This document shows, in pieces, positions 1-64,000 of a DNA stretch of 64,000 nt. This DNA comes from Cordylochernes scorpioides (taxonomy: Eukaryota; Arthropoda; Arachnida; Pseudoscorpiones; Chernetidae). The position numbers and the translations under genes were made by a program. The notes under the pieces are model-generated. The model was not told the origin of the DNA, did no database searches, and was given only the letters and a program-made list of their open reading frames with translations. Each line of letters opens with the position of its first letter. Positions within the stretch are counted from its first letter, which is position 1. The DNA lies in the NCBI GenBank assembly GCA_030710605.1, contig CP092886.1:158208000-158271999 (forward strand), written 5' to 3'.

Positions 1-2
1 TA

Positions 3-488
3 TATGCATATAGATTGAGTCCTTTGACTAGAACGGAAAAATCCCCTGCTGGAATATTTTTAAATCGCGAGATTAGAACGAAGATTTCCATGTTGAGCAA
101 GAAATCAGTAAGAGTGGGGAGATTGAAAAATAAAAAACAGAACAATAGCTACAAAATAAATGATAGAGTAAGATACAGATGGATGGAAAGAGGAAAACCG
201 AAATGGATGTTTGGGATTGTAAAGAGAATAGTGGGAAGCAACAGCTGTATGATAGAAACTGATGGAATAGAAAGGAAAGTACACACCAACTATATGAGGA
301 GAAGTATGGAGAGAAAGGATGTTTCGTCATCAGAAGAAGGAATAAGCTACCCAAGGCCTCAGACGTCAAGTCCCCTGACTCCTGCTACAATAGTAGCAGA
401 ATCTACACCTGGACCACCGACTGAATCTACACCTTCCCGGAGATATCCACTACGAGAGAGGAGACCACCGGATAGATATGTACCTTAA
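3..488 (+). CDS. Gypsy element A: pol C-terminal end (partial at window edge)
   Basis: The reading frame is open through the left edge, so the start lies outside the window. The protein begins with an SPAGIFLNREIRTK-like segment, typical of the region just after the integrase catalytic core in Ty3/Gypsy polyproteins. A basic stretch follows (about residues 50-95, RYRWMERGKPKWMFGIVKRI) resembling the small beta-barrel integrase C-terminus. A Ser/Pro/Thr-rich tail ends in RYPLRERRPPDRYVP, the usual Gypsy pol ending. The stop at 486-488 is followed 17 bases later by a polypurine tract, as expected for pol's last codons. No frame breaks are seen in this part. Family assignment is by motif recognition only. 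Confidence 0.75.
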   Translation, partial: YAYRLSPLTRTEKSPAGIFLNREIRTKISMLSKKSVRVGRLKNKKQNNSYKINDRVRYRWMERGKPKWMFGIVKRIVGSNSCMIETDGIERKVHTNYMRRSMERKDVSSSEEGISYPRPQTSSPLTPATIVAESTPGPPTESTPSRRYPLRERRPPDRYVP

Positions 489-504
489 TGAGTATTGCTA
501 TCTT

Positions 505-517
505 AAAAAAGGGGGAG
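505..517 (+). promoter_or_regulatory. Polypurine tract of Gypsy-A
   Basis: AAAAAAGGGGGAG lies directly before a TG dinucleotide that starts the presumed 3' LTR. It is the plus-strand primer site of LTR retrotransposons. Confidence 0.7.
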
Positions 518-518
518 T

Positions 519-760
519 TGATGTGGATGAACTTAAAAAAATAATTAAATATGAGTGATTGAATATTAGATAATAATTGAATATTAATTAATTTATTTTC
601 TATTGTTTTTTGACCAAGAAAAGGTAAATTCATTCTATCAAGAGATATGTAAATTTTGTTCGTTCAATTTTAATTTTAATTTTAGTTTTGCTTGGCTTGC
701 ATGTAAATATTCTTAAGGAAGAGAAATAAACTTTTTTTTCTTTTATAAGTGCAGACATCT
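519..760 (+). repeat. Probable 3' LTR of Gypsy-A (right end uncertain)
   Basis: It starts TGATGTGG right after the polypurine tract and contains an AATAAA polyadenylation signal at about 725-730 followed by a T-rich stretch. No second copy lies in the window, so the right boundary (a CA near 750-760) is a guess. Confidence 0.5.
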
Positions 761-916
761 TTTGTTTGATATAAATTTCTAGAAAATTATTTAAATAGCA
801 AAATAACATTACAGTAGAGCAATAATGATAACAAATTATTCACAAATTATGTAGTTACAAAAGTCAAGCTTCCCAAAATCATTATTCGAAGAAATCTCTT
901 TCAAAATTGTCAAAAT

Positions 917-1151
917 CTATATCAAAGCCCCCTGATAAACAATATTGCTTGTCTTGCTAAAAGTAGAACTAAAGACAAATACATTTTTAGGGCTGGAAAC
1001 ACGGGAGCATGCTACATAGAGTTGCCCATGCGAGAAACAGGGAGACTCAAGATGCACACCAACTACTTGCAATGTTTGACCCTGAAGCATGCTGAACCCT
1101 AGAGCTATTGGAACGCTGAGAAAGATTGCTTCTCCTATGGCTTGGCATACC
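917..1151 (-). pseudogene. Helitron RepHel helicase C-terminal fragment, copy 1
   Basis: The minus-strand frame reads a peptide with VPIALGFSM, LQGQTLQVVG, SPCFSHGQLYVACSRV, SPKNLFVF and KTxNIVYQ. This is the characteristic C-terminal motif set (helicase motifs V/VI) of Pif1-like helicases in Helitron RepHel proteins. It ends in a natural stop (CTA read on plus at 917-919). The 5' end abuts a possible 3' splice site, TTTGTAG, at about 1148-1155. No rolling-circle initiator domain or N-terminal helicase motif is present, so this is a fragment. It lies inside a roughly 480-bp repeat unit that is duplicated 726 bp downstream. Confidence 0.75.
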
Positions 1152-1642
1152 TACAAACACAAAGCATTAGTAAAAATAAAAATAAGGATAACCGAAAAAT
1201 GTAAAACATCAAGGACTGAGATTGAAGAAAAAAATTCAAAAATAGTGTATTAAAATAAGCGCGACTCATGACTAAGGCCAAAATAAAAAAAATATATAAT
1301 ATTATAGAGGCATGAAAATACTAATGGTGTAAAAATCAAAACAGCAAAGTTATCCTGATAAATGCAATGAGCTATGATAAGGTGTGTTGCAGGCTAACAA
1401 AAACCTTAATTGAACCAGAAATGTTGATACCATAAAAAAAAATAAAAAACAATTTTCAAGAATAGAGTTATGTAAATGAATTAAATGTGAAAAAATTAAA
1501 ATAAAATAAAGTAAAAAAAGCTTTATTGATGAAACTACAGTAGAGCAATAATGATAACAAATTATTCACAAATTATGTAGTTACAAAAGTCAAGCTTCCC
1601 AAAATCATTATTCGAAGAAATCTCTTTCAAAATTGTCAAAAT

Positions 1643-1877
1643 CTATATCAAAGCCCCCTGATAAACAATATTGCGTGTCTTGCTAAAAGTAGAACTAAAG
1701 ACAAATAAATTTTTAGGGCTGGAAACACGGGAGCATGCTACATAGAGTTGCCCATGCGAGAAACAGGGAGACTCAAGATGCACACCAACTACTTGCAATG
1801 TTTGACCCTGAAGCATGCTGAACCCTAGAGCTATTGGAACGCTGAGAAAGATTGCTTCTCCTATGGCTTGGCATACC
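1643..1877 (-). pseudogene. Helitron RepHel helicase C-terminal fragment, copy 2
   Basis: This is a second copy of the same minus-strand fragment, again with GQTL, FSHGQLYVACSRV and NIVYQ motifs and the same terminal stop. It differs from copy 1 by a few substitutions (for example Thr-Arg-Asn versus Thr-Ser-Asn near the end). The frame is open over the shared part, so decay since duplication is slight. Confidence 0.75.
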
Positions 1878-2533
1878 TACAAACACAAAGCATTAGTAAA
1901 AATAAAAATAAGGATAACCGAAAAATGTAAAACATCAAGGACTGAGATTGAAGAAAAAAATTCAAAAATAGTGTATTAAAATAAGCGCGACTCATGACTA
2001 AGGCCAAAATAAAAAAAAAGCATAGAAATAATCTGAAAGGAGGGGAAAAATGCATAAAACTCAGTGAAAACGTAAAACAACTGATTAAAAAAAAGCAAAT
2101 GGAAGAAGACGTAAAAAAAAAAGTATAAATCGCAGAAAAAATATGCACAATAAATATGAGTAGAACATACATAGATATATATGAGCAGCTACATATTATG
2201 AAGCAGATAAATCTAAATACTACCTAAACAAATGACAGCAAAACAAAAAAAAAGACAATGGAAGAAGGCCTAAAAAAAAGTCTAATTTGGTTGAAAAAAC
2301 TGCTCAATAAATTGAGCCTATATAGATATATGGACCCGGCTTCGCCCGGGTATTGTTCGAGTGGGGGTTGACTCTTGAATGAATAGAGCCCCCAACTGTT
2401 TTAAAACTTAAAGTAAAGAATTTTCTTTCAGCACAATGGAGATAAACTGCAAACATCAAAATTAAAAATTCTGGTAAAAATAATCTGAAATATAAGATCA
2501 ATTTCACAAACACATCTAATGAATAGAGTGCAT

Positions 2534-2715
2534 TTTTGGAGGAGTGGTCTAAACTGTTGATTTTTAAAAACCACGACCCGGGATCATCGAATCCAGTTTT
2601 GGGGAATTTGTTCTGAAAAAAAAAAATTGCCCCAATGGCCCCTGATTCTTGAAAAAGTCAAACCCCTCCAGTGAGTGCAAGTAACCAAACTGGGCTTTGG
2701 TATCTAAAAAATGAA
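2534..2715 (+). repeat. tRNA-derived SINE (copy S1)
   Basis: The head resembles a tRNA: an A-box-like GGAGGAGTGGTCTAAAC at about 2538 and a B-box-like GGGATCATCGAATCC near 2580. The body (CCAATGGCCCCTGATTCTTG, then AGTGCAAGTAACCAAACTGG) recurs at 56037, 56293 and, inverted, at 56905. It ends in an A-rich tail near 2713-2725. The head is diverged, so it is probably inactive. Confidence 0.65.
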
Positions 2716-3076
2716 AAAAAAAAAACTAATGATTAGTGTGAATAAAGGGAAATGGTCCTCGCAACCGGAAAATTTCACTTTCTCCACTTCACTCTCGGCA
2801 GTTCAAGAAGAAACAGCCAGATTAAACATTTTTAAGGGCACCTAATCCGGCATGTACATCGATAGTTAAGCAACTTTTAAAAATGTAATATATCTGCAAT
2901 ACTGAAATACCCAGACTTGGATTATTTTTTTATTAGGTTATTGTTGGCAGTTTTAGAAAAATGTGGGAAATTAGATATTTTTACAAAAGAATGTACTTTT
3001 TAAAATGGCATAAAATAATTAGGAAATTTGCATCATTTTCTAATAGTCAAGGGCGATGTTAAAATACCAAAAAAGC

Positions 3077-3247
3077 AAGACCAAATAAAAAATAAACGAA
3101 TTATGTGTGATGTTTCAATAACAGCATTGTTACCTTATAAAGACAAAATTACTGAATGTATTCAGTACTTTTGTCCGAAGATGGTAACAATCCTGTTACT
3201 GAAACCACACATTATTTATTTATTTGAATTTGGTCTTGCTTCCTTGT
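3077..3247. repeat. Foldback repeat with hammerhead-like core
   Basis: The arm at 3077-3131 is the imperfect reverse complement of 3196-3247 (CACATTATTTATTTATTTGA...TTGGTCTTGCT). The inner part of the right arm reads CCGAAGA, a pairable TGGTAACA...TGTTACT stem, then GAAA. This is one base from the hammerhead ribozyme pattern CUGANGA-stem-GAAA. The same tail is found at 5005-5083 and 47231-47342 and, more diverged, at 63521-63626. Confidence 0.55.
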
Positions 3248-3249
3248 GA

Positions 3250-5004
3250 TTTTTATCTATATTTCAAAATATACCTCAATTCTTTTTTTACCTAAAAAGC
3301 TTTACATATATATTGCCAAGACCATAAATAAAGGTAAAATGTCAAATGAGTTATTAATTAACCCTATATGGGTCAGGACAAGTGAAAATAAGGCCAACAA
3401 TAGAAATATCTTTCTAAAAAATTAAATTTGAACGCTAGCTTCACAAAGGGCACAAAATTTGCTACCAGCTACATGCGTTCTTTTTTACTATGGTGTGATT
3501 TCCACAGGATGGATCTACATTATAATTTCTCCAGAGCTTAAGGTAGCAAACAGTACTTTCACAATAAATAAATATCAATGCAAAAAGCCAGAGTTATGAT
3601 AGCATGTTGCAGTGTACTGTTGACCTGTAGGATAGAAAAAAAGCAATATTGTTTCCAAAGACTTTAATTTGAAAAGTATTATGAAACGTTAAATATATTA
3701 TACTTACTTTTAAAAGCATAAAAAAAGCTATCTCGATTTGAATAAATTTAGTCTAGAAACAAACATAATGTAAAATTATGCACCAATCGATCTCTGATTG
3801 TATATTTATTTATATAAATGAGTATATTTGCATATATATATATATATATATATATCTAAATACATTCATATAAAAATATGGTTGTACCATATAAATATAT
3901 ATGAGCAGTCATATATTGTGAAGAAGATAAATATAAACCCTACCTAAACCAATGACAGAAAAAAAATGTTTAGCCAACCCTTAAATAAAGCAGTTACTGA
4001 AAATTCATAGCTGCTGCTTACAATATAAATGCTATTAGAGCATAAACATATTACATGGAACAAACATATAGTAAAATATATGTAGCAAGTTATATTGTAA
4101 AACATACTTTTTTCAATAAATATACTTTTTACAACTTTAATAAAAAAAAATAATATACCTTATGAGATAAAAAGTACACTTATCTTTAAAAATGTAGATC
4201 GTTATATGTACACTAATTAAAATTAAATGAAGCAAAATATATGAATAAGCTGCGAAATAAATAATAATTCCAATTAATTTAAATTGAAAAAATATTACTA
4301 AATGATTAAATAAAATCTACCTTCTAAAAAGGAAAAGAAAGTTTTTCGAAATGCAATTTTTGTGCTTTTAGCCTAAATGTTAAACCAAAACCTCAACTCC
4401 CTACGTGCGAAATTTCACAATACAGTTTTAATTAACCCAGGTTCCGGGGGCGTATTTATTTGATAATGATCGATTAAAATTATTTTCAAAGAGTTTAAAT
4501 AAATAAAAATAATCTTACCTTTTAAAGACACATTAATCGGGTAAAATTACAAAATTACAAATTAAAAACAAACAACGTGTAAAATTATTAACCAATCAAA
4601 TTCATTTATCGTCGCGACCAGTGCGCCGCCAAGCGGTAAAAGGCTTGAACTAAGGAATTTTGGTTTAACATTTTTTAAAAATAGCACATTTAACCTTTTC
4701 GTTTTTTGAATAGCCTATATGTTAAACGAAATCTTCAGCTACCTACATGCGAAATTCCATAATGATTGAGTCAGTAGATTTTGCGTGATGCGATAACAAA
4801 CATCGATTTCGCATTTCATTTTTATAGATATAAGGATAATCCAAATGTGCCTTATCATTTTATATACTTCAATGGACATAAGAAGTTATTCTTCCTACGA
4901 GCTGAAGAAAATGAATTCCAAAGTGAATATCGATGTTTATGCTAAGCCATCACTTTCACAAGATTCAATTTTAAAGAATTCAGGATTTGCAGCTCTACTC
5001 TATT
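3250..5004. other. AT-rich non-coding interval
   Basis: No ORF of interest is seen. It holds an imperfect copy at 3888-3960 of a segment also present at 2168-2240. It also holds two weakly similar segments near 4375-4445 and 4705-4765 (both with GTTAAAC...CTAC.TGCGAAATT), probably body repeats of the Helitron-like element that overlaps this interval. Confidence 0.4.
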
Positions 5005-5083
5005 TCAGCACTTTTGTCTGAAGATGGTAACAATACTGTTATGTTTGTTTGTGTCCAAACGTCACACACTATTTATACAGATT
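5005..5083 (+). repeat. Solo copy of the CTGAAGATGGTAACA tail repeat
   Basis: It contains CTGAAGA (a perfect CUGANGA core) followed by TGGTAACAATACTGTTA, which can pair as stem II, and later AAACGTCACACACTATTTAT shared with the 47231 palindrome. The GAAA box is disrupted by extra GTTTGTTTGTGTCC. It abuts the 5'-truncated start of J1. Confidence 0.5.
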
Positions 5084-5407
5084 TGGACCTCATTGAGAAC
5101 AACAACACCCTCCTCATCAGAGATTACAATCACCTTGCTGCAAAAATTAAGCTTAAGGCCGACCAAATCAAACAGAATAAGTGGATTGAACTCTGCTCTT
5201 CAATTGACCCAAAAACCAGCGACTCGAAACTATGGAGACTACTACATGCCCTCAATCAGGACACTCCATCTCACAGCAGCTCAAATACCTTCAAGGATAA
5301 TTCTGGAAATCCCCTCACAGACAAATAGAGCATAGCAAATCATTTGCCCACCATTACAGCTCCACCGCAAAACCTAATTTTAATTTACAGGATAAAATAA
5401 TAGGTAG
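5084..5407 (+). pseudogene. J1 non-LTR retrotransposon, 5' fragment (upstream of RT)
   Basis: It encodes a segment such as KADQIKQNKWIELCSSID and SDSKLWRLLHALN. This is the linker between endonuclease and reverse transcriptase in I/Jockey-type ORF2 proteins. After a stop at 5326-5328 and a 1-base frame change it runs on as HHYSSTAKPNFNLQDKIIG, up to the insertion point of Gypsy-B at 5407/5408. The frame continues directly at 39855-39859 once Gypsy-B and one copy of the TSD are removed. The element is 5'-truncated: no ORF1 or endonuclease is present. Confidence 0.75.
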
Positions 5408-5672
5408 TGATCTGTTTTGTTTAAAGATAATATATCAGTGATATATTATTACTTTACTCTGTTTTGATCATCTTGTTTTTATCATTATCTTGTAGACAAC
5501 AAAATGTTTGTGATATAATGAGCACACGTGCAAGAATTGTAAAAAAAAAAAATAATAATTACAGTAGAACAAAAATGGTGTATCTTTCATATATCTTTAA
5601 ATATATATAAAGTGCAATTTCTTATAAAATAATTTTCACCATTAATATTCAACATTTAATAGAAACGTATCA
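5408..5672 (+). repeat. 5' LTR of Gypsy-B
   Basis: It starts TGATCTG and ends CGTATCA and is nearly identical to 39591-39854. The differences seen are scattered single bases and a poly-A length change. Directly after it, AA then TGGTGACGAAGAATTAATG (from 5675) is the presumed primer-binding site. Confidence 0.9.
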
Positions 5673-5698
5673 AATGGTGACGAAGAATTAATGTAAGT

Positions 5699-6265
5699 AT
5701 GGCCACGACTAATTCAAATTATCCAAGGTTTCGTGAAGGTGAAGATCTAAATTGTTATTTGGAACAATTAGAAGAATGTTTTAAATTGAACAAAACATTA
5801 GAAGCAGACAAAGTATCTGTGTTATTAACGTCTATTGATGTTAATGTTTATAAGACTTTGCGCGATTTGTTGGTACCCAGTAGGCCAAGTGACCTTAATT
5901 ATAAAGATTTAGTAAAGGTTTTAACCAACCATTTATATCCAATAAAAAATAAGCACTATGAAAGATATTTATTTCACAAGATTGTACAAAAAGAAAATGA
6001 GCCTGTGGGAAAATTTGTTTTGAGGCTTAAATCTCAGGCAGACAAGTGCAAATTTACTGACATAAATTAAATTTTGTGTGACCAATTTGTAAGTGGTTGC
6101 TACGATGAAGCTACGCTTAAAAGGCTGCTAAGTGAACCTTTTTTAACGTTTGATAGTGCAATAAATATTGCAAATTCTGTAGAGGCAGCGAAGTCACAAG
6201 TAAATTTGATGAAAAATCCTGGTGATGATATTGATAAGTTGAAAGCCCGATCTAATAATTTTTAA
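5699..6265 (+). pseudogene. Gypsy-B gag (capsid), one in-frame stop
   Basis: It starts with ATG 26 bases after the LTR. The protein resembles Ty3/Gypsy capsid: FREGEDLNCYLEQLEECF near the N-terminus and YERYLFHKIVQKENEPVGKF (about residues 100-118), matching the RHxF..RxQ..GE...F pattern. A TAA at 6068-6070 interrupts the frame, which resumes without shift (DQFVSGCYDEATLKRLL) until a stop near 6263-6265. The zinc knuckle follows in a shifted frame. Confidence 0.75.
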
Positions 6266-6266
6266 T

Positions 6267-6737
6267 TCCCATGTAAATACAATAATCCTTGCAAAATTTG
6301 TGGAAATCTAACCACGATACGAAGTTATGCAAATTTAAAATGCTCAATGTTATATTTGCTATAAGAAAGGGCACATTGCTCCAGTATGTTGGAATAAAAA
6401 ATCGGCCCAAAATTCTGGAATGAATAAACCCAATCTGAATAAATTGAATACTATTCAGTGCAACACATTAGAAAACGCACCAAAAATATTGGTAAACGTT
6501 AAAATTGAAGATGCAGACACTATAATGGAGGTTGACACTGGTGCAGACGTGTCTGTAGTTTCAAAGAAATTTTTTTTTACAAATCTCAAAAATGTCACTC
6601 TAGAGAAATACAGTGGACATTTGAAAAGTTTTTCGGGAAATTTGATTCCAGTTTTTGGAAAATGCTTGGTAAATGTTAGTTACAAAAACTATCAGGAAAA
6701 ACTACCTCTAATTGTGACAGGCCAGTTTAATAACTAA
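6267..6737 (+). pseudogene. Gypsy-B nucleocapsid knuckles and aspartic protease
   Basis: Cys-rich segments (CKICGN.. and CYICYKKGHIAPVCW, in two frames) form the zinc-knuckle region at about 6288-6392. The frame from 6420 then contains MEVDTGADVSVVS, with the retropepsin catalytic DTGA at about 6533-6544. It ends at a TAA (6735-6737) just before LLGRNWI, the usual protease C-terminal motif, so the stop is a lesion inside the protein. Confidence 0.7.
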
Positions 6738-8480
6738 ACGCCGTTACTGGGCAGAAATTGGATAAGAATTTTAAAAGCTGATTGGCCCAATTGCGTTTTT
6801 GATATCTGTAATAATATAAATGTAATTTCAAATTTAGAACTGTTTTTAGAAGCATATAAAAGAGTATTTGAAAATAAAGATTTACCAATTCAGGGCATTA
6901 AAGGTTCAATATCATTGAGGCCAAATGCAAAGCCCAATTTTTTTAAATTTAGACCAGTACCCTTTTCCATTAAAGAGAAGATAGACAAAGAACTAGACAG
7001 ACTTGAACAAAGTCAAATAATTGAAAAGGTTAATGCTAGTGATTGGTCTACGCCTTTAGTAACGGTAATAAAGTCAAATGGAGAACTACGTTTGTGTGGT
7101 GATTTTAAAAATACTTTGAATAATTGCATTGAAGATGAGAAATATCCATTACCTACTATAGAAACTATGTTGGGAAATCTAGGAGGAAACACGATTTTTA
7201 CCAAATTGGATCTCTCCTCCGCATATCATCAAATTGAAATGGATGAAGCATCAAAAATCTGCTAGTGGTATCTACCCATAGAGGACTTTACCGATATAAT
7301 AGATTGCCTTTCGGCATCAGTCCAGCTTCAGCCATTTTCCAGAGGTGTATGGACAGCCCTTTTCATGATGTTCCCAACACGGTGCTATACTTAGATGATA
7401 TTTTCATTGGTTCTAAAGATGAACAAGAACATTTAAGAATTTTAAAAATGATTTTCGATAAATTGAAAGAGATAAATTCCACCCTTAATAAAGAAAAATG
7501 CTAATTTTTAAAAAAAGACATTTGTTTTCTAGGTCATATTATAAATGAAGATGGTGTTAGACCAGATTCAAAGAAATTGGAAGCATTAGAAAGGTGTAAA
7601 AAGCCTTTCGACAAAACATCATTGAAGGGTTTTCTAGGGATGTTGAGCTTCTATTCAAAATACATACCTAATATGTCAACCTTAGCTGGTCCTCTTTATC
7701 AACTCCTAAAGAAGGACAATCGTTGGAAATGGTCTAGCCAATGCGAAAAGGCATTTCTGAATTTGAAGTTAACTTTATTAAATTCCCAGGCGCTTATTCA
7801 CTATTCAATGAAGCTTCCATTAACTTTAACCTGCGATGCATCTGCCTATGGCATAAGTGGGGTCTTGTGTCGTATTGTGGAAGGGGAAGAGAAGCCAATC
7901 ACCTTTGTTTCCAGAACATTGTCAAGTGCTGAAGCCAAATACTCTCAGACTGAGAAAGAAGCACTTGCTATTGTGTTTGCAACTTCCAAACTGAGACAAT
8001 ACTTGTTTGGGAGAAAAATTGTGTTAAAGAGTGATCATAAAGCTTTAACGACTGTTTTTGCAAACAAAAGACTTCTTCCGCCATTAATTGCAAATCGCTT
8101 GCATTGGTGCGCTTTAGAGTTGTCAAANNNNNNNNNNNNNNNNNNNNNNNNNNNNNNNNNNNNNNNNNNNNNNNNNNNNNNNNNNNNNNNNNNNNNNNNN
8201 NNNNNNNNNNNNNNNNNNNNNNNNNNNTTTCGATTTCGATATTAGATATACAAATAAAGATACCATGCTCTGTGCGGATGCATTTTCAAGACTTCCACTT
8301 GAGGAAATTAATTCAAGGGAAAACAACATTGATTGGGTGACACCTGATATATCATTTTTAAATGTAACTCCATTGGACCACCTCATTATTGAAGAAGAAA
8401 CCAATAAAGATCCGGTTTTAAATAAGCTCAATGAATATCTATTAGAAGACCCTCAGTTAGCAAAAAGGATGAAACAATGA
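6738..8480 (+). pseudogene. Gypsy-B reverse transcriptase and RNase H
   Basis: Ordered motifs are seen: LLGRNWI; WSTPLVTVIKSNGELRLCGDF (RT motifs 1-2); FTKLDLSSAYHQIEM (catalytic Asp); YRYNRLPFGISPASAIFQ; VLYLDDIFIG (YxDD, about 7387-7417); FLGHIINEDGVRPD; then RNase H with TCDASAYGISGVL, SQTEKEALA and KSDHKAL. Breaks are at 7263 (stop and frame change) and 7502 (stop). The RNase H end is cut by the N gap (8128-8227), after which FRFRYTNKDTMLCADAFSRLP resumes and ends at 8480. Confidence 0.8.
8128..8227. other. Assembly gap (100 N)
   Basis: Exactly 100 N, the conventional placeholder for a gap of unknown size, lies inside the Gypsy-B RNase H coding region. The flanks are the expected neighbouring protein segments, so the true gap is probably small. 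Confidence 0.98.
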
Positions 8481-9179
8481 AACCATTCCTTTCAAAATTG
8501 TAAAATTTTTCTATACTGCATGGATGCATTTTTGTTGATTCTAGGGCAGTGATTCCAAGAACATGTCAAGATCAAATGTTGAAGTTACTTCATCAAGGTC
8601 ATATAGGAATCAATCGCATGAAATCTCTAGCCAGATCTTCGGTTTGGTGGCCGAAAATGGATAGTCAAATTGAAGAGTTTGTGAAGGAATGTTCTCCCTG
8701 TATGCATCATCAGACAGCTCCTCCTGCTGAGAACACACTTTGGCCCAGGACTAACCAACCGTGGCAGCGAGTTCATGTTGACCATTTCTATTTCAGAGGT
8801 GATTGTTATTTATTGGTAGTAGATGCAAATTCAAATTGGATTGAAGTATTCCCAGTTAGAGGTATTACTTCGCAAGAAAATATTAAGCTTCTACGGGAGT
8901 GTTTCGCCAGGTATGGATTACCGCAATGCTTAGTGTCTGACAATGGCCCCCCCTCCAATTCGCTTGAATTTAAGGAGTTCTTACGGAAAAATAATGTATA
9001 CCACTTAACCTCGCCAGCATATAATCCATCGTCTAACGGAATTGCTGAAGTTTCGGTAAGAATAATAAAAAAAAATCTCTGGAAAAGTCGTTAGAGGAAT
9101 CTCCAAACTCAAATATGGACTGTATTTAAAAAAATGTTCTGTTTAATTATAGAAATACGCCTACCTCTTTAGATAAGCC
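8481..9179 (+). pseudogene. Gypsy-B integrase, N-terminal and core part
   Basis: HQGHIGINRMKSLARSSVWWP then CSPCMHH forms the HHCC zinc-binding domain (about 8590-8710). WQRVHVDHF, VSDNGPPSNS and SSNGIAEVSVR contain the D-D-E catalytic residues. A stop at 9092-9094 and frame changes follow, then RNTPTSLDKP just before the break at 9179/9180. The frame continues after element C at 39151 (P-V-E-R-L-L-S-Y-V-P-R). Confidence 0.8.
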
Positions 9180-9644
9180 TGTTAAATCAGTGTTTGTACA
9201 TATGGATATATCTTTGTATTGACCATTAAGTGATATACTAAACTCAATAAAAGAAATTTTAAAACTCGCCACGGTAATTGCACAAACACTGATTTACACA
9301 AGTTTCAACCTCGTTATTATAACATGTTATCACGTGTAAACCTTAAAGTGGATTAACAAAGAAAACTTCTTAATACAGCAATATTGGTATAACCACCACC
9401 TTTACGCTTTTGAATAACTCACACACTCCAAATTTGTAGACTTTATGGGAATTAATGTTTGGTCTGATATAACACACAAAAGAAATTACAGAAAAAATGA
9501 ATAATATCTAATTTTATTATATCTAACACTCTATAATTTGGTGCAAAAAAAAAATTATATGCAAGACAAAAGGTATTCCATTAATGAACGTTTCTTCACT
9601 TCTAATTCCATTGTATTATGAAAAGAAATCTTCTATTTACTATA

Positions 9645-10165
9645 TCTCTATATCTATATATATATATATAAAAATGAATGATTGTATGTCTGTCTGTATG
9701 TCCGGTATACAAATTCGCAGTAGTTCACTAATTCAAACCAAAATTTCCATACATAGGTAAAAAAATACGGGGAAGACGATAGGCTATTTTAAAAAATATA
9801 TAAATCAATTATTAAAACTATATATTTTTTTTCAGAAAATGATGATGACGATATTGCTGTATCATGTTTGATTATCAGATACAAAATTATATCGGGAAAA
9901 ATTCCAAAAAGCAGAGACCATGGGTGAAACCAGTTCATTATTTTGTACGCAGGAACAAAATTCTAACAGAAAAACATTCATTCGAGCAGAAAACAAAAGC
10001 TAGATCATATTTCTATAAAAATATCGCTTCTCAGACACAAAGTTAGGAGCGGGACGTTTCACAAGAGTGACATCCACGGCGCCAATTTATAATTGTAACG
10101 AATAGTATTTGAATAAAAACATTTAATCGGGTAAAACCCGGGCGTTGCCCGGGTCATTCGGCTAG
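9645..10165 (+). mobile_element. Non-autonomous Helitron with verifiable empty site
   Basis: It starts TCTCTATATC and ends CTAG, with a perfect 8-bp hairpin (ACCCGGGC/GCCCGGGT, 3-base loop, 10136-10154) seven bases before CTAG. It lies between A and T. The right LTR of element C (about 38221-38255) reads exactly the joined flanks, ...TTTACTATA + TATATTATATAG..., with nothing between. 5'-TC, 3'-hairpin-CTRR, A/T insertion and no TSD are the Helitron hallmarks. No RepHel coding is present, so it was moved in trans. It inserted after element C. Confidence 0.93.
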
Positions 10166-10840
10166 TATATTATATAGTAGAATTTACCGCCAAAAAAAAT
10201 AAATATCACCTATTAAAAACTATATATATGCCTTCTAACCTATAAAGAGCCCTTTGGCTCACACAAGAGAGAGAGAGAATTTTAAATCATTTTTAAACTT
10301 AATATTGTGTTTCTCTACGCACCGTCCCCGGCCCACCTCGTCAGCTCGATTGTTTCTTCCCAACTGACCAAAAATTTGAAAAGTGGCGTCCCTCCAAAAA
10401 TTTATCATCTTCTTTTTACAGAGTAAAAAAAAATAATTTAATTTCGCAGAATATATTCGAAAATAAAAATATTATTCTTTTTAGTAAAAGAAAATTTAAA
10501 TTAATAATAAAAATTGATAAAATGTAACAGATCGATTTCTTGAGATTTTAATTTAGTATGCCTTAAAATTGTTCTTATATTGTTATCAAAAATAATATAT
10601 ACCTAATTTATCTAAATATTTATATAATTAATTTTTACTCTTTGGAATAAAATAAATTTAGAATTTTCGAAATGGTAATAGAACTTTGGCCCTTTCATCT
10701 TGCATATAAAAGGGGGTTGGTTATACACATATGTCACATATTTACAATCTGATATGTACATTCTGTACATATCTCCATCTGGGCCTTTTTGCAGCGGGCT
10801 TCGGGGTATAAGCCCAGGTCTAATTCACGTTCTCCATTTC

Positions 10841-10954
10841 TTAGTTCTCCTCGTCGTTGTCCTTCTGTGGAGGGTTGGTCAGTTTGGAAAGGGTCAGTGT
10901 CATTTCCAACTGGGTGTCTTCCCCGGCTTTGGTCTTTGGAGCATCGTCGGCCAT
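10841..10954 (-). CDS. Short ORF in element C LTR (37 aa, left copy)
   Basis: It begins MADDAPKTKAGED and ends PPQKDNDEEN, in a GC-richer segment unlike the surroundings, with a purine at -3 of the ATG. The right LTR copy (38909-39022) differs by one residue (Thr/Ala). I do not recognise it. It could be a captured exon fragment or chance. Confidence 0.25.
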   Translation of the reverse strand: MADDAPKTKAGEDTQLEMTLTLSKLTNPPQKDNDEEN

Positions 10955-11025
10955 CTTCTCGGCCTTTCCTCGGTGGGGAATTTTCCATCTGGACAACAAG
11001 CAATTCGGCGAGACACTGTACATAT

Positions 11026-11048
11026 ATGATGTAAAATGTTTACATCAT
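11026..11048. repeat. Perfect 10-bp hairpin near LTR-C terminus
   Basis: ATGATGTAAA, ATG loop, TTTACATCAT. The same hairpin is at 39094-39116 in the other LTR. It lies about 35 bases inside the LTR end and is flanked by inverted CCCAACA/TGTTGGG. Confidence 0.6.
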
Positions 11049-11082
11049 TGTTGGGTCTGTTTTGTGAAAATATGGCCCAACA

Positions 11083-11096
11083 ATTCCTCCCCTGCC
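11083..11096 (-). promoter_or_regulatory. Polypurine tract of element C
   Basis: The minus strand reads GGCAGGGGAGGAAT immediately before the TGTTGGGCC start of the left LTR. This is the plus-strand primer site and fixes the element's orientation as minus. Confidence 0.7.
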
Positions 11097-11723
11097 AGAG
11101 TGAAAAAATGTGTTTTATTCCAATTCAGATCTGTTCATAATCTATGATAAATATGATTTTGGAAGAAAATACATTTTTTTTACGATACCAGTATGAGCAA
11201 TCACTGACACTCAGGCAAAGGGGGAAACAAACAAACGGGCCAGGGTACCTAGAACAAGTTTTCTTATAGTAGCATAAAAGGAAATTTTTATCCTATCATT
11301 TAGTGGGCAATATACTAAGCCCATCTTTTGCTGCATGTATGCCGGGGGATTTGGTCTAGTTGTGAGGTGAATCCATACATTCCCTGCTGCAGTCCTTATA
11401 GGTGGAAAACGGGGAAGTGGTCTATACCCAGGTTCTGTACAAATAGACATTTAGACCATTCCAGATAAACATAATCATATGGGCGCCAAGGAATTGTGGG
11501 TGTAAACGTAGATATGTCCAATTCCTAAAACACATCTAAAAAAAATTCTTTATTAACTATACGTGATGAGGTACATGTAGTAATGATAGGATAAAAAATG
11601 ATTATACAAGGTTATATAAGGCAAAATTAAATTGGCATATACGATCAAAAATAACAATAATAATATGGTAAACAAAACGAGGGGAATGAATATATACCAA
11701 AAAAATTGAATGAATATATGATA
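11097..11723. other. Element C interior, unassigned
   Basis: No recognisable gene. The longest frame (minus 11211-11450, 79 codons) has no motif I know. As the segment next to the polypurine tract it should be the 3' untranslated end of element C. Confidence 0.4.
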
Positions 11724-12140
11724 CTAGACGAATGACCCGGGCAACGCCTGGGTTTACCCGATTAAATGTTTTATTCAAACACTATTCGTTACAATTATAA
11801 ATTTGGCGCCTTGGATGTCACTCTTGTGAAACGTCCCGCTCCAAACTTTACAGTCAGATTAGTTACGATATACACATGTGTAAATCTTTAAATCGAGCGA
11901 GCGTCTATAAATATTTTGATTTAGATCAAGTATTCTAATTATTAAGCGAAAAAAAATATTATTAATAAAATTTTGAGAAGATATCGATTTTAAACGTATT
12001 TATAACCTTGATAGAGGGCGCTGTTCGTGAGCTAAACAGAATAATTTGAATATATAGTTTTTATTTAATTTATATATAATTTAAAATAGCCTCTATCGTT
12101 TTCCTCGTATTTTTTTTACCTATGTATGGAATTTTTGGTA
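11724..12140 (-). mobile_element. Second Helitron copy (minus), 3' part
   Basis: Its minus strand ends TCTAGT preceded by a near-perfect hairpin (ACCCAGGC/GCCCGGGT, plus 11735-11753). It also shares about 130 bases upstream (AGCGGGACGTTTCACAAGAG and onward) with the Helitron at 9645. A second shared block (ATTCCATACATAGG..., plus 12085-12140) corresponds to 9735-9830 of that element. Beyond 12140 similarity stops, so the 5' end is lost, different or lies further right past the tRNA-bearing satellite. Confidence 0.75.
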
Positions 12141-12177
12141 CTGTAAAAAAAACTTTGCTTCAATAATATAAAAAAAA

Positions 12178-12252
12178 CACCCAGGCTAAGTTTCGAACCA
12201 AGGTTGTGGAAATACGAAGCCGCACACCTAACCATTAAGCTACGCTTGGCAT
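12178..12252 (-). tRNA. tRNA-like pseudogene / SINE head
   Basis: The minus strand has an A-box-like TAGCTTAATGGTTAGG (plus 12227-12242) and a canonical B box GGTTCGAAAC (plus 12190-12199), followed by GTGTTTTTTTT, a pol III terminator. The acceptor arms do not pair well and the anticodon arm is disrupted. It is most likely a decayed tRNA or SINE head rather than a functional tRNA. Confidence 0.4.
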
Positions 12253-12380
12253 CATAAATATTCGCATGTAAAGCTATTTCAGGCCTTACATATTTCTAAC
12301 GACCTTTTTGAAAAAGGTTGTTGAAACATGGAAATTATAATACTTCAAATAAATAGAAATAGAGTGAACACAAATAAAAC

Positions 12381-12750
12381 ATACCAAATATTTCGAATTA
12401 GAGCAGTTATTTTAAACGGCGAATTAGATCAGTTATATCTAAAAATGAAAATATATAAATAAATAAAACATACCAAATATTTCAAGAGCAGTTATTTTAA
12501 AAGATGAATTAGATCAGTTATATCTAAAAATGAAAATATATAAATAAATAAAACCTACCAAATATTTCAAATTAGAGCAGTTATTATATGAATATTTATA
12601 TTATATGTGTAATTAAGCGAACTATTTTAGTTATTTTAAACGGCGAATTAGATCAGTTATATCTAAAAATGAAAATATATAAATAAATAAAACCTACCAA
12701 ATATTTCAAATTAGAGCAGTTATTATATAAATATTTATATTATATTTATG
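12381..12750 (+). repeat. Imperfect ~86-bp tandem repeats
   Basis: Units begin ACCAAATATTTC at 12382, 12471, 12557 and 12698 and share AGAGCAGTTATTTTAAA and GATCAGTTATATCTAAAAAT. The third unit carries an internal insertion of about 50 bases. Confidence 0.7.
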
Positions 12751-12764
12751 AACGGAAAAATATG

Positions 12765-12837
12765 TCCAGGGTAGCCTAGTGGTCATGGCATCTGCCCGGT
12801 AAGCGGAAGGTCGTGGGTTCGATTCCTATCCCTTGAC
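12765..12837 (+). tRNA. tRNA-Thr(GGT)-like sequence, copy 1
   Basis: A 73-nt cloverleaf can be drawn: acceptor TCCAGGG/CCCTTGA (one mismatch), D arm GCC/GGC, anticodon stem TCTGC/GCGGA with loop CCGGTAA (anticodon GGT at 12798-12800), T arm GTGGG/CCTAT with loop TTCGATT. B box GGTTCGATTCC is intact and a T-run terminator follows at 12839-12847. Position 33 is C instead of the near-universal U. Animals normally use AGT for this Thr family, so GGT suggests a tRNA-like repeat or pseudogene. It is embedded in a 129-bp satellite. Confidence 0.55.
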
Positions 12838-12860
12838 ACTTTTTTTATTTTATCCATTCT

Positions 12861-13745
12861 GACCAAAATCTATCCGTGAACTTCACACAGTGAACTTCAC
12901 ACAGACAGAATAAGGCAATGATATAAGTAGATAATAAATAATTATCATTAGATAATGATAATGATCATAATGATTATGCGCGCGTTGATGACCAAAATCT
13001 ATCCGTGAATTTCACACAGTGAACTTCACACAGACAGAATAAGGCAATTATATAAGTAGATTTATGAACGGAAAAATATGTCCAGGGTAGCCTAGTGGTC
13101 ATGACATCTGCCTGGTAAGCGGAAGGTCGTGGGTTCGATTCCCATCCCTTGACACTTTTTTTATTTTATCCATTCTGACCAAAATCTATCCGTGAACTTC
13201 ACACAGTGAACTTCACACAGAAAGAATAAGGCAATGATATAAGTAGTTAATAAATAATTATCATTAGATAATGATAATGATCATAATGATGATGCGCGCG
13301 TTGATGACCAAAATCTATCCGTGAATTTCACACAGTGAACTTCACACAGACAGAATAAGGCAATTATATAAGTAGATAATAAATAATTATCATTAGATAA
13401 TGATAATGATCATAATGATGATGCGCGCGTTGATGACCAAAATCTATCCGTGAACTTCACACAGTGAACTTCACACAGACAGAATAAGGCAATTATATAA
13501 ATAGATAATAAATAATTATCATTAGATAATGATAATGATCATAATGATGATGCGCGCGTTGATGACCAAAATCTATCCGTGAACTTCACACAGTGAACTT
13601 CACACAGACAGAATAAGGCAATTATATAAGTAGATAAATAAATCATTATCATTAGATAAGGATAATGATCATTATGATGATGCGCGCGTTGATGACCAAA
13701 ATCTATCAGTGAACTTCACACAGTGAACTTCACTCAGACATAGTT
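12861..13745 (+). repeat. 129-bp satellite array interrupted by a tRNA-like unit
   Basis: Units start GACCAAAATCTATCCGTGAA at 12861, 12990, 13177, 13306, 13435, 13564 and 13694. The steps are 129 bp, except 187 where the second tRNA-like unit intervenes. Each unit contains an internal duplication (GTGAACTTCACACA twice), a palindromic ATTATCATTAGATAATGATAAT and a GCGCGC. Units are highly similar, so the array expanded recently. Confidence 0.9.
13081..13153 (+). tRNA. tRNA-Thr(GGT)-like sequence, copy 2
   Basis: This is the same cloverleaf as copy 1 with canonical U33 (loop CTGGTAA, anticodon at 13114-13116) and a fully pairable T arm (GTGGG/CCCAT), but with one D-arm pair lost (GCC/GAC). It has identical 5' flank (ATTTATGAACGGAAAAATATG) and 3' T-run terminator to copy 1, so both were amplified together with satellite DNA. 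Confidence 0.55.
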
Positions 13746-16700
13746 TTGTTTATAGTCTATAAACCAAATTGAGCCCTATCTATATATAAATATACATAAA
13801 TATAATAAAAAAGAAAATTACATGGTAAATGGTATATAACTGAATATATAATACATCAGGAGAATAAATATGCACTGAGGTTCGTGGGTATTTAAGAGCA
13901 TCTTACAATATACATACACTAATTAAAAGTTTGCCCTCACTAATTTTGTCACTGAGAGTGAGTGTCTGGCGTTTTCTCCGCCTCTCTAAACCATGAAGGT
14001 AGTCTATAAGAAAGAGAAATTCTAGTATTCAATGTTCCTCTAAACCAGATTATCCCAAATTTACCCTATCTAGGGTGACAACCTTACTTCTCTTTTTCTT
14101 TAGTTGAACACTGTTGTCAATCTCTATTATCCATTGTTCAGCTTATCTATAGAATGTGTACGTATATATTTAAACCAATAAAATTCACTTTAATTAAATA
14201 CATATTGTTAACCTCAAAGAGGATACATGTTGATGACTAACAACCTATGTCTTACTTCTACCTTATGATATATCTTCTTATACTTGACTTCTTTCTATCC
14301 CTTCTGTATTCTGACCCTTTGTTCTAAAAACTTACTGACCTGGGCTACTTCTTAGCCCGAAAAAAAAATTGATACTCAATCTTTTCTTTAAATATCCTCC
14401 TCCTTCAAGTCTGGAATACTGGCCTGTTCTGGCAATCTGCTCTGAAGTTCGTTTTTTTTGTTTTCCTACTAATTCAAATTTTATATTAACATAAAATGAG
14501 TACTCTCATAAAAAAAATTTACTTATTAATTGGTATTTAGACTTGAACTCATTCTAACTAAACGTATGGCAGACAATTGTCTTTACTAGGTGATTACCTT
14601 TGCTAGCCTGGGGCGATAAAAACACAAAGAATCTGGACAGTCCATCTGTCCCCTTATTGTCTGGTACCGAAATTCGTAGACGGAATCGCCTCGTCTAATC
14701 GTAACATGTCTCTTATATGCTCTAATTGTTAACTCTCACTAGAAACCCCTTTGGACTTTGACTTAGACAAGGAGTTATAGGGCATCCAATTTACCCACCG
14801 CATGTTCCAAGTTTGTCCATAGAGGATTGGTTCCAAGCTGCGCAATATATAGAAGAGCATCTAACGTGCCAATTTCTCCCAACCTCCCGTCTGAATCACC
14901 CTCATCCCAGCCACGCTTAAAGCGTCGAAAACTACGATGTCAGATCGGTTATCCGAGGTTTGTCGCTATGCACTTAGCTTACGACATTGGCAACTAAATC
15001 CCCCACCTAGCACAAAGTTCACCTGATACCTCTCCGTTCCCTCTAATGAGGAAAAGATTTGTGGGCTTTTTGGTCTGACCGTGACCTCCCACAATCTCCT
15101 AGTCTGAGGTTCGAGTCATTGTCATTATCTACGACCCTTAGAATTCAAGTTTTTTATAATGAAATAAAGTAATTATATATATATATATATATATATATAC
15201 TTACACAAATAAAAATTATAATTATACTCCTTTAAAAGGAGGCCTAACACGAGGAGCGGATATCTTCCTATCGATAGAGTTGTAAGTCCTGTGAGGCTAC
15301 CGTTCCTAACAAATAAAGAAATCGATAATTATAAAAAATCGAACCTATTAGAATCCCTAACACTATTCTAGTGTACCTTTGGTCTAACAGTATAATTGTT
15401 CCTATCCTTGACACATTCATTAAGATTTCCCTTTCATTCAATTTCATTCGCATCTTGCATATAAACTAAAGCTAGAAACTACTATAAAAGCCAAAGCACT
15501 TCAATCGTCAATGTTAATATTTACCCTAACAATTACTAATCTCCAGGACTAAGTGTGAAATCAAATAAAAATTATCAAATTAAAACAAATTGGGGACTAA
15601 TGCCCTAGTTTACTCAAAAGAAAATGCCTCATACAAACTCTATATAAATTACCTGTACTTAAATAAATAATATTTATACTTAAACAAATTAATAAAATTG
15701 ATCGTCAACAATCAAATCTGAAATCTAACCTATTATTAAAATTGTGCATCTAACGGTTCGAAATTCTTCTTGCCTTGACACTTGGTGACTAAACAAAATG
15801 AATCATCAAAACTAGCACTTAAATTGGAGCGAATTGAACTTCAAGCATTTACCTCATTGCCAAATAGGATAAATCTCCAAGTGTTTGCCAACCTTACTTC
15901 CTGTTCAAGGTTATTGGCGTCTTCCTTTCTCTGCTTTTCAGCTAAGCTCCCCTTTTTGGAATCATAGGGCTTTTAATACCAAACCCGTTTTGGAGTTTAA
16001 CAAAAGAGTTCACTTGTTATCCTATATATCAACTCTTAGATCACAACTGCCCTACACACTCTTATTAGAAATTCTCCTTGGACTGCATTCTGGAAACAAG
16101 GGATTATAGGGTGTCAATATACCCGACGCATGTTCCAAGCCTGCCCATAGGGAATTGGTTACAATCACAGCAGTTATCTAGTGCATCTAAGTTCCCTTAT
16201 CTATATTTGAAGTTGAACCAGAGTTCAGATATTATTTACCTCAAATAAAAAATAAAATAAAATAAACTGTTGAACTCACTTCAGTCTTAAATCACATTCT
16301 GGTATTAATACAGAATTGTAGCCAAAAAAAAAAAGAACTGAAAACTCTTTAAAGTCACATTCTACACTAAAAACAAAATTGTAGCCTTAAAAAAAAGAAA
16401 ACTGAAAAACTCTTTAAAATCACATTCTAATACTAAAAACAAAATTGTAGCCTAAAAAAAAGAAAACTGAAAACTCTTTAAAAATCACATTCTAACACTA
16501 AAAACAAAAATTGTAGCCTAAAAAAAAACTATGATCAAATTTTTTTTTTTTACTATAAAAAAAAGGTTCAGTACACATTCTATAGATTTACTATTGGCAG
16601 CCTGGGCAGGACATACACCCTGTAGGCTTCTCGTTTTCGGCAGGCATGGTCCTCAGTTGGATCTACGGGAACTAGGTATTAGTTTCCATCCTGACTGTAA

Positions 16701-16890
16701 CGATAGTATCTAGGACCCATAGAGGCCTGCAAAGTGGGGAATACGAAGTGGAAGGAGAGAAGAGAGACTTTCTTTATCCATGTTCCAAAAAAAAATGAAA
16801 TGTTCGCACTTCAGGTAAAGTCCAGTAGTTTAATATGGTAGACGTGGTCCGTCAATAAGGTCGGACAACGTTATGTCGGGTTTCGACAGT
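13746..16890. other. Element C interior: non-coding, degenerate internal repeats
   Basis: No coding frame is recognised. Positions 14715-14860 and 16055-16190 are diverged direct copies (both with GCATGTTCCAAG..TG.CCATAG). From 16300 to 16530 a roughly 65-bp A-rich unit (TCACATTCTA...ACAAAATTGTAGCC) repeats four times. A TA microsatellite lies at about 15175-15200. This is compatible with the interior of a long non-coding LTR element. Confidence 0.5.
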
Positions 16891-16903
16891 TAAGACAGGC
16901 TAG

Positions 16904-17610
16904 ACTACAGCATGTGGCTGCTAAGTAATCACAGCAATGGAATACAGCATGAAGTTGCTAAGTAATCACAACAATGGATTACAGCGTGAAGTTGCTAAGT
17001 AATCACAACAATGGATTACAGCGTGTAGTTGCTAAGTAATCACAACAATGGATTACAGCATGAAGTTGCTAAATAATCACAACAATGGATTACAGCGTGA
17101 AGTTGCTAAGTAATCACAATAATGGATTACAGCGTGAAGTTGCTAAGTAATCACAACAATAGATTAGAACGTGAAGTTGCTAAGTAATCACAACAATGGA
17201 TTACAGCATGAAGTTGCTAAGTAATCACAACAATGGATTACAGCGTGAAGTTGCTAAGTAATCACGATAATGTATTACAACGTGAAGTTACTAAGTAATC
17301 ACAACAATGGATTACAGCATGAAGTTGCTAAGTAATCACAACAATGGATTACAGCATGAAGTTGCTAAGTAATCACAACAATGGATTACAGTGTGAAGGT
17401 GCTAAGTAATCACAACAATGGCGTAGGTTCATAGTGATACGAACTACTATCTGCTTTTGGTAACAGGGGTGCTAAGTAATCACAGCAATGGATTACAGCA
17501 TGAAGTTGTTAAGTAATCACAACAATGGATTACAGCGTGAAATTGCTAAGTAATCACAACAATGGATTACAATATGAAGTTGGTAGGTAACCACAGCAGT
17601 GGATCACAAC
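16904..17610 (+). repeat. 37-bp minisatellite, about 19 units
   Basis: The unit AATCACAACAATGGATTACA + GCGTGAAGTTGCTAAGT repeats with few changes, mainly GCGTG/GCATG. It is interrupted once at about 17420-17467 by unrelated sequence and degrades at the right end. Confidence 0.92.
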
Positions 17611-18350
17611 ATGAAGTTGTTTGTGTATTTCCACCAGAAACCTTAATAGTCTTAAACCCCATTTCTTTAAAAAAAAACAAAGCAACATGGCTTCCATACC
17701 AGGAAGCGGTATGTTTACCCCCCCCCCCCCCCCCCCCCAGGCGGGTTGGAATTATGATAGAATTGGAACTATCTGACAGATCCAACGTATTGAAGACCTT
17801 TGCATTCTCGAATGCTCGTAGATTAATATAGAGGGATCTGACAGAATGGTGATTTGGGCGTCGCCACCTCCTATCCATAAGGGTTGCTCGAGTATATTGT
17901 TTCTGTATCTGCCACCAGAAACTTCAACAGTCTTAAACCCCATTTCTTTCAAAACAAAGCAACATGGTTTCTATACCAGGGAGCGGTATGATCCATTAAT
18001 AAGGCGGGACAAATGTTATGTCGGGTTTCGACAATTACGACAGACAAGATACTATTCCCCTTTCTATCCTGGATATTTACTCGTTAAAAAAAACGAAAGG
18101 CGAATAGAAACTTTCAATAACTGCAGACAAGATGCTATCCCCTTCTATACCAGTCAGACATGATTTCTATACCAGGGAGCGGTATGTTCCATTAATAAGG
18201 TGGGACCTGACAGAATTCACCTCAATGGTGTTTGGGGCGTCGCCACCTCCTATCTTAAGGGTTGCTCGAGTATATTGTTTCTGTATCTGCCACCAGAAAC
18301 TTCAACAGTCTTAAACCCCATTTCTTTAAAAGCAAAGCAACATTCTTTTC
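17611..18350 (+). repeat. Three tandem copies of a CCACCAGAAAC...CATTTCTTT segment, with C21 tract
   Basis: CACCAGAAAC followed by AGTCTTAAACCCCATTTCTT occurs near 17630, 17912 and 18291. The last two share a longer unit that includes GGGCGTCGCCACCTCCTAT and GGTTGCTCGAGTATATTG. A run of 21 C (17718-17738) lies in the first copy. GTTATGTCGGGTTTCGACA also appears near 16870 and 18015. Confidence 0.75.
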
Positions 18351-18830
18351 TGGGATTAAATTCCATGGGCCTAGCCCTGACATAGCTGGGAATCCATCAA
18401 TTATCCCTTTCATATCCATCATTTATCTATGATTCTTACGTCGCTTTTGACATCCTTCAACACCTTTCTACCATCCTTTCTTTCAACACCATTCAACTCT
18501 TTTTCATTCCTCTGGAGTTTCCTCGAAACCCGTCATCGGGAACGAATCCCGATGGCCACTCAACAGCGTCTGGTTCTCCAGTCGCTTCTTGGTCAAATAA
18601 TATCGTAATCTAATTATATTTAATCTTAATAAAACAAAATGATTCACCCTAAACCTGAATATTTATTTTCCAAATGGGTTACACTTAGTTGCCAAAATTT
18701 ACACCAGACAGAATGTCTACACTTACAAATGTATTGACATGAGAAAATTTTAACATAAAGGTCCAAAATTCAAAGTTTCGAAAAAAATTATATAAAAGAA
18801 AGATTCTGCTTAATTTGATCTGTCCCAATT
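18351..18830. other. Non-coding interval before element D
   Basis: No gene seen. One 8-bp hairpin (CATCGGGA/TCCCGATG) lies at about 18534-18554. Confidence 0.4.
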
Positions 18831-18835
18831 AATAT

Positions 18836-19027
18836 TGTCGTGTTCTACGACAAGAATTAACACGAGACGATTTCACACTAAAGAAAACTCTAACTTTATT
18901 CATCTTTTGACCTATATATAGATATCGCGCTTCTCGCGGATATACAAATCTACCATCCTTTAAAAGAAAGTATGTAAAAATATACGAAACAAATCAATAT
19001 CATGCAAATGTCGCGAGGTATGCGACA
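18836..19027 (-). repeat. 3' LTR of element D
   Basis: Nearly identical to 22398-22589. On the minus strand it reads TGTCGCATACC...AACACGACA with TATA (about 18913-18922 on plus) then AATAAA (plus 18897-18902). Confidence 0.92.
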
Positions 19028-19047
19028 GACTCCCCCTCCATGACCTC
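19028..19047 (-). promoter_or_regulatory. Polypurine tract of element D
   Basis: The minus strand reads GGAGGGGGAGTC directly before the TGTCGC start of the 3' LTR. Confidence 0.8.
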
Positions 19048-19147
19048 TCATCACTCCTGTGATGGGACTCCGGGTGGTCTATGATGAAATGGTCCTCCGG
19101 CCACTTGGTGATGGTCATATCCTGCTTCCAGTTGCTGGGGGTCGAGG

Positions 19148-22066
19148 TTACATCAATGATTTCTGTCCCTTGCTCCCCAGTACTAGACTCCTTAGGGGTT
19201 CTTTTGTAGTTTCCATTCGAATTTCTTGTACATTATCTTCCATATCTTCCAACGATATTCTGAAGCAGTTCTCGTAAAGGAAATTTTGTTGGCTAATAAG
19301 AAACTTCCACCTCGAAGGCTCATCTTGTGAATAGCGTAGAATCTCCATTGTTAGTAGGTATAGGACTATCTTTAGAGCCATCTCCATCTCGTGATTCAGC
19401 TGCAATAATTGGTCACAATCACTTTGCAAAAAGGAAATTACATATTTATTCTCGATTTTAGGCAAACTATAGGAATGGCCATCGACAGACTTCTTCACAT
19501 AAATTAATTTGATTTTTGAATCCAATTTCATAAGTTCGGACTTATTCTCAATATATTCAAAATCACAATACAAAGCCAATTTCTTAAGTGGCGTAGTAAG
19601 CACTGGATCCAAACTAGCAACACACACTTTGGAATACAAAGAAAACCCATAGATATCTGAGGCCGTTTTGTACATTTTTCGAAGGAGTTTACCGGGAGAA
19701 TGGTAAGCATCTTGTTCAACATCAGAATATAGTTTCCTGCAGATATTTTTACGAGCCAATACCCTGTAATTCCACTCTGAAACACCCTTATAGTCCAGCA
19801 TATTCTCTTCCACCCCAACAGATCGACTATCTGGAGAGCTCATCTTTAACTCCTTAATGAATTCAGTATGTATTTCACAAGCAGAGTTAAATTCTCGCAT
19901 TTCATTATGGGTCCAAATTAGCTGAGAAACATTCTCGCAAAAAACATTCGGATTAGGATTATCATTCTTTACAAGTCGAGATATCTCAAAATCTTTCAAC
20001 TTGGCAATGCAGTTGTTGGTTGGGATTTCATAATTCTCTCCATATTCAGGATGAAAAAAGATAAAATGAGATAAATTCAAATCATGTAAATCCAAACGTT
20101 TTAGCGCTTCTCTAGTCTGGTTACACCACATCATACTACGATCGTGCTTGAAAACATGCTGGTAAAAAACAGAAGGTTCGTCTTCATTGCCAACGAATAA
20201 CATGGGATTAGTCCACTTAGGAATCATGTCATATAAATGTCCTATAGATGTTGGTTTACCTACGTCTTTAAGATATGCCAAATCTTTTAAGATTTGAATC
20301 AAACCCTCATACAGTTGTAGACATGTAGTTACTCTTGGCAGTTCAGGTAGTGTTGCACGAAGTTCCAAACTCATATTTATCACTTCAAAGTAGAGTCCAC
20401 TCAGCATAAATAGATTCTTTCTTGAATACTCAATTGGACATGGTCTCTTTCCATATTTACTAATCATCCTTTGTCTATAATCTATATCCTTAATACACCT
20501 GGCATTCCCAAAATCGATTACTTTAGCAATATATCCAAGAGTTGGGATCTTAATCTTTCTTGAAGCTACTTCATATTTGATTAGTTTCTCTTCTGTTTCT
20601 GCAACTAGAACATTGTTAATATGAAAATCATCATGTAAAAGTTCAATTTCCTCTTCACCAATTGCAAAAACTATACAAATCTGGCGAAATAATACTAATA
20701 AATCCTCACATGAAAATCTCGATTTGTTAGCCGTTCCGAGAGTTTTTCCTCCATATTCCATTAGGAAAACAAAATAATTTTTTCGTTCTCCTTCACAATA
20801 GTAAGGCCATGGTTTTCCTTTTTCAAATATATTTTTGAGAAGCCTAAACGTCTTCTCAGTATCTTTAACAAGCATAAAGGAACATAAATTGATCTGACCA
20901 TTTTTTAGGGTTCTTAAAGAATTGTAGATGGCCAATTTATTTCGTAAATCATCAATGTCATATTCCTCAAATTCTTCAGCAGTAGATTGTCCCCATGAAC
21001 GTCTTTTTAAATTCAATCGTTCAATTCTATAAATAGTTGAGAACTTGTCGCTTGATAAGACTTCACCATAGCAAATACATTGGACACCTTTTCCTACATA
21101 TTTCATTCTTTTTCCTTCGAAAATATCAGCGAAGGTTACAAAAGCATTATGTACGGATGCTGTTAGCAATTCCGCAGGTCCTTCAGCTTCTCTTCTGAAT
21201 CCACTTTCTATCTCTGAAATTTGCATCTGGCTGAATTCTTTAGCATAAATCCAAACTTTTTGGCAGCGTGTTAATTTCTTTAATATTAACAAACGAGGTC
21301 TTGCGAGACTGCATTTATCGAAATCACCTATTCCATGGCAGATAATAGCATCACATATTCCTAATTTCATATGTCTTTTTTCACCGCTTGTTTTAAACGA
21401 ATAAATTCCTTTTATGAGAGTTTCCAATAGAGTATCGTAACACGGTAGCTCTCTCAAAGCTCTTTTCAATAACTTCATGTCTTCGGTGATGGTGTTTCTG
21501 TTATTCCAGGTGGTAGGGAGGCTCAACTCCTTTGGAGGTGCTTCTTCGCCGGTACCAGGCTTTGGTTCTTTTTTGCCAGTACCAGACTCCTTAGAAGGTT
21601 CTTTTTCTCCAGCATGGGTGTCAGGGACATCAATAATGCAATCAGAAAGTTTTTCTGTATTCTCTGAATCTTTGTCAATTTCCCCGGCTTGAGTGTTAGG
21701 AACATCAATAACGCAATCAGAACTTTCTTCTGTATTCCCTGTATTATTGTCAATTTCCCCAGCTTGAGTGAAAGTGGCATCATCAAGATCACAAAGTCCT
21801 GCATTATCTGAATCAATACCAACACTAACATCTACCTCTTTCGTAATAGACTCTGCACTATCAGTTCCTATAACTGACTTTTTTTCAACTTCAGCCTTTT
21901 CACTTTCATCTGCTTCAACGGACTTTTTATCAACTTCGGCTTTTTCACTTTCTTCCGTTTCTACAACTGAATTTTTCTCGACTTCGGCTTTTTCATTTTC
22001 TTCAACAACAGACTTTTTCTCAATTTGAGCTTTTTCACTTTCTTCAGCAACAGAATTTTTCTCCAT
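19148..22066 (-). CDS. Haspin-like protein kinase carried by an LTR element
   Basis: This is a 972-codon open frame. Residues 1-80 are acidic heptad-like repeats (SEKAEVEKKSV type) and residues 100-180 are further acidic repeats (NTQAGEID, SDCVIDVP). A kinase-like domain spans about 300-600: glycine-rich VGKGVQCICYGEV (324-336), hinge LMEYGGKTL (435-443), catalytic loop HDDFHINNVLV (478-488; D480 and N485 in the places of the catalytic Asp and Mg-binding Asn), a beta-hairpin YEVASRKIKIP, then VIDFG (516-520). The EYGG hinge, H-x-D-x-H-x-x-N-V-L loop and IP..G before the DFG-like motif match haspin (histone H3 Thr3 kinase) better than typical kinases. A clear VAIK lysine is not obvious (IYRIER near 345-350). 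Residues 600-972 match nothing I know. The upstream frame (22090-22395) is probably its true N-terminus. Confidence 0.75.
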   Translation of the reverse strand: MEKNSVAEESEKAQIEKKSVVEENEKAEVEKNSVVETEESEKAEVDKKSVEADESEKAEVEKKSVIGTDSAESITKEVDVSVGIDSDNAGLCDLDDATFTQAGEIDNNTGNTEESSDCVIDVPNTQAGEIDKDSENTEKLSDCIIDVPDTHAGEKEPSKESGTGKKEPKPGTGEEAPPKELSLPTTWNNRNTITEDMKLLKRALRELPCYDTLLETLIKGIYSFKTSGEKRHMKLGICDAIICHGIGDFDKCSLARPRLLILKKLTRCQKVWIYAKEFSQMQISEIESGFRREAEGPAELLTASVHNAFVTFADIFEGKRMKYVGKGVQCICYGEVLSSDKFSTIYRIERLNLKRRSWGQSTAEEFEEYDIDDLRNKLAIYNSLRTLKNGQINLCSFMLVKDTEKTFRLLKNIFEKGKPWPYYCEGERKNYFVFLMEYGGKTLGTANKSRFSCEDLLVLFRQICIVFAIGEEEIELLHDDFHINNVLVAETEEKLIKYEVASRKIKIPTLGYIAKVIDFGNARCIKDIDYRQRMISKYGKRPCPIEYSRKNLFMLSGLYFEVINMSLELRATLPELPRVTTCLQLYEGLIQILKDLAYLKDVGKPTSIGHLYDMIPKWTNPMLFVGNEDEPSVFYQHVFKHDRSMMWCNQTREALKRLDLHDLNLSHFIFFHPEYGENYEIPTNNCIAKLKDFEISRLVKNDNPNPNVFCENVSQLIWTHNEMREFNSACEIHTEFIKELKMSSPDSRSVGVEENMLDYKGVSEWNYRVLARKNICRKLYSDVEQDAYHSPGKLLRKMYKTASDIYGFSLYSKVCVASLDPVLTTPLKKLALYCDFEYIENKSELMKLDSKIKLIYVKKSVDGHSYSLPKIENKYVISFLQSDCDQLLQLNHEMEMALKIVLYLLTMEILRYSQDEPSRWKFLISQQNFLYENCFRISLEDMEDNVQEIRMETTKEPLRSLVLGSKGQKSLM

Positions 22067-22089
22067 TTGAGCTTTTTCACTTTCTTCAA

Positions 22090-22395
22090 CTACAACGGAT
22101 TTTTCTCAACTTCGGCAAGTAAGTCCATGATCAAACGTTGCTGCTTCACCATCGTCCTAATTTCAGATTTTTCAAGACTTCTTAGAGACTCAAAATTTGC
22201 CTCTTCTTTCTCTTCTTCTTCGTCTACCTCTTCAACAACTGAATATCTGAGATATTCTTTTCGTTCATAGTAATCCTCTTCGCTGAGATATTCTTCCTTC
22301 TCTTTTCCACAAATAATGCTCATCATCAAGCTTTGTTGCTTCACCATTTCCCTGAGGAGACTTTGCATGGTCGATCCTGACCGGGGCTGCGCCAT
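22090..22395 (-). CDS. N-terminal frame of the element D kinase protein
   Basis: The first ATG after the 5' LTR (22393-22395) overlaps the PBS and opens a 101-codon frame (MAQPRSGSTMQSLLREMVKQ...). It is Glu/Lys-rich with two copies of a MVKQQxLxM motif, likely coiled coil. It ends LAEVEKNPL then stop (22090-22092), but the repeat continues in the -1 frame of the downstream ORF. A one-base lesion inside the acidic repeat, near 22100-22107, is therefore the simplest reading. A programmed -1 shift at the A5 run there is possible but does not fit the canonical heptamer. Confidence 0.65.
   Translation of the reverse strand: MAQPRSGSTMQSLLREMVKQQSLMMSIICGKEKEEYLSEEDYYERKEYLRYSVVEEVDEEEEKEEANFESLRSLEKSEIRTMVKQQRLIMDLLAEVEKNPL
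22376..22394 (-). promoter_or_regulatory. Primer-binding site of element D
   Basis: The minus strand reads TGGCGCAGCCCCGGTCAGG three bases after the 5' LTR. The TGG start matches the CCA tail of a tRNA. The donor tRNA cannot be named by eye. Confidence 0.65.
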
Positions 22396-22397
22396 AT

Positions 22398-22589
22398 TGT
22401 CGTGTTCTACGACAAGAATTAACACGAGACGATTTCACACTAAAGAAAACTCTAACTTTATTCATCCTTTGACCAATATATAGATATCGCGCTTCTCGCG
22501 GATATACAAATCTACCATCCTTTAAAAGAAAGTATGTAAAAATATACGAAACAAATCAATATCATGCAAATGTCGCGAGGTATGCGACA
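22398..22589 (-). repeat. 5' LTR of element D (promoter-bearing)
   Basis: Minus-strand order is TATA-like AATATATAGA/TATATA, then AATAAA, then the PBS. One of the two differences from the 3' LTR lies at the edge of the TATA region (CCAATATATAG versus CCTATATATAG on plus). Confidence 0.92.
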
Positions 22590-22594
22590 AATAT

Positions 22595-24690
22595 ATATCA
22601 AAATTTTACGAACTGACTGTTTCTTATACAGCTTTCTATATATATACACTCTTAATGTTCATATTAGTGACTATGGCTATCGCCCACATCACAAAGTCTA
22701 CACCTTGTCGGCTTCCTTTCACGTCATAAAGCTGACGAATTTCGACAGTTATCTTATCTCTAAACCAATGTTGTTTTGTTTACTGCAAGGTGGTACAACT
22801 TAATTACTTTAAAAATATAGGATATGTGAATCCAGGATTTGTGCTTCAAAAGTGTTTGTCTATCCTGTTCCTGAGAATTTCCCTGTTCTGAAAATACCTA
22901 GAGTGCTTCTATAGGAAATATTAGTTTTGCACGCACTCTATTTTACATATATCAAGGTCTGTCGTATTGTTCCTTTCTTTAGTCCAGCCTGAACTCTTTC
23001 AACTAAAATAAAATAAATTAAACATCATTGTATTAGACTGTTCTATTCGTTCTACTAAGGATTACATTTGTTCACTACGCGGTGGTTCAAAAAAAAATAC
23101 TATCGATTGCAGGCTAACTTCTCTCACGCCTTCGGTTATTTTGTGTATTTTGACTTAACCTGGTTTGACACAGCACGCTTTCCTATTGAAGTCTCACTAG
23201 AACACGGAATTGAATGTTCAAAATATATATATCGTTATGGTACTAAACATTTATCTCGTTAAGACATGGCTGTCGCAGTGGTTTCTCGTGGTATGACATA
23301 GGTGAACCGAGCCTAGACACATCTGAATAGGTGCAGGTTGGCACAACTATATCTCGCGTAGATTAACTTGGCATGTCGGTTAATCAATCTTGGAAAATCT
23401 GAGCGAATTAGGTGCATCAGCCTTGCAGATGGATATTAGATAGGATACATCTCTGTATTTTATAACTGATGCATATTTTCAAATATTCTCTTCACATCCC
23501 ACCACAGTGACCCACTCTTCAATTGGTTCACGTCACGTGGTCTTACGCTCGATGGCGTCCATCGGGATATTATGTTGTATGTGATTCTTCACCTCACGTC
23601 CACCTTCGTGAGTATCTTCAAATCTTAATAATGTACAATTTTACAGGCAAATTTGCATGCTCCGACATCCATTGTTTAGGACTACGCAAGATATTTTTCT
23701 TAATCTTCAAGATCTACTCTCGACCTCCCAGAAATGTAGTCTTTGCTACAGGTCACCATGTCTAATGCCACGTTTCATAAAACTACGAAAGCCGATGTTG
23801 AAACGAGTTTTAAGTCTGCTATGATACTATAAGCTTTTCTTTTTGTTACAGGCTTCGGCTGCCAAATAATATGAAAGGTGGATGTATAGATGAGGTTTTC
23901 TGGAAGGGCTTATCAAAAACCAGTCAAGTGCAAACATACACGAGGTGCAAGGTTCTCTATCGCTGTTTATCTAAGGTTACCTATAACTATATATCTGATA
24001 AATTGCTAATTTCGCATATTGCGTTTAATTCCGAAATAGTGCTAATAACTTCCAAAGGATTCAGGATATTGAAAAAAAATGATTTCGCTCTTTGGCTGGA
24101 GTTAAAGAAAAGAAACAAATTCCACTAATTTCATTTTAAAAAAAACAAAAAAAAAGAAAACCTTCCCCACCAGATTCTGTTCATTGATTATCATACTGTA
24201 AAATCGTTGTTAGATTGAATATATTGGTCAGTCTTTATGATAGTAACTAAATAATAAATTATAAATGGGAGAGATAAAATTATATGCAGTAACTATATGT
24301 GATGTGCGTGACACACACATACACGGCATGCAAAATATATATATATAATCAAAGGTGACTCAAGTAAAAAAAATTATCGAATAAAAAAGAATACGTTATA
24401 TCTAAAAAGAAAAACTGTATACTTGAACAAACGTATTTCCTGTATAAACTAAAGTAACTTAAAATATTTAAAATGATGCGAAAATTAATTAATCACTATA
24501 TATAACTTTAATCTAAAATGGCAATAAAACGTTTATTTTAAACAAGGATTCGCGCACCGATAAACTAACCATATTGGAATCCAGCAAAATATATTTTCAT
24601 AATGACATTAACAAATGTTTTAAAATATATTTTGGTATATTATACTATTGAAATTTCGCTTAAATAGAATAGCTACACCTTAACCTTATA
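22595..24690. other. Element C interior: no recognisable feature
   Basis: Short frames only (up to 85 codons) and no motif recognised. A-rich stretches lie near 24140-24165 and a short (CA)n/(TA)n region at 24310-24350. Confidence 0.4.
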
Positions 24691-25444
24691 CATAAAATTG
24701 GAAGTAACATGAATTGAAAGTCGAGCGTCAAGCGCGTCCCATCGGCCGCCATCTTGAAATTTTACCGTGATTGTACCGTCACGCGAATATCTATATTGTA
24801 AATTGTACCATAAAGGGATTGGAAGGTGACGAAATTCAACACTTTAAGGAAGCGAAAAAAATTACCATATTATCATATCCGTATAATAAAAAAATATAAA
24901 AAATAAAAAATATGCTTGTCTGAATACTGCTGTATTGCTTAATGGGCATGACTGGAAATATTTTACTAAACCATTACATAAAAGAAATAAACGGATTACA
25001 ATTTCAAATAAACTAAGGTAGAAGGTTCATGGGTAAGTAAGACTAAATAAATACAATTATGAATCATAAAATTAGAGGTAACATGAATTGAAAGTCGAGC
25101 GTCGGGCGCGTCCCATCGGCCGCATTCTTGAAATTATACCGTGATTGTACCTTCACGCGAATATCTATATTGTAAATTGTACCATAAAGGGATGGGAAGG
25201 TGACGAAATTCAACACTTTAAGGAAGCAAAAAAAAATTACAATATTATCATATCCATATAATAAAAAAAATAAGAAAAAATAAAAAATATGCTTGTCTAA
25301 ATACTGCTGTAATGCTTAATGGGCATGACTGGAAATATTTTACTAAACCATTACATAAAAGAAATAAGCTGATTATAATTTCAAATAAACTAAGGTAGAA
25401 GGTCCATGGGTAAGTAAGACTAAATAAATACAATTATGAATCCT
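24691..25444 (+). repeat. 374-bp tandem duplication
   Basis: 24691-25064 and 25065-25444 are consecutive direct copies (ATAAAATTGGAAGTAACATG... and ...ACAATTATGAATC). They have about a dozen substitutions and small A-run length differences. Confidence 0.88.
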
Positions 25445-26390
25445 AGCGGACATTTATGTCTGAACATTATATCCATATAACGACATGATTATGCAAATAC
25501 ATTGAGATAAGTAGTGTTTCGAAAAATATTATAGTGCGTATACACTTCAAGAGAGAGAGCAGAAAAGCTCCAAAATACTCTCATTTTAGTAAAACTAATT
25601 ATCCAAGTGATAACATATAAAGAAAATAAAAATAAACAATTGGATTATCAAGAAAAGATTATAAGTTATATATGTTTAGATATACCTAACAATATCATTC
25701 GGACAAATAAAATAAAATACACTCATCGTAATAAAAAAAAACTAAACCTTTTCGCGATAACAAAAGAATAAGGGAAAATAGACAATTGTATTATCGGAAA
25801 AAAAATTCAGTATACTTTTAAACTTGTCAAGCGAAATCACTTTAATGAGAATAAAAATAATTAAAAATATATAAATATATATAAAATTATTATACATTGG
25901 TATAATCTAATATAAAATGGCCTATACACTTTAAGAAAAATAGCAGGAAAGTTTAAAAGAGGATGAAATATTTAAGAGTGAGGTCCTCTCGCAGAGGCGA
26001 GGAGGCAGAGGAAGTAAAAACCCACCTTTCGATTCGGAAGCTGGATGTCAACTAATCCTATTGGTCGTCGCTTGTTCCCGCCTAGAGTGTTCACAGGTGT
26101 TTCACATGTGCTGTTTCCCCAAATACCTCTATTTCCACCCCCCTACAGATGTGCCTCCCCCCCCCCTTTACAGATGTGTCCCTAGGGGCTCTATATTTGG
26201 ATCTTGTGGGAAGCCTCGAGGTGTGGGAAAAACATAGTTCTAGGCCTAACTTCGCGTCCCAATATTTCAAGATCCATATAAGAGGAAGAAATTATTTCTC
26301 CAACATTTGAAACTTAGAATTAAAATGTGGTACACACCAACCACACACACACAACATAAGTTATTTCTATTAATTCGTAAAAAAAATATT
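25445..26390. other. Non-coding interval with a GC-richer island
   Basis: 25978-26260 is distinctly richer in G+C and contains poly-C runs (about 26138-26168) and two GATGTG.C repeats. No ORF or RNA gene is recognised. Confidence 0.4.
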
Positions 26391-28067
26391 GAAAAAGGTT
26401 TAAATAACGTATACGCTATACACAAATATAACTCGTGAAATTAAAAGGTTAAAAAATTTAACGTGTACGCTAAAGCACAAAAATTTATAAATGCGTGAAA
26501 TTGAAGAGGTTAAAAAAACGTATACACTAAAGCACAAAAAAACCTTTCCAACATGTGAAATTGAATGGAAAGTACATAAAGAGAATACACAAATACGCTA
26601 GATATTAAATATCTTTGAAATATCACGTGAAGTTGAAAAGGTTATGATAACACACGCACTAAGCCTAAAATTTTTCAAAAATAGGTAGAGACATGAGTTT
26701 GTAATACACTAAAATACACAGAAAAAAATACACAAAGAAAATGCACAAATACGCTAGATATTAAACATCTTTGAAATAACACGTGAAGTTGAAAAGGTTA
26801 AGATAACACACGCACTAAGACTAACGTATTTTTAAAAGTAGGATGAGACATGAGTTTGTAATACACTAAAATACACAGAAAAAAATACACAAAGAAAATG
26901 CACAAATACGCTAGATATTAAACTTCTTTGATATAACACGTGAAGTTGAAAAGGTTAAGATAACACACGCACTAAGCCTAACGTATTTTTCAAAAATAGG
27001 TAGAGACATGAGTTTGTAATGCACTAAAATACACAGAAAAAAATACACAAAGAAAATGCACAAATACGCTAGATATTAAACATCTTTGAAATAACACGTG
27101 AAGTTGAAAAGCTTAAGATAACACACGCACTAAGCCTAACGTATTTTTCAAAAATAGGTAAAGACATGAGTTTGTAATGCACTAAAATACACAGAAAAAA
27201 AATACACAAAGAAAATGCACAAATACGCTAGATATTAAACATCTTTGAAATAACACGTGAAGTTGAAAAGGTTAAGATAACACACGCACTAAGCCTAACG
27301 TATTTTTCAAAAGTAGGTAGTGACATGAGTTTGTAATACACTAAAATACACAGAAAAAAATACACAAAGAAAATGCACAAATACGCTAGATATTAAACTT
27401 CTTTGATATAATACGTGAAGTTGAAAAGGTTAAGATAACACACGCACTAAGCCTAACGTATTTTTCAAAAATAAGTAGAGACACGAGTTTGTAATACACT
27501 AAAATACACAGAAAAAAAAATACACAAAGAAAATGCACAAATACGCTAGATATTAAACATCTTTGATATAACACGTGAAGTTGAAAAGGTTAAGATAACA
27601 CACGCACTAAGCCTAACGTATTTTTCAAAAGTAGGTAGTGACATGAGTTTGTAATACACTAAAATACACAGAAAAAAATACACAAAGAAAATGCACAAAT
27701 ACGCTAGATATTAAACTTCTTTGATATAATACGTGAAGTTGAAAAGGTTAAGATAACACACGCACTAAGCCTAACGTATTTTTCAAAAGTAGGTAGTGAC
27801 ATGAGTTTGTAATACACTAAAATACACAGAAAAAATACACAAAGAAAATGCACAAATACGCTAGATATTAAACTTCTTTGATATAATACGTGAAGTTGAA
27901 AAGGTTAAGATAACACACGCACTAAGCCTAACGTATTTTTCAAAAATAAGTAGAGACATGAGTTTGTAATACACTAAAATACACAGAAAAAAAATACACA
28001 AAGAAAATGCACAAATACTCTAGATATTAAACATCTTTGATATAACACGTGAAGTTGAAAAGGTTAA
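26391..28067 (+). repeat. 158-bp satellite array, part 1
   Basis: The unit runs AATACACAAAGAAAATGCAC...CTAGATATTAAACATCTTTG...ACGTGAAGTTGAAAAGGTTA...TTGTAATACACTAAAATACA. The phrase ACTAAGCCTAACGTATTTTT recurs at 26971, 27129, 27288 and 27446, giving a 158-159-bp period. The left end (26391-26600) is diverged; the rest is about 95% alike. The array is interrupted by Gypsy-E and Copia-F and resumes at 32491 and 37146. Confidence 0.9.
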
Positions 28068-28252
28068 TGTTGTATATAGTTATAATCTGTGCTACAAAAG
28101 ATCTGGCAACACAGTATGTAAACAACGCCGCATAATAAATATATAATTGTTCTAGCACGGCGGTATATTAATTGTCTATATACATAAAGGCTGTAACTAT
28201 ATTAAATATATATAAGGCTAAAGGTAAATGAACCCGTATAAAAGATACAACA
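28068..28252 (+). repeat. 5' LTR of Gypsy-E
   Basis: TGTTGTATATAG...GATACAACA; contains AATAAA near 28132 and TATA-like motifs (TATATATAAGG near 28210). Confidence 0.95.
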
Positions 28253-28270
28253 TGGTGGCAGCGCCGGGAT
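28253..28270 (+). promoter_or_regulatory. Primer-binding site of Gypsy-E
   Basis: TGGTGGCAGCGCCGGGAT abuts the LTR with no spacer. Gypsy-G has the related TGGTGGCAGCGGCAGCGG in the same position, so the two probably use the same tRNA primer. Confidence 0.7.
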
Positions 28271-28322
28271 TTTGAAAGATAAGTAAAATTTCAAATATCA
28301 ATTAAGCCTAACACGTTGAAAA

Positions 28323-31300
28323 ATGGCCTCGAGTACCGGGAATAGTTTGCAGCCATTTGTGCCTGGAACAAACCCATCAGAAGCATGGGGTAAATGGAAA
28401 AAGAGATTCCAAATGTTTTACATAGCCACAGAAATAGATAAAAAATCTATTCCAAGACAAAGGGCTATTCTACTCTATAATATTGGTGAGTTAGCCCTAG
28501 ATATATACTCTACATTTAAAATACAAGAAACTGATGCCTCTCCGACTGTTCCGGATATACTTGAACTGTTTGATGGACACTTTAAACCATATAAAAACAC
28601 AACCTATAAGAGGTACCAGTTTTTTACAACGGAACAAGGGGAGAATCAGAATTTTGATGACTATGTAACTGAATTGAAAAATAAAAGCATGGACTGCGAA
28701 TTTGGAGAGCTTGCAGATTCCTTGGTCAGAGATAGAATTATAATTGGAATTAAAGACAAAGCTTTAAAAGAAAGGATGCTACAAGATCCTGATCTTTCTT
28801 TAGCTAAAGCCATAGACTTGGGAAGAGCTACTGAAACTTCTAGACAACAAGTAAAAAATATAACTAGAGAAGATGTTGATTTACATTCTATAAAATATAA
28901 AAAGCAATATAAAAAGAATTTCAAATATCCAGTTGGTAGAAAACCTAATGTATCTGAGGAACATCCTAATGCAAAGGTTTGCCAAAATTGTGGTTCCAGA
29001 CATCCATATGGTAAATGTTTTGCATATGGTAAAATATGCAATTCATGTAAAAAACCAAACCATTTTGCTAAAATGTGTAGGAACAGAGTGCATATGTTGG
29101 AGGAAAGAGCGGAAGAGGAAGAAGAAATGTGTCTTCAATACCTATCCCTAGATAGCATTACTGGTCTAGAGTGGACTAAAATAATCTTGGTGGAGAATAA
29201 TTCAGTTAATTTTAAATTAGACACAGGAGCACAGGTGAACATCCTGCCATTGGATACCATTAAAAATTGGCAAAATAAACCCTGCATATATCCAACTGGG
29301 ATTGCGGTTTATTCATATACAGGAGAAAAAGTACCAATAAGGGGCAAATGCAAGGCTTCATGTACCTCTGGGAAAAAATCTGAAATCCTTGAATTTCTAG
29401 TCGTGGATTTGCCAGCTCCACCAATTTTGGGATTGGCAGCGTGTAAAAAATTAGAGCTGATATTAAAAGTAGAGTCGTTGGAACAGGACCATACTAGGAC
29501 AAAGATGGATGCTTCACCTACAAAGATAATAGAGTCCTACAGAGATGTCTTTGATGAGATCGGAACACTCCCTGGAGAGCATTCTGTGATCCTGAGAGAA
29601 AATGCACATCCAAGAATTCAGTTAGCTCGCCGAATTCCGTTTGCACTGAAAAAACCAGTTGAGATGGAGCTAAAATCGATGGAGGAACAAAAGATCATCT
29701 CAAAGGTAGACCAACCAGCAGAGTGGGCACACCCGATGGTAATCATTAAGAAACCAAATGGAAAGGTTCGTATCTGTATGGACCCTAGAGAGCTAAATCC
29801 ATGGATTAAAATGGAATATCGTCAACTTCCTGCCCCTGAAGGCATCATTGCTGATATCACAAAATCACCCATCTATACAGTACTTGATGCTAAGTCAGCC
29901 TTTTGGCAAATCAAGTTAGACGAAAAGTCATCTAGCCTTTTAACAATGGCTACACCTTATGGGTATTACAGATTCCATCGGTTACCTTTTGGTATTTGCA
30001 GCGCTCCAGAAGTTTTCTATAAAAAAATGCAAAGTATGTTTACAGGAATTGAAGGAGTAAAAGTATACATGGATGATATAATAATATACGGAAACTCCCT
30101 CACGGAGCACAATAGTAGACTGATTACGGTTTTGGAAATTGCTAGAAAAAATAATTTAAAGTTTGAATTCAATAAAATGCAACTGGCCCAAGAAAAAGTT
30201 AAGTTCATTGGACATGAGATATCCAAGAATGGCATCTCTGCAGATCCATCTAAATTAGAAGCAATACAAAAAATAAAAAGACCAATGGACAAGACATCTC
30301 TTCAAAGATTTTTGGGAACTGTGAACTATCTAGCTAAATTCATGCATAATCTGGCAGATAAAACTGTCTTGTTAAGACAACTCCTAAAAAAGAATACCCT
30401 GTGGACATGGAATGAGGCTATAGAAAAAGAATTCATTGAGCTGAAAAATTTGGTATCAAATCCTCCAGTTCTTGGCCTCTTTGACCCCCATCGGAAGGTA
30501 ACACTTTCAGTGGACGCTAGTCAACATGGGCTTGGGGCTGTCTTGATGCAAGAGGGAAGACCCATCGCTTTTGCATCCGCATCCTTGAATAACACTCAGA
30601 AAAAATATGCCCAGATTGAAAAGGAGCTCTTAGCTCTCTGGTATGGATGCCAAAGATTTAACTATCATTTGTATGGAAGAAAGTTCACAGCCCAGACGGA
30701 TCATAAACCCTTGTTGGCTATACTAAAAAAGCCACTAGAGGAATTATCTCCAAGACTTGAAAGACTGGTCTTGAAATTGATGCGATATGATTTTAATTTA
30801 GAATATGTACCAGGAAAAGTGATTCACACCGCAGACACTCTATCTAGAGATTCAATTTCAGAGGAAACCATCGACACCTCAGATCTGGATCTCCAGAACA
30901 CCATTATGACTCTAAATCTGAAGGTGACCACTAAAAGATACCAGGAAATTCTCAGAGATATGGAGTCAGATGAAGAAATGATAAAATTAAGGGATCATAT
31001 ACTGAATGGGTGGCCTATTCATAAGAAAAGTGTGGACTATGCTGTTAAGCCCTACTGGCATTGTAAAGAAGAACTATATATATGGAAAGACCTGATTTGT
31101 AGAGGACAAAGACTTGTCATCCCTAAAGTCCAAAGGGAAAGCATCTTGCAAACACTACACATGTCTCATCAAGGGATCTCTGCTTGTAAAAACAGAGCAC
31201 ATGAAGCTATTTATTGGCCTGGACTGGATAGAGAAATAGAAGAGATGGTTTATAAGTGTAGAATTTGTCAAGAATCACAACCTTCGCAAAGGAAAGAACC

Positions 31301-32291
31301 ACTTATACCTCACGAAATAGCAGACTACCCTTGGCAAAAAGTAGCTATTGATTTCTTCTATCTAGACCAATCTGTATTCATAATAATAGTAGACTACTAC
31401 AGCAGCTTTCCTGAAGTCATCAAGGTAGCATCAACTTCAGCAAAAGAGATTCTACCAGTTTTGAAATCTACCTTCGCAAGACATGGGATTCCAGAGATCA
31501 TCATCACTGATAATGGACCACCATTTACATCACAAGACTTTACTAATTTTACAAATGAATGGGACATAGAACATAAAACCTCTAGCCCAGGATACCCAAA
31601 ATCAAACGGATTAGTGGAGAGGATGGTGCAAACAGTAAAGAAGCAACTTAAGAAATGCCGTCAAGACAACACTGATCCTTATATGTGTTTAATAGCCCTG
31701 AGAACAACTCCGTCAAATAATCTACCGTCCCCAGCTCAGATGCTAATGGGAAGAAACTTGAGAACCTTGATCCCAATGAAAACCACAAAGCTAAAACCTG
31801 CTTTCATTAGCACGGAAAACATTCTACAGCAGAAGAGGGAAAATCAATATAAGATGAAAGAATATTACGACCGAAATGCCAAAATACTTCCTAAAATGAG
31901 TTCTGGTGAACAGGTAAATGCCAAAACTAGCAATGCCTGGAGACCAGCTACCATCATTGGAGAAGCCAACCAGCCTCGATCATACATCATTCAGAACAAC
32001 GAGGGCCGAATGTTAAAACGGAACAGAGTTCACCTACGGCCCAGAAGTTATCCTGTTGGACAGAGAAGGAGCAGCCAGTCATCGCCCCAATTGGATCCAG
32101 CCCCCTCGACATCATCGGAGTCCAGTGGTCAAAGGGAACCAGGAGAATTTCCCCGCCTGAACCTCAGTCCTGAAGAGTTGGCCCCATCCACTTCAACTCC
32201 CATAGGAAACTACAATGAAGGAGGCACTGCCTACACCACTAGAAGTGGACGTGTGGTAAAGCCTCCGAAAAGATTCGACCCCGGACTTTAA
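28323..32291 (+). CDS. Gypsy-E gag-pol polyprotein
   Basis: 1322 residues in one frame. Capsid (1-~210) has YKRYQFFTTEQGENQNFDDY near 100. Zinc knuckles start at C220 (CQNCGSRH...) and C239 (CNSCKKPNHFAKMC). Retropepsin has LDTGA with catalytic D300. In RT the YMDD catalytic pair is D584/D585, preceded by YRFHRLPFGICSAPEVF. RNase H has SVDAS (D731), an acidic QIEKELLA and TDHKPL (D793). Integrase has an HHCC finger (HMSHQGI...CRICQ, ~946-985) and D1010 (AIDFFY), D1063 (ITDNGPP), E1099 (NGLVERM), with 35 residues between the last two. The tail RSGRVVKPPKRFDPGL is usual for this group. All catalytic residues are present. The ATG is the first in frame, 71 bases after the LTR. Confidence 0.95.
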   Translation: MASSTGNSLQPFVPGTNPSEAWGKWKKRFQMFYIATEIDKKSIPRQRAILLYNIGELALDIYSTFKIQETDASPTVPDILELFDGHFKPYKNTTYKRYQFFTTEQGENQNFDDYVTELKNKSMDCEFGELADSLVRDRIIIGIKDKALKERMLQDPDLSLAKAIDLGRATETSRQQVKNITREDVDLHSIKYKKQYKKNFKYPVGRKPNVSEEHPNAKVCQNCGSRHPYGKCFAYGKICNSCKKPNHFAKMCRNRVHMLEERAEEEEEMCLQYLSLDSITGLEWTKIILVENNSVNFKLDTGAQVNILPLDTIKNWQNKPCIYPTGIAVYSYTGEKVPIRGKCKASCTSGKKSEILEFLVVDLPAPPILGLAACKKLELILKVESLEQDHTRTKMDASPTKIIESYRDVFDEIGTLPGEHSVILRENAHPRIQLARRIPFALKKPVEMELKSMEEQKIISKVDQPAEWAHPMVIIKKPNGKVRICMDPRELNPWIKMEYRQLPAPEGIIADITKSPIYTVLDAKSAFWQIKLDEKSSSLLTMATPYGYYRFHRLPFGICSAPEVFYKKMQSMFTGIEGVKVYMDDIIIYGNSLTEHNSRLITVLEIARKNNLKFEFNKMQLAQEKVKFIGHEISKNGISADPSKLEAIQKIKRPMDKTSLQRFLGTVNYLAKFMHNLADKTVLLRQLLKKNTLWTWNEAIEKEFIELKNLVSNPPVLGLFDPHRKVTLSVDASQHGLGAVLMQEGRPIAFASASLNNTQKKYAQIEKELLALWYGCQRFNYHLYGRKFTAQTDHKPLLAILKKPLEELSPRLERLVLKLMRYDFNLEYVPGKVIHTADTLSRDSISEETIDTSDLDLQNTIMTLNLKVTTKRYQEILRDMESDEEMIKLRDHILNGWPIHKKSVDYAVKPYWHCKEELYIWKDLICRGQRLVIPKVQRESILQTLHMSHQGISACKNRAHEAIYWPGLDREIEEMVYKCRICQESQPSQRKEPLIPHEIADYPWQKVAIDFFYLDQSVFIIIVDYYSSFPEVIKVASTSAKEILPVLKSTFARHGIPEIIITDNGPPFTSQDFTNFTNEWDIEHKTSSPGYPKSNGLVERMVQTVKKQLKKCRQDNTDPYMCLIALRTTPSNNLPSPAQMLMGRNLRTLIPMKTTKLKPAFISTENILQQKRENQYKMKEYYDRNAKILPKMSSGEQVNAKTSNAWRPATIIGEANQPRSYIIQNNEGRMLKRNRVHLRPRSYPVGQRRSSQSSPQLDPAPSTSSESSGQREPGEFPRLNLSPEELAPSTSTPIGNYNEGGTAYTTRSGRVVKPPKRFDPGL

Positions 32292-32292
32292 T

Positions 32293-32305
32293 TAAAAGGG
32301 GAACA
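32293..32305 (+). promoter_or_regulatory. Polypurine tract of Gypsy-E
   Basis: AAAAGGGGAACA directly before the TGTTG start of the 3' LTR. Confidence 0.75.
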
Positions 32306-32490
32306 TGTTGTATATAGTTATAATCTGTGCTACAAAAGATCTGGCAACACAGTATGTAAACAACGCCGCATAATAAATATATAATTGTTCTAGCACGGCG
32401 GTATATTAATTGTCTATATACATAAAGGCTGTAACTATATTAAATATATATAAGGCTAAAGGTAAATGAACCCGTATAAAAGATACAACA
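32306..32490 (+). repeat. 3' LTR of Gypsy-E
   Basis: Same sequence as the 5' LTR by eye over all 185 bases. Confidence 0.95.
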
Positions 32491-32876
32491 GTTAAGATAA
32501 CACACGCACTAAGCCTAACGTATTTTTGAAAAATAGGTAGAGACATGAGTTTGTAATGCACTAAAATACACTGAAAAAAATATACACAAAGAAAATGCAC
32601 AAATACGCTAGATATTAAAAATCTTTGAAATAACACGTGAAGTTGAAAAGGTTAAGATAACACACGCACTAAGCCTAACGTATTTTTCAAAAATAGGTAG
32701 AGACATGAGTTTGTAATACACTAAAATACTCAGAAAAAAAATACATAAAGAAAATGCACAAATACGCTAGATATTAAACATCTTTGAAATAACACGTGAA
32801 GTTGAAAAGGTTAAGATAACACACGCACTAAGCCTAACGTATTTTTCAAAAGTAGGTAGAGACATGAGTTTGTAAT
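32491..32876 (+). repeat. 158-bp satellite array, part 2
   Basis: About 2.4 units between Gypsy-E and Copia-F. It starts with the TSD copy GTTAA and ends GAGTTTGTAAT at the Copia insertion point. Confidence 0.9.
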
Positions 32877-32942
32877 TCTTATCTTTTACCTAATAAATAC
32901 TTACTTTAAATACATTTTCTCCTCTTTTATCTGCTTACCACA

Positions 32943-32971
32943 AAAGGTTATGGGCCCAGCACGCTTCCACT
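32943..32971 (+). promoter_or_regulatory. Primer-binding site complementary to the internal part of initiator tRNA-Met
   Basis: GGTTATGGGCCCAGCACGC and the next bases match, with about one mismatch in 30, the complement of the initiator tRNA-Met from D stem through anticodon loop. They do not match its 3' end. Drosophila copia is known to use the same internal (half-tRNA) priming site. The tRNA comparison is from memory of the conserved metazoan sequence. Confidence 0.75.
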
Positions 32972-33123
32972 GCGCGGAATAAAAGAAGAAAATAATTAAA
33001 TAAAGCAAGTAAGTGAATATTCAAATATTTCTTCCTATTGACGACGCCATAAGCTCGCAACTAGGCTTAAGAAATTACCCCACGTTTTGAAAATTTTCTG
33101 TAATAGGGTAATATCGTTTCAAA

Positions 33124-33981
33124 ATGTCGGATAGGTTTAAATATATGGTAAATAAGTTTGATGGGACAAATTATCAAATTTGGAAATACCAAATAGAAAT
33201 AATTTTACGTCAACAAGGAGTATTGGATTTAGTGGAAGGCATAGATGTTAAGCCTGAAGAAGAATCCCAAAAGGTAGCTTGGAATAAAAGGAATGATAAA
33301 GCAATGGTCATAATCTCGACGGCCATTGTTTACAAGCAATTGGAACATCTTATTACATGTGATACTGCTCAGAAACAGTGGACAAGGCTCAAGTCCATTT
33401 ATGAGCAGATATCTACTACAAGTTTGCTGGCTATTCAACAACAATTTTATAGCTATAAAATGAATGAAAAGGATGCTATGTCAAATCACATATCCAAAAT
33501 TGAAGGGTTGATTAAACAGCTCTGTGAATTAGGAGAAAAAGTGAGTGAAGCTGCTTTCATGGCAAAAGTACTTGGATCTTTGCTATCTAAATATGCTCAT
33601 TTTTTAACTGCTTGGGATTCTGTCACACAAACAGAGCAAACAAAAGAAAATTTGATTGCAAGACTTATTCAAGAAGAAATAAGGTTGGATCAGAAAGATC
33701 AACAAGATGATGCAACAGCTTTTAAGGCAACAGCTAACTACAATTGGAAGAAAAACAAAACATGCAACTATTGCAAAAGACCTGGTCATTTTTGGGCAGA
33801 ATGTAGAAATAGACTGAGAGACCAAAAGCAGAAAAATAAGAACTCTCTTCAACCAGAAAACAGAGACATGAATAGATCAAGAAAACATGAAGACAGTGGA
33901 AGGAGTGCATTCATTTGTGAAAATGAGGTTTTGTCTTCAAAGATGTGTGGTACCTCGACAGTGGTGCATCCGAGCACATGA
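33124..33981 (+). CDS. Copia-F Gag
   Basis: 285 codons. It starts MSDRFKYMVNKFDGTNYQIW, the conserved Copia Gag opening (FxGxNYxxWK). The UBN2-like core includes WTRLKSIYEQISTTSLLAIQQQ and GLIKQLCELGEKVSEA. One CCHC knuckle, CNYCKRPGHFWAEC, is at about residues 215-229. The frame runs past the expected Gag-Pol junction and stops at 33979-33981. Pol continues in another frame overlapping the end, implying a small indel near 33920-33940. Confidence 0.88.
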   Translation: MSDRFKYMVNKFDGTNYQIWKYQIEIILRQQGVLDLVEGIDVKPEEESQKVAWNKRNDKAMVIISTAIVYKQLEHLITCDTAQKQWTRLKSIYEQISTTSLLAIQQQFYSYKMNEKDAMSNHISKIEGLIKQLCELGEKVSEAAFMAKVLGSLLSKYAHFLTAWDSVTQTEQTKENLIARLIQEEIRLDQKDQQDDATAFKATANYNWKKNKTCNYCKRPGHFWAECRNRLRDQKQKNKNSLQPENRDMNRSRKHEDSGRSAFICENEVLSSKMCGTSTVVHPST

Positions 33982-34475
33982 CAAATCGAATAGACTGGTT
34001 TTCAGAATTCAATGAACTTGATGAAGAATACCAAGTCAAGCTAGGAGATAACCATGTCATCAATGCTTCTGGAAAGGGAACCATTTTGATCTCATGTTAT
34101 GTTGACGGTGAATGGACAAAAGGAATATTAAAGAATGTGTTATATGTGCCAGAAATTCATAAAAATCTCTTCTCTGCCGAAGCAGCAACAAATTTGGGAA
34201 ATAAAATAATAACAGAAAAGGAAACCTGTAATATCTTCATGAATGACAAGAAAGTTGCCTGTGGAACTAAAGGATCAAATAACTTGTACACAATGCTCTT
34301 CAAGGTAACACATGAAGCTGAAGCCAATACTGCAAATGCGTACTCTCTCACATGGTGGCATCGTCGATTAGGACACATCAATGTGGACACAATCAGGATG
34401 ATGGCCAAAAATGGACAGTTTAGTGATCTTAAGCTGAGAGAAGGAAAAGGATTTCTTTTGCGAGGCCTGTAAGTA
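33930..34475 (+). pseudogene. Copia-F protease and integrase zinc finger
   Basis: VWYLDSGASEHMTN carries the Copia aspartic protease motif DSGA. Later WHRRLGHINVDTIRMMAKNG begins the GAG-pre-integrase/HHCC finger. The frame stops at 34470-34472, but CEACKYGKQQCQSF in the next frame completes the finger, so a frameshift lies near 34450. Confidence 0.8.
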
Positions 34476-36141
34476 CGGAAAACAACAATGCCAATCATTC
34501 CGCTCCATCGAGAATAAACAACAGTATGAGGTAGGTGAATTAATTCATTCTGACCTTTGTGGCCCAATGGAATCTCAGTCATTAGGAGGTTCAAATTACT
34601 TTCTTCTTTTTAAAGATGATCAAAGTGCATACAGAGTTGTTTACTTTATAAGGCATAAAAGTGATGTGTTCACTAAATTCAAAGAATTTGATGCCCTAAT
34701 TAAAAATCAGTTTGGCAGATCAGTTAAAATTTTCAGAACTGATAATGGAACTGAATATGTCAATCAATCGTTTTTAGATTATTTAAGAAAGAATGGCATA
34801 ATTCATGAAAGATCTGCTCCTTATACGCCCCAACAGAATGGCTTTGTTGAAAGAGATTTAAGGACTATTTTAGGACTTAGTCGATCAATGCTACATGACT
34901 CAGGGTTAGAAAAGAATCTGTGGGCAGAAGCTGTTAACACAGCTGTCTATGTTCTTAATAGAACACTTTCAAATAACGAGAAAACTCCTCTTGAACTTTG
35001 GAGTGGCAGAAAGTCAACTTTCAAACATTTCAAAATCTTTGGTTCTGAAGCCTATGCTAATATACCTAAACATTTTAGGTCAAAATGGGATAGTAAAACT
35101 AAGAAAATGATATTCGTTGGATATGAGCATACTTCTAAGAATTATAGACTTTATGATCCTAAATCCGGACAGATTGTAGTTTGTAGAAATGTAACTGTAA
35201 GAGAACCCAATCCTGTTGACACATGCGACACTCAGATGAAAATTGCACCTATATCAATTGAGAGTGAGGGATCCTCGCAACATCAAGATGAGGATTCTAC
35301 TCAGGAGGAAACGTGTGGGCCAACTCACTCATACAATCTTAGACCTAGAAAGACATCACAGTGTGATGTTGCTAGTGCATGGATAGCTGAAAGCCTAGAG
35401 CCAGTTACTTATGAGGAAGCAATGTCTAGTAAAGATAAAATAAATTGGGAAATTGCTATGAATGAAGAGAAACAGGCTCTTATTAAAAATAAAACATGGG
35501 AATTGATGGACCTTCCTGATAATGCAAAAGCTATAGGATGTAAATGGATTTTCCGCATAAAAAGAAAAGGCAATGGTGAAATTGATCGTTATCGAGCAAG
35601 ACTGGTGGCCAAAGGCTTCAGCCAAAGAAGAGGTATAGACTATAAAGAGACTTTTGCCCCAGTTGTAAGATATGACTCAGTCAGAGTCTTGTTAGCCTTA
35701 GCTACTGCCATGGACATGGAAATTATGCAATTCGACATAAAGACTGCTTTTCTTAATGGTGATCTTGACGAAGATATCTATATGCAAATTCCAGAAGGAA
35801 TAGAAGTTGAAAATAAAAACTTGGTTTGTAAACTAAAGAAAAGTTTATATAGACTAAAACAATCACCCAGAATCTGGAATGAGAAATTCACATATTTCTT
35901 AAAACAATTTCAGTTAACCCAATCACAAGCTGATCCATGTGTGTTCTACCAAACTAAGACTGATGCGAAAATATTCTTAGCTCTTTATGTAGATGATGGT
36001 ATAATGATGAGTACTTCTAACAACCTGTTGAAGGAATTAGCCCAATATCTGTCCTCACATTTTGAAGTCACCATCTCCACGCAAAACCAGTTTGTAGGCT
36101 TAGAGATAGATAAAGACAAAGAAAAGGCCTCATATTTCTAA
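34460..36141 (+). pseudogene. Copia-F integrase core and reverse transcriptase
   Basis: Integrase D-D-E: HSDLCGP (about 34546), FRTDNGTEY (about 34735) and PQQNGFVERD (about 34830-34855). RT: GCKWIFRIKRKGNGEIDRYRA begins the RVT_2 domain, followed by KTAFLNGDLDEDIYM and the YVDDG catalytic motif (about 35985-36000). It ends at a stop 36139-36141 within RT; homology goes on in another frame. Confidence 0.88.
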
Positions 36142-36963
36142 GTCAAACCAGTTATATAAAAAGAATACTTGATAAATTCAACATGACTTCATGCAATTCT
36201 TCAGGGACTCCTGTTGACCCCAACATGAAATTGACAAGAGAGAACATCAATGATACTCATGACATGCATAACGTTCCATATGCTGAAGCTATTGGATGTT
36301 TGATGTTTCTTGCCGTCTGTACAAGACCTGACATAGCTTTCGCCGTTAACAATCTAAGTAGATTCATGGCAGCTCCTGTTCTCCCACATTGGAATGCTCT
36401 GAAGAGAATCTTCAAATATTTGAAAGGAACTTTGGACTCAGGCATCCTATACAAAAGAAAAGATGTGATTAAATTAATTGGATACTCTGATTCTGACTTT
36501 GCTGGTGACATTGATACACGACGGAGCACTTCAGGATACATCTTCCTACTTGCAGGAGGACCAGTCACTTGGACTAGCCAAAGACAATCAGTTGTGGCTT
36601 TATCTACCACAGAAGCCGAATACATTGCAGCAAGCATGGCTTCAAGGGAAGCTGTATTGGCTTAAACTACTGATCAAGGAACTGACACCCAATGATAATC
36701 CTGTTCCTTTGATGAATGACAACCAGAGTGCTATTAGACTGATCTTGAACCCAGAATTTCACAAGCGCACTAAACATGTTGATGTCAAGTTTCACTTTAT
36801 ACGTGAACAGCACAAAATGAAAATCATCAAGATATTCAACTGTCCAACAGAAGAACAATTGGCTGATCTTCTCACAAAGGCTCTACCAGCAACACGCTTT
36901 AAAATACTTTTTGAAGACATTGGAATGTCTGCCTTGCTTTCAAGTGGAAGTGTTGAAGAGTGA
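36142..36963 (+). pseudogene. Copia-F RT end and RNase H
   Basis: YAEAIGCLMFLAVCTRPDIAF, DSDFAGDIDTRRSTSGYIF and STTEAEYIAA lie in the frame open from 36183 to 36665. QSAIRLILNPEFHKRTKHVDVKFHF and EEQLADLLTKALP lie in the frame ending 36963. The two are joined by a frameshift near 36640-36660. Together they give the complete Copia RNase H. Confidence 0.85.
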
Positions 36964-37076
36964 AAGCAAGACGACACGTGACGTCATTTTAGTTCCTGGC
37001 GCCACCGCCTGTAGGAGCCACAGACAAAAACAGCCACCCTAAGCTTCCCCATGTAGTTGTTTTGTTTTGTATAACG

Positions 37077-37145
37077 TCTTATCTTTTACCTAATAAATAC
37101 TTACTTTAAATACATTTCCTCATCTTTTATCTGCTTACAACAAAA
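37077..37145 (+). repeat. Right terminal direct repeat of Copia-F
   Basis: TCTTATCTTTTACC...GCTTACAACAAAA, with AATAAA inside. The left copy at 32877-32945 differs at about four bases. Confidence 0.8.
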
Positions 37146-37615
37146 GTAATACACTAAAATACACAGAAAAAAAAATACACAAAGAAAATGCACAAATACG
37201 CTAGATATTAAACATCTTTGATATAACACGTGAAGTTGAAAAGGTTAAGATAACACACGCACTAAGCCTAACGTATTTTTCAAAAATAAGTAGAGAAATG
37301 AGTTTGTAATACACTAAAATACACAGAAAAATACATAAAGAAAATGCACAAATACGCTAGATATTAAACATCTTTGAAATAACACGTGAAGTTGAAAAGG
37401 TTAAGATAACACACGCACTAAGCCTAACGTATTTTTCAAAAGTAGGTAGAGACATGAGTTTGTAATACACTAAAATACACAGAAAAAATACACAAAGAAA
37501 ATGCACAAATACGCTAGATATTAAACATCTTTGATATAACACGTGAAGTTGAAAAGGTTAAGATAACACACGCACTAAGCCTAACGTATTTTTCAACAAT
37601 AGGTAGAGACATGAT
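37146..37615 (+). repeat. 158-bp satellite array, part 3
   Basis: About three units to the right of Copia-F. The array ends only about 60 bases from the PBS of element C, so it forms the 5' leader of that element. Confidence 0.88.
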
Positions 37616-37673
37616 TTCTTATCTCAGGGGCGGGCCTACTTTTCACAAAGGGATTTTTTTTTTTCGGTAATTT

Positions 37674-37693
37674 CGGGCCCACGTTGGGCATCC
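37674..37693 (-). promoter_or_regulatory. Primer-binding site of element C
   Basis: The minus strand reads TGGATGCCCAACGTGGGCCC three bases after the right LTR. It is close to the tRNA-Lys type PBS (TGGCGCCCAACGTGGGGC) with a few differences. It confirms minus orientation. Confidence 0.65.
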
Positions 37694-37910
37694 AAATGTT
37701 AAATCATTGTTTGTACATATGGATATATCTTTGTATTGACCATTAAGTGATATACTAAACTCAATAAAAGAAATTTTAAAACTCGCCACGGTAATTGCAC
37801 AAACACTGATTTACACAAGTTTCAACCTCGTTATTATAACATGTTAATACGTGTAAACTTTAAAGTGAATTAACAAAGAAAACTTCTCAATACAGCAATA
37901 TTGGTATAAT

Positions 37911-37930
37911 GTACACGCTTGTTCGGCGGT

Positions 37931-37970
<40 letters not shown>

Positions 37971-38013
37971 GGCCCCTGCGCAAGGATGACACGCAAAATC
38001 GTGAAGCGTTCCA
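37911..38013 (+). ncRNA. U6 snRNA sequence inside an LTR (probably a captured copy)
   Basis: From ACATATAC (37931) to GCGTTCCA (38013) it matches metazoan U6 without visible mismatch, including the ACAGAGA box (37954-37960) and the GCATGGCCCC catalytic region. The first 20 bases differ from usual U6, yet still fold as a 5' stem-loop: GTAC/GTAC plus CGC/GCG with a TTGTTCG loop. No TATA at about -25 and no T4 terminator follow (CTCCATATTTG), so pol III expression is doubtful. Absent from the other LTR. Confidence 0.85.
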
Positions 38014-38908
38014 CTCCATATTTGTACACTTTATGGGAATTAATGTTTGGTCTGATATAACACACAAAAGAAATTACAAAAAAATAATAATATCTAATTT
38101 TATTATATCTAACACTCTATAATTTGGTGCAAAAAATAAAAATTATATGCAAGACAAAAGGTATTCCATTAATGAACGTTTCTTCACTTCTAATTCTATT
38201 GTATTATGAAAAGAAATCTTCTATTTACTATATATATTATATAGTAGAATTTACCGCCAAAACAAAAAAAAAATAAATATCACCTATTAAAAACTATATA
38301 TATGCCTTCTAACCTATAAAGAGCCCTTTGGCTCACACAATAAAATTTGAAATCATTTTTAAACTTACCATTGTGTTTCTCTACGCACCGTCCCCGGCCC
38401 ACCTCGTCAGCTCGATTGTTTCTTTCCAACTGACCATAAAATTTGAAAAGTGGCGTCCCTCCAAAAATTTATCATCTTCTTTTTACAGAGTAAAAAAAAA
38501 TTAATTTCACAGAATATATTCGAAAATAAAAATAAAAATATTATTCTTTTTAGTAAAAGAAATTTTAAATTAATAATAAAAATTGATAAAATGTAACAGA
38601 TCGATTTCTTGAGATTTTAATTTAGTATGCCTTAAAAATGTTCTTATATTGTTATCAAAAAAATATATACCTAATTTATCTAAATATGTATATAATTAAT
38701 TTTTATTCTTTGGAATAAAATAAATTTAGAATTTTCGAAATGGTAATAGACCTTTGGACCTTTCATCTTGCATATAAAAGGGGGTTGGTTATACACATAT
38801 GTCACATATTTACAATTTGATATGTACATTCTGTACATATCTCCATCTGGGCCTTTTTGCAGCGGGCTTCGGGGTATAAGCCCAGGTCTAATTCACGTTC
38901 TCCATTTC

Positions 38909-39022
38909 TTAGTTCTCCTCGTCGTTGTCCTTCTGTGGAGGGTTGGTCAGTTTGGAAAGGGTCAGTGTCATCTCCAACTGGGCGTCTTCCCCGGCTTTGG
39001 TCTTTGGAGCATCGTCGGCCAT
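38909..39022 (-). CDS. Short ORF in element C LTR (37 aa, right copy)
   Basis: Same 37-codon frame as at 10841-10954 (MADDAPKTKAGED...), with one residue difference. Function unknown and possibly not translated. Confidence 0.25.
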   Translation of the reverse strand: MADDAPKTKAGEDAQLEMTLTLSKLTNPPQKDNDEEN

Positions 39023-39150
39023 CTTCTCGGCCTTTTCTCGGTGGGAAATTTTCCATCTGGACAACAAGCACTTCGGCGAGAAACTGTACATATATGATGT
39101 AAAATGTTTACATCATTGTTGGGTCTGTTTTGTGAAAATATGGCCCAACA

Positions 39151-39593
39151 AGCCTCCTGTAGAACGTCTCCTAAGTTATGTGCCTAGAACATTTGTAAAT
39201 TGCTTGAACTCTGAATTTATCAAGAGGACTTTTGGGAGAAATGAGTGTGGAAGGTGACATTTTCAAGTGGGAGATAAAGTGCTGTTTACAAGAGTAATAC
39301 AAAATAGGCGCAAATGGTTCAAGGCCCAGGTGATACGACGACTAGGTTACAATGTTTATCTAGTAAAGAACCTAAAAGGCACATTTAAAGTGCATGTCAA
39401 TCAGATGAGGACAGGTTCAGATACCAAATATGCTGAAGATTCTGATTGGACCTTGGTCAACGCTGGAGCAGGACCTCACCGACTGGAACAAGACCCTCAA
39501 ATTTCCACGTCACCTCCGCCTAGATCTACCCGACCTCGATGCCCTCCTTGCCGGTTTTCTCCAACTATGTACAATATAAGGAAGGAGGAATGA
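39151..39593 (+). pseudogene. Gypsy-B integrase C-terminal end
   Basis: This continues the protein broken at 9179: VERLLSYVPRTFVN, then after a frame change VGDKVLFTRVIQNRRKWFKA and KGTFKVHVNQMRTG (the SH3-like integrase C-terminus). It ends in a Pro-rich tail whose stop overlaps the LTR start. The join across element C is in frame and preserves the conserved RNTP..LDKPP..LL pattern. Confidence 0.85.
39578..39590 (+). promoter_or_regulatory. Polypurine tract of Gypsy-B
   Basis: AAGGAAGGAGGAA directly before the 3' LTR. Confidence 0.8.
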
Positions 39594-39854
39594 TCTGTTT
39601 TGTTTAAAGATAATATATCAGTGATATATTATTACTTTACTCTGTTTTGATCATCTTGTTTTTATCATCATCTTGTAGACAACAAAATGTTTGTGATATA
39701 ATGAGCACACGTGCAAGAATTGTGAAAAAGAATAAAATAATTACAGTTGCACAAAAATGGTGTATCTTTCATTTATCTTTAAATATATATAAAGTGCAAT
39801 TTCTTATAAAATAATTTTCACCATTAATATTCAACATTTAATAGAAACGTATCA
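39591..39854 (+). repeat. 3' LTR of Gypsy-B
   Basis: Partner of 5408-5672; followed by TSD copy GGTAG and the resumed J1 frame. Confidence 0.92.
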
Positions 39855-42290
39855 GGTAGAAAATCTAGGCTCACCAGAAACCTTGCAAAATCCAAACCCA
39901 GCCACAACATTTTCAGTAAACCTTTTCAAGAGCATGAACTGGACGAAGCTTTAAGTCATCTTGACCCTACAAAAGCCCCTGGTCCAGACAACATCACTAG
40001 ACCCATGTTGAAAAATCTCAGTTCCCATGCCAAACTAGAACTCTTAAGCATTTTCAATTACAGTTGGAGCTCGTCTACCCTCCCTAAATAGTGGAAACAT
40101 GCCACAATTATCCCCATCCACAAACCAGGCAAGCTTGAGAACCACCCAACCAACTACAGACCTATCTCTCTGACCTCTATTCCCTGCAAAATCATGGAAA
40201 ACATTATTCTCAATAGGTTAACTTTTTATCTTAACCTCAACAACCTACTAGACCCTCATCAAAAGCTTTTTAAAAATATCAAAGCACAGAAGATTCAATC
40301 TTTTACTTCGTTCAACAAATCCAGGACAGCTTCCATCATAAACCTAAAAAAACTACTATAGCAGCCTTCATCGACCTTTCCCAAGCCTTCGACAGAGTCT
40401 GGAAGGAAAATCTAATTCTCAAACTCGACGAACTTGGAATAGAGGGAAGTATGCTGAGTTGGATCAGCAATTTTCTATCCAAACGCACCATACAGGTTAA
40501 CTTCAACAACATCAAATCAAAAACCACTCGTATTTACCAAGGTCTACCCCAAGGATCAATCCTAAGCCCTATTCTCTTCAATATTTACCTAAATGATGTA
40601 CACGCTTTCATCAAACCACCAGCTAAAATTGCCCTTTACGCAGATGACATAATCATCTGGGTCTCCAAAAACAACAACCTCTCCGATGCAGAACAATCTC
40701 TGAATAAAGCCATGAAAAATCGGCAAAAGGTAACTCAGAAACTAAAATTATCCATCAACATCAGCAAATCTTAAATCGGCCTCTTCACCATCAACAACCA
40801 CCTTCGCCACTGGACCCCAAATATTTCTTTAAATAATTCAAAACTCCAATTTCAGATTCCCCAAGATATCTTGGTGTCACACTCGACCCTGCGCTCACTT
40901 TTAAAAAACATATTGACACCATGATAAGCAAAGCCAAAAATAGGCTCAAAATCCTGAAAAAAATATCAGGCTTAAACTGGGGTGCAAATGCTAATATCTT
41001 ACGCACAACGTACATTGCACTCGAAAGACCTATTTTGGAACATGCTATACCAGCCTGGATCAATGCAAGTAAAACTAACCTATCCAAAATAGACAGAATC
41101 CAAGCAAGCGCAGCTAAAATCATCAGCGGACTTCGAGGATCCTGCCAAAATCGAATTGCTGAACTCGAAACCAACCTTCTTCCCCTGCACCTAAGGAGAA
41201 AAATCTGCTTTTCAAAATTTATAACAAAAAAGATCAACTCTCCAAAAGAACATCTTACAGGAAAATTTATTAGAAATTGGGTCCCAAACCAAAGATTAAA
41301 ACGCCCCACTCCTCTCAACCTGGCTCACAACTCTAATCTTTTAGACATCCCAAACACAGAACTTCCTATCCCCCACACAAAACTCGCAACAAACTCATCT
41401 GTTTCCCTCATCTACCAGACAATCCCCACCAACATGAAACTCAACTAGAATTACTTAAAGCTCTTGGCCTCCAAATCATTTAGGAAAATAGCTCCCTCTT
41501 CGACATCACAATTTACACTGACGGTAGCCAACTTGAAACTGGACTGTCTGGCAGTGGAATTGCTATCTACAAAGATAAGATCCTGGAAAAAATCTCCCTT
41601 TCCCACCCTAGACATCTTTCAGTTTATAAATCAGAACTCTCTTCTATAGATACAGCTCTAAAAGACATCAACATCAACTCGCCAAGCAAAATAACAATCT
41701 ACTCCGACTCAAGAGCAGCCATTTATACCCTTCAAAGCTGCTTCTCCAGTCAAGAACCTCTCCTCAAGAGCATTGCTAAGTCTCTAAACCGACTCCCAGC
41801 CAACAGCTCAGTCACAGTACAATGGCTTCCAGCTCACGTTGGAATTCCTGGTAATGAGCTGGCAGACTCTCTGGCAAATGCTCTTGGCCTACCTGAAGCA
41901 AGAGAATCTACCACCCAACTAGACGAAAGAGACCTCCTCCGTACGATCAAAACCCAATGCCTGCAGGAATGGAAATCTGATGCTGCACATGACTGGTACA
42001 GAGCAGGAGGGACAAGCACCGGTTCTGTCCTCCCAAGAGAACAACAGTCTTTGATTTCCAGACTTAAGTCTGGTCATCTACGGACAATGACTTTCCAGAA
42101 AGGTTGCAGGGTTTTCTCACTATGTACTAAGTGCAATTCTCAGCCTGCAACCCCAAGACATATTATTGACTGTATTGACTCATCCATTGATGAGCTCTAC
42201 TCTTCACCGGGAGACACCATCAAAAATCTCAAGCTTTACAAGCTTGATACCTTAGTGTGATTGAGTGGAGATAAGAAAGAAGAAGAATAT
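39855..42290 (+). pseudogene. J1 non-LTR retrotransposon: RT, RNase H and C-terminal Cys/His region
   Basis: Ordered motifs: LDPTKAPGPDNITRPM, YRPISLTSIPCKIMENII, AAFIDLSQAFDRVW (about 40360-40405), GLPQGSILSPILFNIYLN, ALYADDIIIW (catalytic YADD, about 40635). A thumb region with RPILEHAIPAW follows, then RNase H (IYTDGSQLETG near 41512, YSDSRAAIY, WLPAHVGIPGNELADSLA) and a CTKCNSQPATPRHIIDC finger. A nonsense codon at about 40088 and several frameshifts (near 40270, 40770, 41450, 41650) show decay. RNase H downstream of a YADD RT points to the I group rather than classical Jockey. The 3' end is A-rich near 42270-42290. Confidence 0.85.
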
Positions 42291-43135
42291 ATTTGGTCTT
42301 ATTACCTTATGTTAAATACATGTTAAGATATTCTATATAACTAAGTTATTTCATTTTTAATCTATTTCAATCAAATCTCTACAGGTAAAAAAAAAGGATG
42401 CGCCAAAGGTCACGGAAGTGTAGTTCCTAAATTTATCATTCTATGGCATATGTAGAGAGATCTAAGGCTTTGTTGGTTATAAACTGAGTTAAAAGAATTA
42501 ATCGTTCTTTTCCAGTTTTTCAATCTATTTATTTAATGACTAATATATAAATTTGAATGTACACCTAAAAACAATTTTTTTAAACACATAAAAACACACA
42601 AAAAGATAGTTAAAAGATACTCAAAGGCTACCTGGTGGATTGAAAAAAAAAACTTACTTCTCCCAACTCACCTACCTTATTTATACCTCTCAATCACCAG
42701 AGCTTTGCAGCTTTGAGAGGGAAGGGTGAGACTTTGGGGTTAGGTGGGATTTTGGGTGATTCACAGCATTTAAATTGTCACTAGGATGTCCTTATGCCAT
42801 TTGTAGAATTTTATTTACCTTTCTAATTTGACTCTGAGGGAAAACAACTTTTTTTGGTAACCTCTTGTGTAACTCTTTGTGTGCCTGCTTTGAGTATTAC
42901 CTTTTTTTGAACAGGTAATAGATGTTTAAAAAGAAATACTTTTTAGCATCCTAAATTAAAATGAATTGTTTTTGTTTATAAACAATCAAAATTAAGTCTT
43001 GGTTTTGAATTCAAAATGTTTTCAAGTCACAGAGTAACCAACAACACAGAATATTTTTTAAAAAATATTCTTTCTTATCTCCACACTGGGTGAAGTAGAA
43101 TGTGTGTGCCTTTGTCATCAAGACTGGGAGCACTA
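42291..43135. other. Unassigned AT-rich interval
   Basis: No gene recognised. With 46970-47230 it forms the pre-insertion site of Gypsy-G, so it may be older host or repeat DNA. Confidence 0.4.
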
Positions 43136-43140
43136 CTCAG

Positions 43141-43357
43141 TGTAACGGCAGCTGGCATGCCTATATAGTAAATTATCAGTGAGCACATATTTATCACTGA
43201 TGATAATCTGTATTGTAATATATACCACTTGTAAACATATGTCTGATAATTAATATGCTATATCTGATGTTAGCCTAAAAGAAATAAAGTCTTTCTTTTT
43301 AAACTTCCAAGTACTTCTTGCTTATTAACGTCAACAAACAAATACGAGGACGTTACA
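43141..43357 (+). repeat. 5' LTR of Gypsy-G
   Basis: 217 bp. It lacks about 19 bases (GTGCAGTCGCTTTTTGGAC region) that the 3' LTR has at about 46799-46817. AATAAA-like signal AAATAAAGTC near 43284. Confidence 0.9.
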
Positions 43358-43564
43358 TGGTGGCAGCGGCAGCGGCGCTTGTAAACAACACCACGTGGTA
43401 AGAACAATTTATTAATTTCCAATTTCTTAAAGTATTTCAGAACATCTCTAATTGCATGTTCAAATAAAATTCAAATTGCATAATAATATATACAAAAATA
43501 ATTTAATTTACAAGCAAGAAGAAATAAGTGTATTTTTAGAAAAAAAAAATACAATAACAACAAC

Positions 43565-44065
43565 ATGGCGGAAAATGCTATTCGACCTCCAAAACAAATA
43601 GACCTAAACGAACTAAACAAAGAGGGCTGGGAATCTTGGCTTGAAAGCTTTGAATGGTATGAAATTGCTACCCAATTAAGTAGTAACTAAGTACAGGTTG
43701 CTATCTTTATGGCTGCAATGGGACGAGAGGCTCAAAATATTTTTAAATCTTTCTACTTAAATGATGCAGATAAAAATAATCTGAGCATTTTAAAAGACAA
43801 GTTCAACAACCATTTTTCTCCAAAGCTGAACACTACAATTGAAAGATTCAAATTCAATCAGATGAAACAGAAAGAAGAATCATTTAATGATTTTCTGACT
43901 AGGATCAAATTACAGATAGCAAACTGCAAATATGCTGTCATGTCTGATGAACTACTTAAAGATCGAATAGTTGTAGGAATTATTAACAATGAAATAAGAG
44001 AAAGACTTCTTAGTGAGGCTGACCTTAATCTGGAAAAAGCCACACAAAATTTGCATAGCATGTGA
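43565..44065 (+). pseudogene. Gypsy-G Gag
   Basis: The ATG at 43565 opens MAENAIRPPKQIDLNELN and a WESWLESFEWYEIATQ segment, then a stop at about 43688-43690. After it, in another frame from 43709, AMGREAQNIFKSFYLND and FNQMKQKEESFNDFLTRIK (capsid C-terminal domain pattern) follow. The frame shifts again near 44050 into the knuckle/protease frame. Confidence 0.75.
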
Positions 44066-45572
44066 AAATGCCACAAACCAAATGAAACATGTACTATCCG
44101 ACTCAGACAAACAAGTTGCTGTGACAAAGATGAACAGTAAGAAGTGGGAAGATAGAAAAGAGCCGAGGAAAGAAAACATCATTAACCAAAGTCACAAAAT
44201 AATAGAAAACTGCAGAAATTGTGGTAGATCCCACAAAATCAACCAATGTCCGGCATATCAAAAGAGATGCAACAAATGCAAAAAACTCAACCATTTTGCT
44301 AATCTTTGCAGATCCCAGAACACAAATTCATACAAAGTCAGACAAATTGTTGGGTCACCAGAACCTGAAATGAATCAAGAATTTGTAATCCAGTCAGTTG
44401 AAAACACCAACCTGACCGAAGATTGGTATGAAGAAGTAAAAATTAAAGGCAAAAAGGTAAACATGAAACTAGACACAGGTGCACAGTGTAACGTGTTGCC
44501 ACTTAGCCTGGCAGGGAGATTAAATCTGGAAATCCAAAGGTCTCCAGTAAAAAGTTTAATTTCCTTTTCAGGACATCGAATTCCTGTCGAAGGACAAAGT
44601 CTAGCAATGTGCATGGTGAAAAACATGACTGCCTACATACGTTTCATCATATCCAGAGATAACACTTGTCCCATCCTAGGCAGACAAACCTGTTCCAATT
44701 TAGGTCTTGTCAAGCGAGTAAACACCTGTCAAACAATTACACAGGAATACCAAGAATTATTCGAAGGTATAGGATGTTTGAAAGGATACGAATACGAGGC
44801 AAAGTTTCAGACTTCCGACATGAACATGCAAGTAAGACCACCCAGACCTATTCCTCTATCTATTAAAGAAAGAGTAAAGAAAGAACTTGAGGAAATGGAA
44901 GACAATGGGATTATAAAGAAAGTAAATTACCCTACCCCCATCTCCAGTCAGATGGTTATAGCAAAACAGAAAGGAAAAATACGTATATGCATTGACCCAT
45001 CGGATATCAATAAAGTAATTCTAAGAAGCCATTTCCCATTACGGACTTTTGATCAGATTGCAGTAAACCTGCATGGTTCAAAATACTTCACAAAGTTGGA
45101 TCTGAAGAAAGGATACTGGCAGATCAAAGTAGCCCCCAACTCACAACGCTACTTTACCTTCAGCACTCCGTGGGGAAGATATATGTTCTTGAGAGTTCCC
45201 TTTGGAATTAAAACTGCTCCAGAAATATTCCAGAAAATCATGGCAGACTTACTCCAAGACCTTGAGGGTACAGAAAATTCAATGGACGATATCCTGATCC
45301 AGAGAATTTTTCTACAGATACAACAATATGATCTCAGGATCAAATACAAGAAAGGAAAAGAACTGCTAACAGCTGATCTACTAAGTAGAGACTGCTCATA
45401 TGAAGACACCTACTTGGAAGAGAACTTTGAAGTACTGATGACCACCCCGACAAATAAGTCAAGCTATGAGGAACTTCAAGCTCTTACAAAAGAGGACCAA
45501 GAACTAAAAAACCTAATCTTCAAAGGTAGCAGAGTCTTCATTCCCCTAAGGTGGAAAGCAAAGATACTCTAG
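44066..45572 (+). pseudogene. Gypsy-G nucleocapsid, protease and truncated RT fused to RNase H end
   Basis: Zinc knuckles CRNCGRSHKINQC and CNKCKKLNHFANLC, then protease MKLDTGAQCNVLP. RT follows with KLDLKKGYWQIKV, FLRVPFGIKTAPEIFQ and SMDDILI (in place of YMDD). Directly after ILIQR the frame reads IFLQIQQYDLRIKYKKGKEL and TADLLSRD, which is normally the end of RNase H. About 300 residues are therefore missing, yet the frame stays open. It ends at 45570-45572 in the integrase linker. Confidence 0.85.
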
Positions 45573-46709
45573 TTAATCCACGAAGGACACCAAGGAACAA
45601 ACAGCTGCTTGAGAAGGGCCTGAGACTCAATATACTGGCATGGCATGTCCCAAGACATCATCAACACAGTAGAAAATTGTAGGACTTGCCAAGCGAATCA
45701 GAGGAACAAGACAAAAGAACCAATGATCATAAAAGAGATACCGAGTCTTCCTTGGGAGATAGTCGCAGCTGACATTTTTTCAATAAAAGGAAAAAATTAC
45801 CTGTTAATAACAGATAACTACTCAGGATTCATTGATTTCAAAGAAATGAAGACAATGAACTATGCAGAAACTATTGAATCTCTTAAAAAATGGTTTAGCG
45901 TACATGGAATTCCCAGACTCCTGGAAACTGATAATGGGCCAAACTTTACGTCCAGGGACTTCAAAGACTTTCAAAAGAAGTGGTTGTTCGACCACCAGAC
46001 ATCAATTCCTCTATATCCTAAATCTAACGGATTAGCAGAGAGAGCGGTACAGACAGCCAAGAACCTCATCAAGAAGTGTTTGGATTCAGGACAAGAAGTG
46101 GAACTAGCACTTTTGAACTTTTACAACACTCCTAGAGATGGTCTTCCTTCACCGGCTCAGTGTCTGTTCAGTCGCAGGACCAGAACCCTCCTTCCCACTA
46201 GCACTCATCAGTTGGAACCAGGAATCCAAAAGGGACATACACAAAACCTAAGAAATAAGCGGGAGAAGCAGAAAACACACCACGATAAGACAGCAAAGAC
46301 AACCCGAAGCTTCAAGGAAGGTGAAAAGATAATGCTGAAACAGCATCACCGTGAATGGATCCCTGCCAGAGTTACCCAAGAAGTAGCTCCAAGATCATAT
46401 AAAGTGCAAACACCTACTGTTGAGTACCGCCGCAACAGCTCCTTCATGCGACATACGAATCTGGAGAGTCCAAAGCAACAGCGAAGGAGAATCCCGGAGA
46501 TCCCCAAGTCAACTCTACCGGAAGGACCTGGCCCGAGCGGTGATAAGGAACAGGCTCAAGTTCCCGAAGAACTCAATACTTCTCCAAGAGCATTCTCAGG
46601 CCAGGAACCCAGGAGTGATCACCAGAACGCGGAGCACAAGAACGGCACCCTGCCCATTACAACAAGGTCCGGGCGGATCATCAAGCCACCCAAACGATTT
46701 GAAGAATGA
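45573..46709 (+). pseudogene. Gypsy-G integrase
   Basis: After two stops near 45572 and 45622 the frame is open from 45645. CRTCQANQ is the end of the HHCC finger; the core shows VAADIFSI, LETDNGPNFTS and KSNGLAERAVQ (D-D-E). A tail rich in Arg/Pro ends TTRSGRIIKPPKRFEE, very like the tail of Gypsy-E, so the two are members of one clade. Confidence 0.88.
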
Positions 46710-46712
46710 ATT

Positions 46713-46728
46713 TCTTCAAAGGGGGAGA
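46713..46728 (+). promoter_or_regulatory. Polypurine tract of Gypsy-G
   Basis: TTCAAAGGGGGAGA directly before the 3' LTR. Confidence 0.75.
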
Positions 46729-46964
46729 TGTAACGGCAGCTGGCATGCCTATATAGTAAATTATCAGTGAGCACATATTTATCACTGATGATACTCTGTG
46801 CAGTCGCTTTTTGGACGTATTGTAATATATACCACTTGTAAACATATGTCTGATAATTAATATGCTATATCTGATGTTAGCCTAAAAGAAATAAAGTCTT
46901 TCTTTTTAAACTTCCAAGTACTTCTTGCTTATTAACGTCAACAAACAAATACGAGGACGTTACA
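46729..46964 (+). repeat. 3' LTR of Gypsy-G
   Basis: 236 bp partner of the 5' LTR, with a 19-base extra segment. Confidence 0.9.
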
Positions 46965-46969
46965 CTCAG

Positions 46970-47230
46970 TGGCAGGCCGACTTAGCTCCAAAAGAAATGT
47001 CCGCCTCTGTCATGAGGAACAGACGTCATGTGCAGCTGCTCCTGACATGGAACTATCAGCCGGGCCAGCTGAACCCAGGTTTTTTAGTGAGCTTGTTACT
47101 GTTCCTTCTCCTCCTTTTTCATCCGGGTTTGGGACCAGCAAAGGCGGAGTTTTTTTATTTTATTTTTATATATAAATGTGTGGAATTTTATTATGTATAT
47201 AGAAAATTCATTATTTCCCTATCAGATTCA
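46970..47230. other. Unassigned interval right of Gypsy-G
   Basis: GC-richer than the neighbours (46970-47130). Frames of 68-103 codons are open on plus, but I recognise none of them. Confidence 0.35.
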
Positions 47231-47342
47231 AGGTAATAAGACCAAATCCAAATAAATAAATAGCGTGTGACGTTTCGGTAACAGCGTTGTTGACGAAACG
47301 TCACACACTATTTATTTATTTGGATTTGGTCTTATTACCTTG
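47231..47342. repeat. 110-bp near-perfect palindrome of the tail repeat
   Basis: AAGGTAATAAGACCAAATCC... pairs with ...GGATTTGGTCTTATTACCTT over about 48 bases per arm, with a central 16-base GTAACAGCGTTGTTGA. Each arm is the CGAAACGTCACAC...ATTTATTTATTTGGATTTGG tail seen at 3196 and 5060, joined head to head. Confidence 0.9.
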
Positions 47343-47518
47343 TGTTTATAATTTTTAATCCAAATTGTGCCTTATCATACATGTCAGATTATTTTAAAGT
47401 TTTTTTTTTTATCTTTTATAAAATAAATGATTTTTAAAAAATATTACAACTACAATATTAAAATAAAAACATAAATCCTCCAGGGAAAAGATTATTTTTA
47501 AAATATTTTTATTTAAAA

Positions 47519-47570
47519 TATCTCGAGCTTTCGGGCAAGTAAGCCCTTCAACGGGAGAAACTATTTTACA
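47519..47570 (-). repeat. Tail stem-loop of P1
   Basis: The minus strand reads CCCGTTGAAGGGCTTACTTG then CCCGAAAGCTCGAGA: a GGGC/GCCC stem between UUGAAG and GAAA. It recalls hammerhead motifs known in Penelope-like elements, but the CUGANGA box is not intact. Repeated in P2 at about 55648-55697. Confidence 0.5.
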
Positions 47571-47684
47571 TCCTTAATACGCCAATAAAATAATATTTAA
47601 ACTTAAATAAAGTATTTTAGTTGTTTACATTTGTTTTGAGGCTTAATCAACGCGGGCTTCTATTGCGCGTGCTTCACTTGGAGG

Positions 47685-48221
47685 TTATGGGGTGGGCTCA
47701 GGAAATATAATGTTATAAACTTCCGGGATATCTATTCTTCTGTTAATACTATTGTGCTTTCTGGATATGATGGATTCTATGATAAGTCTCTGTAGTCTAT
47801 TGGAGATGTTGGAGTAATGGGTCTTTGGTTCTGATAGGGAGAAGGAATGGCCTGTTTCTCTTATATGTTGGTATACTAAAGATCTACTGTCTTGATTATC
47901 GATATTTCGCTTATGTTCTGATATTCTTATATTTAAATGTCTGCCAGTTTCGCCAACATATTTGGTTTTGCATTCGTTGCATTCTATGGAATATATGGCA
48001 TTCTTAATATTGGAAGGATAATCAACGGTATTGTTCTTTGTTATGGGGTTTCTTAGTAACAAATTTAAATTAGGTGAGATGCTGAAAAATGTTTTGATCC
48101 CAAATTTCTTCACATGACGGGCTATAGAAACAGATACGGGTGAATAAGGAATACTGCTAATAGATTTATAGATTGGGGAATTCCGAATTTCAGAGGGGCT
48201 ATAGAAATGTCTTAGAATAAA
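47685..48221 (-). pseudogene. Penelope-like GIY-YIG endonuclease domain (P1)
   Basis: The frame reads IARHVKKFGIKTFFSISPNL, then the endonuclease AIYSIECNECKTKYVGETG, RHLNIRISEHKRNI, SLVYQHIRETGHSF and RLQRLIIESIISRKH. The layout matches Penelope-like elements: Y..I.C..C...Y.GETGR with conserved Arg, His and Glu residues. The RT domain is missing upstream, so this is only the last ~175 residues, without lesions. Confidence 0.88.
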
Positions 48222-48223
48222 CG

Positions 48224-48615
48224 ATCTATAAATCTATTAGCAGTATTCCTTATTCACCCGTATCTGTTTCTATAGCCCGTCATCTGAAGAAATTTGGGAT
48301 CAAAACATTTTTCAGCATCTCACCTAATTTAAATTCGTTACTAAGAAACCCCATAACAAAGAACAATACCGTTGATTATCCTTCCAATATTAAGAATGCC
48401 ATATATTCCATAGAATGCAACGAATGCAAAACCAAATATGTTGGCGAAACTGGCAGACATTTAAATATAAGAATATCAGAACATAAGCGAAATATCGATA
48501 ATCAAGACAGTAGATCTTTGGTATACCAACATATAAGAGAAACAGGCCATTCCTTCTCCCTATCAGAACCAAAGACCCATTACTCCAACATCTCCAATAG
48601 ACTACAGAGACTTAT
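48224..48615 (+). pseudogene. Penelope-like element P2, 5' part, broken by Gypsy-H
   Basis: Same GIY-YIG endonuclease coding as P1 but on plus. It runs to LQRL at 48611-48615, where Gypsy-H inserts. The frame resumes with IIESIISRKH at 55428. Confidence 0.88.
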
Positions 48616-48790
48616 TGTTGTATAGTTATTATTTAATTAAACATTACTCACCAGATGAAATTATTATTACTAATTGTTTATTACACTTTATATTTATATT
48701 TTTACATTAACACGTTGTTTACATTATACATTGTATTATTATTGTTTATGATGATGATCTATTATATATTTTAAAACACAGAATACTACA
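48616..48790 (-). repeat. 3' LTR of Gypsy-H
   Basis: Minus strand TGTAGTATTCTG...CTATACAACA. The purine tract (plus 48791-48810) touches its start. Confidence 0.92.
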
Positions 48791-48803
48791 TTCCCTCCTT
48801 CCT

Positions 48804-50777
48804 TTAGATGAAAGGAATCATGTCTTTATATCTTGATGATGGCTTGACGACTCTTCCACTCCTGGTGATCACGGGTTCCTTGGTAGTCGGCAAGGGTGGA
48901 GAAACCTCTGGTGGCAACTGGTGAAGAGCCTCGGCATCAAGTCTATCTGAAACAACTGGGTTAAATGTAGACCCTGTTCTACTTGAACTTGGTCGGTTTA
49001 AAGAAGTGTCCTTGTCTTGGTTTGAGGAATTATCATCTGGTATTTGTACATCAGAAGAGTTGAGGTGTTCAATTCTTGTTGAATCTGAACTAAGATTTTC
49101 CTGGCTCTCTTCTGGAATCAAGTCAGAAATGCCTTGATTGGTCTCTTGAGTAGGAACATGTTTCAAATGTTTAGCATTTCTATGAATTATTTTCCCATTT
49201 TTAGTGTTGACTAATTTAAAAGAATTTATTGAAGTGTTTTCAAGAATGACATGATGTTCTGATCTGAAATTTGAATCAAGTTTTCCATTATTTGGATTTG
49301 CCACATAAACTAAATTTCCAATATCAAAATTATGAGGACTAGCTTTCCGAATTATATCATTATATGTTTTCATTTTTTCTTTGTAGACCATATTGAATTC
49401 TTTGATGTTGGATTCATCTTCTTCTGCATCATTAACAAGTGAGCTTAATTTAGTTTTGATTTCTCTTGAAAATAATAGGAATGCTGGAGTCTTTCCTGTA
49501 GATCTGTTTGGAGTAGTTCGGTAAGACATTAAAATTCTGGATAAATCTTCTTTCCAATCTTTCCCTTCTTCAGAACTTGAATTGAATTGTTTCTTTAGAA
49601 ATCTATGGAATCTTTCTATCTTCCCATTACTTTTTGGGTAATAGGGTGAGGCTTTGATGTGCCTGATTCCACATTCTTTTAAAAATCTTTCCATTGATGT
49701 ACTTACAAACTGTAAGCCATTATCTGTTACAACTTCATGTGGATAACCATGTCTTGCAAAAATCTCCATCAATTTTTTAATAATTGTCTTGCTGGAAATG
49801 TCTTCTATTATCATTGCTTCAGGATATGAAGAATAGTAGTCGATCACTGTTAAAACATAATGATGGCCAATTGGACCAACTATGTCAATTCCAAGTTTCA
49901 TCCAAGGTTTTGATGGGAACGGAACTATTTGCAATGGTTGATCATTTATCAATGGTTGATTCCTTACACAAATTGGACAGTTTCTAATCAAATTTTCAAT
50001 GTCAAAGTCCATGTTTATCCAAAAATATTTTTCTCTTAACAGTTGTTTGGTTCTTGTCATTCCTTGATGTGTTTCATGTGCAATTCTCAAGACTCTCTTT
50101 ATTAGTTTTGAAGGTAGCAAAATTCTACTTCCTTTCAAGATAAGATTATCAAAAATTGAGAGTTCATCTTTAAACTTATAAAAACATTTGAATTCTTCAT
50201 TCAAAGGATATGGCCAAACTCCCTTTTGAACCATATCTTTCAGTTTTTGAAACAAAGGATCTTGCTCTGTACAAACTTTTATCTCTTTCAAAGACAGTGC
50301 TTGAAGCTCTTCAGAAGTAATGGATAAGACTTTATGAACATAGTCCTCCAGCCATTTTTCATCACTTGTGTTAGAAAGAGGTTGTCTTGAAAATATTTCT
50401 GCAATATTTTGCTTTCCTTGAATGAATTCAATTTCAAAGTCATATGGTTGTAATCTCCAACTCAATCTTTGAATTCTTGGAGGTAAAACAGCTCCATTTT
50501 TAGGATTCAGCATATAGATTAGAGGTTTGTGATCTGTTTTTAACACAAATTTCCTTCCCCAAATATAGGTGTTAAAATGTTCAATTGCCCATACACATCC
50601 CAATGTCTCTTTTTCTATTTGTGAATATCTTTTTTCAGTATCAGTTAAGGATCTGCTGGCATATGCAATGGGTCTTTTAATGCCATTTTGTTGTGTTTGT
50701 ATTAATACTGCTCCAAGACCAATAGGGCTTGCATCTGTGATTAATTCAGTTGGTGAGTTCAAGTTGTAATATGCCAA
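48804..50777 (-). CDS. Gypsy-H RNase H and integrase
   Basis: 657 codons open. RNase H starts ELITDASPIGLGAVLIQ, with YSQIEKETLGCVWA and KTDHKPLIYML. Integrase: HETHQGMTRTKQLLREKYFW and CPICVRNQ (HHCC); D-D-E in LGIDIVGP, VVTDNGLQFVS and KSNGKIERFHR. The tail ends TRSGRVVKPSSRYKDM. All catalytic residues seem intact. The apparent start Met is internal: the frame continues upstream (DLKESLTKEPCL) to the J2 poly-A tail at about 50811. Confidence 0.88.
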   Translation of the reverse strand: MAYYNLNSPTELITDASPIGLGAVLIQTQQNGIKRPIAYASRSLTDTEKRYSQIEKETLGCVWAIEHFNTYIWGRKFVLKTDHKPLIYMLNPKNGAVLPPRIQRLSWRLQPYDFEIEFIQGKQNIAEIFSRQPLSNTSDEKWLEDYVHKVLSITSEELQALSLKEIKVCTEQDPLFQKLKDMVQKGVWPYPLNEEFKCFYKFKDELSIFDNLILKGSRILLPSKLIKRVLRIAHETHQGMTRTKQLLREKYFWINMDFDIENLIRNCPICVRNQPLINDQPLQIVPFPSKPWMKLGIDIVGPIGHHYVLTVIDYYSSYPEAMIIEDISSKTIIKKLMEIFARHGYPHEVVTDNGLQFVSTSMERFLKECGIRHIKASPYYPKSNGKIERFHRFLKKQFNSSSEEGKDWKEDLSRILMSYRTTPNRSTGKTPAFLLFSREIKTKLSSLVNDAEEDESNIKEFNMVYKEKMKTYNDIIRKASPHNFDIGNLVYVANPNNGKLDSNFRSEHHVILENTSINSFKLVNTKNGKIIHRNAKHLKHVPTQETNQGISDLIPEESQENLSSDSTRIEHLNSSDVQIPDDNSSNQDKDTSLNRPSSSRTGSTFNPVVSDRLDAEALHQLPPEVSPPLPTTKEPVITRSGRVVKPSSRYKDMIPFI

Positions 50778-50811
50778 GCATGGCTCTTTTGTTAGTGACT
50801 CTTTAAGATCC

Positions 50812-53340
50812 TTTTTTTTTTTTTTTTTTACTTATCCTTTTAGTCTAAATTAGACAAGATCTTGGAGGTCGTGCTCGTAGAGAAGCTCAAGAACTCTTCT
50901 TGGTTCTCTGTACAGGGATCTTTTGTCCTTTCCAATGCAATTTAGTAAATGTTGGGGAGTGGCCTCTTCGGTTTTGCACCTAGTGCACATGGGGAAGCTT
51001 TTGGCTCCCTCTTTATAGACTAGAGGGCGCAGGTGACCAGATTTCCATCTGGCCAACTGTGTCGATTCCCTTCTGTTTAGTTGGAGGGTCTGTTTTTTTG
51101 GGGTTTTCTGCCTGGTACCAAGAATGATGGAAACTATCTCTATGGTTCCTTATTAGTTGTAGTTTCAGTTTATTGATATGGTCCCTTGCTGAAAGATAGG
51201 TCTCGGAGTTCACCGCATCAGGATGTCCAGCTGCTCCTTCCTTAGCCAATCTGTCGGCCTCCTCATTTCCAGGGACTCCCACATGTGATGGAATCCATTT
51301 TAGACTTATTTTGGTATTTTTATTCAGTTTGTTGATTTCTGCAGCAATGTTTTTGAGGAGTCTGTCTTGTGAATAGTAGCAGTTTTTAATTGCAAAGATG
51401 GCGGCTTTTGAATCTGTATAAATTATTATGTTTTTAGTCTCGTTTTTCTCTACAAGTTTTAGAGCTTGTAGTATGGCTGTTAGTTCGGATCTGAAAACTG
51501 ACAAGTTCTTTGGGTTTTTGATTCTTCTTTTTATTTCCATACTATCTTTAAGGATGAGAACTCCACTGCCAGAGGAGCCATTCTCCACCAGTGAGCCATC
51601 GGTGTATATCTGTATGGTTTCTTTGTCTGCTTTTTCAATCCTCTCCATAGCGAGGCTCCTGAGTAGTCCAGGGTGGTCGGCCCTTTTGGAGCATTCTTGC
51701 TCTAGATCCAGGTTGTAGGAGATTTCTGGTCTTTCTTTATATGGTGCATATTGGTTCTGGGCATTTCTATTTCTCGTGCTGTTTGGTAGTAGTTCCCGGT
51801 AGGCTAGGTGCATTGGGCTAAGTCTTTTGAGTCTGGTTTTTGGTTTCCATTTTCGTATGAATTCTCCGGTTCTGTGTGATTTTGGTGCATTTACTCTCTT
51901 GTATATATAATCGGCTAAGCCGATTTTTCTCCGGTGTGTAAGAGGCAACAAGTTGGCCTCAATCTCTGCAATTTTGGTTGGACAGGTGTTTCTGAGTCCA
52001 CATATGATTCTTGCAGCACTGCTCTGTACCTGATCGATTTTATTCAGGTTGGTCTTGCTCGCCGTCTGCCACACTGGTTGGGCATATTCTAAGATTGGTC
52101 TGATAAGGGCCAGATATGTTTGGCGCAGAGTATCCCTATCTGCGCCCCATTCATATCCAGATATTCTTTTCAGAATGTTAAGTCTCTTTTTTGCTCTTAA
52201 CACTGTCTGGTTGATATGAGGTCCATAGGTCAGTGAGGGGTCTAAAGTGACTCCTAGGTATTTGGGTGTCCGAGAAAATTTTATTTGATTGTTGTCATAT
52301 TTGATATTTGGGGTCCATTTTTTAAGGTGGTTGTTTATTGTAAATACTCCTACTTCGGATTTATTAGGGTTTATAATTAATTTCATTTTTTCCGCAAAGT
52401 GTTGGAGTTCTTTCAGCGCCTTGTTTACATTTTTGTTTGCTTCCTTGAGATCTCTCTTTGAGGACCAGATGATTATGTCGTCGGCATAGAGAGCAAAGTC
52501 GCAGTATTTTGTGATTCTAGAGTCCATGTCATTCAGATAGATTGAGAATAGTAGGGGGCTTAGTATGGATCCCTGAGGGAGTCCCTGGAAGAGCCTGCCA
52601 GTTTTTGATAGTTGTTCTTTGAAGTTAACCTGGAAGGTCCTTCCGGTCAGAAAGGATCCAATCCAACCCATCATCTTCCCCCTTATACCTAGTTTGTCCA
52701 GCTTCTTAATTAACCTTTCTTTCCACACTCTATCAAAAGCCTGGCTTAAGTCTATAAAAGCGGCTATGGTAGACTTGGTTGGTTTACTTTGGAAGTTGTC
52801 TTTAATTTTCTGTGTGAAGTAGAAAATCTGGTCTACTGTGTTATGATATTTTTTGAAAGCTGCCTGCTGTTTTGTAAGTAACTTGTTTTTGTTTAGGAAG
52901 TATTGCATTCTATTTAGTATCATGCGCTCCATGAGTTTGCATGGCATGGAAGTTAGTGATATTGGTCTATAACTCTGTGGGTGGTTTTCTGTTTTTCCTG
53001 CTTTATGGATGGGGATTATGATTGCATGCTTCCATTCTTTAGGTAAGGTGCTGCTTGACCAGCTTAGATTAATTATGTGAAGGAGCTCTAAAATGGCGTT
53101 TGTTTCTAGGTGTTTTATCATTTTGGCTGATATGATGTCTGAACCTGGGGTTTTGTTATCATCTAATCTATTTATAGCTTCTTTTAGTTCATGAGGTAAA
53201 AATGGCTTGTGGAATAAGTCTTGGTGAGATGTTGTTTTGGCCTCATTTCTTATCTTTTTTGATATGTGAAGTACTTTCTTATCTTGCCTCGTAAAGTTTA
53301 GTTTGGAGATTTGTGTATAGTAATCAGCAAAGAGGTTTGA
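50812..53340 (-). mobile_element. J2: 5'-truncated I/Jockey-group non-LTR element inside Gypsy-H pol
   Basis: It ends on the minus strand with AAAGGATAAGT and an A18 tail (plus T-run 50812-50829). The 5' truncation point is near 53340, inside the linker before RT. The coding content (RT and RNase H) parallels J1 throughout. About 130 residues of Gypsy pol expected between YLDD and RNase H are missing, so insertion came with a target deletion or was followed by one. No clear TSD seen. Confidence 0.85.
50850..51056 (-). pseudogene. J2 C-terminal Cys/His end (frame-shifted)
   Basis: ARWKSGHLRPLVYKEG, CTRCKTEEATPQHLLNC and LLYEHDLQDLV match the end of J1 (LKSGHLRTM, CTKCNSQPATPRHIIDC, KLYKLDTLV). 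It is separated from the main frame by a 1-base shift near 51050. Confidence 0.85.
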
Positions 53341-54486
53341 TATTTGTCTAAGCCTTTCTTCTAGTTCTTGTCTATCTTTGGCGTAAACTACAACATCGTC
53401 CAAGTAACAAATTACACCTTTCAAATCAAGCAAAATTGAATCCATTCCTTTCTGATATGCCTCTGGAGCACTTGATAGACCAAAAGGAACTTTACAAAAT
53501 CTGTAACAACCACGGTGCGTGATGAAAGTTGTAAGGGGTCTTGATTGAGGGTCTAAGTCAACCTGCCAAAACCCTTTTTTTGCATCCAGCTTTGCAAATA
53601 CTTTAGCACCTTTAAGGGCATGTAACATATTGTCAATTGTAGGAATTGGATGTCTTTCTCTCAATATTGCTCTATTCACTTCCCAAAGGTCTATGCATAG
53701 TCTAATTTCCTCACTGTCCCTTTTTGGAACAACTATTATGTTAGAAACCCATTCAGAACCTTGATGCACTTCTTCAATGATTCCATTCTCTAGCATCTTA
53801 TCAAGCTCTTGATTTACTGCTTCTACCATTGCATAAGGTATACGACAGCATCTCTGGGCAATGGGCCTATAGTTGTCTTTCAATGTCACTTTATGACTAT
53901 AGCCTTTTATAGTTCCAAGTCCATGGAAAAGATGTTCATGTTCTTGAACAAGAGTTTCTATATTAGTAGACATTGATTCATTTACATGATTTACCCTTTT
54001 AATTATACCTAGTTCAAAACTAGCCTTGCCTCCCAACAAAGATTCAACTTTTTTATCAATCACATAAATTTCTTCTGAAACTGAATTTTCTTTCCAAGAA
54101 ATCACAGCATTGAAATAACCATAACATGGAAGAGGTCTATCTTGACCATAGGCAAAAAAGGTTCGGGTGGTGTCATGTAATTTTGGCATAATTTTATGGC
54201 CATATAATTCAAGCATCTTATTATAGCTTATGAAAGTTCTATCACTCCCTGTATCAATTATCATATTTATTTCACTACCATCTTTTTGCACTTTTTCTTT
54301 ATTTTCAGCACCTGTATAGTAGGTATATTCATCTGAACTTTCACCTACTTCAGTCTTATTTTCTTCTTGTATGGTCTTAACTTTAGTTTGATTGAAACTT
54401 TTGTGGTTTCTATTATTATTTTGATTTGGGCGGTTCCTGCAAGCTCTAAAAAGATGTCCTAATTTATTGCAATATGAACAAGTCAT
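51013..54486 (-). CDS. Chimeric ORF: Gypsy knuckle-protease-RT fused to non-LTR RT-RNase H
   Basis: 1157 codons without a stop. Residues 1-~383 are Gypsy-H: knuckle CSYCNKLGHLFRAC (3-16), protease IDTGSD (D78), RT with FAKLDAKKGFWQVDL and YLDD (361-364). From about 384 the protein is J2: FADYYTQISKLNF linker, second RT with FIDLSQAFDR (577-586) and YADD (667-670), and RNase H with YTDGS (D963), ELTA (E1001), YTDS (D1025) and NEEADRLA. The RT of Gypsy lacks its thumb. The fusion is in frame, so one product with two RT palm domains could in principle be made, but no selection is shown. Confidence 0.85.
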   Translation of the reverse strand: MTCSYCNKLGHLFRACRNRPNQNNNRNHKSFNQTKVKTIQEENKTEVGESSDEYTYYTGAENKEKVQKDGSEINMIIDTGSDRTFISYNKMLELYGHKIMPKLHDTTRTFFAYGQDRPLPCYGYFNAVISWKENSVSEEIYVIDKKVESLLGGKASFELGIIKRVNHVNESMSTNIETLVQEHEHLFHGLGTIKGYSHKVTLKDNYRPIAQRCCRIPYAMVEAVNQELDKMLENGIIEEVHQGSEWVSNIIVVPKRDSEEIRLCIDLWEVNRAILRERHPIPTIDNMLHALKGAKVFAKLDAKKGFWQVDLDPQSRPLTTFITHRGCYRFCKVPFGLSSAPEAYQKGMDSILLDLKGVICYLDDVVVYAKDRQELEERLRQISNLFADYYTQISKLNFTRQDKKVLHISKKIRNEAKTTSHQDLFHKPFLPHELKEAINRLDDNKTPGSDIISAKMIKHLETNAILELLHIINLSWSSSTLPKEWKHAIIIPIHKAGKTENHPQSYRPISLTSMPCKLMERMILNRMQYFLNKNKLLTKQQAAFKKYHNTVDQIFYFTQKIKDNFQSKPTKSTIAAFIDLSQAFDRVWKERLIKKLDKLGIRGKMMGWIGSFLTGRTFQVNFKEQLSKTGRLFQGLPQGSILSPLLFSIYLNDMDSRITKYCDFALYADDIIIWSSKRDLKEANKNVNKALKELQHFAEKMKLIINPNKSEVGVFTINNHLKKWTPNIKYDNNQIKFSRTPKYLGVTLDPSLTYGPHINQTVLRAKKRLNILKRISGYEWGADRDTLRQTYLALIRPILEYAQPVWQTASKTNLNKIDQVQSSAARIICGLRNTCPTKIAEIEANLLPLTHRRKIGLADYIYKRVNAPKSHRTGEFIRKWKPKTRLKRLSPMHLAYRELLPNSTRNRNAQNQYAPYKERPEISYNLDLEQECSKRADHPGLLRSLAMERIEKADKETIQIYTDGSLVENGSSGSGVLILKDSMEIKRRIKNPKNLSVFRSELTAILQALKLVEKNETKNIIIYTDSKAAIFAIKNCYYSQDRLLKNIAAEINKLNKNTKISLKWIPSHVGVPGNEEADRLAKEGAAGHPDAVNSETYLSARDHINKLKLQLIRNHRDSFHHSWYQAENPKKTDPPTKQKGIDTVGQMEIWSPAPSSL

Positions 54487-54812
54487 TTTTTAGCACCACA
54501 TTCTTGTGCTGAATGTGTATCTAATCCACAGCGATAACATTTAGGCTTTGAGGCACCTGAAAATGATGGGGTACCTTGATTAGTGAATCTACCTTTGTTG
54601 AAATTATTAGCATTATAGTGCTTTTTAGGTTTATTTTGAACTCTATTTAGTGTTTGATCATTTTGAGGTTCAAGAAGTCTAATTTCTTTTCTAGAAATTT
54701 CTAACATTCTAGCAATATCAATGGTTTTTGACAGTGTCAAATTTTCTTGTTGCAACAATTTTTCTTTAAGTTTTTTGTTAATACATTTTTCAATTATTTG
54801 GTCTCTTATCAT
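54483..54812 (-). pseudogene. Gypsy-H Gag, C-terminal part with first zinc knuckle
   Basis: MIRDQIIEKCINKKLKEKLL matches the Gypsy capsid C-terminal domain. CYRCGLDTHSAQEC is a CCHC knuckle. It stops within an A6 run (TGA at 54483-54485) that overlaps the start of the pol frame, whose second knuckle follows at once. This could be a natural Gag-Pol -1 frameshift site. Confidence 0.75.
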
Positions 54813-54820
54813 ATCAGCTT

Positions 54821-55198
54821 CTAAATTCCAAATTCACAAGATTTAGAAAGCTCTCTTAAAGAAATTAGGTAGTTGTCGATCGATTCATCATCTTTCTGGA
54901 CTCTTTGTCTAAATTTAAATCTCTCAGTGACCACATTTTTATGAGGTGTGAAATATTTATCTAAAGCCATTTTAGTTTGTTCATAATTTTCCTTTTCATC
55001 TGGCAAGTTGAAAAATATACGTTGTACATTTGGCCCTAAACAATGCAATAGAGTTGCTCTCTTAATTTCATCCGATTTTTTTGAAATTCCAGATGCTATT
55101 TCAAAAATGGCATAGGATTCCATCCATTGCTTATATTCCGCAAATAAATTGCTTGCATTTATATTCATGGGTAACGGTGGCGTCAGGTTGGCTGCCAT
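54821..55198 (-). pseudogene. Gypsy-H Gag, N-terminal part
   Basis: It starts MAANLTPPLPMNINASNLFA about 50 bases after the 5' LTR. TERFKFRQRVQKDDESIDNY is the Gypsy capsid signature. A one-base frame change near 54825-54835 separates it from the C-terminal part. Confidence 0.8.
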
Positions 55199-55228
55199 AC
55201 TTGTTTTTTTAGGGCTAAAGTTATATTT

Positions 55229-55245
55229 TCAAATTCTCGTCGCCA
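55229..55245 (-). promoter_or_regulatory. Primer-binding site of Gypsy-H
   Basis: The minus strand reads TGGCGACGAGAATTTGA five bases after the 5' LTR. Confidence 0.65.
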
Positions 55246-55250
55246 ATTTA

Positions 55251-55427
55251 TGTTGTATAGTTATTATTTAATTAAACATTACTCACCAGATGAAATTATT
55301 ATTACTAATTGTTTATTACACTTTATATTTATATTTTTACATTAACACGTTGTTTACATTATACATTGTATTATTATTGTTTATGATGATGATCTATTAT
55401 ATATTTTAAAAAACACAGAATACTACA
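55251..55427 (-). repeat. 5' LTR of Gypsy-H
   Basis: 177 bp; differs from the 3' LTR by two extra A near 55410. Ends TGTAGT...ACAACA on minus. Confidence 0.92.
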
Positions 55428-55761
55428 CTTATCATAGAATCCATCATATCCAGAAAGCACAATAGTATTAACAGAAGAATAGATATCCCGGAAGTTTATA
55501 ACATTATATTTCCTGAGCCCACCCCATAACCTCCAAGTGAAGCACGCGCAATAGAACCCCGCGTTGATTAAGCCTCAAAACAAATGTAAACAACTAAAAT
55601 ACTTTATTTAAGTTTAAATATTATTTTATTGGCGTATTAAGGATGTAAAATAGTTTCTCCCGTTGAAGGGCTTACTTGCCCGAAAGCTCGAGATATTTTA
55701 AATAAAAATATTTTTAAAAGAATCTTTTCCCTGGAGGATTTATGTTTTTATTTTAATATTG
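55428..55761 (+). pseudogene. Penelope-like element P2, 3' part
   Basis: It completes the endonuclease (IIESIISRKHNSINRRIDIP, ending in the stop of CCCCATAA at about 55530) and the tail with the GTTGAAGGGCTTAC stem-loop. The tail ends in TTTTAATATTG at 55761, the same end as P1. Confidence 0.88.
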
Positions 55762-56036
55762 ATTCAAGGGATTATTTTTATCGAACTACAATATTGACAA
55801 TTTTCAGAAGGGTTCTACTTTCTATCTTCAAGGTTGGTTGCTTTTGCATGGAATTTTGTGAGCAACATGCAAATATTGCATAGAGCAATCTTTCCCAGAG
55901 TTTGTTGTTCTAGAAATGACACAGTTCTCTCCATCTGGCCTTCAATGGATGCCTTTTTGTTTTTCCTGGTACTCACCATCCTACAGACTTGTTGACAAAT
56001 CTGTGCCCATCAACAATGGTATTCACAAATCACAAT

Positions 56037-56215
56037 TTGGATGGGTGGAGGAGTGGTATAAACTGTCGACAGCCGTGACACAGGATTCAAATCTGCATTA
56101 GGAACTTTTCCTGAAGAAAAAAAAAATATTTTAATGGCCCCCGATTCTTGTAAAAGAACTCGAACCTCCATTTGAGGACACTCCCACTAGAAGACAGCTC
56201 TTTTCAAAAAGCATT
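56037..56215 (+). repeat. SINE copy S2
   Basis: TGGATGGGTGGAGGAGTGGT...AGGATTCAAATCTG head, poly-A, then AATGGCCCCCGATTCTTGTA body. Same family as 2534-2715, more diverged at the 3' side. Confidence 0.65.
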
Positions 56216-56292
56216 CTCCATTACAAAAAATTTTGATATTTAGCAACTCTCTGGGAAGTGGACACTTATGCTCTGCAACTAAGTATGCTGCC

Positions 56293-56600
56293 AGGGGGTC
56301 GGTGGAAGGAGGGTCTAAACCGTTGGTTTTAGGCCTCTCCGATCCGGGTTCGATTCACACATTGGGCACTTTTTTTTCTGATTTAAAAAAAAATGCTACA
56401 AAAGGCCCCAGATATTTTCAAAAGTCCAACCCACCAGCAAGTGCAAGTAACCAAACTGGCACATTTGTAAGTGCAAAGTCGAACTGCTTTTTATATGTGT
56501 AGACATGTGGTGCACTTACAGTAAAAGCAGACGCCAACTTCTACCCACCATGATTATCATGGCTCGTACCAAGGGTACTAGGGATAAACAAAAAAAAATA
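56293..56600 (+). repeat. SINE copy S3, full length
   Basis: The head has GGTGGAAGGAGGGTCTAAACC (A box region) and a perfect B box GGGTTCGATTC near 56346. The body has CCAACCCACCAGCAAGTGCA. The 3' part (GATTATCATGG, GTACTAGGGATAA) ends in A9. This is the best-preserved copy and defines a ~300-bp family. Confidence 0.75.
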
Positions 56601-56879
56601 CTAAGTAGGCTTTAGAGAGAAGTTCTAGTATACTATCATAATTCAATGCAATGATTTTTGATAAATCTTTTCAACATTTTTTACATTGCAGTCAAGTTTG
56701 TTGATTTATTTTACATAGATAGTATCACATATCATAATAGTATCTGTTGCATTTTTTTTTGTTATTTGTTGTTATGTTATTTCTAAAGAGAGAGAGAGAG
56801 AGCACATTTTATTTTTACATACTCGTAAAAATTTTGTATACCTATAATTTCCTACCTTTGTCAAAGAAGTTTTGATATT

Positions 56880-56904
<25 letters not shown>

Positions 56905-56911
<7 letters not shown>

Positions 56912-57130
56912 GCTTATCCCCCTAGTACACGTGGTACAGGCCATGATAATCATGGTGGGTAGTTAGCGACTGCTTTTTACTGTAAGCGCACCACATGTCT
57001 ACACATGTGAAAGCAGTTCGACTTTGCACTTACAAATGTGCCAGAGCCCCGTTTGGTTACTTGCACTCGCTGGTGGGGTTGGACTTTTGCAAGAATCGGG
57101 GGGCCATTGGAGCATTTTTTTTTTTTTTTA
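56905..57130 (-). repeat. SINE copy S4, head-truncated, inverted relative to S3
   Basis: Reverse complement of the S3 body and tail: AAGAATCGGGGGGCCATTGG on plus mirrors CCCC.GAT.. on S3, and CCATGATAATCATGG is shared. Its tail faces S3's tail, giving inverted arms of about 215 bp separated by about 305 bp. Confidence 0.75.
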
Positions 57131-59497
57131 AACAGAAATAAACATAATATTTTATATTAAACAGAAATAAACATTATATTTTATATTAAATTTTGAAAGC
57201 CTCTTGATATTTGACCGAATTTCTCACACATCATAATTGTTTCACTAAATGTTGAGTATACTTTTTTTATATTTGTTTTTGTATATTATTAAATTCTTTT
57301 TTTTTTCTTCCTTATAAATCATACTGGTGAATTTTGTCCAACCACACACATATTGGTCATTGTTTGGTTTCTTTCCCAACATAATACATGCATATTTTTA
57401 TCATTCCTTTGGTCATATTGCAAAATATTTTCAATAAATTGCTGTTGTCGATTGCATAGCAGAGAGAGCACACTCACACAATGTGGCTGAGCAGTACCCT
57501 GCTATATATGATGAATGTTTCCTTTTTGTGGAAAGGTGCAAAAATAGATGAGTAATAGCATTTATATTCAATATTTATTTGACCTTTCTTTCTTGCTTTG
57601 AATATATTTGGAAATATTTTTTGCTGAATACCACCAGTTGCTCATTTACAGTGAAGTTCTGGCCAAGTCCGCAAAATTATTAGGGTTGTATATAACAAAA
57701 AGAGTATATGTGCCTAATTAAAAAAAAAAATTCTAGTTGAAGAAATAATAACAAAATAGATGTAAAAAAGGTGCATTTATCTATCATTTAGCTAAATTAG
57801 CCCCATACGGAGTTTGCAAGTAGCATGGGGTTAAACTATATTTTAGCAATGGAGGCTTCCAAACAAGAACAAAGTTCTATAATATCATAAAATTAAAACA
57901 TGTCAAGAAAAAGTCATTTTATATTCGGAAATAATTTAATGATCCACATATTTCAACCACTGATAGACAAGCCTCAGGTCCAAAACAAAAGGACCCTTTA
58001 AGAAAGTTACTTGGAGAAAGCTCTGTCTATATGAACAGTGTTCCAGACAGAAGGGAAGATTTCTGACGGTGTGGCTCCCCCTCTCTCTAAGCAACAATTA
58101 AGTTTATTACAGACCTTTGTTCTTGTTTGGATGTCTCCATTGCTCAAATGATAAAGTTACAGTGTGCTTATTCACTAACACATTATGCTGCTTCCGATCC
58201 ACAGGTGGTGAACAGTTTTAGTCGCCTCGGAACGTAATCATAACACTTTCTCAATACATCAACACAATAACGTTCAAATACCAAAAATAACAGGTTCAAT
58301 TTAGGAAGTGAAATTTGAAAAGTGTGATGATTGTGTTACATATGAAGTAGAACGTGTGAACCCTTTACCCAGATCACGGAAAACCAAGGTAATTTTTCAT
58401 GTCATTTGGATGAGGCCCTACTAGGAACCTGGCATTCTATTCTGCTAGAGAATACCAGCCATGATAGACTACTTCCAAGAACAAGAGAAGCTAGGTAAGG
58501 TGAGTAGAGAAGGTAGCTGTTTTCTCTAAGGAAGGAGTAATGTCAAATAGCTCTACAAGAAGGCTAACTCTACTAGTCAAGGATGACAGTCAAGGGGGCG
58601 ACCATGAAATTCCATTCAGCTACGAGGGGCTCTTGAAATGTTATTTATACAGGGAAAATGCCCCTTGTTGATAATCTTATTAAGCTGTCTCTTAAAACTT
58701 CTATCTCTCCCTATGAATAATGTTGTATATATTTTGTTATAAAGGTAAATACAATAGAGCCTCCCATGAGGGATCATCCTTTAAAAAAGAAAAATAAACT
58801 GTATATATATGTATGTATATATTCTGCGACCTATTTATTGAGCGCTTTTTGCACAAAGAACAATATCAACTTTGTCATTTCAAAATATCTCATTTTGGTT
58901 TCAAAATCATTTCTAAAATAATAAGTTATTTACTTTGAGGTTCAATATTTTCCTTATCTTATTTCCTTATTAAATTAAACTATTAAATAAAGGTTTCAAT
59001 AATGTCGACATTTGGTGTTTGTGCTTGCTAATTGCAAAAGAATTAGAAATTTAAACCCAATTTAATCAAGAACAAGAATTAAATCATTCTGAATTTTCAA
59101 AAAATGGGTTATTAAGTAAGGAAAAAAAAATCCTGAAAATGGCCAATATGTTAACGCATACAAATGGCTTAGCGATATTCAATACAATATTTCCAACATC
59201 TGGGCCACTAGTTAAAAGAAAAAAAAAGCCCATTATTTTGTCAACATAATTTAATGCTTCCATTCTTTTAGTTGAAATGATTATAAAAATTATTCAACAT
59301 AAAACACGGAAACATCCTTGCCTTCTCTAGTGCATTTCATTATTGTGTTTTTCTTTTAATGATTCTCATTCTCTATGCAAGAAGAGCAATATCATCAGCA
59401 AATCCAACTTATCTATAAAGGCCTTTTATCTTAACTACTCTCCCCCATCAGGTTTTCTTCTGCACAAATTCCTTTATGGACTATTTAATATACAGAC
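57131..59497. other. AT-rich intergenic DNA
   Basis: No coding or RNA gene recognised, apart from the foldback repeat at 57840-58146. Short simple repeats occur. Confidence 0.4.
57840..58146. repeat. Foldback/MITE-like repeat, ~305 bp
   Basis: TTAGCAATGGAGGCTTCCAA...ACAAGAACAAAG at the left (57844-57885) is the inverse of the right end (CTTTGTTCTTGTTTGGATGT...CTCCATTGCT, 58101-58143). Five mismatches in about 40. No transposase and no certain TSD. Confidence 0.6.
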
Positions 59498-59630
59498 CAA
59501 CCTCCCTATAACAGCATCAGTTGGTACTGGAAAAAATATATATATTTTTAATTATGATATAACTACAGTTAAAACTTAGGACCAGGAATTTAGATGTTAT
59601 AACCAAGTTGATGTTATAATGAGGTTTCAA
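59498..59630. repeat. Small MITE with TATAAC-type inverted ends
   Basis: AACCTCCCTATAACAGCATC at the left and GATGTTATAATGAGGTTT at the right are imperfect inverted repeats, similar in style to the Tigger-like repeat downstream. Confidence 0.4.
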
Positions 59631-59813
59631 TGTAGATGCTGAAGGTCCACTCCCCAGTCTTACAATTACAATTCAATCCATCTTTATTTCTTTTCTATTT
59701 ATCGATTTTATATTACATATATAGTTTTATATTATTCTTTGATCCAAAGAGAGATTTCCAATTGCCCCAAACATTATGCTCAGTTAACATAATGGAATGC
59801 TTTTTCAATATAT

Positions 59814-61088
59814 AGTAAAACCCCACTAATACAAACCCCTGATATAGCGAACCTTCCCTTATAAAAACCTAAGGCGATTCCCGATTCCATTCCATTGAAA
59901 ATACCATCGTTATAATGAACTTTGCGATTTTTAATATAACGAACTACCCCTATAACGAACCTATTTTTGGTCCTAAAATAATAAAATATATTAAAAATAC
60001 TATGCTAATAACGAACTTAAAATTGTAATTAAAAAAATAATTAAAACAAAATTTTGAGCATGTTTTAGCTCGCAGATCGCGATTTCAAAACAATAAATTT
60101 AGCAGCATTTTTGCTTTCATTTACATTCAATTTTTGCCGTATGTTGTATAAATTTTTACACATTATACTTTTTATTAAATAGAATATATTTGCAACCATC
60201 AAATTTGAAATAGAAAAAATGCAAATGGCTCCCAAAATAGAGAAAACAAAAACGTTATTACTAAAAAAAAAGGCCATTTTCAAAACTTTTCATAGTGAAA
60301 CAACACGGGCAAAAAATTTCAGGACATGTTAAAATAAAAAAATATAACTTTTCTATTATAATAGAATATAATATTCTATTTTATAGTGTAAAATAGTAAC
60401 TATTAAAATTTTTTACAAAGAGGATTCAACCTCAACTTTTGCCGTGATCATACTACGTGTTAGGGCTAAAAAAAAAGTCCAAATAAACAGGCCCGTAATG
60501 CAACCAAATTTATTTTTTATGCCATTAATTATGGCGATTTTGAGGCCAGCAATGGTTTGCATGACAGGTTCAAAATAAATGGAATTCTATTCTTAAGAAG
60601 AATATGTGGAAACTTGAAATAGAAGAAAAACACATTACCTTTATTTGAAATGTGCAATGCTTGAAGAGTGCTTTGAAGCCACAAGGTATTAGAGCCATTT
60701 TTTCAAGTAAAAATTGTATTATATAATGTGATAAAGATGCTTTAAAATCATTTTATATCTTTGAATATGTATTTAATAAAACTTTGCCTAGGATTTGCCT
60801 TGATTTTAAAATTAGACTTAGTGGTACATGTATGCGAATGACAAGAAGAACCTATCATCAAATAATTTCTTTTCTTATTCAGTATTAATCTACGGAAATA
60901 GGTCGATTAAGGTAATTAAAACAAAGTGACCACTATTAAGAGGCAGCCTCTTCCAGGGTGTATGGCAGTCTTTTAATTATATGGTCTGAAAATTTTGAAA
61001 AGTAAAAAAAAAAAATAGCGAAACCGTGGCTATAGTGAACCAAAAGCTCTGTCCCATTGGGGTTCACTATATAGGGTTTTACTGTATA
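59814..61088. mobile_element. Tigger/pogo-like DNA transposon remnant
   Basis: The left end TAGTAAAACCCCACTAATAC and right end ATAGGGTTTTACTGTA are inverted. Next to each lie subterminal TATAACGAAC/GTTCACTATA repeats. TA dinucleotides flank both ends. The roughly 1.2-kb interior has no transposase frame that I can recognise. Typical of pogo/Tigger-derived non-autonomous copies. Confidence 0.55.
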
Positions 61089-63520
61089 TAAATGTCAAGT
61101 ATATAGGTTTGTTTATTCATATTGACTTCTCAATAATAAAGTTTCTCATAAAGAGCCTCTCTTGTTACTATGTTTGGGAAAAAAATTATCAATGAAAATT
61201 GGCCAGAACATATTTTTTCAAAGAAGAGTACAATCAAGTTTTGGTAATAGTTGCCGGAAATCAATTACAGAGCTACCTAAATATTTTATAAAATTTAGTT
61301 ATCCCTTATATTTGGAAACATGTTTGGAAGTATAGAATCCCAACATAATAGTTTGCTGCCACACATAACCAATTATGTGAATTATTTTTGCTAAATGATT
61401 TATATAAAAAGAGAAGTTGATATATATATATAGGAATAAATTTGTCAATAACATTGTCCACTCCCTGACTATTTGATTTGTCTCTCTAAAACAAAGGCTT
61501 TACTAATCCTACCATGCAAATATTTTCAAATTAGAAAACTTCGAATTAAAAGAGAGATCTCTAATTCTACAAATACAGTATATCTAATGTCACGGGTAAT
61601 GTTGCAATTGGCTACATGTTATATTGTTCATTGTTTAAAATTGAAGAGTTTAAAAGAGAGAATTATAGCTATATGTAGCAAGTTCTCCAATTAAAGTTTT
61701 AATTCACTTCTTAGCATTATACATAGTGTAGAAAATTTTGTATTATATATATATATATAAATATTGTTGAAATATTTAAAGTGATATCAAATTGAATAGT
61801 TATTTTAAGGGTTACTTTTTCATTTGGTATAAGGTTAGATCACTTTTCTTTTCCCATTTCAGATTTCTGGTTCTGAAATTGTGGTACCAGAACTTATTCA
61901 AAACACAATTCTGCAACTTTCAATCCCTTGTTACATATAATTTCAGATTATTAACATGAGACTAATAATAAAATGGGAAAATATGATACCGTAAAATATA
62001 CTTTTATTAACAAAAGCATATACACTTGCATACATAGAGAATGAACACACAAAAACATACATAAGCTATAAATATTAAGGAGGTAATGCAACCCAAAAAG
62101 AAATATCAGAAAGTGTTGATAGACAAGAGAATATATGTATAAAAGAAATATGATAAAATGGCACAATAATAGAAAACTAATAAGAAAGGCTATCTCTCTC
62201 TCTAAAATTAATATTTATCATATAAAAAGTGCTAAATATAATTTTGTTTATCATTGTAAAATCACACACAAAAAAAAGGTGTTCAATAGCCTTCTTTTAT
62301 TCAAACTAAAAAGTAAACAAAAGCAACTTGGAACATTTTGTGCCCCAATTGAACTTGCATATATTGCATAAATAATAATGTGAAATTTCACTGGTAAATT
62401 ATCATTTTAGTTCTTACCTTTCAGAAGCTAGTTTAGATCTATGATAATGTGTAATACACTGATTGAATGTGGTTCCATGTATTTAGTAATAACATGTATA
62501 ATAATGTAATTATAAAAGAGCTTAAACCTTTCACATAGTAAGTTTCTATATTAAATATAACCGAACTTTTGAGCTCATGCTCTTTAACGGGAAAAATAAT
62601 GAAGGGCAACAATTTGTTTAATCTTCTGCTTGTTGAAGAGTTTAGTTAACCCTGGTTCCTGGAGTGTACAGCAACTACCTGATGTTAAAATTTCAATAAA
62701 AGGAAACAAATTTTTATTTTATATTGCAGTTTTTTTATATTGAATATATATATATGCAATTAATATAAAATAATAAATTAATATTTATTTGAAAATAGGT
62801 TTATGTGTTAGAGAGAATGGCTGAGTTAGGCTTAGGTTGCAATCCAATGACACTGTCGGACAGGTAAGAACTAAAGTAATAATAAACCAATATCCTCTTA
62901 TATAAATAATTATTTTTAGAAAATAAACTTGTGCAATATCAGTTTGAATATGTAAACATTTGACAAATAACAGTGTGGACCAATTTATTTCTCAGAGAGA
63001 GAGAGATGCACAATTATAATCTCAATGAATAAAAAAAATTGAGTGTACCTTTTGTTATTGTGCTAGCTGTCTGATTTTGCCACCAGTGTATTTTATATAT
63101 CATTATAAATTATTTAGAATCATAATAAAATAAATTTATCCATAAATCAAATCACACAAAGAAATAAAATTTAGAAAAATCTTACCTTATATACATACAT
63201 ATAAGTGCAATCAATAAAGAATTAGAAACAAAAGAAGTATATATAATCACCAGTTTTTATCACAATATGAACAACAATATATGGAAATTATATATTCCTA
63301 TAAAATAGCCATAAGAAAGGCAGTAAGATATTGCACATAAGTTTCAATATTAAACTTCAATCAGCAAATCAATAGAATTGCTACATTCACTTTAATATCA
63401 CAAGCACAAGTTTTTAAAAATATATATTTTAAAATATATATATGTTAAGGTTAATAATAATAATATAGAAACCAAAATTAAACGCATAACATTCAAGGAG
63501 CAACAAAACTTGTTAAATAA
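61089..63520. other. AT-rich intergenic DNA, no feature recognised
   Basis: Only short frames (under 80 codons) with no motif. Short TA microsatellites near 61745-61760 and 62745-62758. Possible unique host DNA or intron. Confidence 0.35.
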
Positions 63521-63626
63521 GTAATTTATATGTCGAAGGTTTTGTAAACATTGTTGCCATCATCAGACTAGAGTATTACTCAGATAATGGTAACAGTACT
63601 GTAACAGATACGTCACATAAATTACA
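63521..63626. repeat. Diverged foldback repeat of the tail family
   Basis: GTAATTTATATG at the left and CATAAATTAC at the right are inverted. The left arm read on minus has CTGATGATGGCAACA (CUGAUGA box) and the right arm ATGGTAACAGTACTG. About 60% arm identity. Confidence 0.5.
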
Positions 63627-64000
63627 AATTTAATTTGGTCTCTAATTGCTCTTTGAATGTATTATTAAGTTAATGTAATCAACACCAGCCATGTATTAAG
63701 TAACTTTCAAGTTTCTAATATAATTATTGACTGCTTGGAGAGAAGCATATAAGGATTTTTTTTTAATAATTGAAGAAGTAACTAGACAATATTGACATAT
63801 ATTTTAAAATTGTCTAATGGACTATGAAAGAACAATGTGCATGCTAAATATAAATGAAATCTTGATATAAAAGTACATTTTTCAAATTTGGATATTAGGT
63901 TGCAGTTAAAATGCCAATAATATTTGTTGCTCAATTTGCATACATATTTATATATATACAGACATATATACTATTTATAAAACATTATATACATGGAGAG

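Follow-up and report, generated by a model that had tools for sequence, protein, structure and literature searches.

A probable capture of SRR1-like and haspin-like coding sequence by a non-autonomous Ty3-type LTR retrotransposon lineage in Cordylochernes scorpioides

How does DNA bounded by long terminal repeats (LTRs) come to carry a kinase-like gene instead of gag-pol, and does that gene do anything for the element? This question is raised by element D, which occupies positions 18836..22589 on the minus strand of the window, the 64,000-nucleotide stretch of C. scorpioides contig CP092886.1 analyzed here. The reading that we consider likely is that the element D lineage consists of non-autonomous LTR retrotransposons of the Ty3 type that exchanged the greater part of gag-pol for cellular coding sequence, SRR1-like and haspin-like, the latter as two domains, K1 and K2.

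Element D and its interrupted reading frame

The LTR retrotransposon structure proposed in the first-pass annotation of this DNA was confirmed throughout. The paired LTRs have TG...CA ends; the 5' LTR (192 bp; 22398..22589, minus strand) contains a TATA-like sequence, TATATA, and an AATAAA, and the 3' LTR (18836..19027, minus strand) has two mismatches to it. A 5-bp target site duplication (TSD), AATAT, flanks the element, its left and right copies lying at 18831..18835 and 22590..22594. Inside the LTRs are a polypurine tract (PPT), GGAGGGGGAG (19030..19039, minus strand), and a stretch resembling a primer-binding site (PBS), beginning TGGCGCAGCC (22373..22394, minus strand). The first 10 bases of this stretch are those of the PBS of a gag-pol-bearing sister element, after which the two diverge, and its putative tRNA partner is presumably of the tRNA-Ser type. 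Neither the list of open reading frames (ORFs) nor Pfam revealed gag-pol (RT, RNase H, integrase) in element D, which is filed as non-autonomous, as had been proposed; the sister has gag-pol.

The coding sequence, all on the minus strand, is more composite than the lone haspin-like kinase gene first suggested: a haspin-related domain is indeed present, but so are a Gag-derived coil and remnants of an SRR1-like domain and of a second haspin-like domain. The ORF starts with MAQP and the coil (22090..22395), its ATG overlapping the PBS; when it is set beside L026, another genomic copy, a missing nucleotide interrupts the frame within this part. A 972-aa frame (19148-22066) follows, opening with acidic repeats and a D-rich linker (21524..22066). 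Then comes the SRR1-like remnant (21221..21460), which is fuller in the related locus L053 and in gene model P0002, and which Pfam does not list as SRR1 in element D. K1, the haspin-like kinase domain (20279..21133), contains the beta3 motif IYRIE (21020-21034), the catalytic loop HDDFHINNV (20609-20635) and IDFG (20507-20518). The K2 remnant (19955..20062), fuller in P0002, P0003 and L053, is succeeded by a C-terminal region (19151..19954) common to L053; the corresponding part of L026 has no Pfam match. Compared with L026, single nucleotides are missing from the window copy at positions 291 and 3380 of the ORF, so that its frame is broken near both ends, and a further 180 nt are deleted in frame. 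The earlier claim that the frame had been kept open thus fails for this copy but holds for L026, L053 and the fetched part of L055.

Dispersed copies and a gag-pol-bearing sister

The near-identical LTRs pointed out at this locus are accompanied by many copies elsewhere, as seen in searches of the genome (24 contigs, 2.62 Gb) with the LTR and with K1. The LTR, far from being unique to the locus, matched at 40 of 40 scored places (of 1402 candidates). The 24 regions fetched around these places comprise eight kinase elements like D, nine copies of the sister and seven LTR matches only, one of which (L030) has about 80 further matching bases. K1 matched at all 150 scored places (of 896 candidates), 61-100% identical and spread over all 24 contigs, with a few elements yielding two rows each.

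The kinase copies compared numbered nine, the eight fetched ones and element D. Matching 5-bp flanks were found in 8/9, with those of L009 and L010 lying in TA runs and hence uninformative; in the ninth, L026, the 3' LTR is truncated. The LTR pairs of eight copies show 0-3 base differences, one pair having two further gap positions. By a hand count, 38 of the 150 K1 rows lie in a frame free of stops for 900 aa or more, which may extend past the element. The frame of L026 begins at MAQP and runs on for 1205 codons, ending within the 3' LTR; in L055, all 567 codons that were fetched are open. Within the window subfamily, all seven other copies compared with L026 are frame-broken. Seventeen K1 rows, including the place of L055, share a score of 322.4 bits and 83% identity, and their LTRs, where listed, are about 3.0 kb apart; the identical scores suggest that the L055 subfamily amplified in a recent burst.

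Could these simply be ordinary host genes, flanked by LTRs by chance or through segmental duplication? The genome does hold 113 host haspin-like rows and many SRR1-like ones, and the shared flanks of L012 and L013 identify them as one insertion that was duplicated segmentally. Against this, the independent insertions have different 5-bp TSDs, the PBS and PPT are in place, the Gag coil is in frame and the K1 matches extend over every contig. We regard this explanation as very improbable and reject it on the TSDs and the dispersal. Nor is the kinase ORF a local rearrangement of a gag-pol parent: a gag-pol relative exists, yet the kinase ORF belongs to a dispersed lineage of multiple, independently inserted copies.

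That relative, the sister, is a 4.3-kb Ty3-type (Metaviridae) gag-pol element present in nine copies (L015-L022 and L031). Its two LTRs are identical in eight of these and differ by one base in the ninth. The 5-bp flanks match in 9/9, four of them in TA runs and therefore uninformative. Six of the nine have an uninterrupted gag-pol frame of 1307-1316 aa. Pfam matches protease, RT, RNase H and integrase in the sister, with no match to a kinase or SRR1, in contrast to the element D lineage. What the two have in common is the LTR, 25 bases on the PBS side and 62 internal bases on the PPT side. In addition, the coil of the sister Gag (STMESILRTMANQQRLM) recurs close to the start of the kinase ORF, scoring 72 in L053 and 65 in L026 against maxima of 52 and 50 in 500 shuffles each. 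The C-terminal ends are also alike, RPPGVPSQE in L053 versus RPPGVPSRE in gag-pol, while the 3' end of L026 is read in a different frame from both.

Since the LTR, PBS and PPT ends are shared, the coil is that of Gag and L053 ends like gag-pol, captured sequence appears to have replaced most of gag-pol. With its shared LTR, PBS start and PPT and its remnants of the parent ORF, element D has the features of a non-autonomous derivative of the lineage of the 4.3-kb sister. The captured ORF would lie in frame between two retained pieces, the start of Gag (MAQP and the coil) on one side and the 3' end on the other. RNA derived from the LTR would then be packaged, reverse transcribed and integrated in trans, very probably by the Gag-Pol of the 4.3-kb sister, to judge from the sequences that the two share.

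The haspin-related and SRR1 domains and their source

The family nearest to K1, in both sequence and fold (compared with VIA-align), is haspin, whose fold is nearer than those of other kinases. The assignment of the domain to the protein kinases thus survives. Its placement in the haspin family finds support in the fold, but the Pfam score of the window K1, 20.9 bits, is below the curated cut-off of 25. A fragment of L026 without the acidic repeats does match haspin (23.5 bits against the same cut-off), unlike full-length L026, for which Pfam listed no haspin, as was also the case for P0001. Searches of PHROGs and NCBIfam returned nothing useful.

In both K1 and K2, the beta3 Lys is replaced by Arg and the HRD Arg is lost. 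The HRD motif of K1 reads HDD; its Asp, the catalytic Asn and the DFG Asp are retained, and the alpha-C Glu is replaced in the window copy. Among 13 host haspin-like ORFs aligned, the beta3 Lys is kept in 12 of the 12 that have the column, and the HRD Arg in 13/13; the beta3 column of P0001 is misaligned and was left out of the residue counts. These substitutions bear on the suggestion, made at first pass, that the protein might phosphorylate H3T3. An active kinase working on host chromatin could alter silencing or target integration, and it would fit both the closeness to haspin and the catalytic Asp, Asn and DFG Asp still present in K1. The replaced Lys and HRD Arg, which the host ORFs keep, together with the altered alpha-C Glu of the window copy, speak against activity, and we consider it quite improbable.

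Beyond K1, locus L053 and gene models P0002 and P0003 show an SRR1 domain and K2. The SRR1 match (Pfam PF07985, cut-off 24 bits) is strong in L053 (49.1 bits, E = 8e-13, profile positions 15-133 of 172) and in P0002 (46.5 bits, E = 5e-12). L053 joins SRR1 and K2, without K1, in a single frame of 1119 aa; its LTRs are 186 bp long, 99.5% alike and about 83% like those of element D. Domain content therefore varies by subfamily, with most of K2 missing from D and K1 from L053, which implies that no single enzyme is conserved.

K2 resembles the window K1 with an E of 9e-26 in a two-sequence comparison. In a phylogenetic tree that also contained 20 haspin-like ORFs of the host and a beetle protein, K1 and K2 group together in a separate clade (100/99) with long branches. 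This would fit a duplication inside the element, or an origin of both domains in one unsampled host subfamily.

As to the source, the 113 host haspin matches are all listed above the cut-off, most of them without an internal stop, and at least 150 SRR1-like matches were found among those scored (of 236 candidates), some of them element copies such as L053. The host haspins that were read are 23-35% identical to the window K1; among the 20 host ORFs in the comparison, L047 comes closest, with 26-32% identity. There are good grounds for thinking that the captured domains came from these large host families or from an unsampled relative. Among the matches listed, a hand count places six haspin rows out of the 113 within about 3.2 kb of an SRR1 row (C5, 43.2-44.1 Mb, and C18). 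These pairs possibly represent one ancestral neighborhood; one such pair, L054, was read.

In searches of 5.8 billion sequences, the element protein was found only in Cordylochernes gene models (5/5 and 6/6 hits); the search with six hits scored 8000 candidates. Such searches need shared 5-residue words, so that absence elsewhere is not implied. A host haspin-like ORF used as the query matched one beetle protein. Public gene models misfile element sequence in places, one being named GSG2.

Constraint, possible roles and known systems

Within the window subfamily, eight copies carry 89 singleton variants (19 synonymous, 63 non-synonymous and 7 stops; omega 1.13) and two shared variants, both synonymous, a pattern suggestive of one source followed by neutral decay. 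Between subfamilies, 22 synonymous and 32 non-synonymous changes over 624 codons give an omega of 0.37, 0.45 and 0.51 (P = 0.0004, 0.004 and 0.012) for kappa 1, 2 and 3, respectively. This sum combines non-overlapping parts of the L026-L055 and L026-L053 comparisons, the L026 row being common to both, and covers the SRR1, K1 and C-terminal parts. The parts left out gave an omega of 0.85 (P = 0.51, Gag-like) and 0.72 (P = 0.39, acidic). Taken singly, the two comparisons have P values of 0.005 to 0.09, and L026-L053 over all blocks, Gag-like and acidic included, has an omega of 0.52 (P = 0.018). In the dN/dS comparison proposed at first pass, omega was thus near 1 inside one subfamily and under 1 across subfamilies. 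During its mobile period the element probably kept its protein under constraint; the signal is of moderate strength, and for K1 alone (omega 0.48, P = 0.10) it is not significant.

What, then, is being kept? The protein may be passive cargo, of which only the open frame matters: packaging or the stability of the RNA would benefit from translation of the genomic RNA or from a Gag-tagged product, irrespective of any kinase or SRR1 function. The in-frame shuffling, truncation or deletion of domains, the replaced catalytic residues and the lack of significant constraint on K1 alone are in keeping with this, as is the retention of the MAQP start and coil in L026, L053 and P0001. A pure open-frame rule, however, predicts an omega of about 1 rather than the values observed between subfamilies, and K1 has retained three catalytic residues. 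We view passive cargo as possible, although on the unlikely side.

If instead the element protein is joined to the helper Gag via the retained coil, it might be of use to the element not by phosphorylating H3T3 but by binding, as a pseudokinase, or by acting as a scaffold, a possibility that we rate slightly short of an even chance. The more ambitious proposal is that the lineage has evolved an accessory protein of its own, a Gag-tethered SRR1/haspin-like pseudokinase that acts against or through the unusually expanded host haspin-like and SRR1-like families and has been kept by selection over several subfamilies. This we put forward tentatively, as rather less likely than not to be correct. 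If true, it would in effect be an invertebrate counterpart of viral kinase capture.

We found no report of this element in titles and the starts of abstracts, a survey in which subscription papers were mostly uncovered. LTR elements are already known to capture host genes. Maize Bs1 is an LTR retroelement with segments of proton ATPase, xylan endohydrolase and beta-1,3-glucanase genes (PMC13317346). Element D resembles it as an LTR element in which captured segments of several host genes make a chimeric gene. It differs from Bs1, as described there, in being animal, Ty3-type, haspin-like and SRR1-like, in having many copies in several subfamilies and in having a recognizable probable gag-pol helper. 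It is likewise known that LTR elements and retroviruses transduce genes, onc capture included, and that large retrotransposon derivatives exist (PMC6431247). The likeness lies in host sequence that sits between LTRs, takes the place of much of the element's own coding capacity and, in element D very probably, is mobilized in trans. Compared with these systems as presented in that source, the element D lineage has one long ORF fused to a Gag piece, with signs of constraint across subfamilies.

Among protein families, the lineage departs from the haspin (GSG2) kinases (PF12330) in its replaced catalytic Lys and HRD Arg and its score below the Pfam cut-off. With SRR1 domain proteins (PF07985), L053 shares the domain, of which D has a remnant only; unlike in those proteins, SRR1 here belongs to a retroelement and is fused to a kinase. 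The apparent novelty lies in how these features come together: a Ty3-type lineage of an animal in which two captured domain families are joined to a Gag piece, with several subfamilies showing signs of constraint and a probable helper that has intact frames and near-identical LTRs. Here a captured multi-domain protein has been amplified in open-frame subfamilies, with copies young enough for activity tests. In a genome with so many haspin-like rows, the lineage is relevant to the question of whether selfish elements can put captured kinases to use.

Haspin-like and SRR1-like genes of the host

The expansion of haspin-like sequences in the Cordylochernes scorpioides genome is very large. The haspin-like match rows that pass the Pfam cut-off number 113, for example at L033-L052, and many of these consist of one open frame, some 320-450 aa long, within a tandem cluster. 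SRR1-domain matches are also present in the host genome, with at least 150 scored. At one of these, L054, an SRR1-like ORF and a haspin-like ORF form a convergent pair, and judging from positions, similar pairs occur on contig C5.

Insertion sites, LTR-only regions and public gene models

Two copies (L009 and L010) of the kinase-bearing LTR element (element D, at 18836-22589 on the minus strand) and four copies of the 4.3-kb gag-pol sister (L016, L017, L020 and L031) are inserted into TA runs, and the target duplications of the family are AT-rich in most cases. At seven further regions (L024, L025, L027-L030 and L032), the LTR is the same as that of element D, and the fetched stretch has neither a second LTR nor a kinase body; these are solo LTRs or have other contents. 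In public models for this species (P0001-P0006), element pieces are fused to other transposon genes, under names that include GSG2, TIGD7 and K02A2.6-like.

Other retroelements in the window

On the plus strand, a Ty3-type gag-pol at 28320-32291 has an uninterrupted 1323-aa frame, and a frame at 7505-8245, containing a run of unknown residues, lies inside a Ty3-type pol. Reading by eye, we also recognized a Copia-type element (33112-36963, plus strand), whose gag and pol are spread over several overlapping frames, and a Ty3-type gag-pol (48804-54489, minus strand) apparently broken by a reverse transcriptase of the non-LTR type, which also has RNase H. At 51013-54489 on the minus strand, again by eye, Ty3-type gag-pol and non-LTR reverse transcriptase share a single 1158-aa frame.
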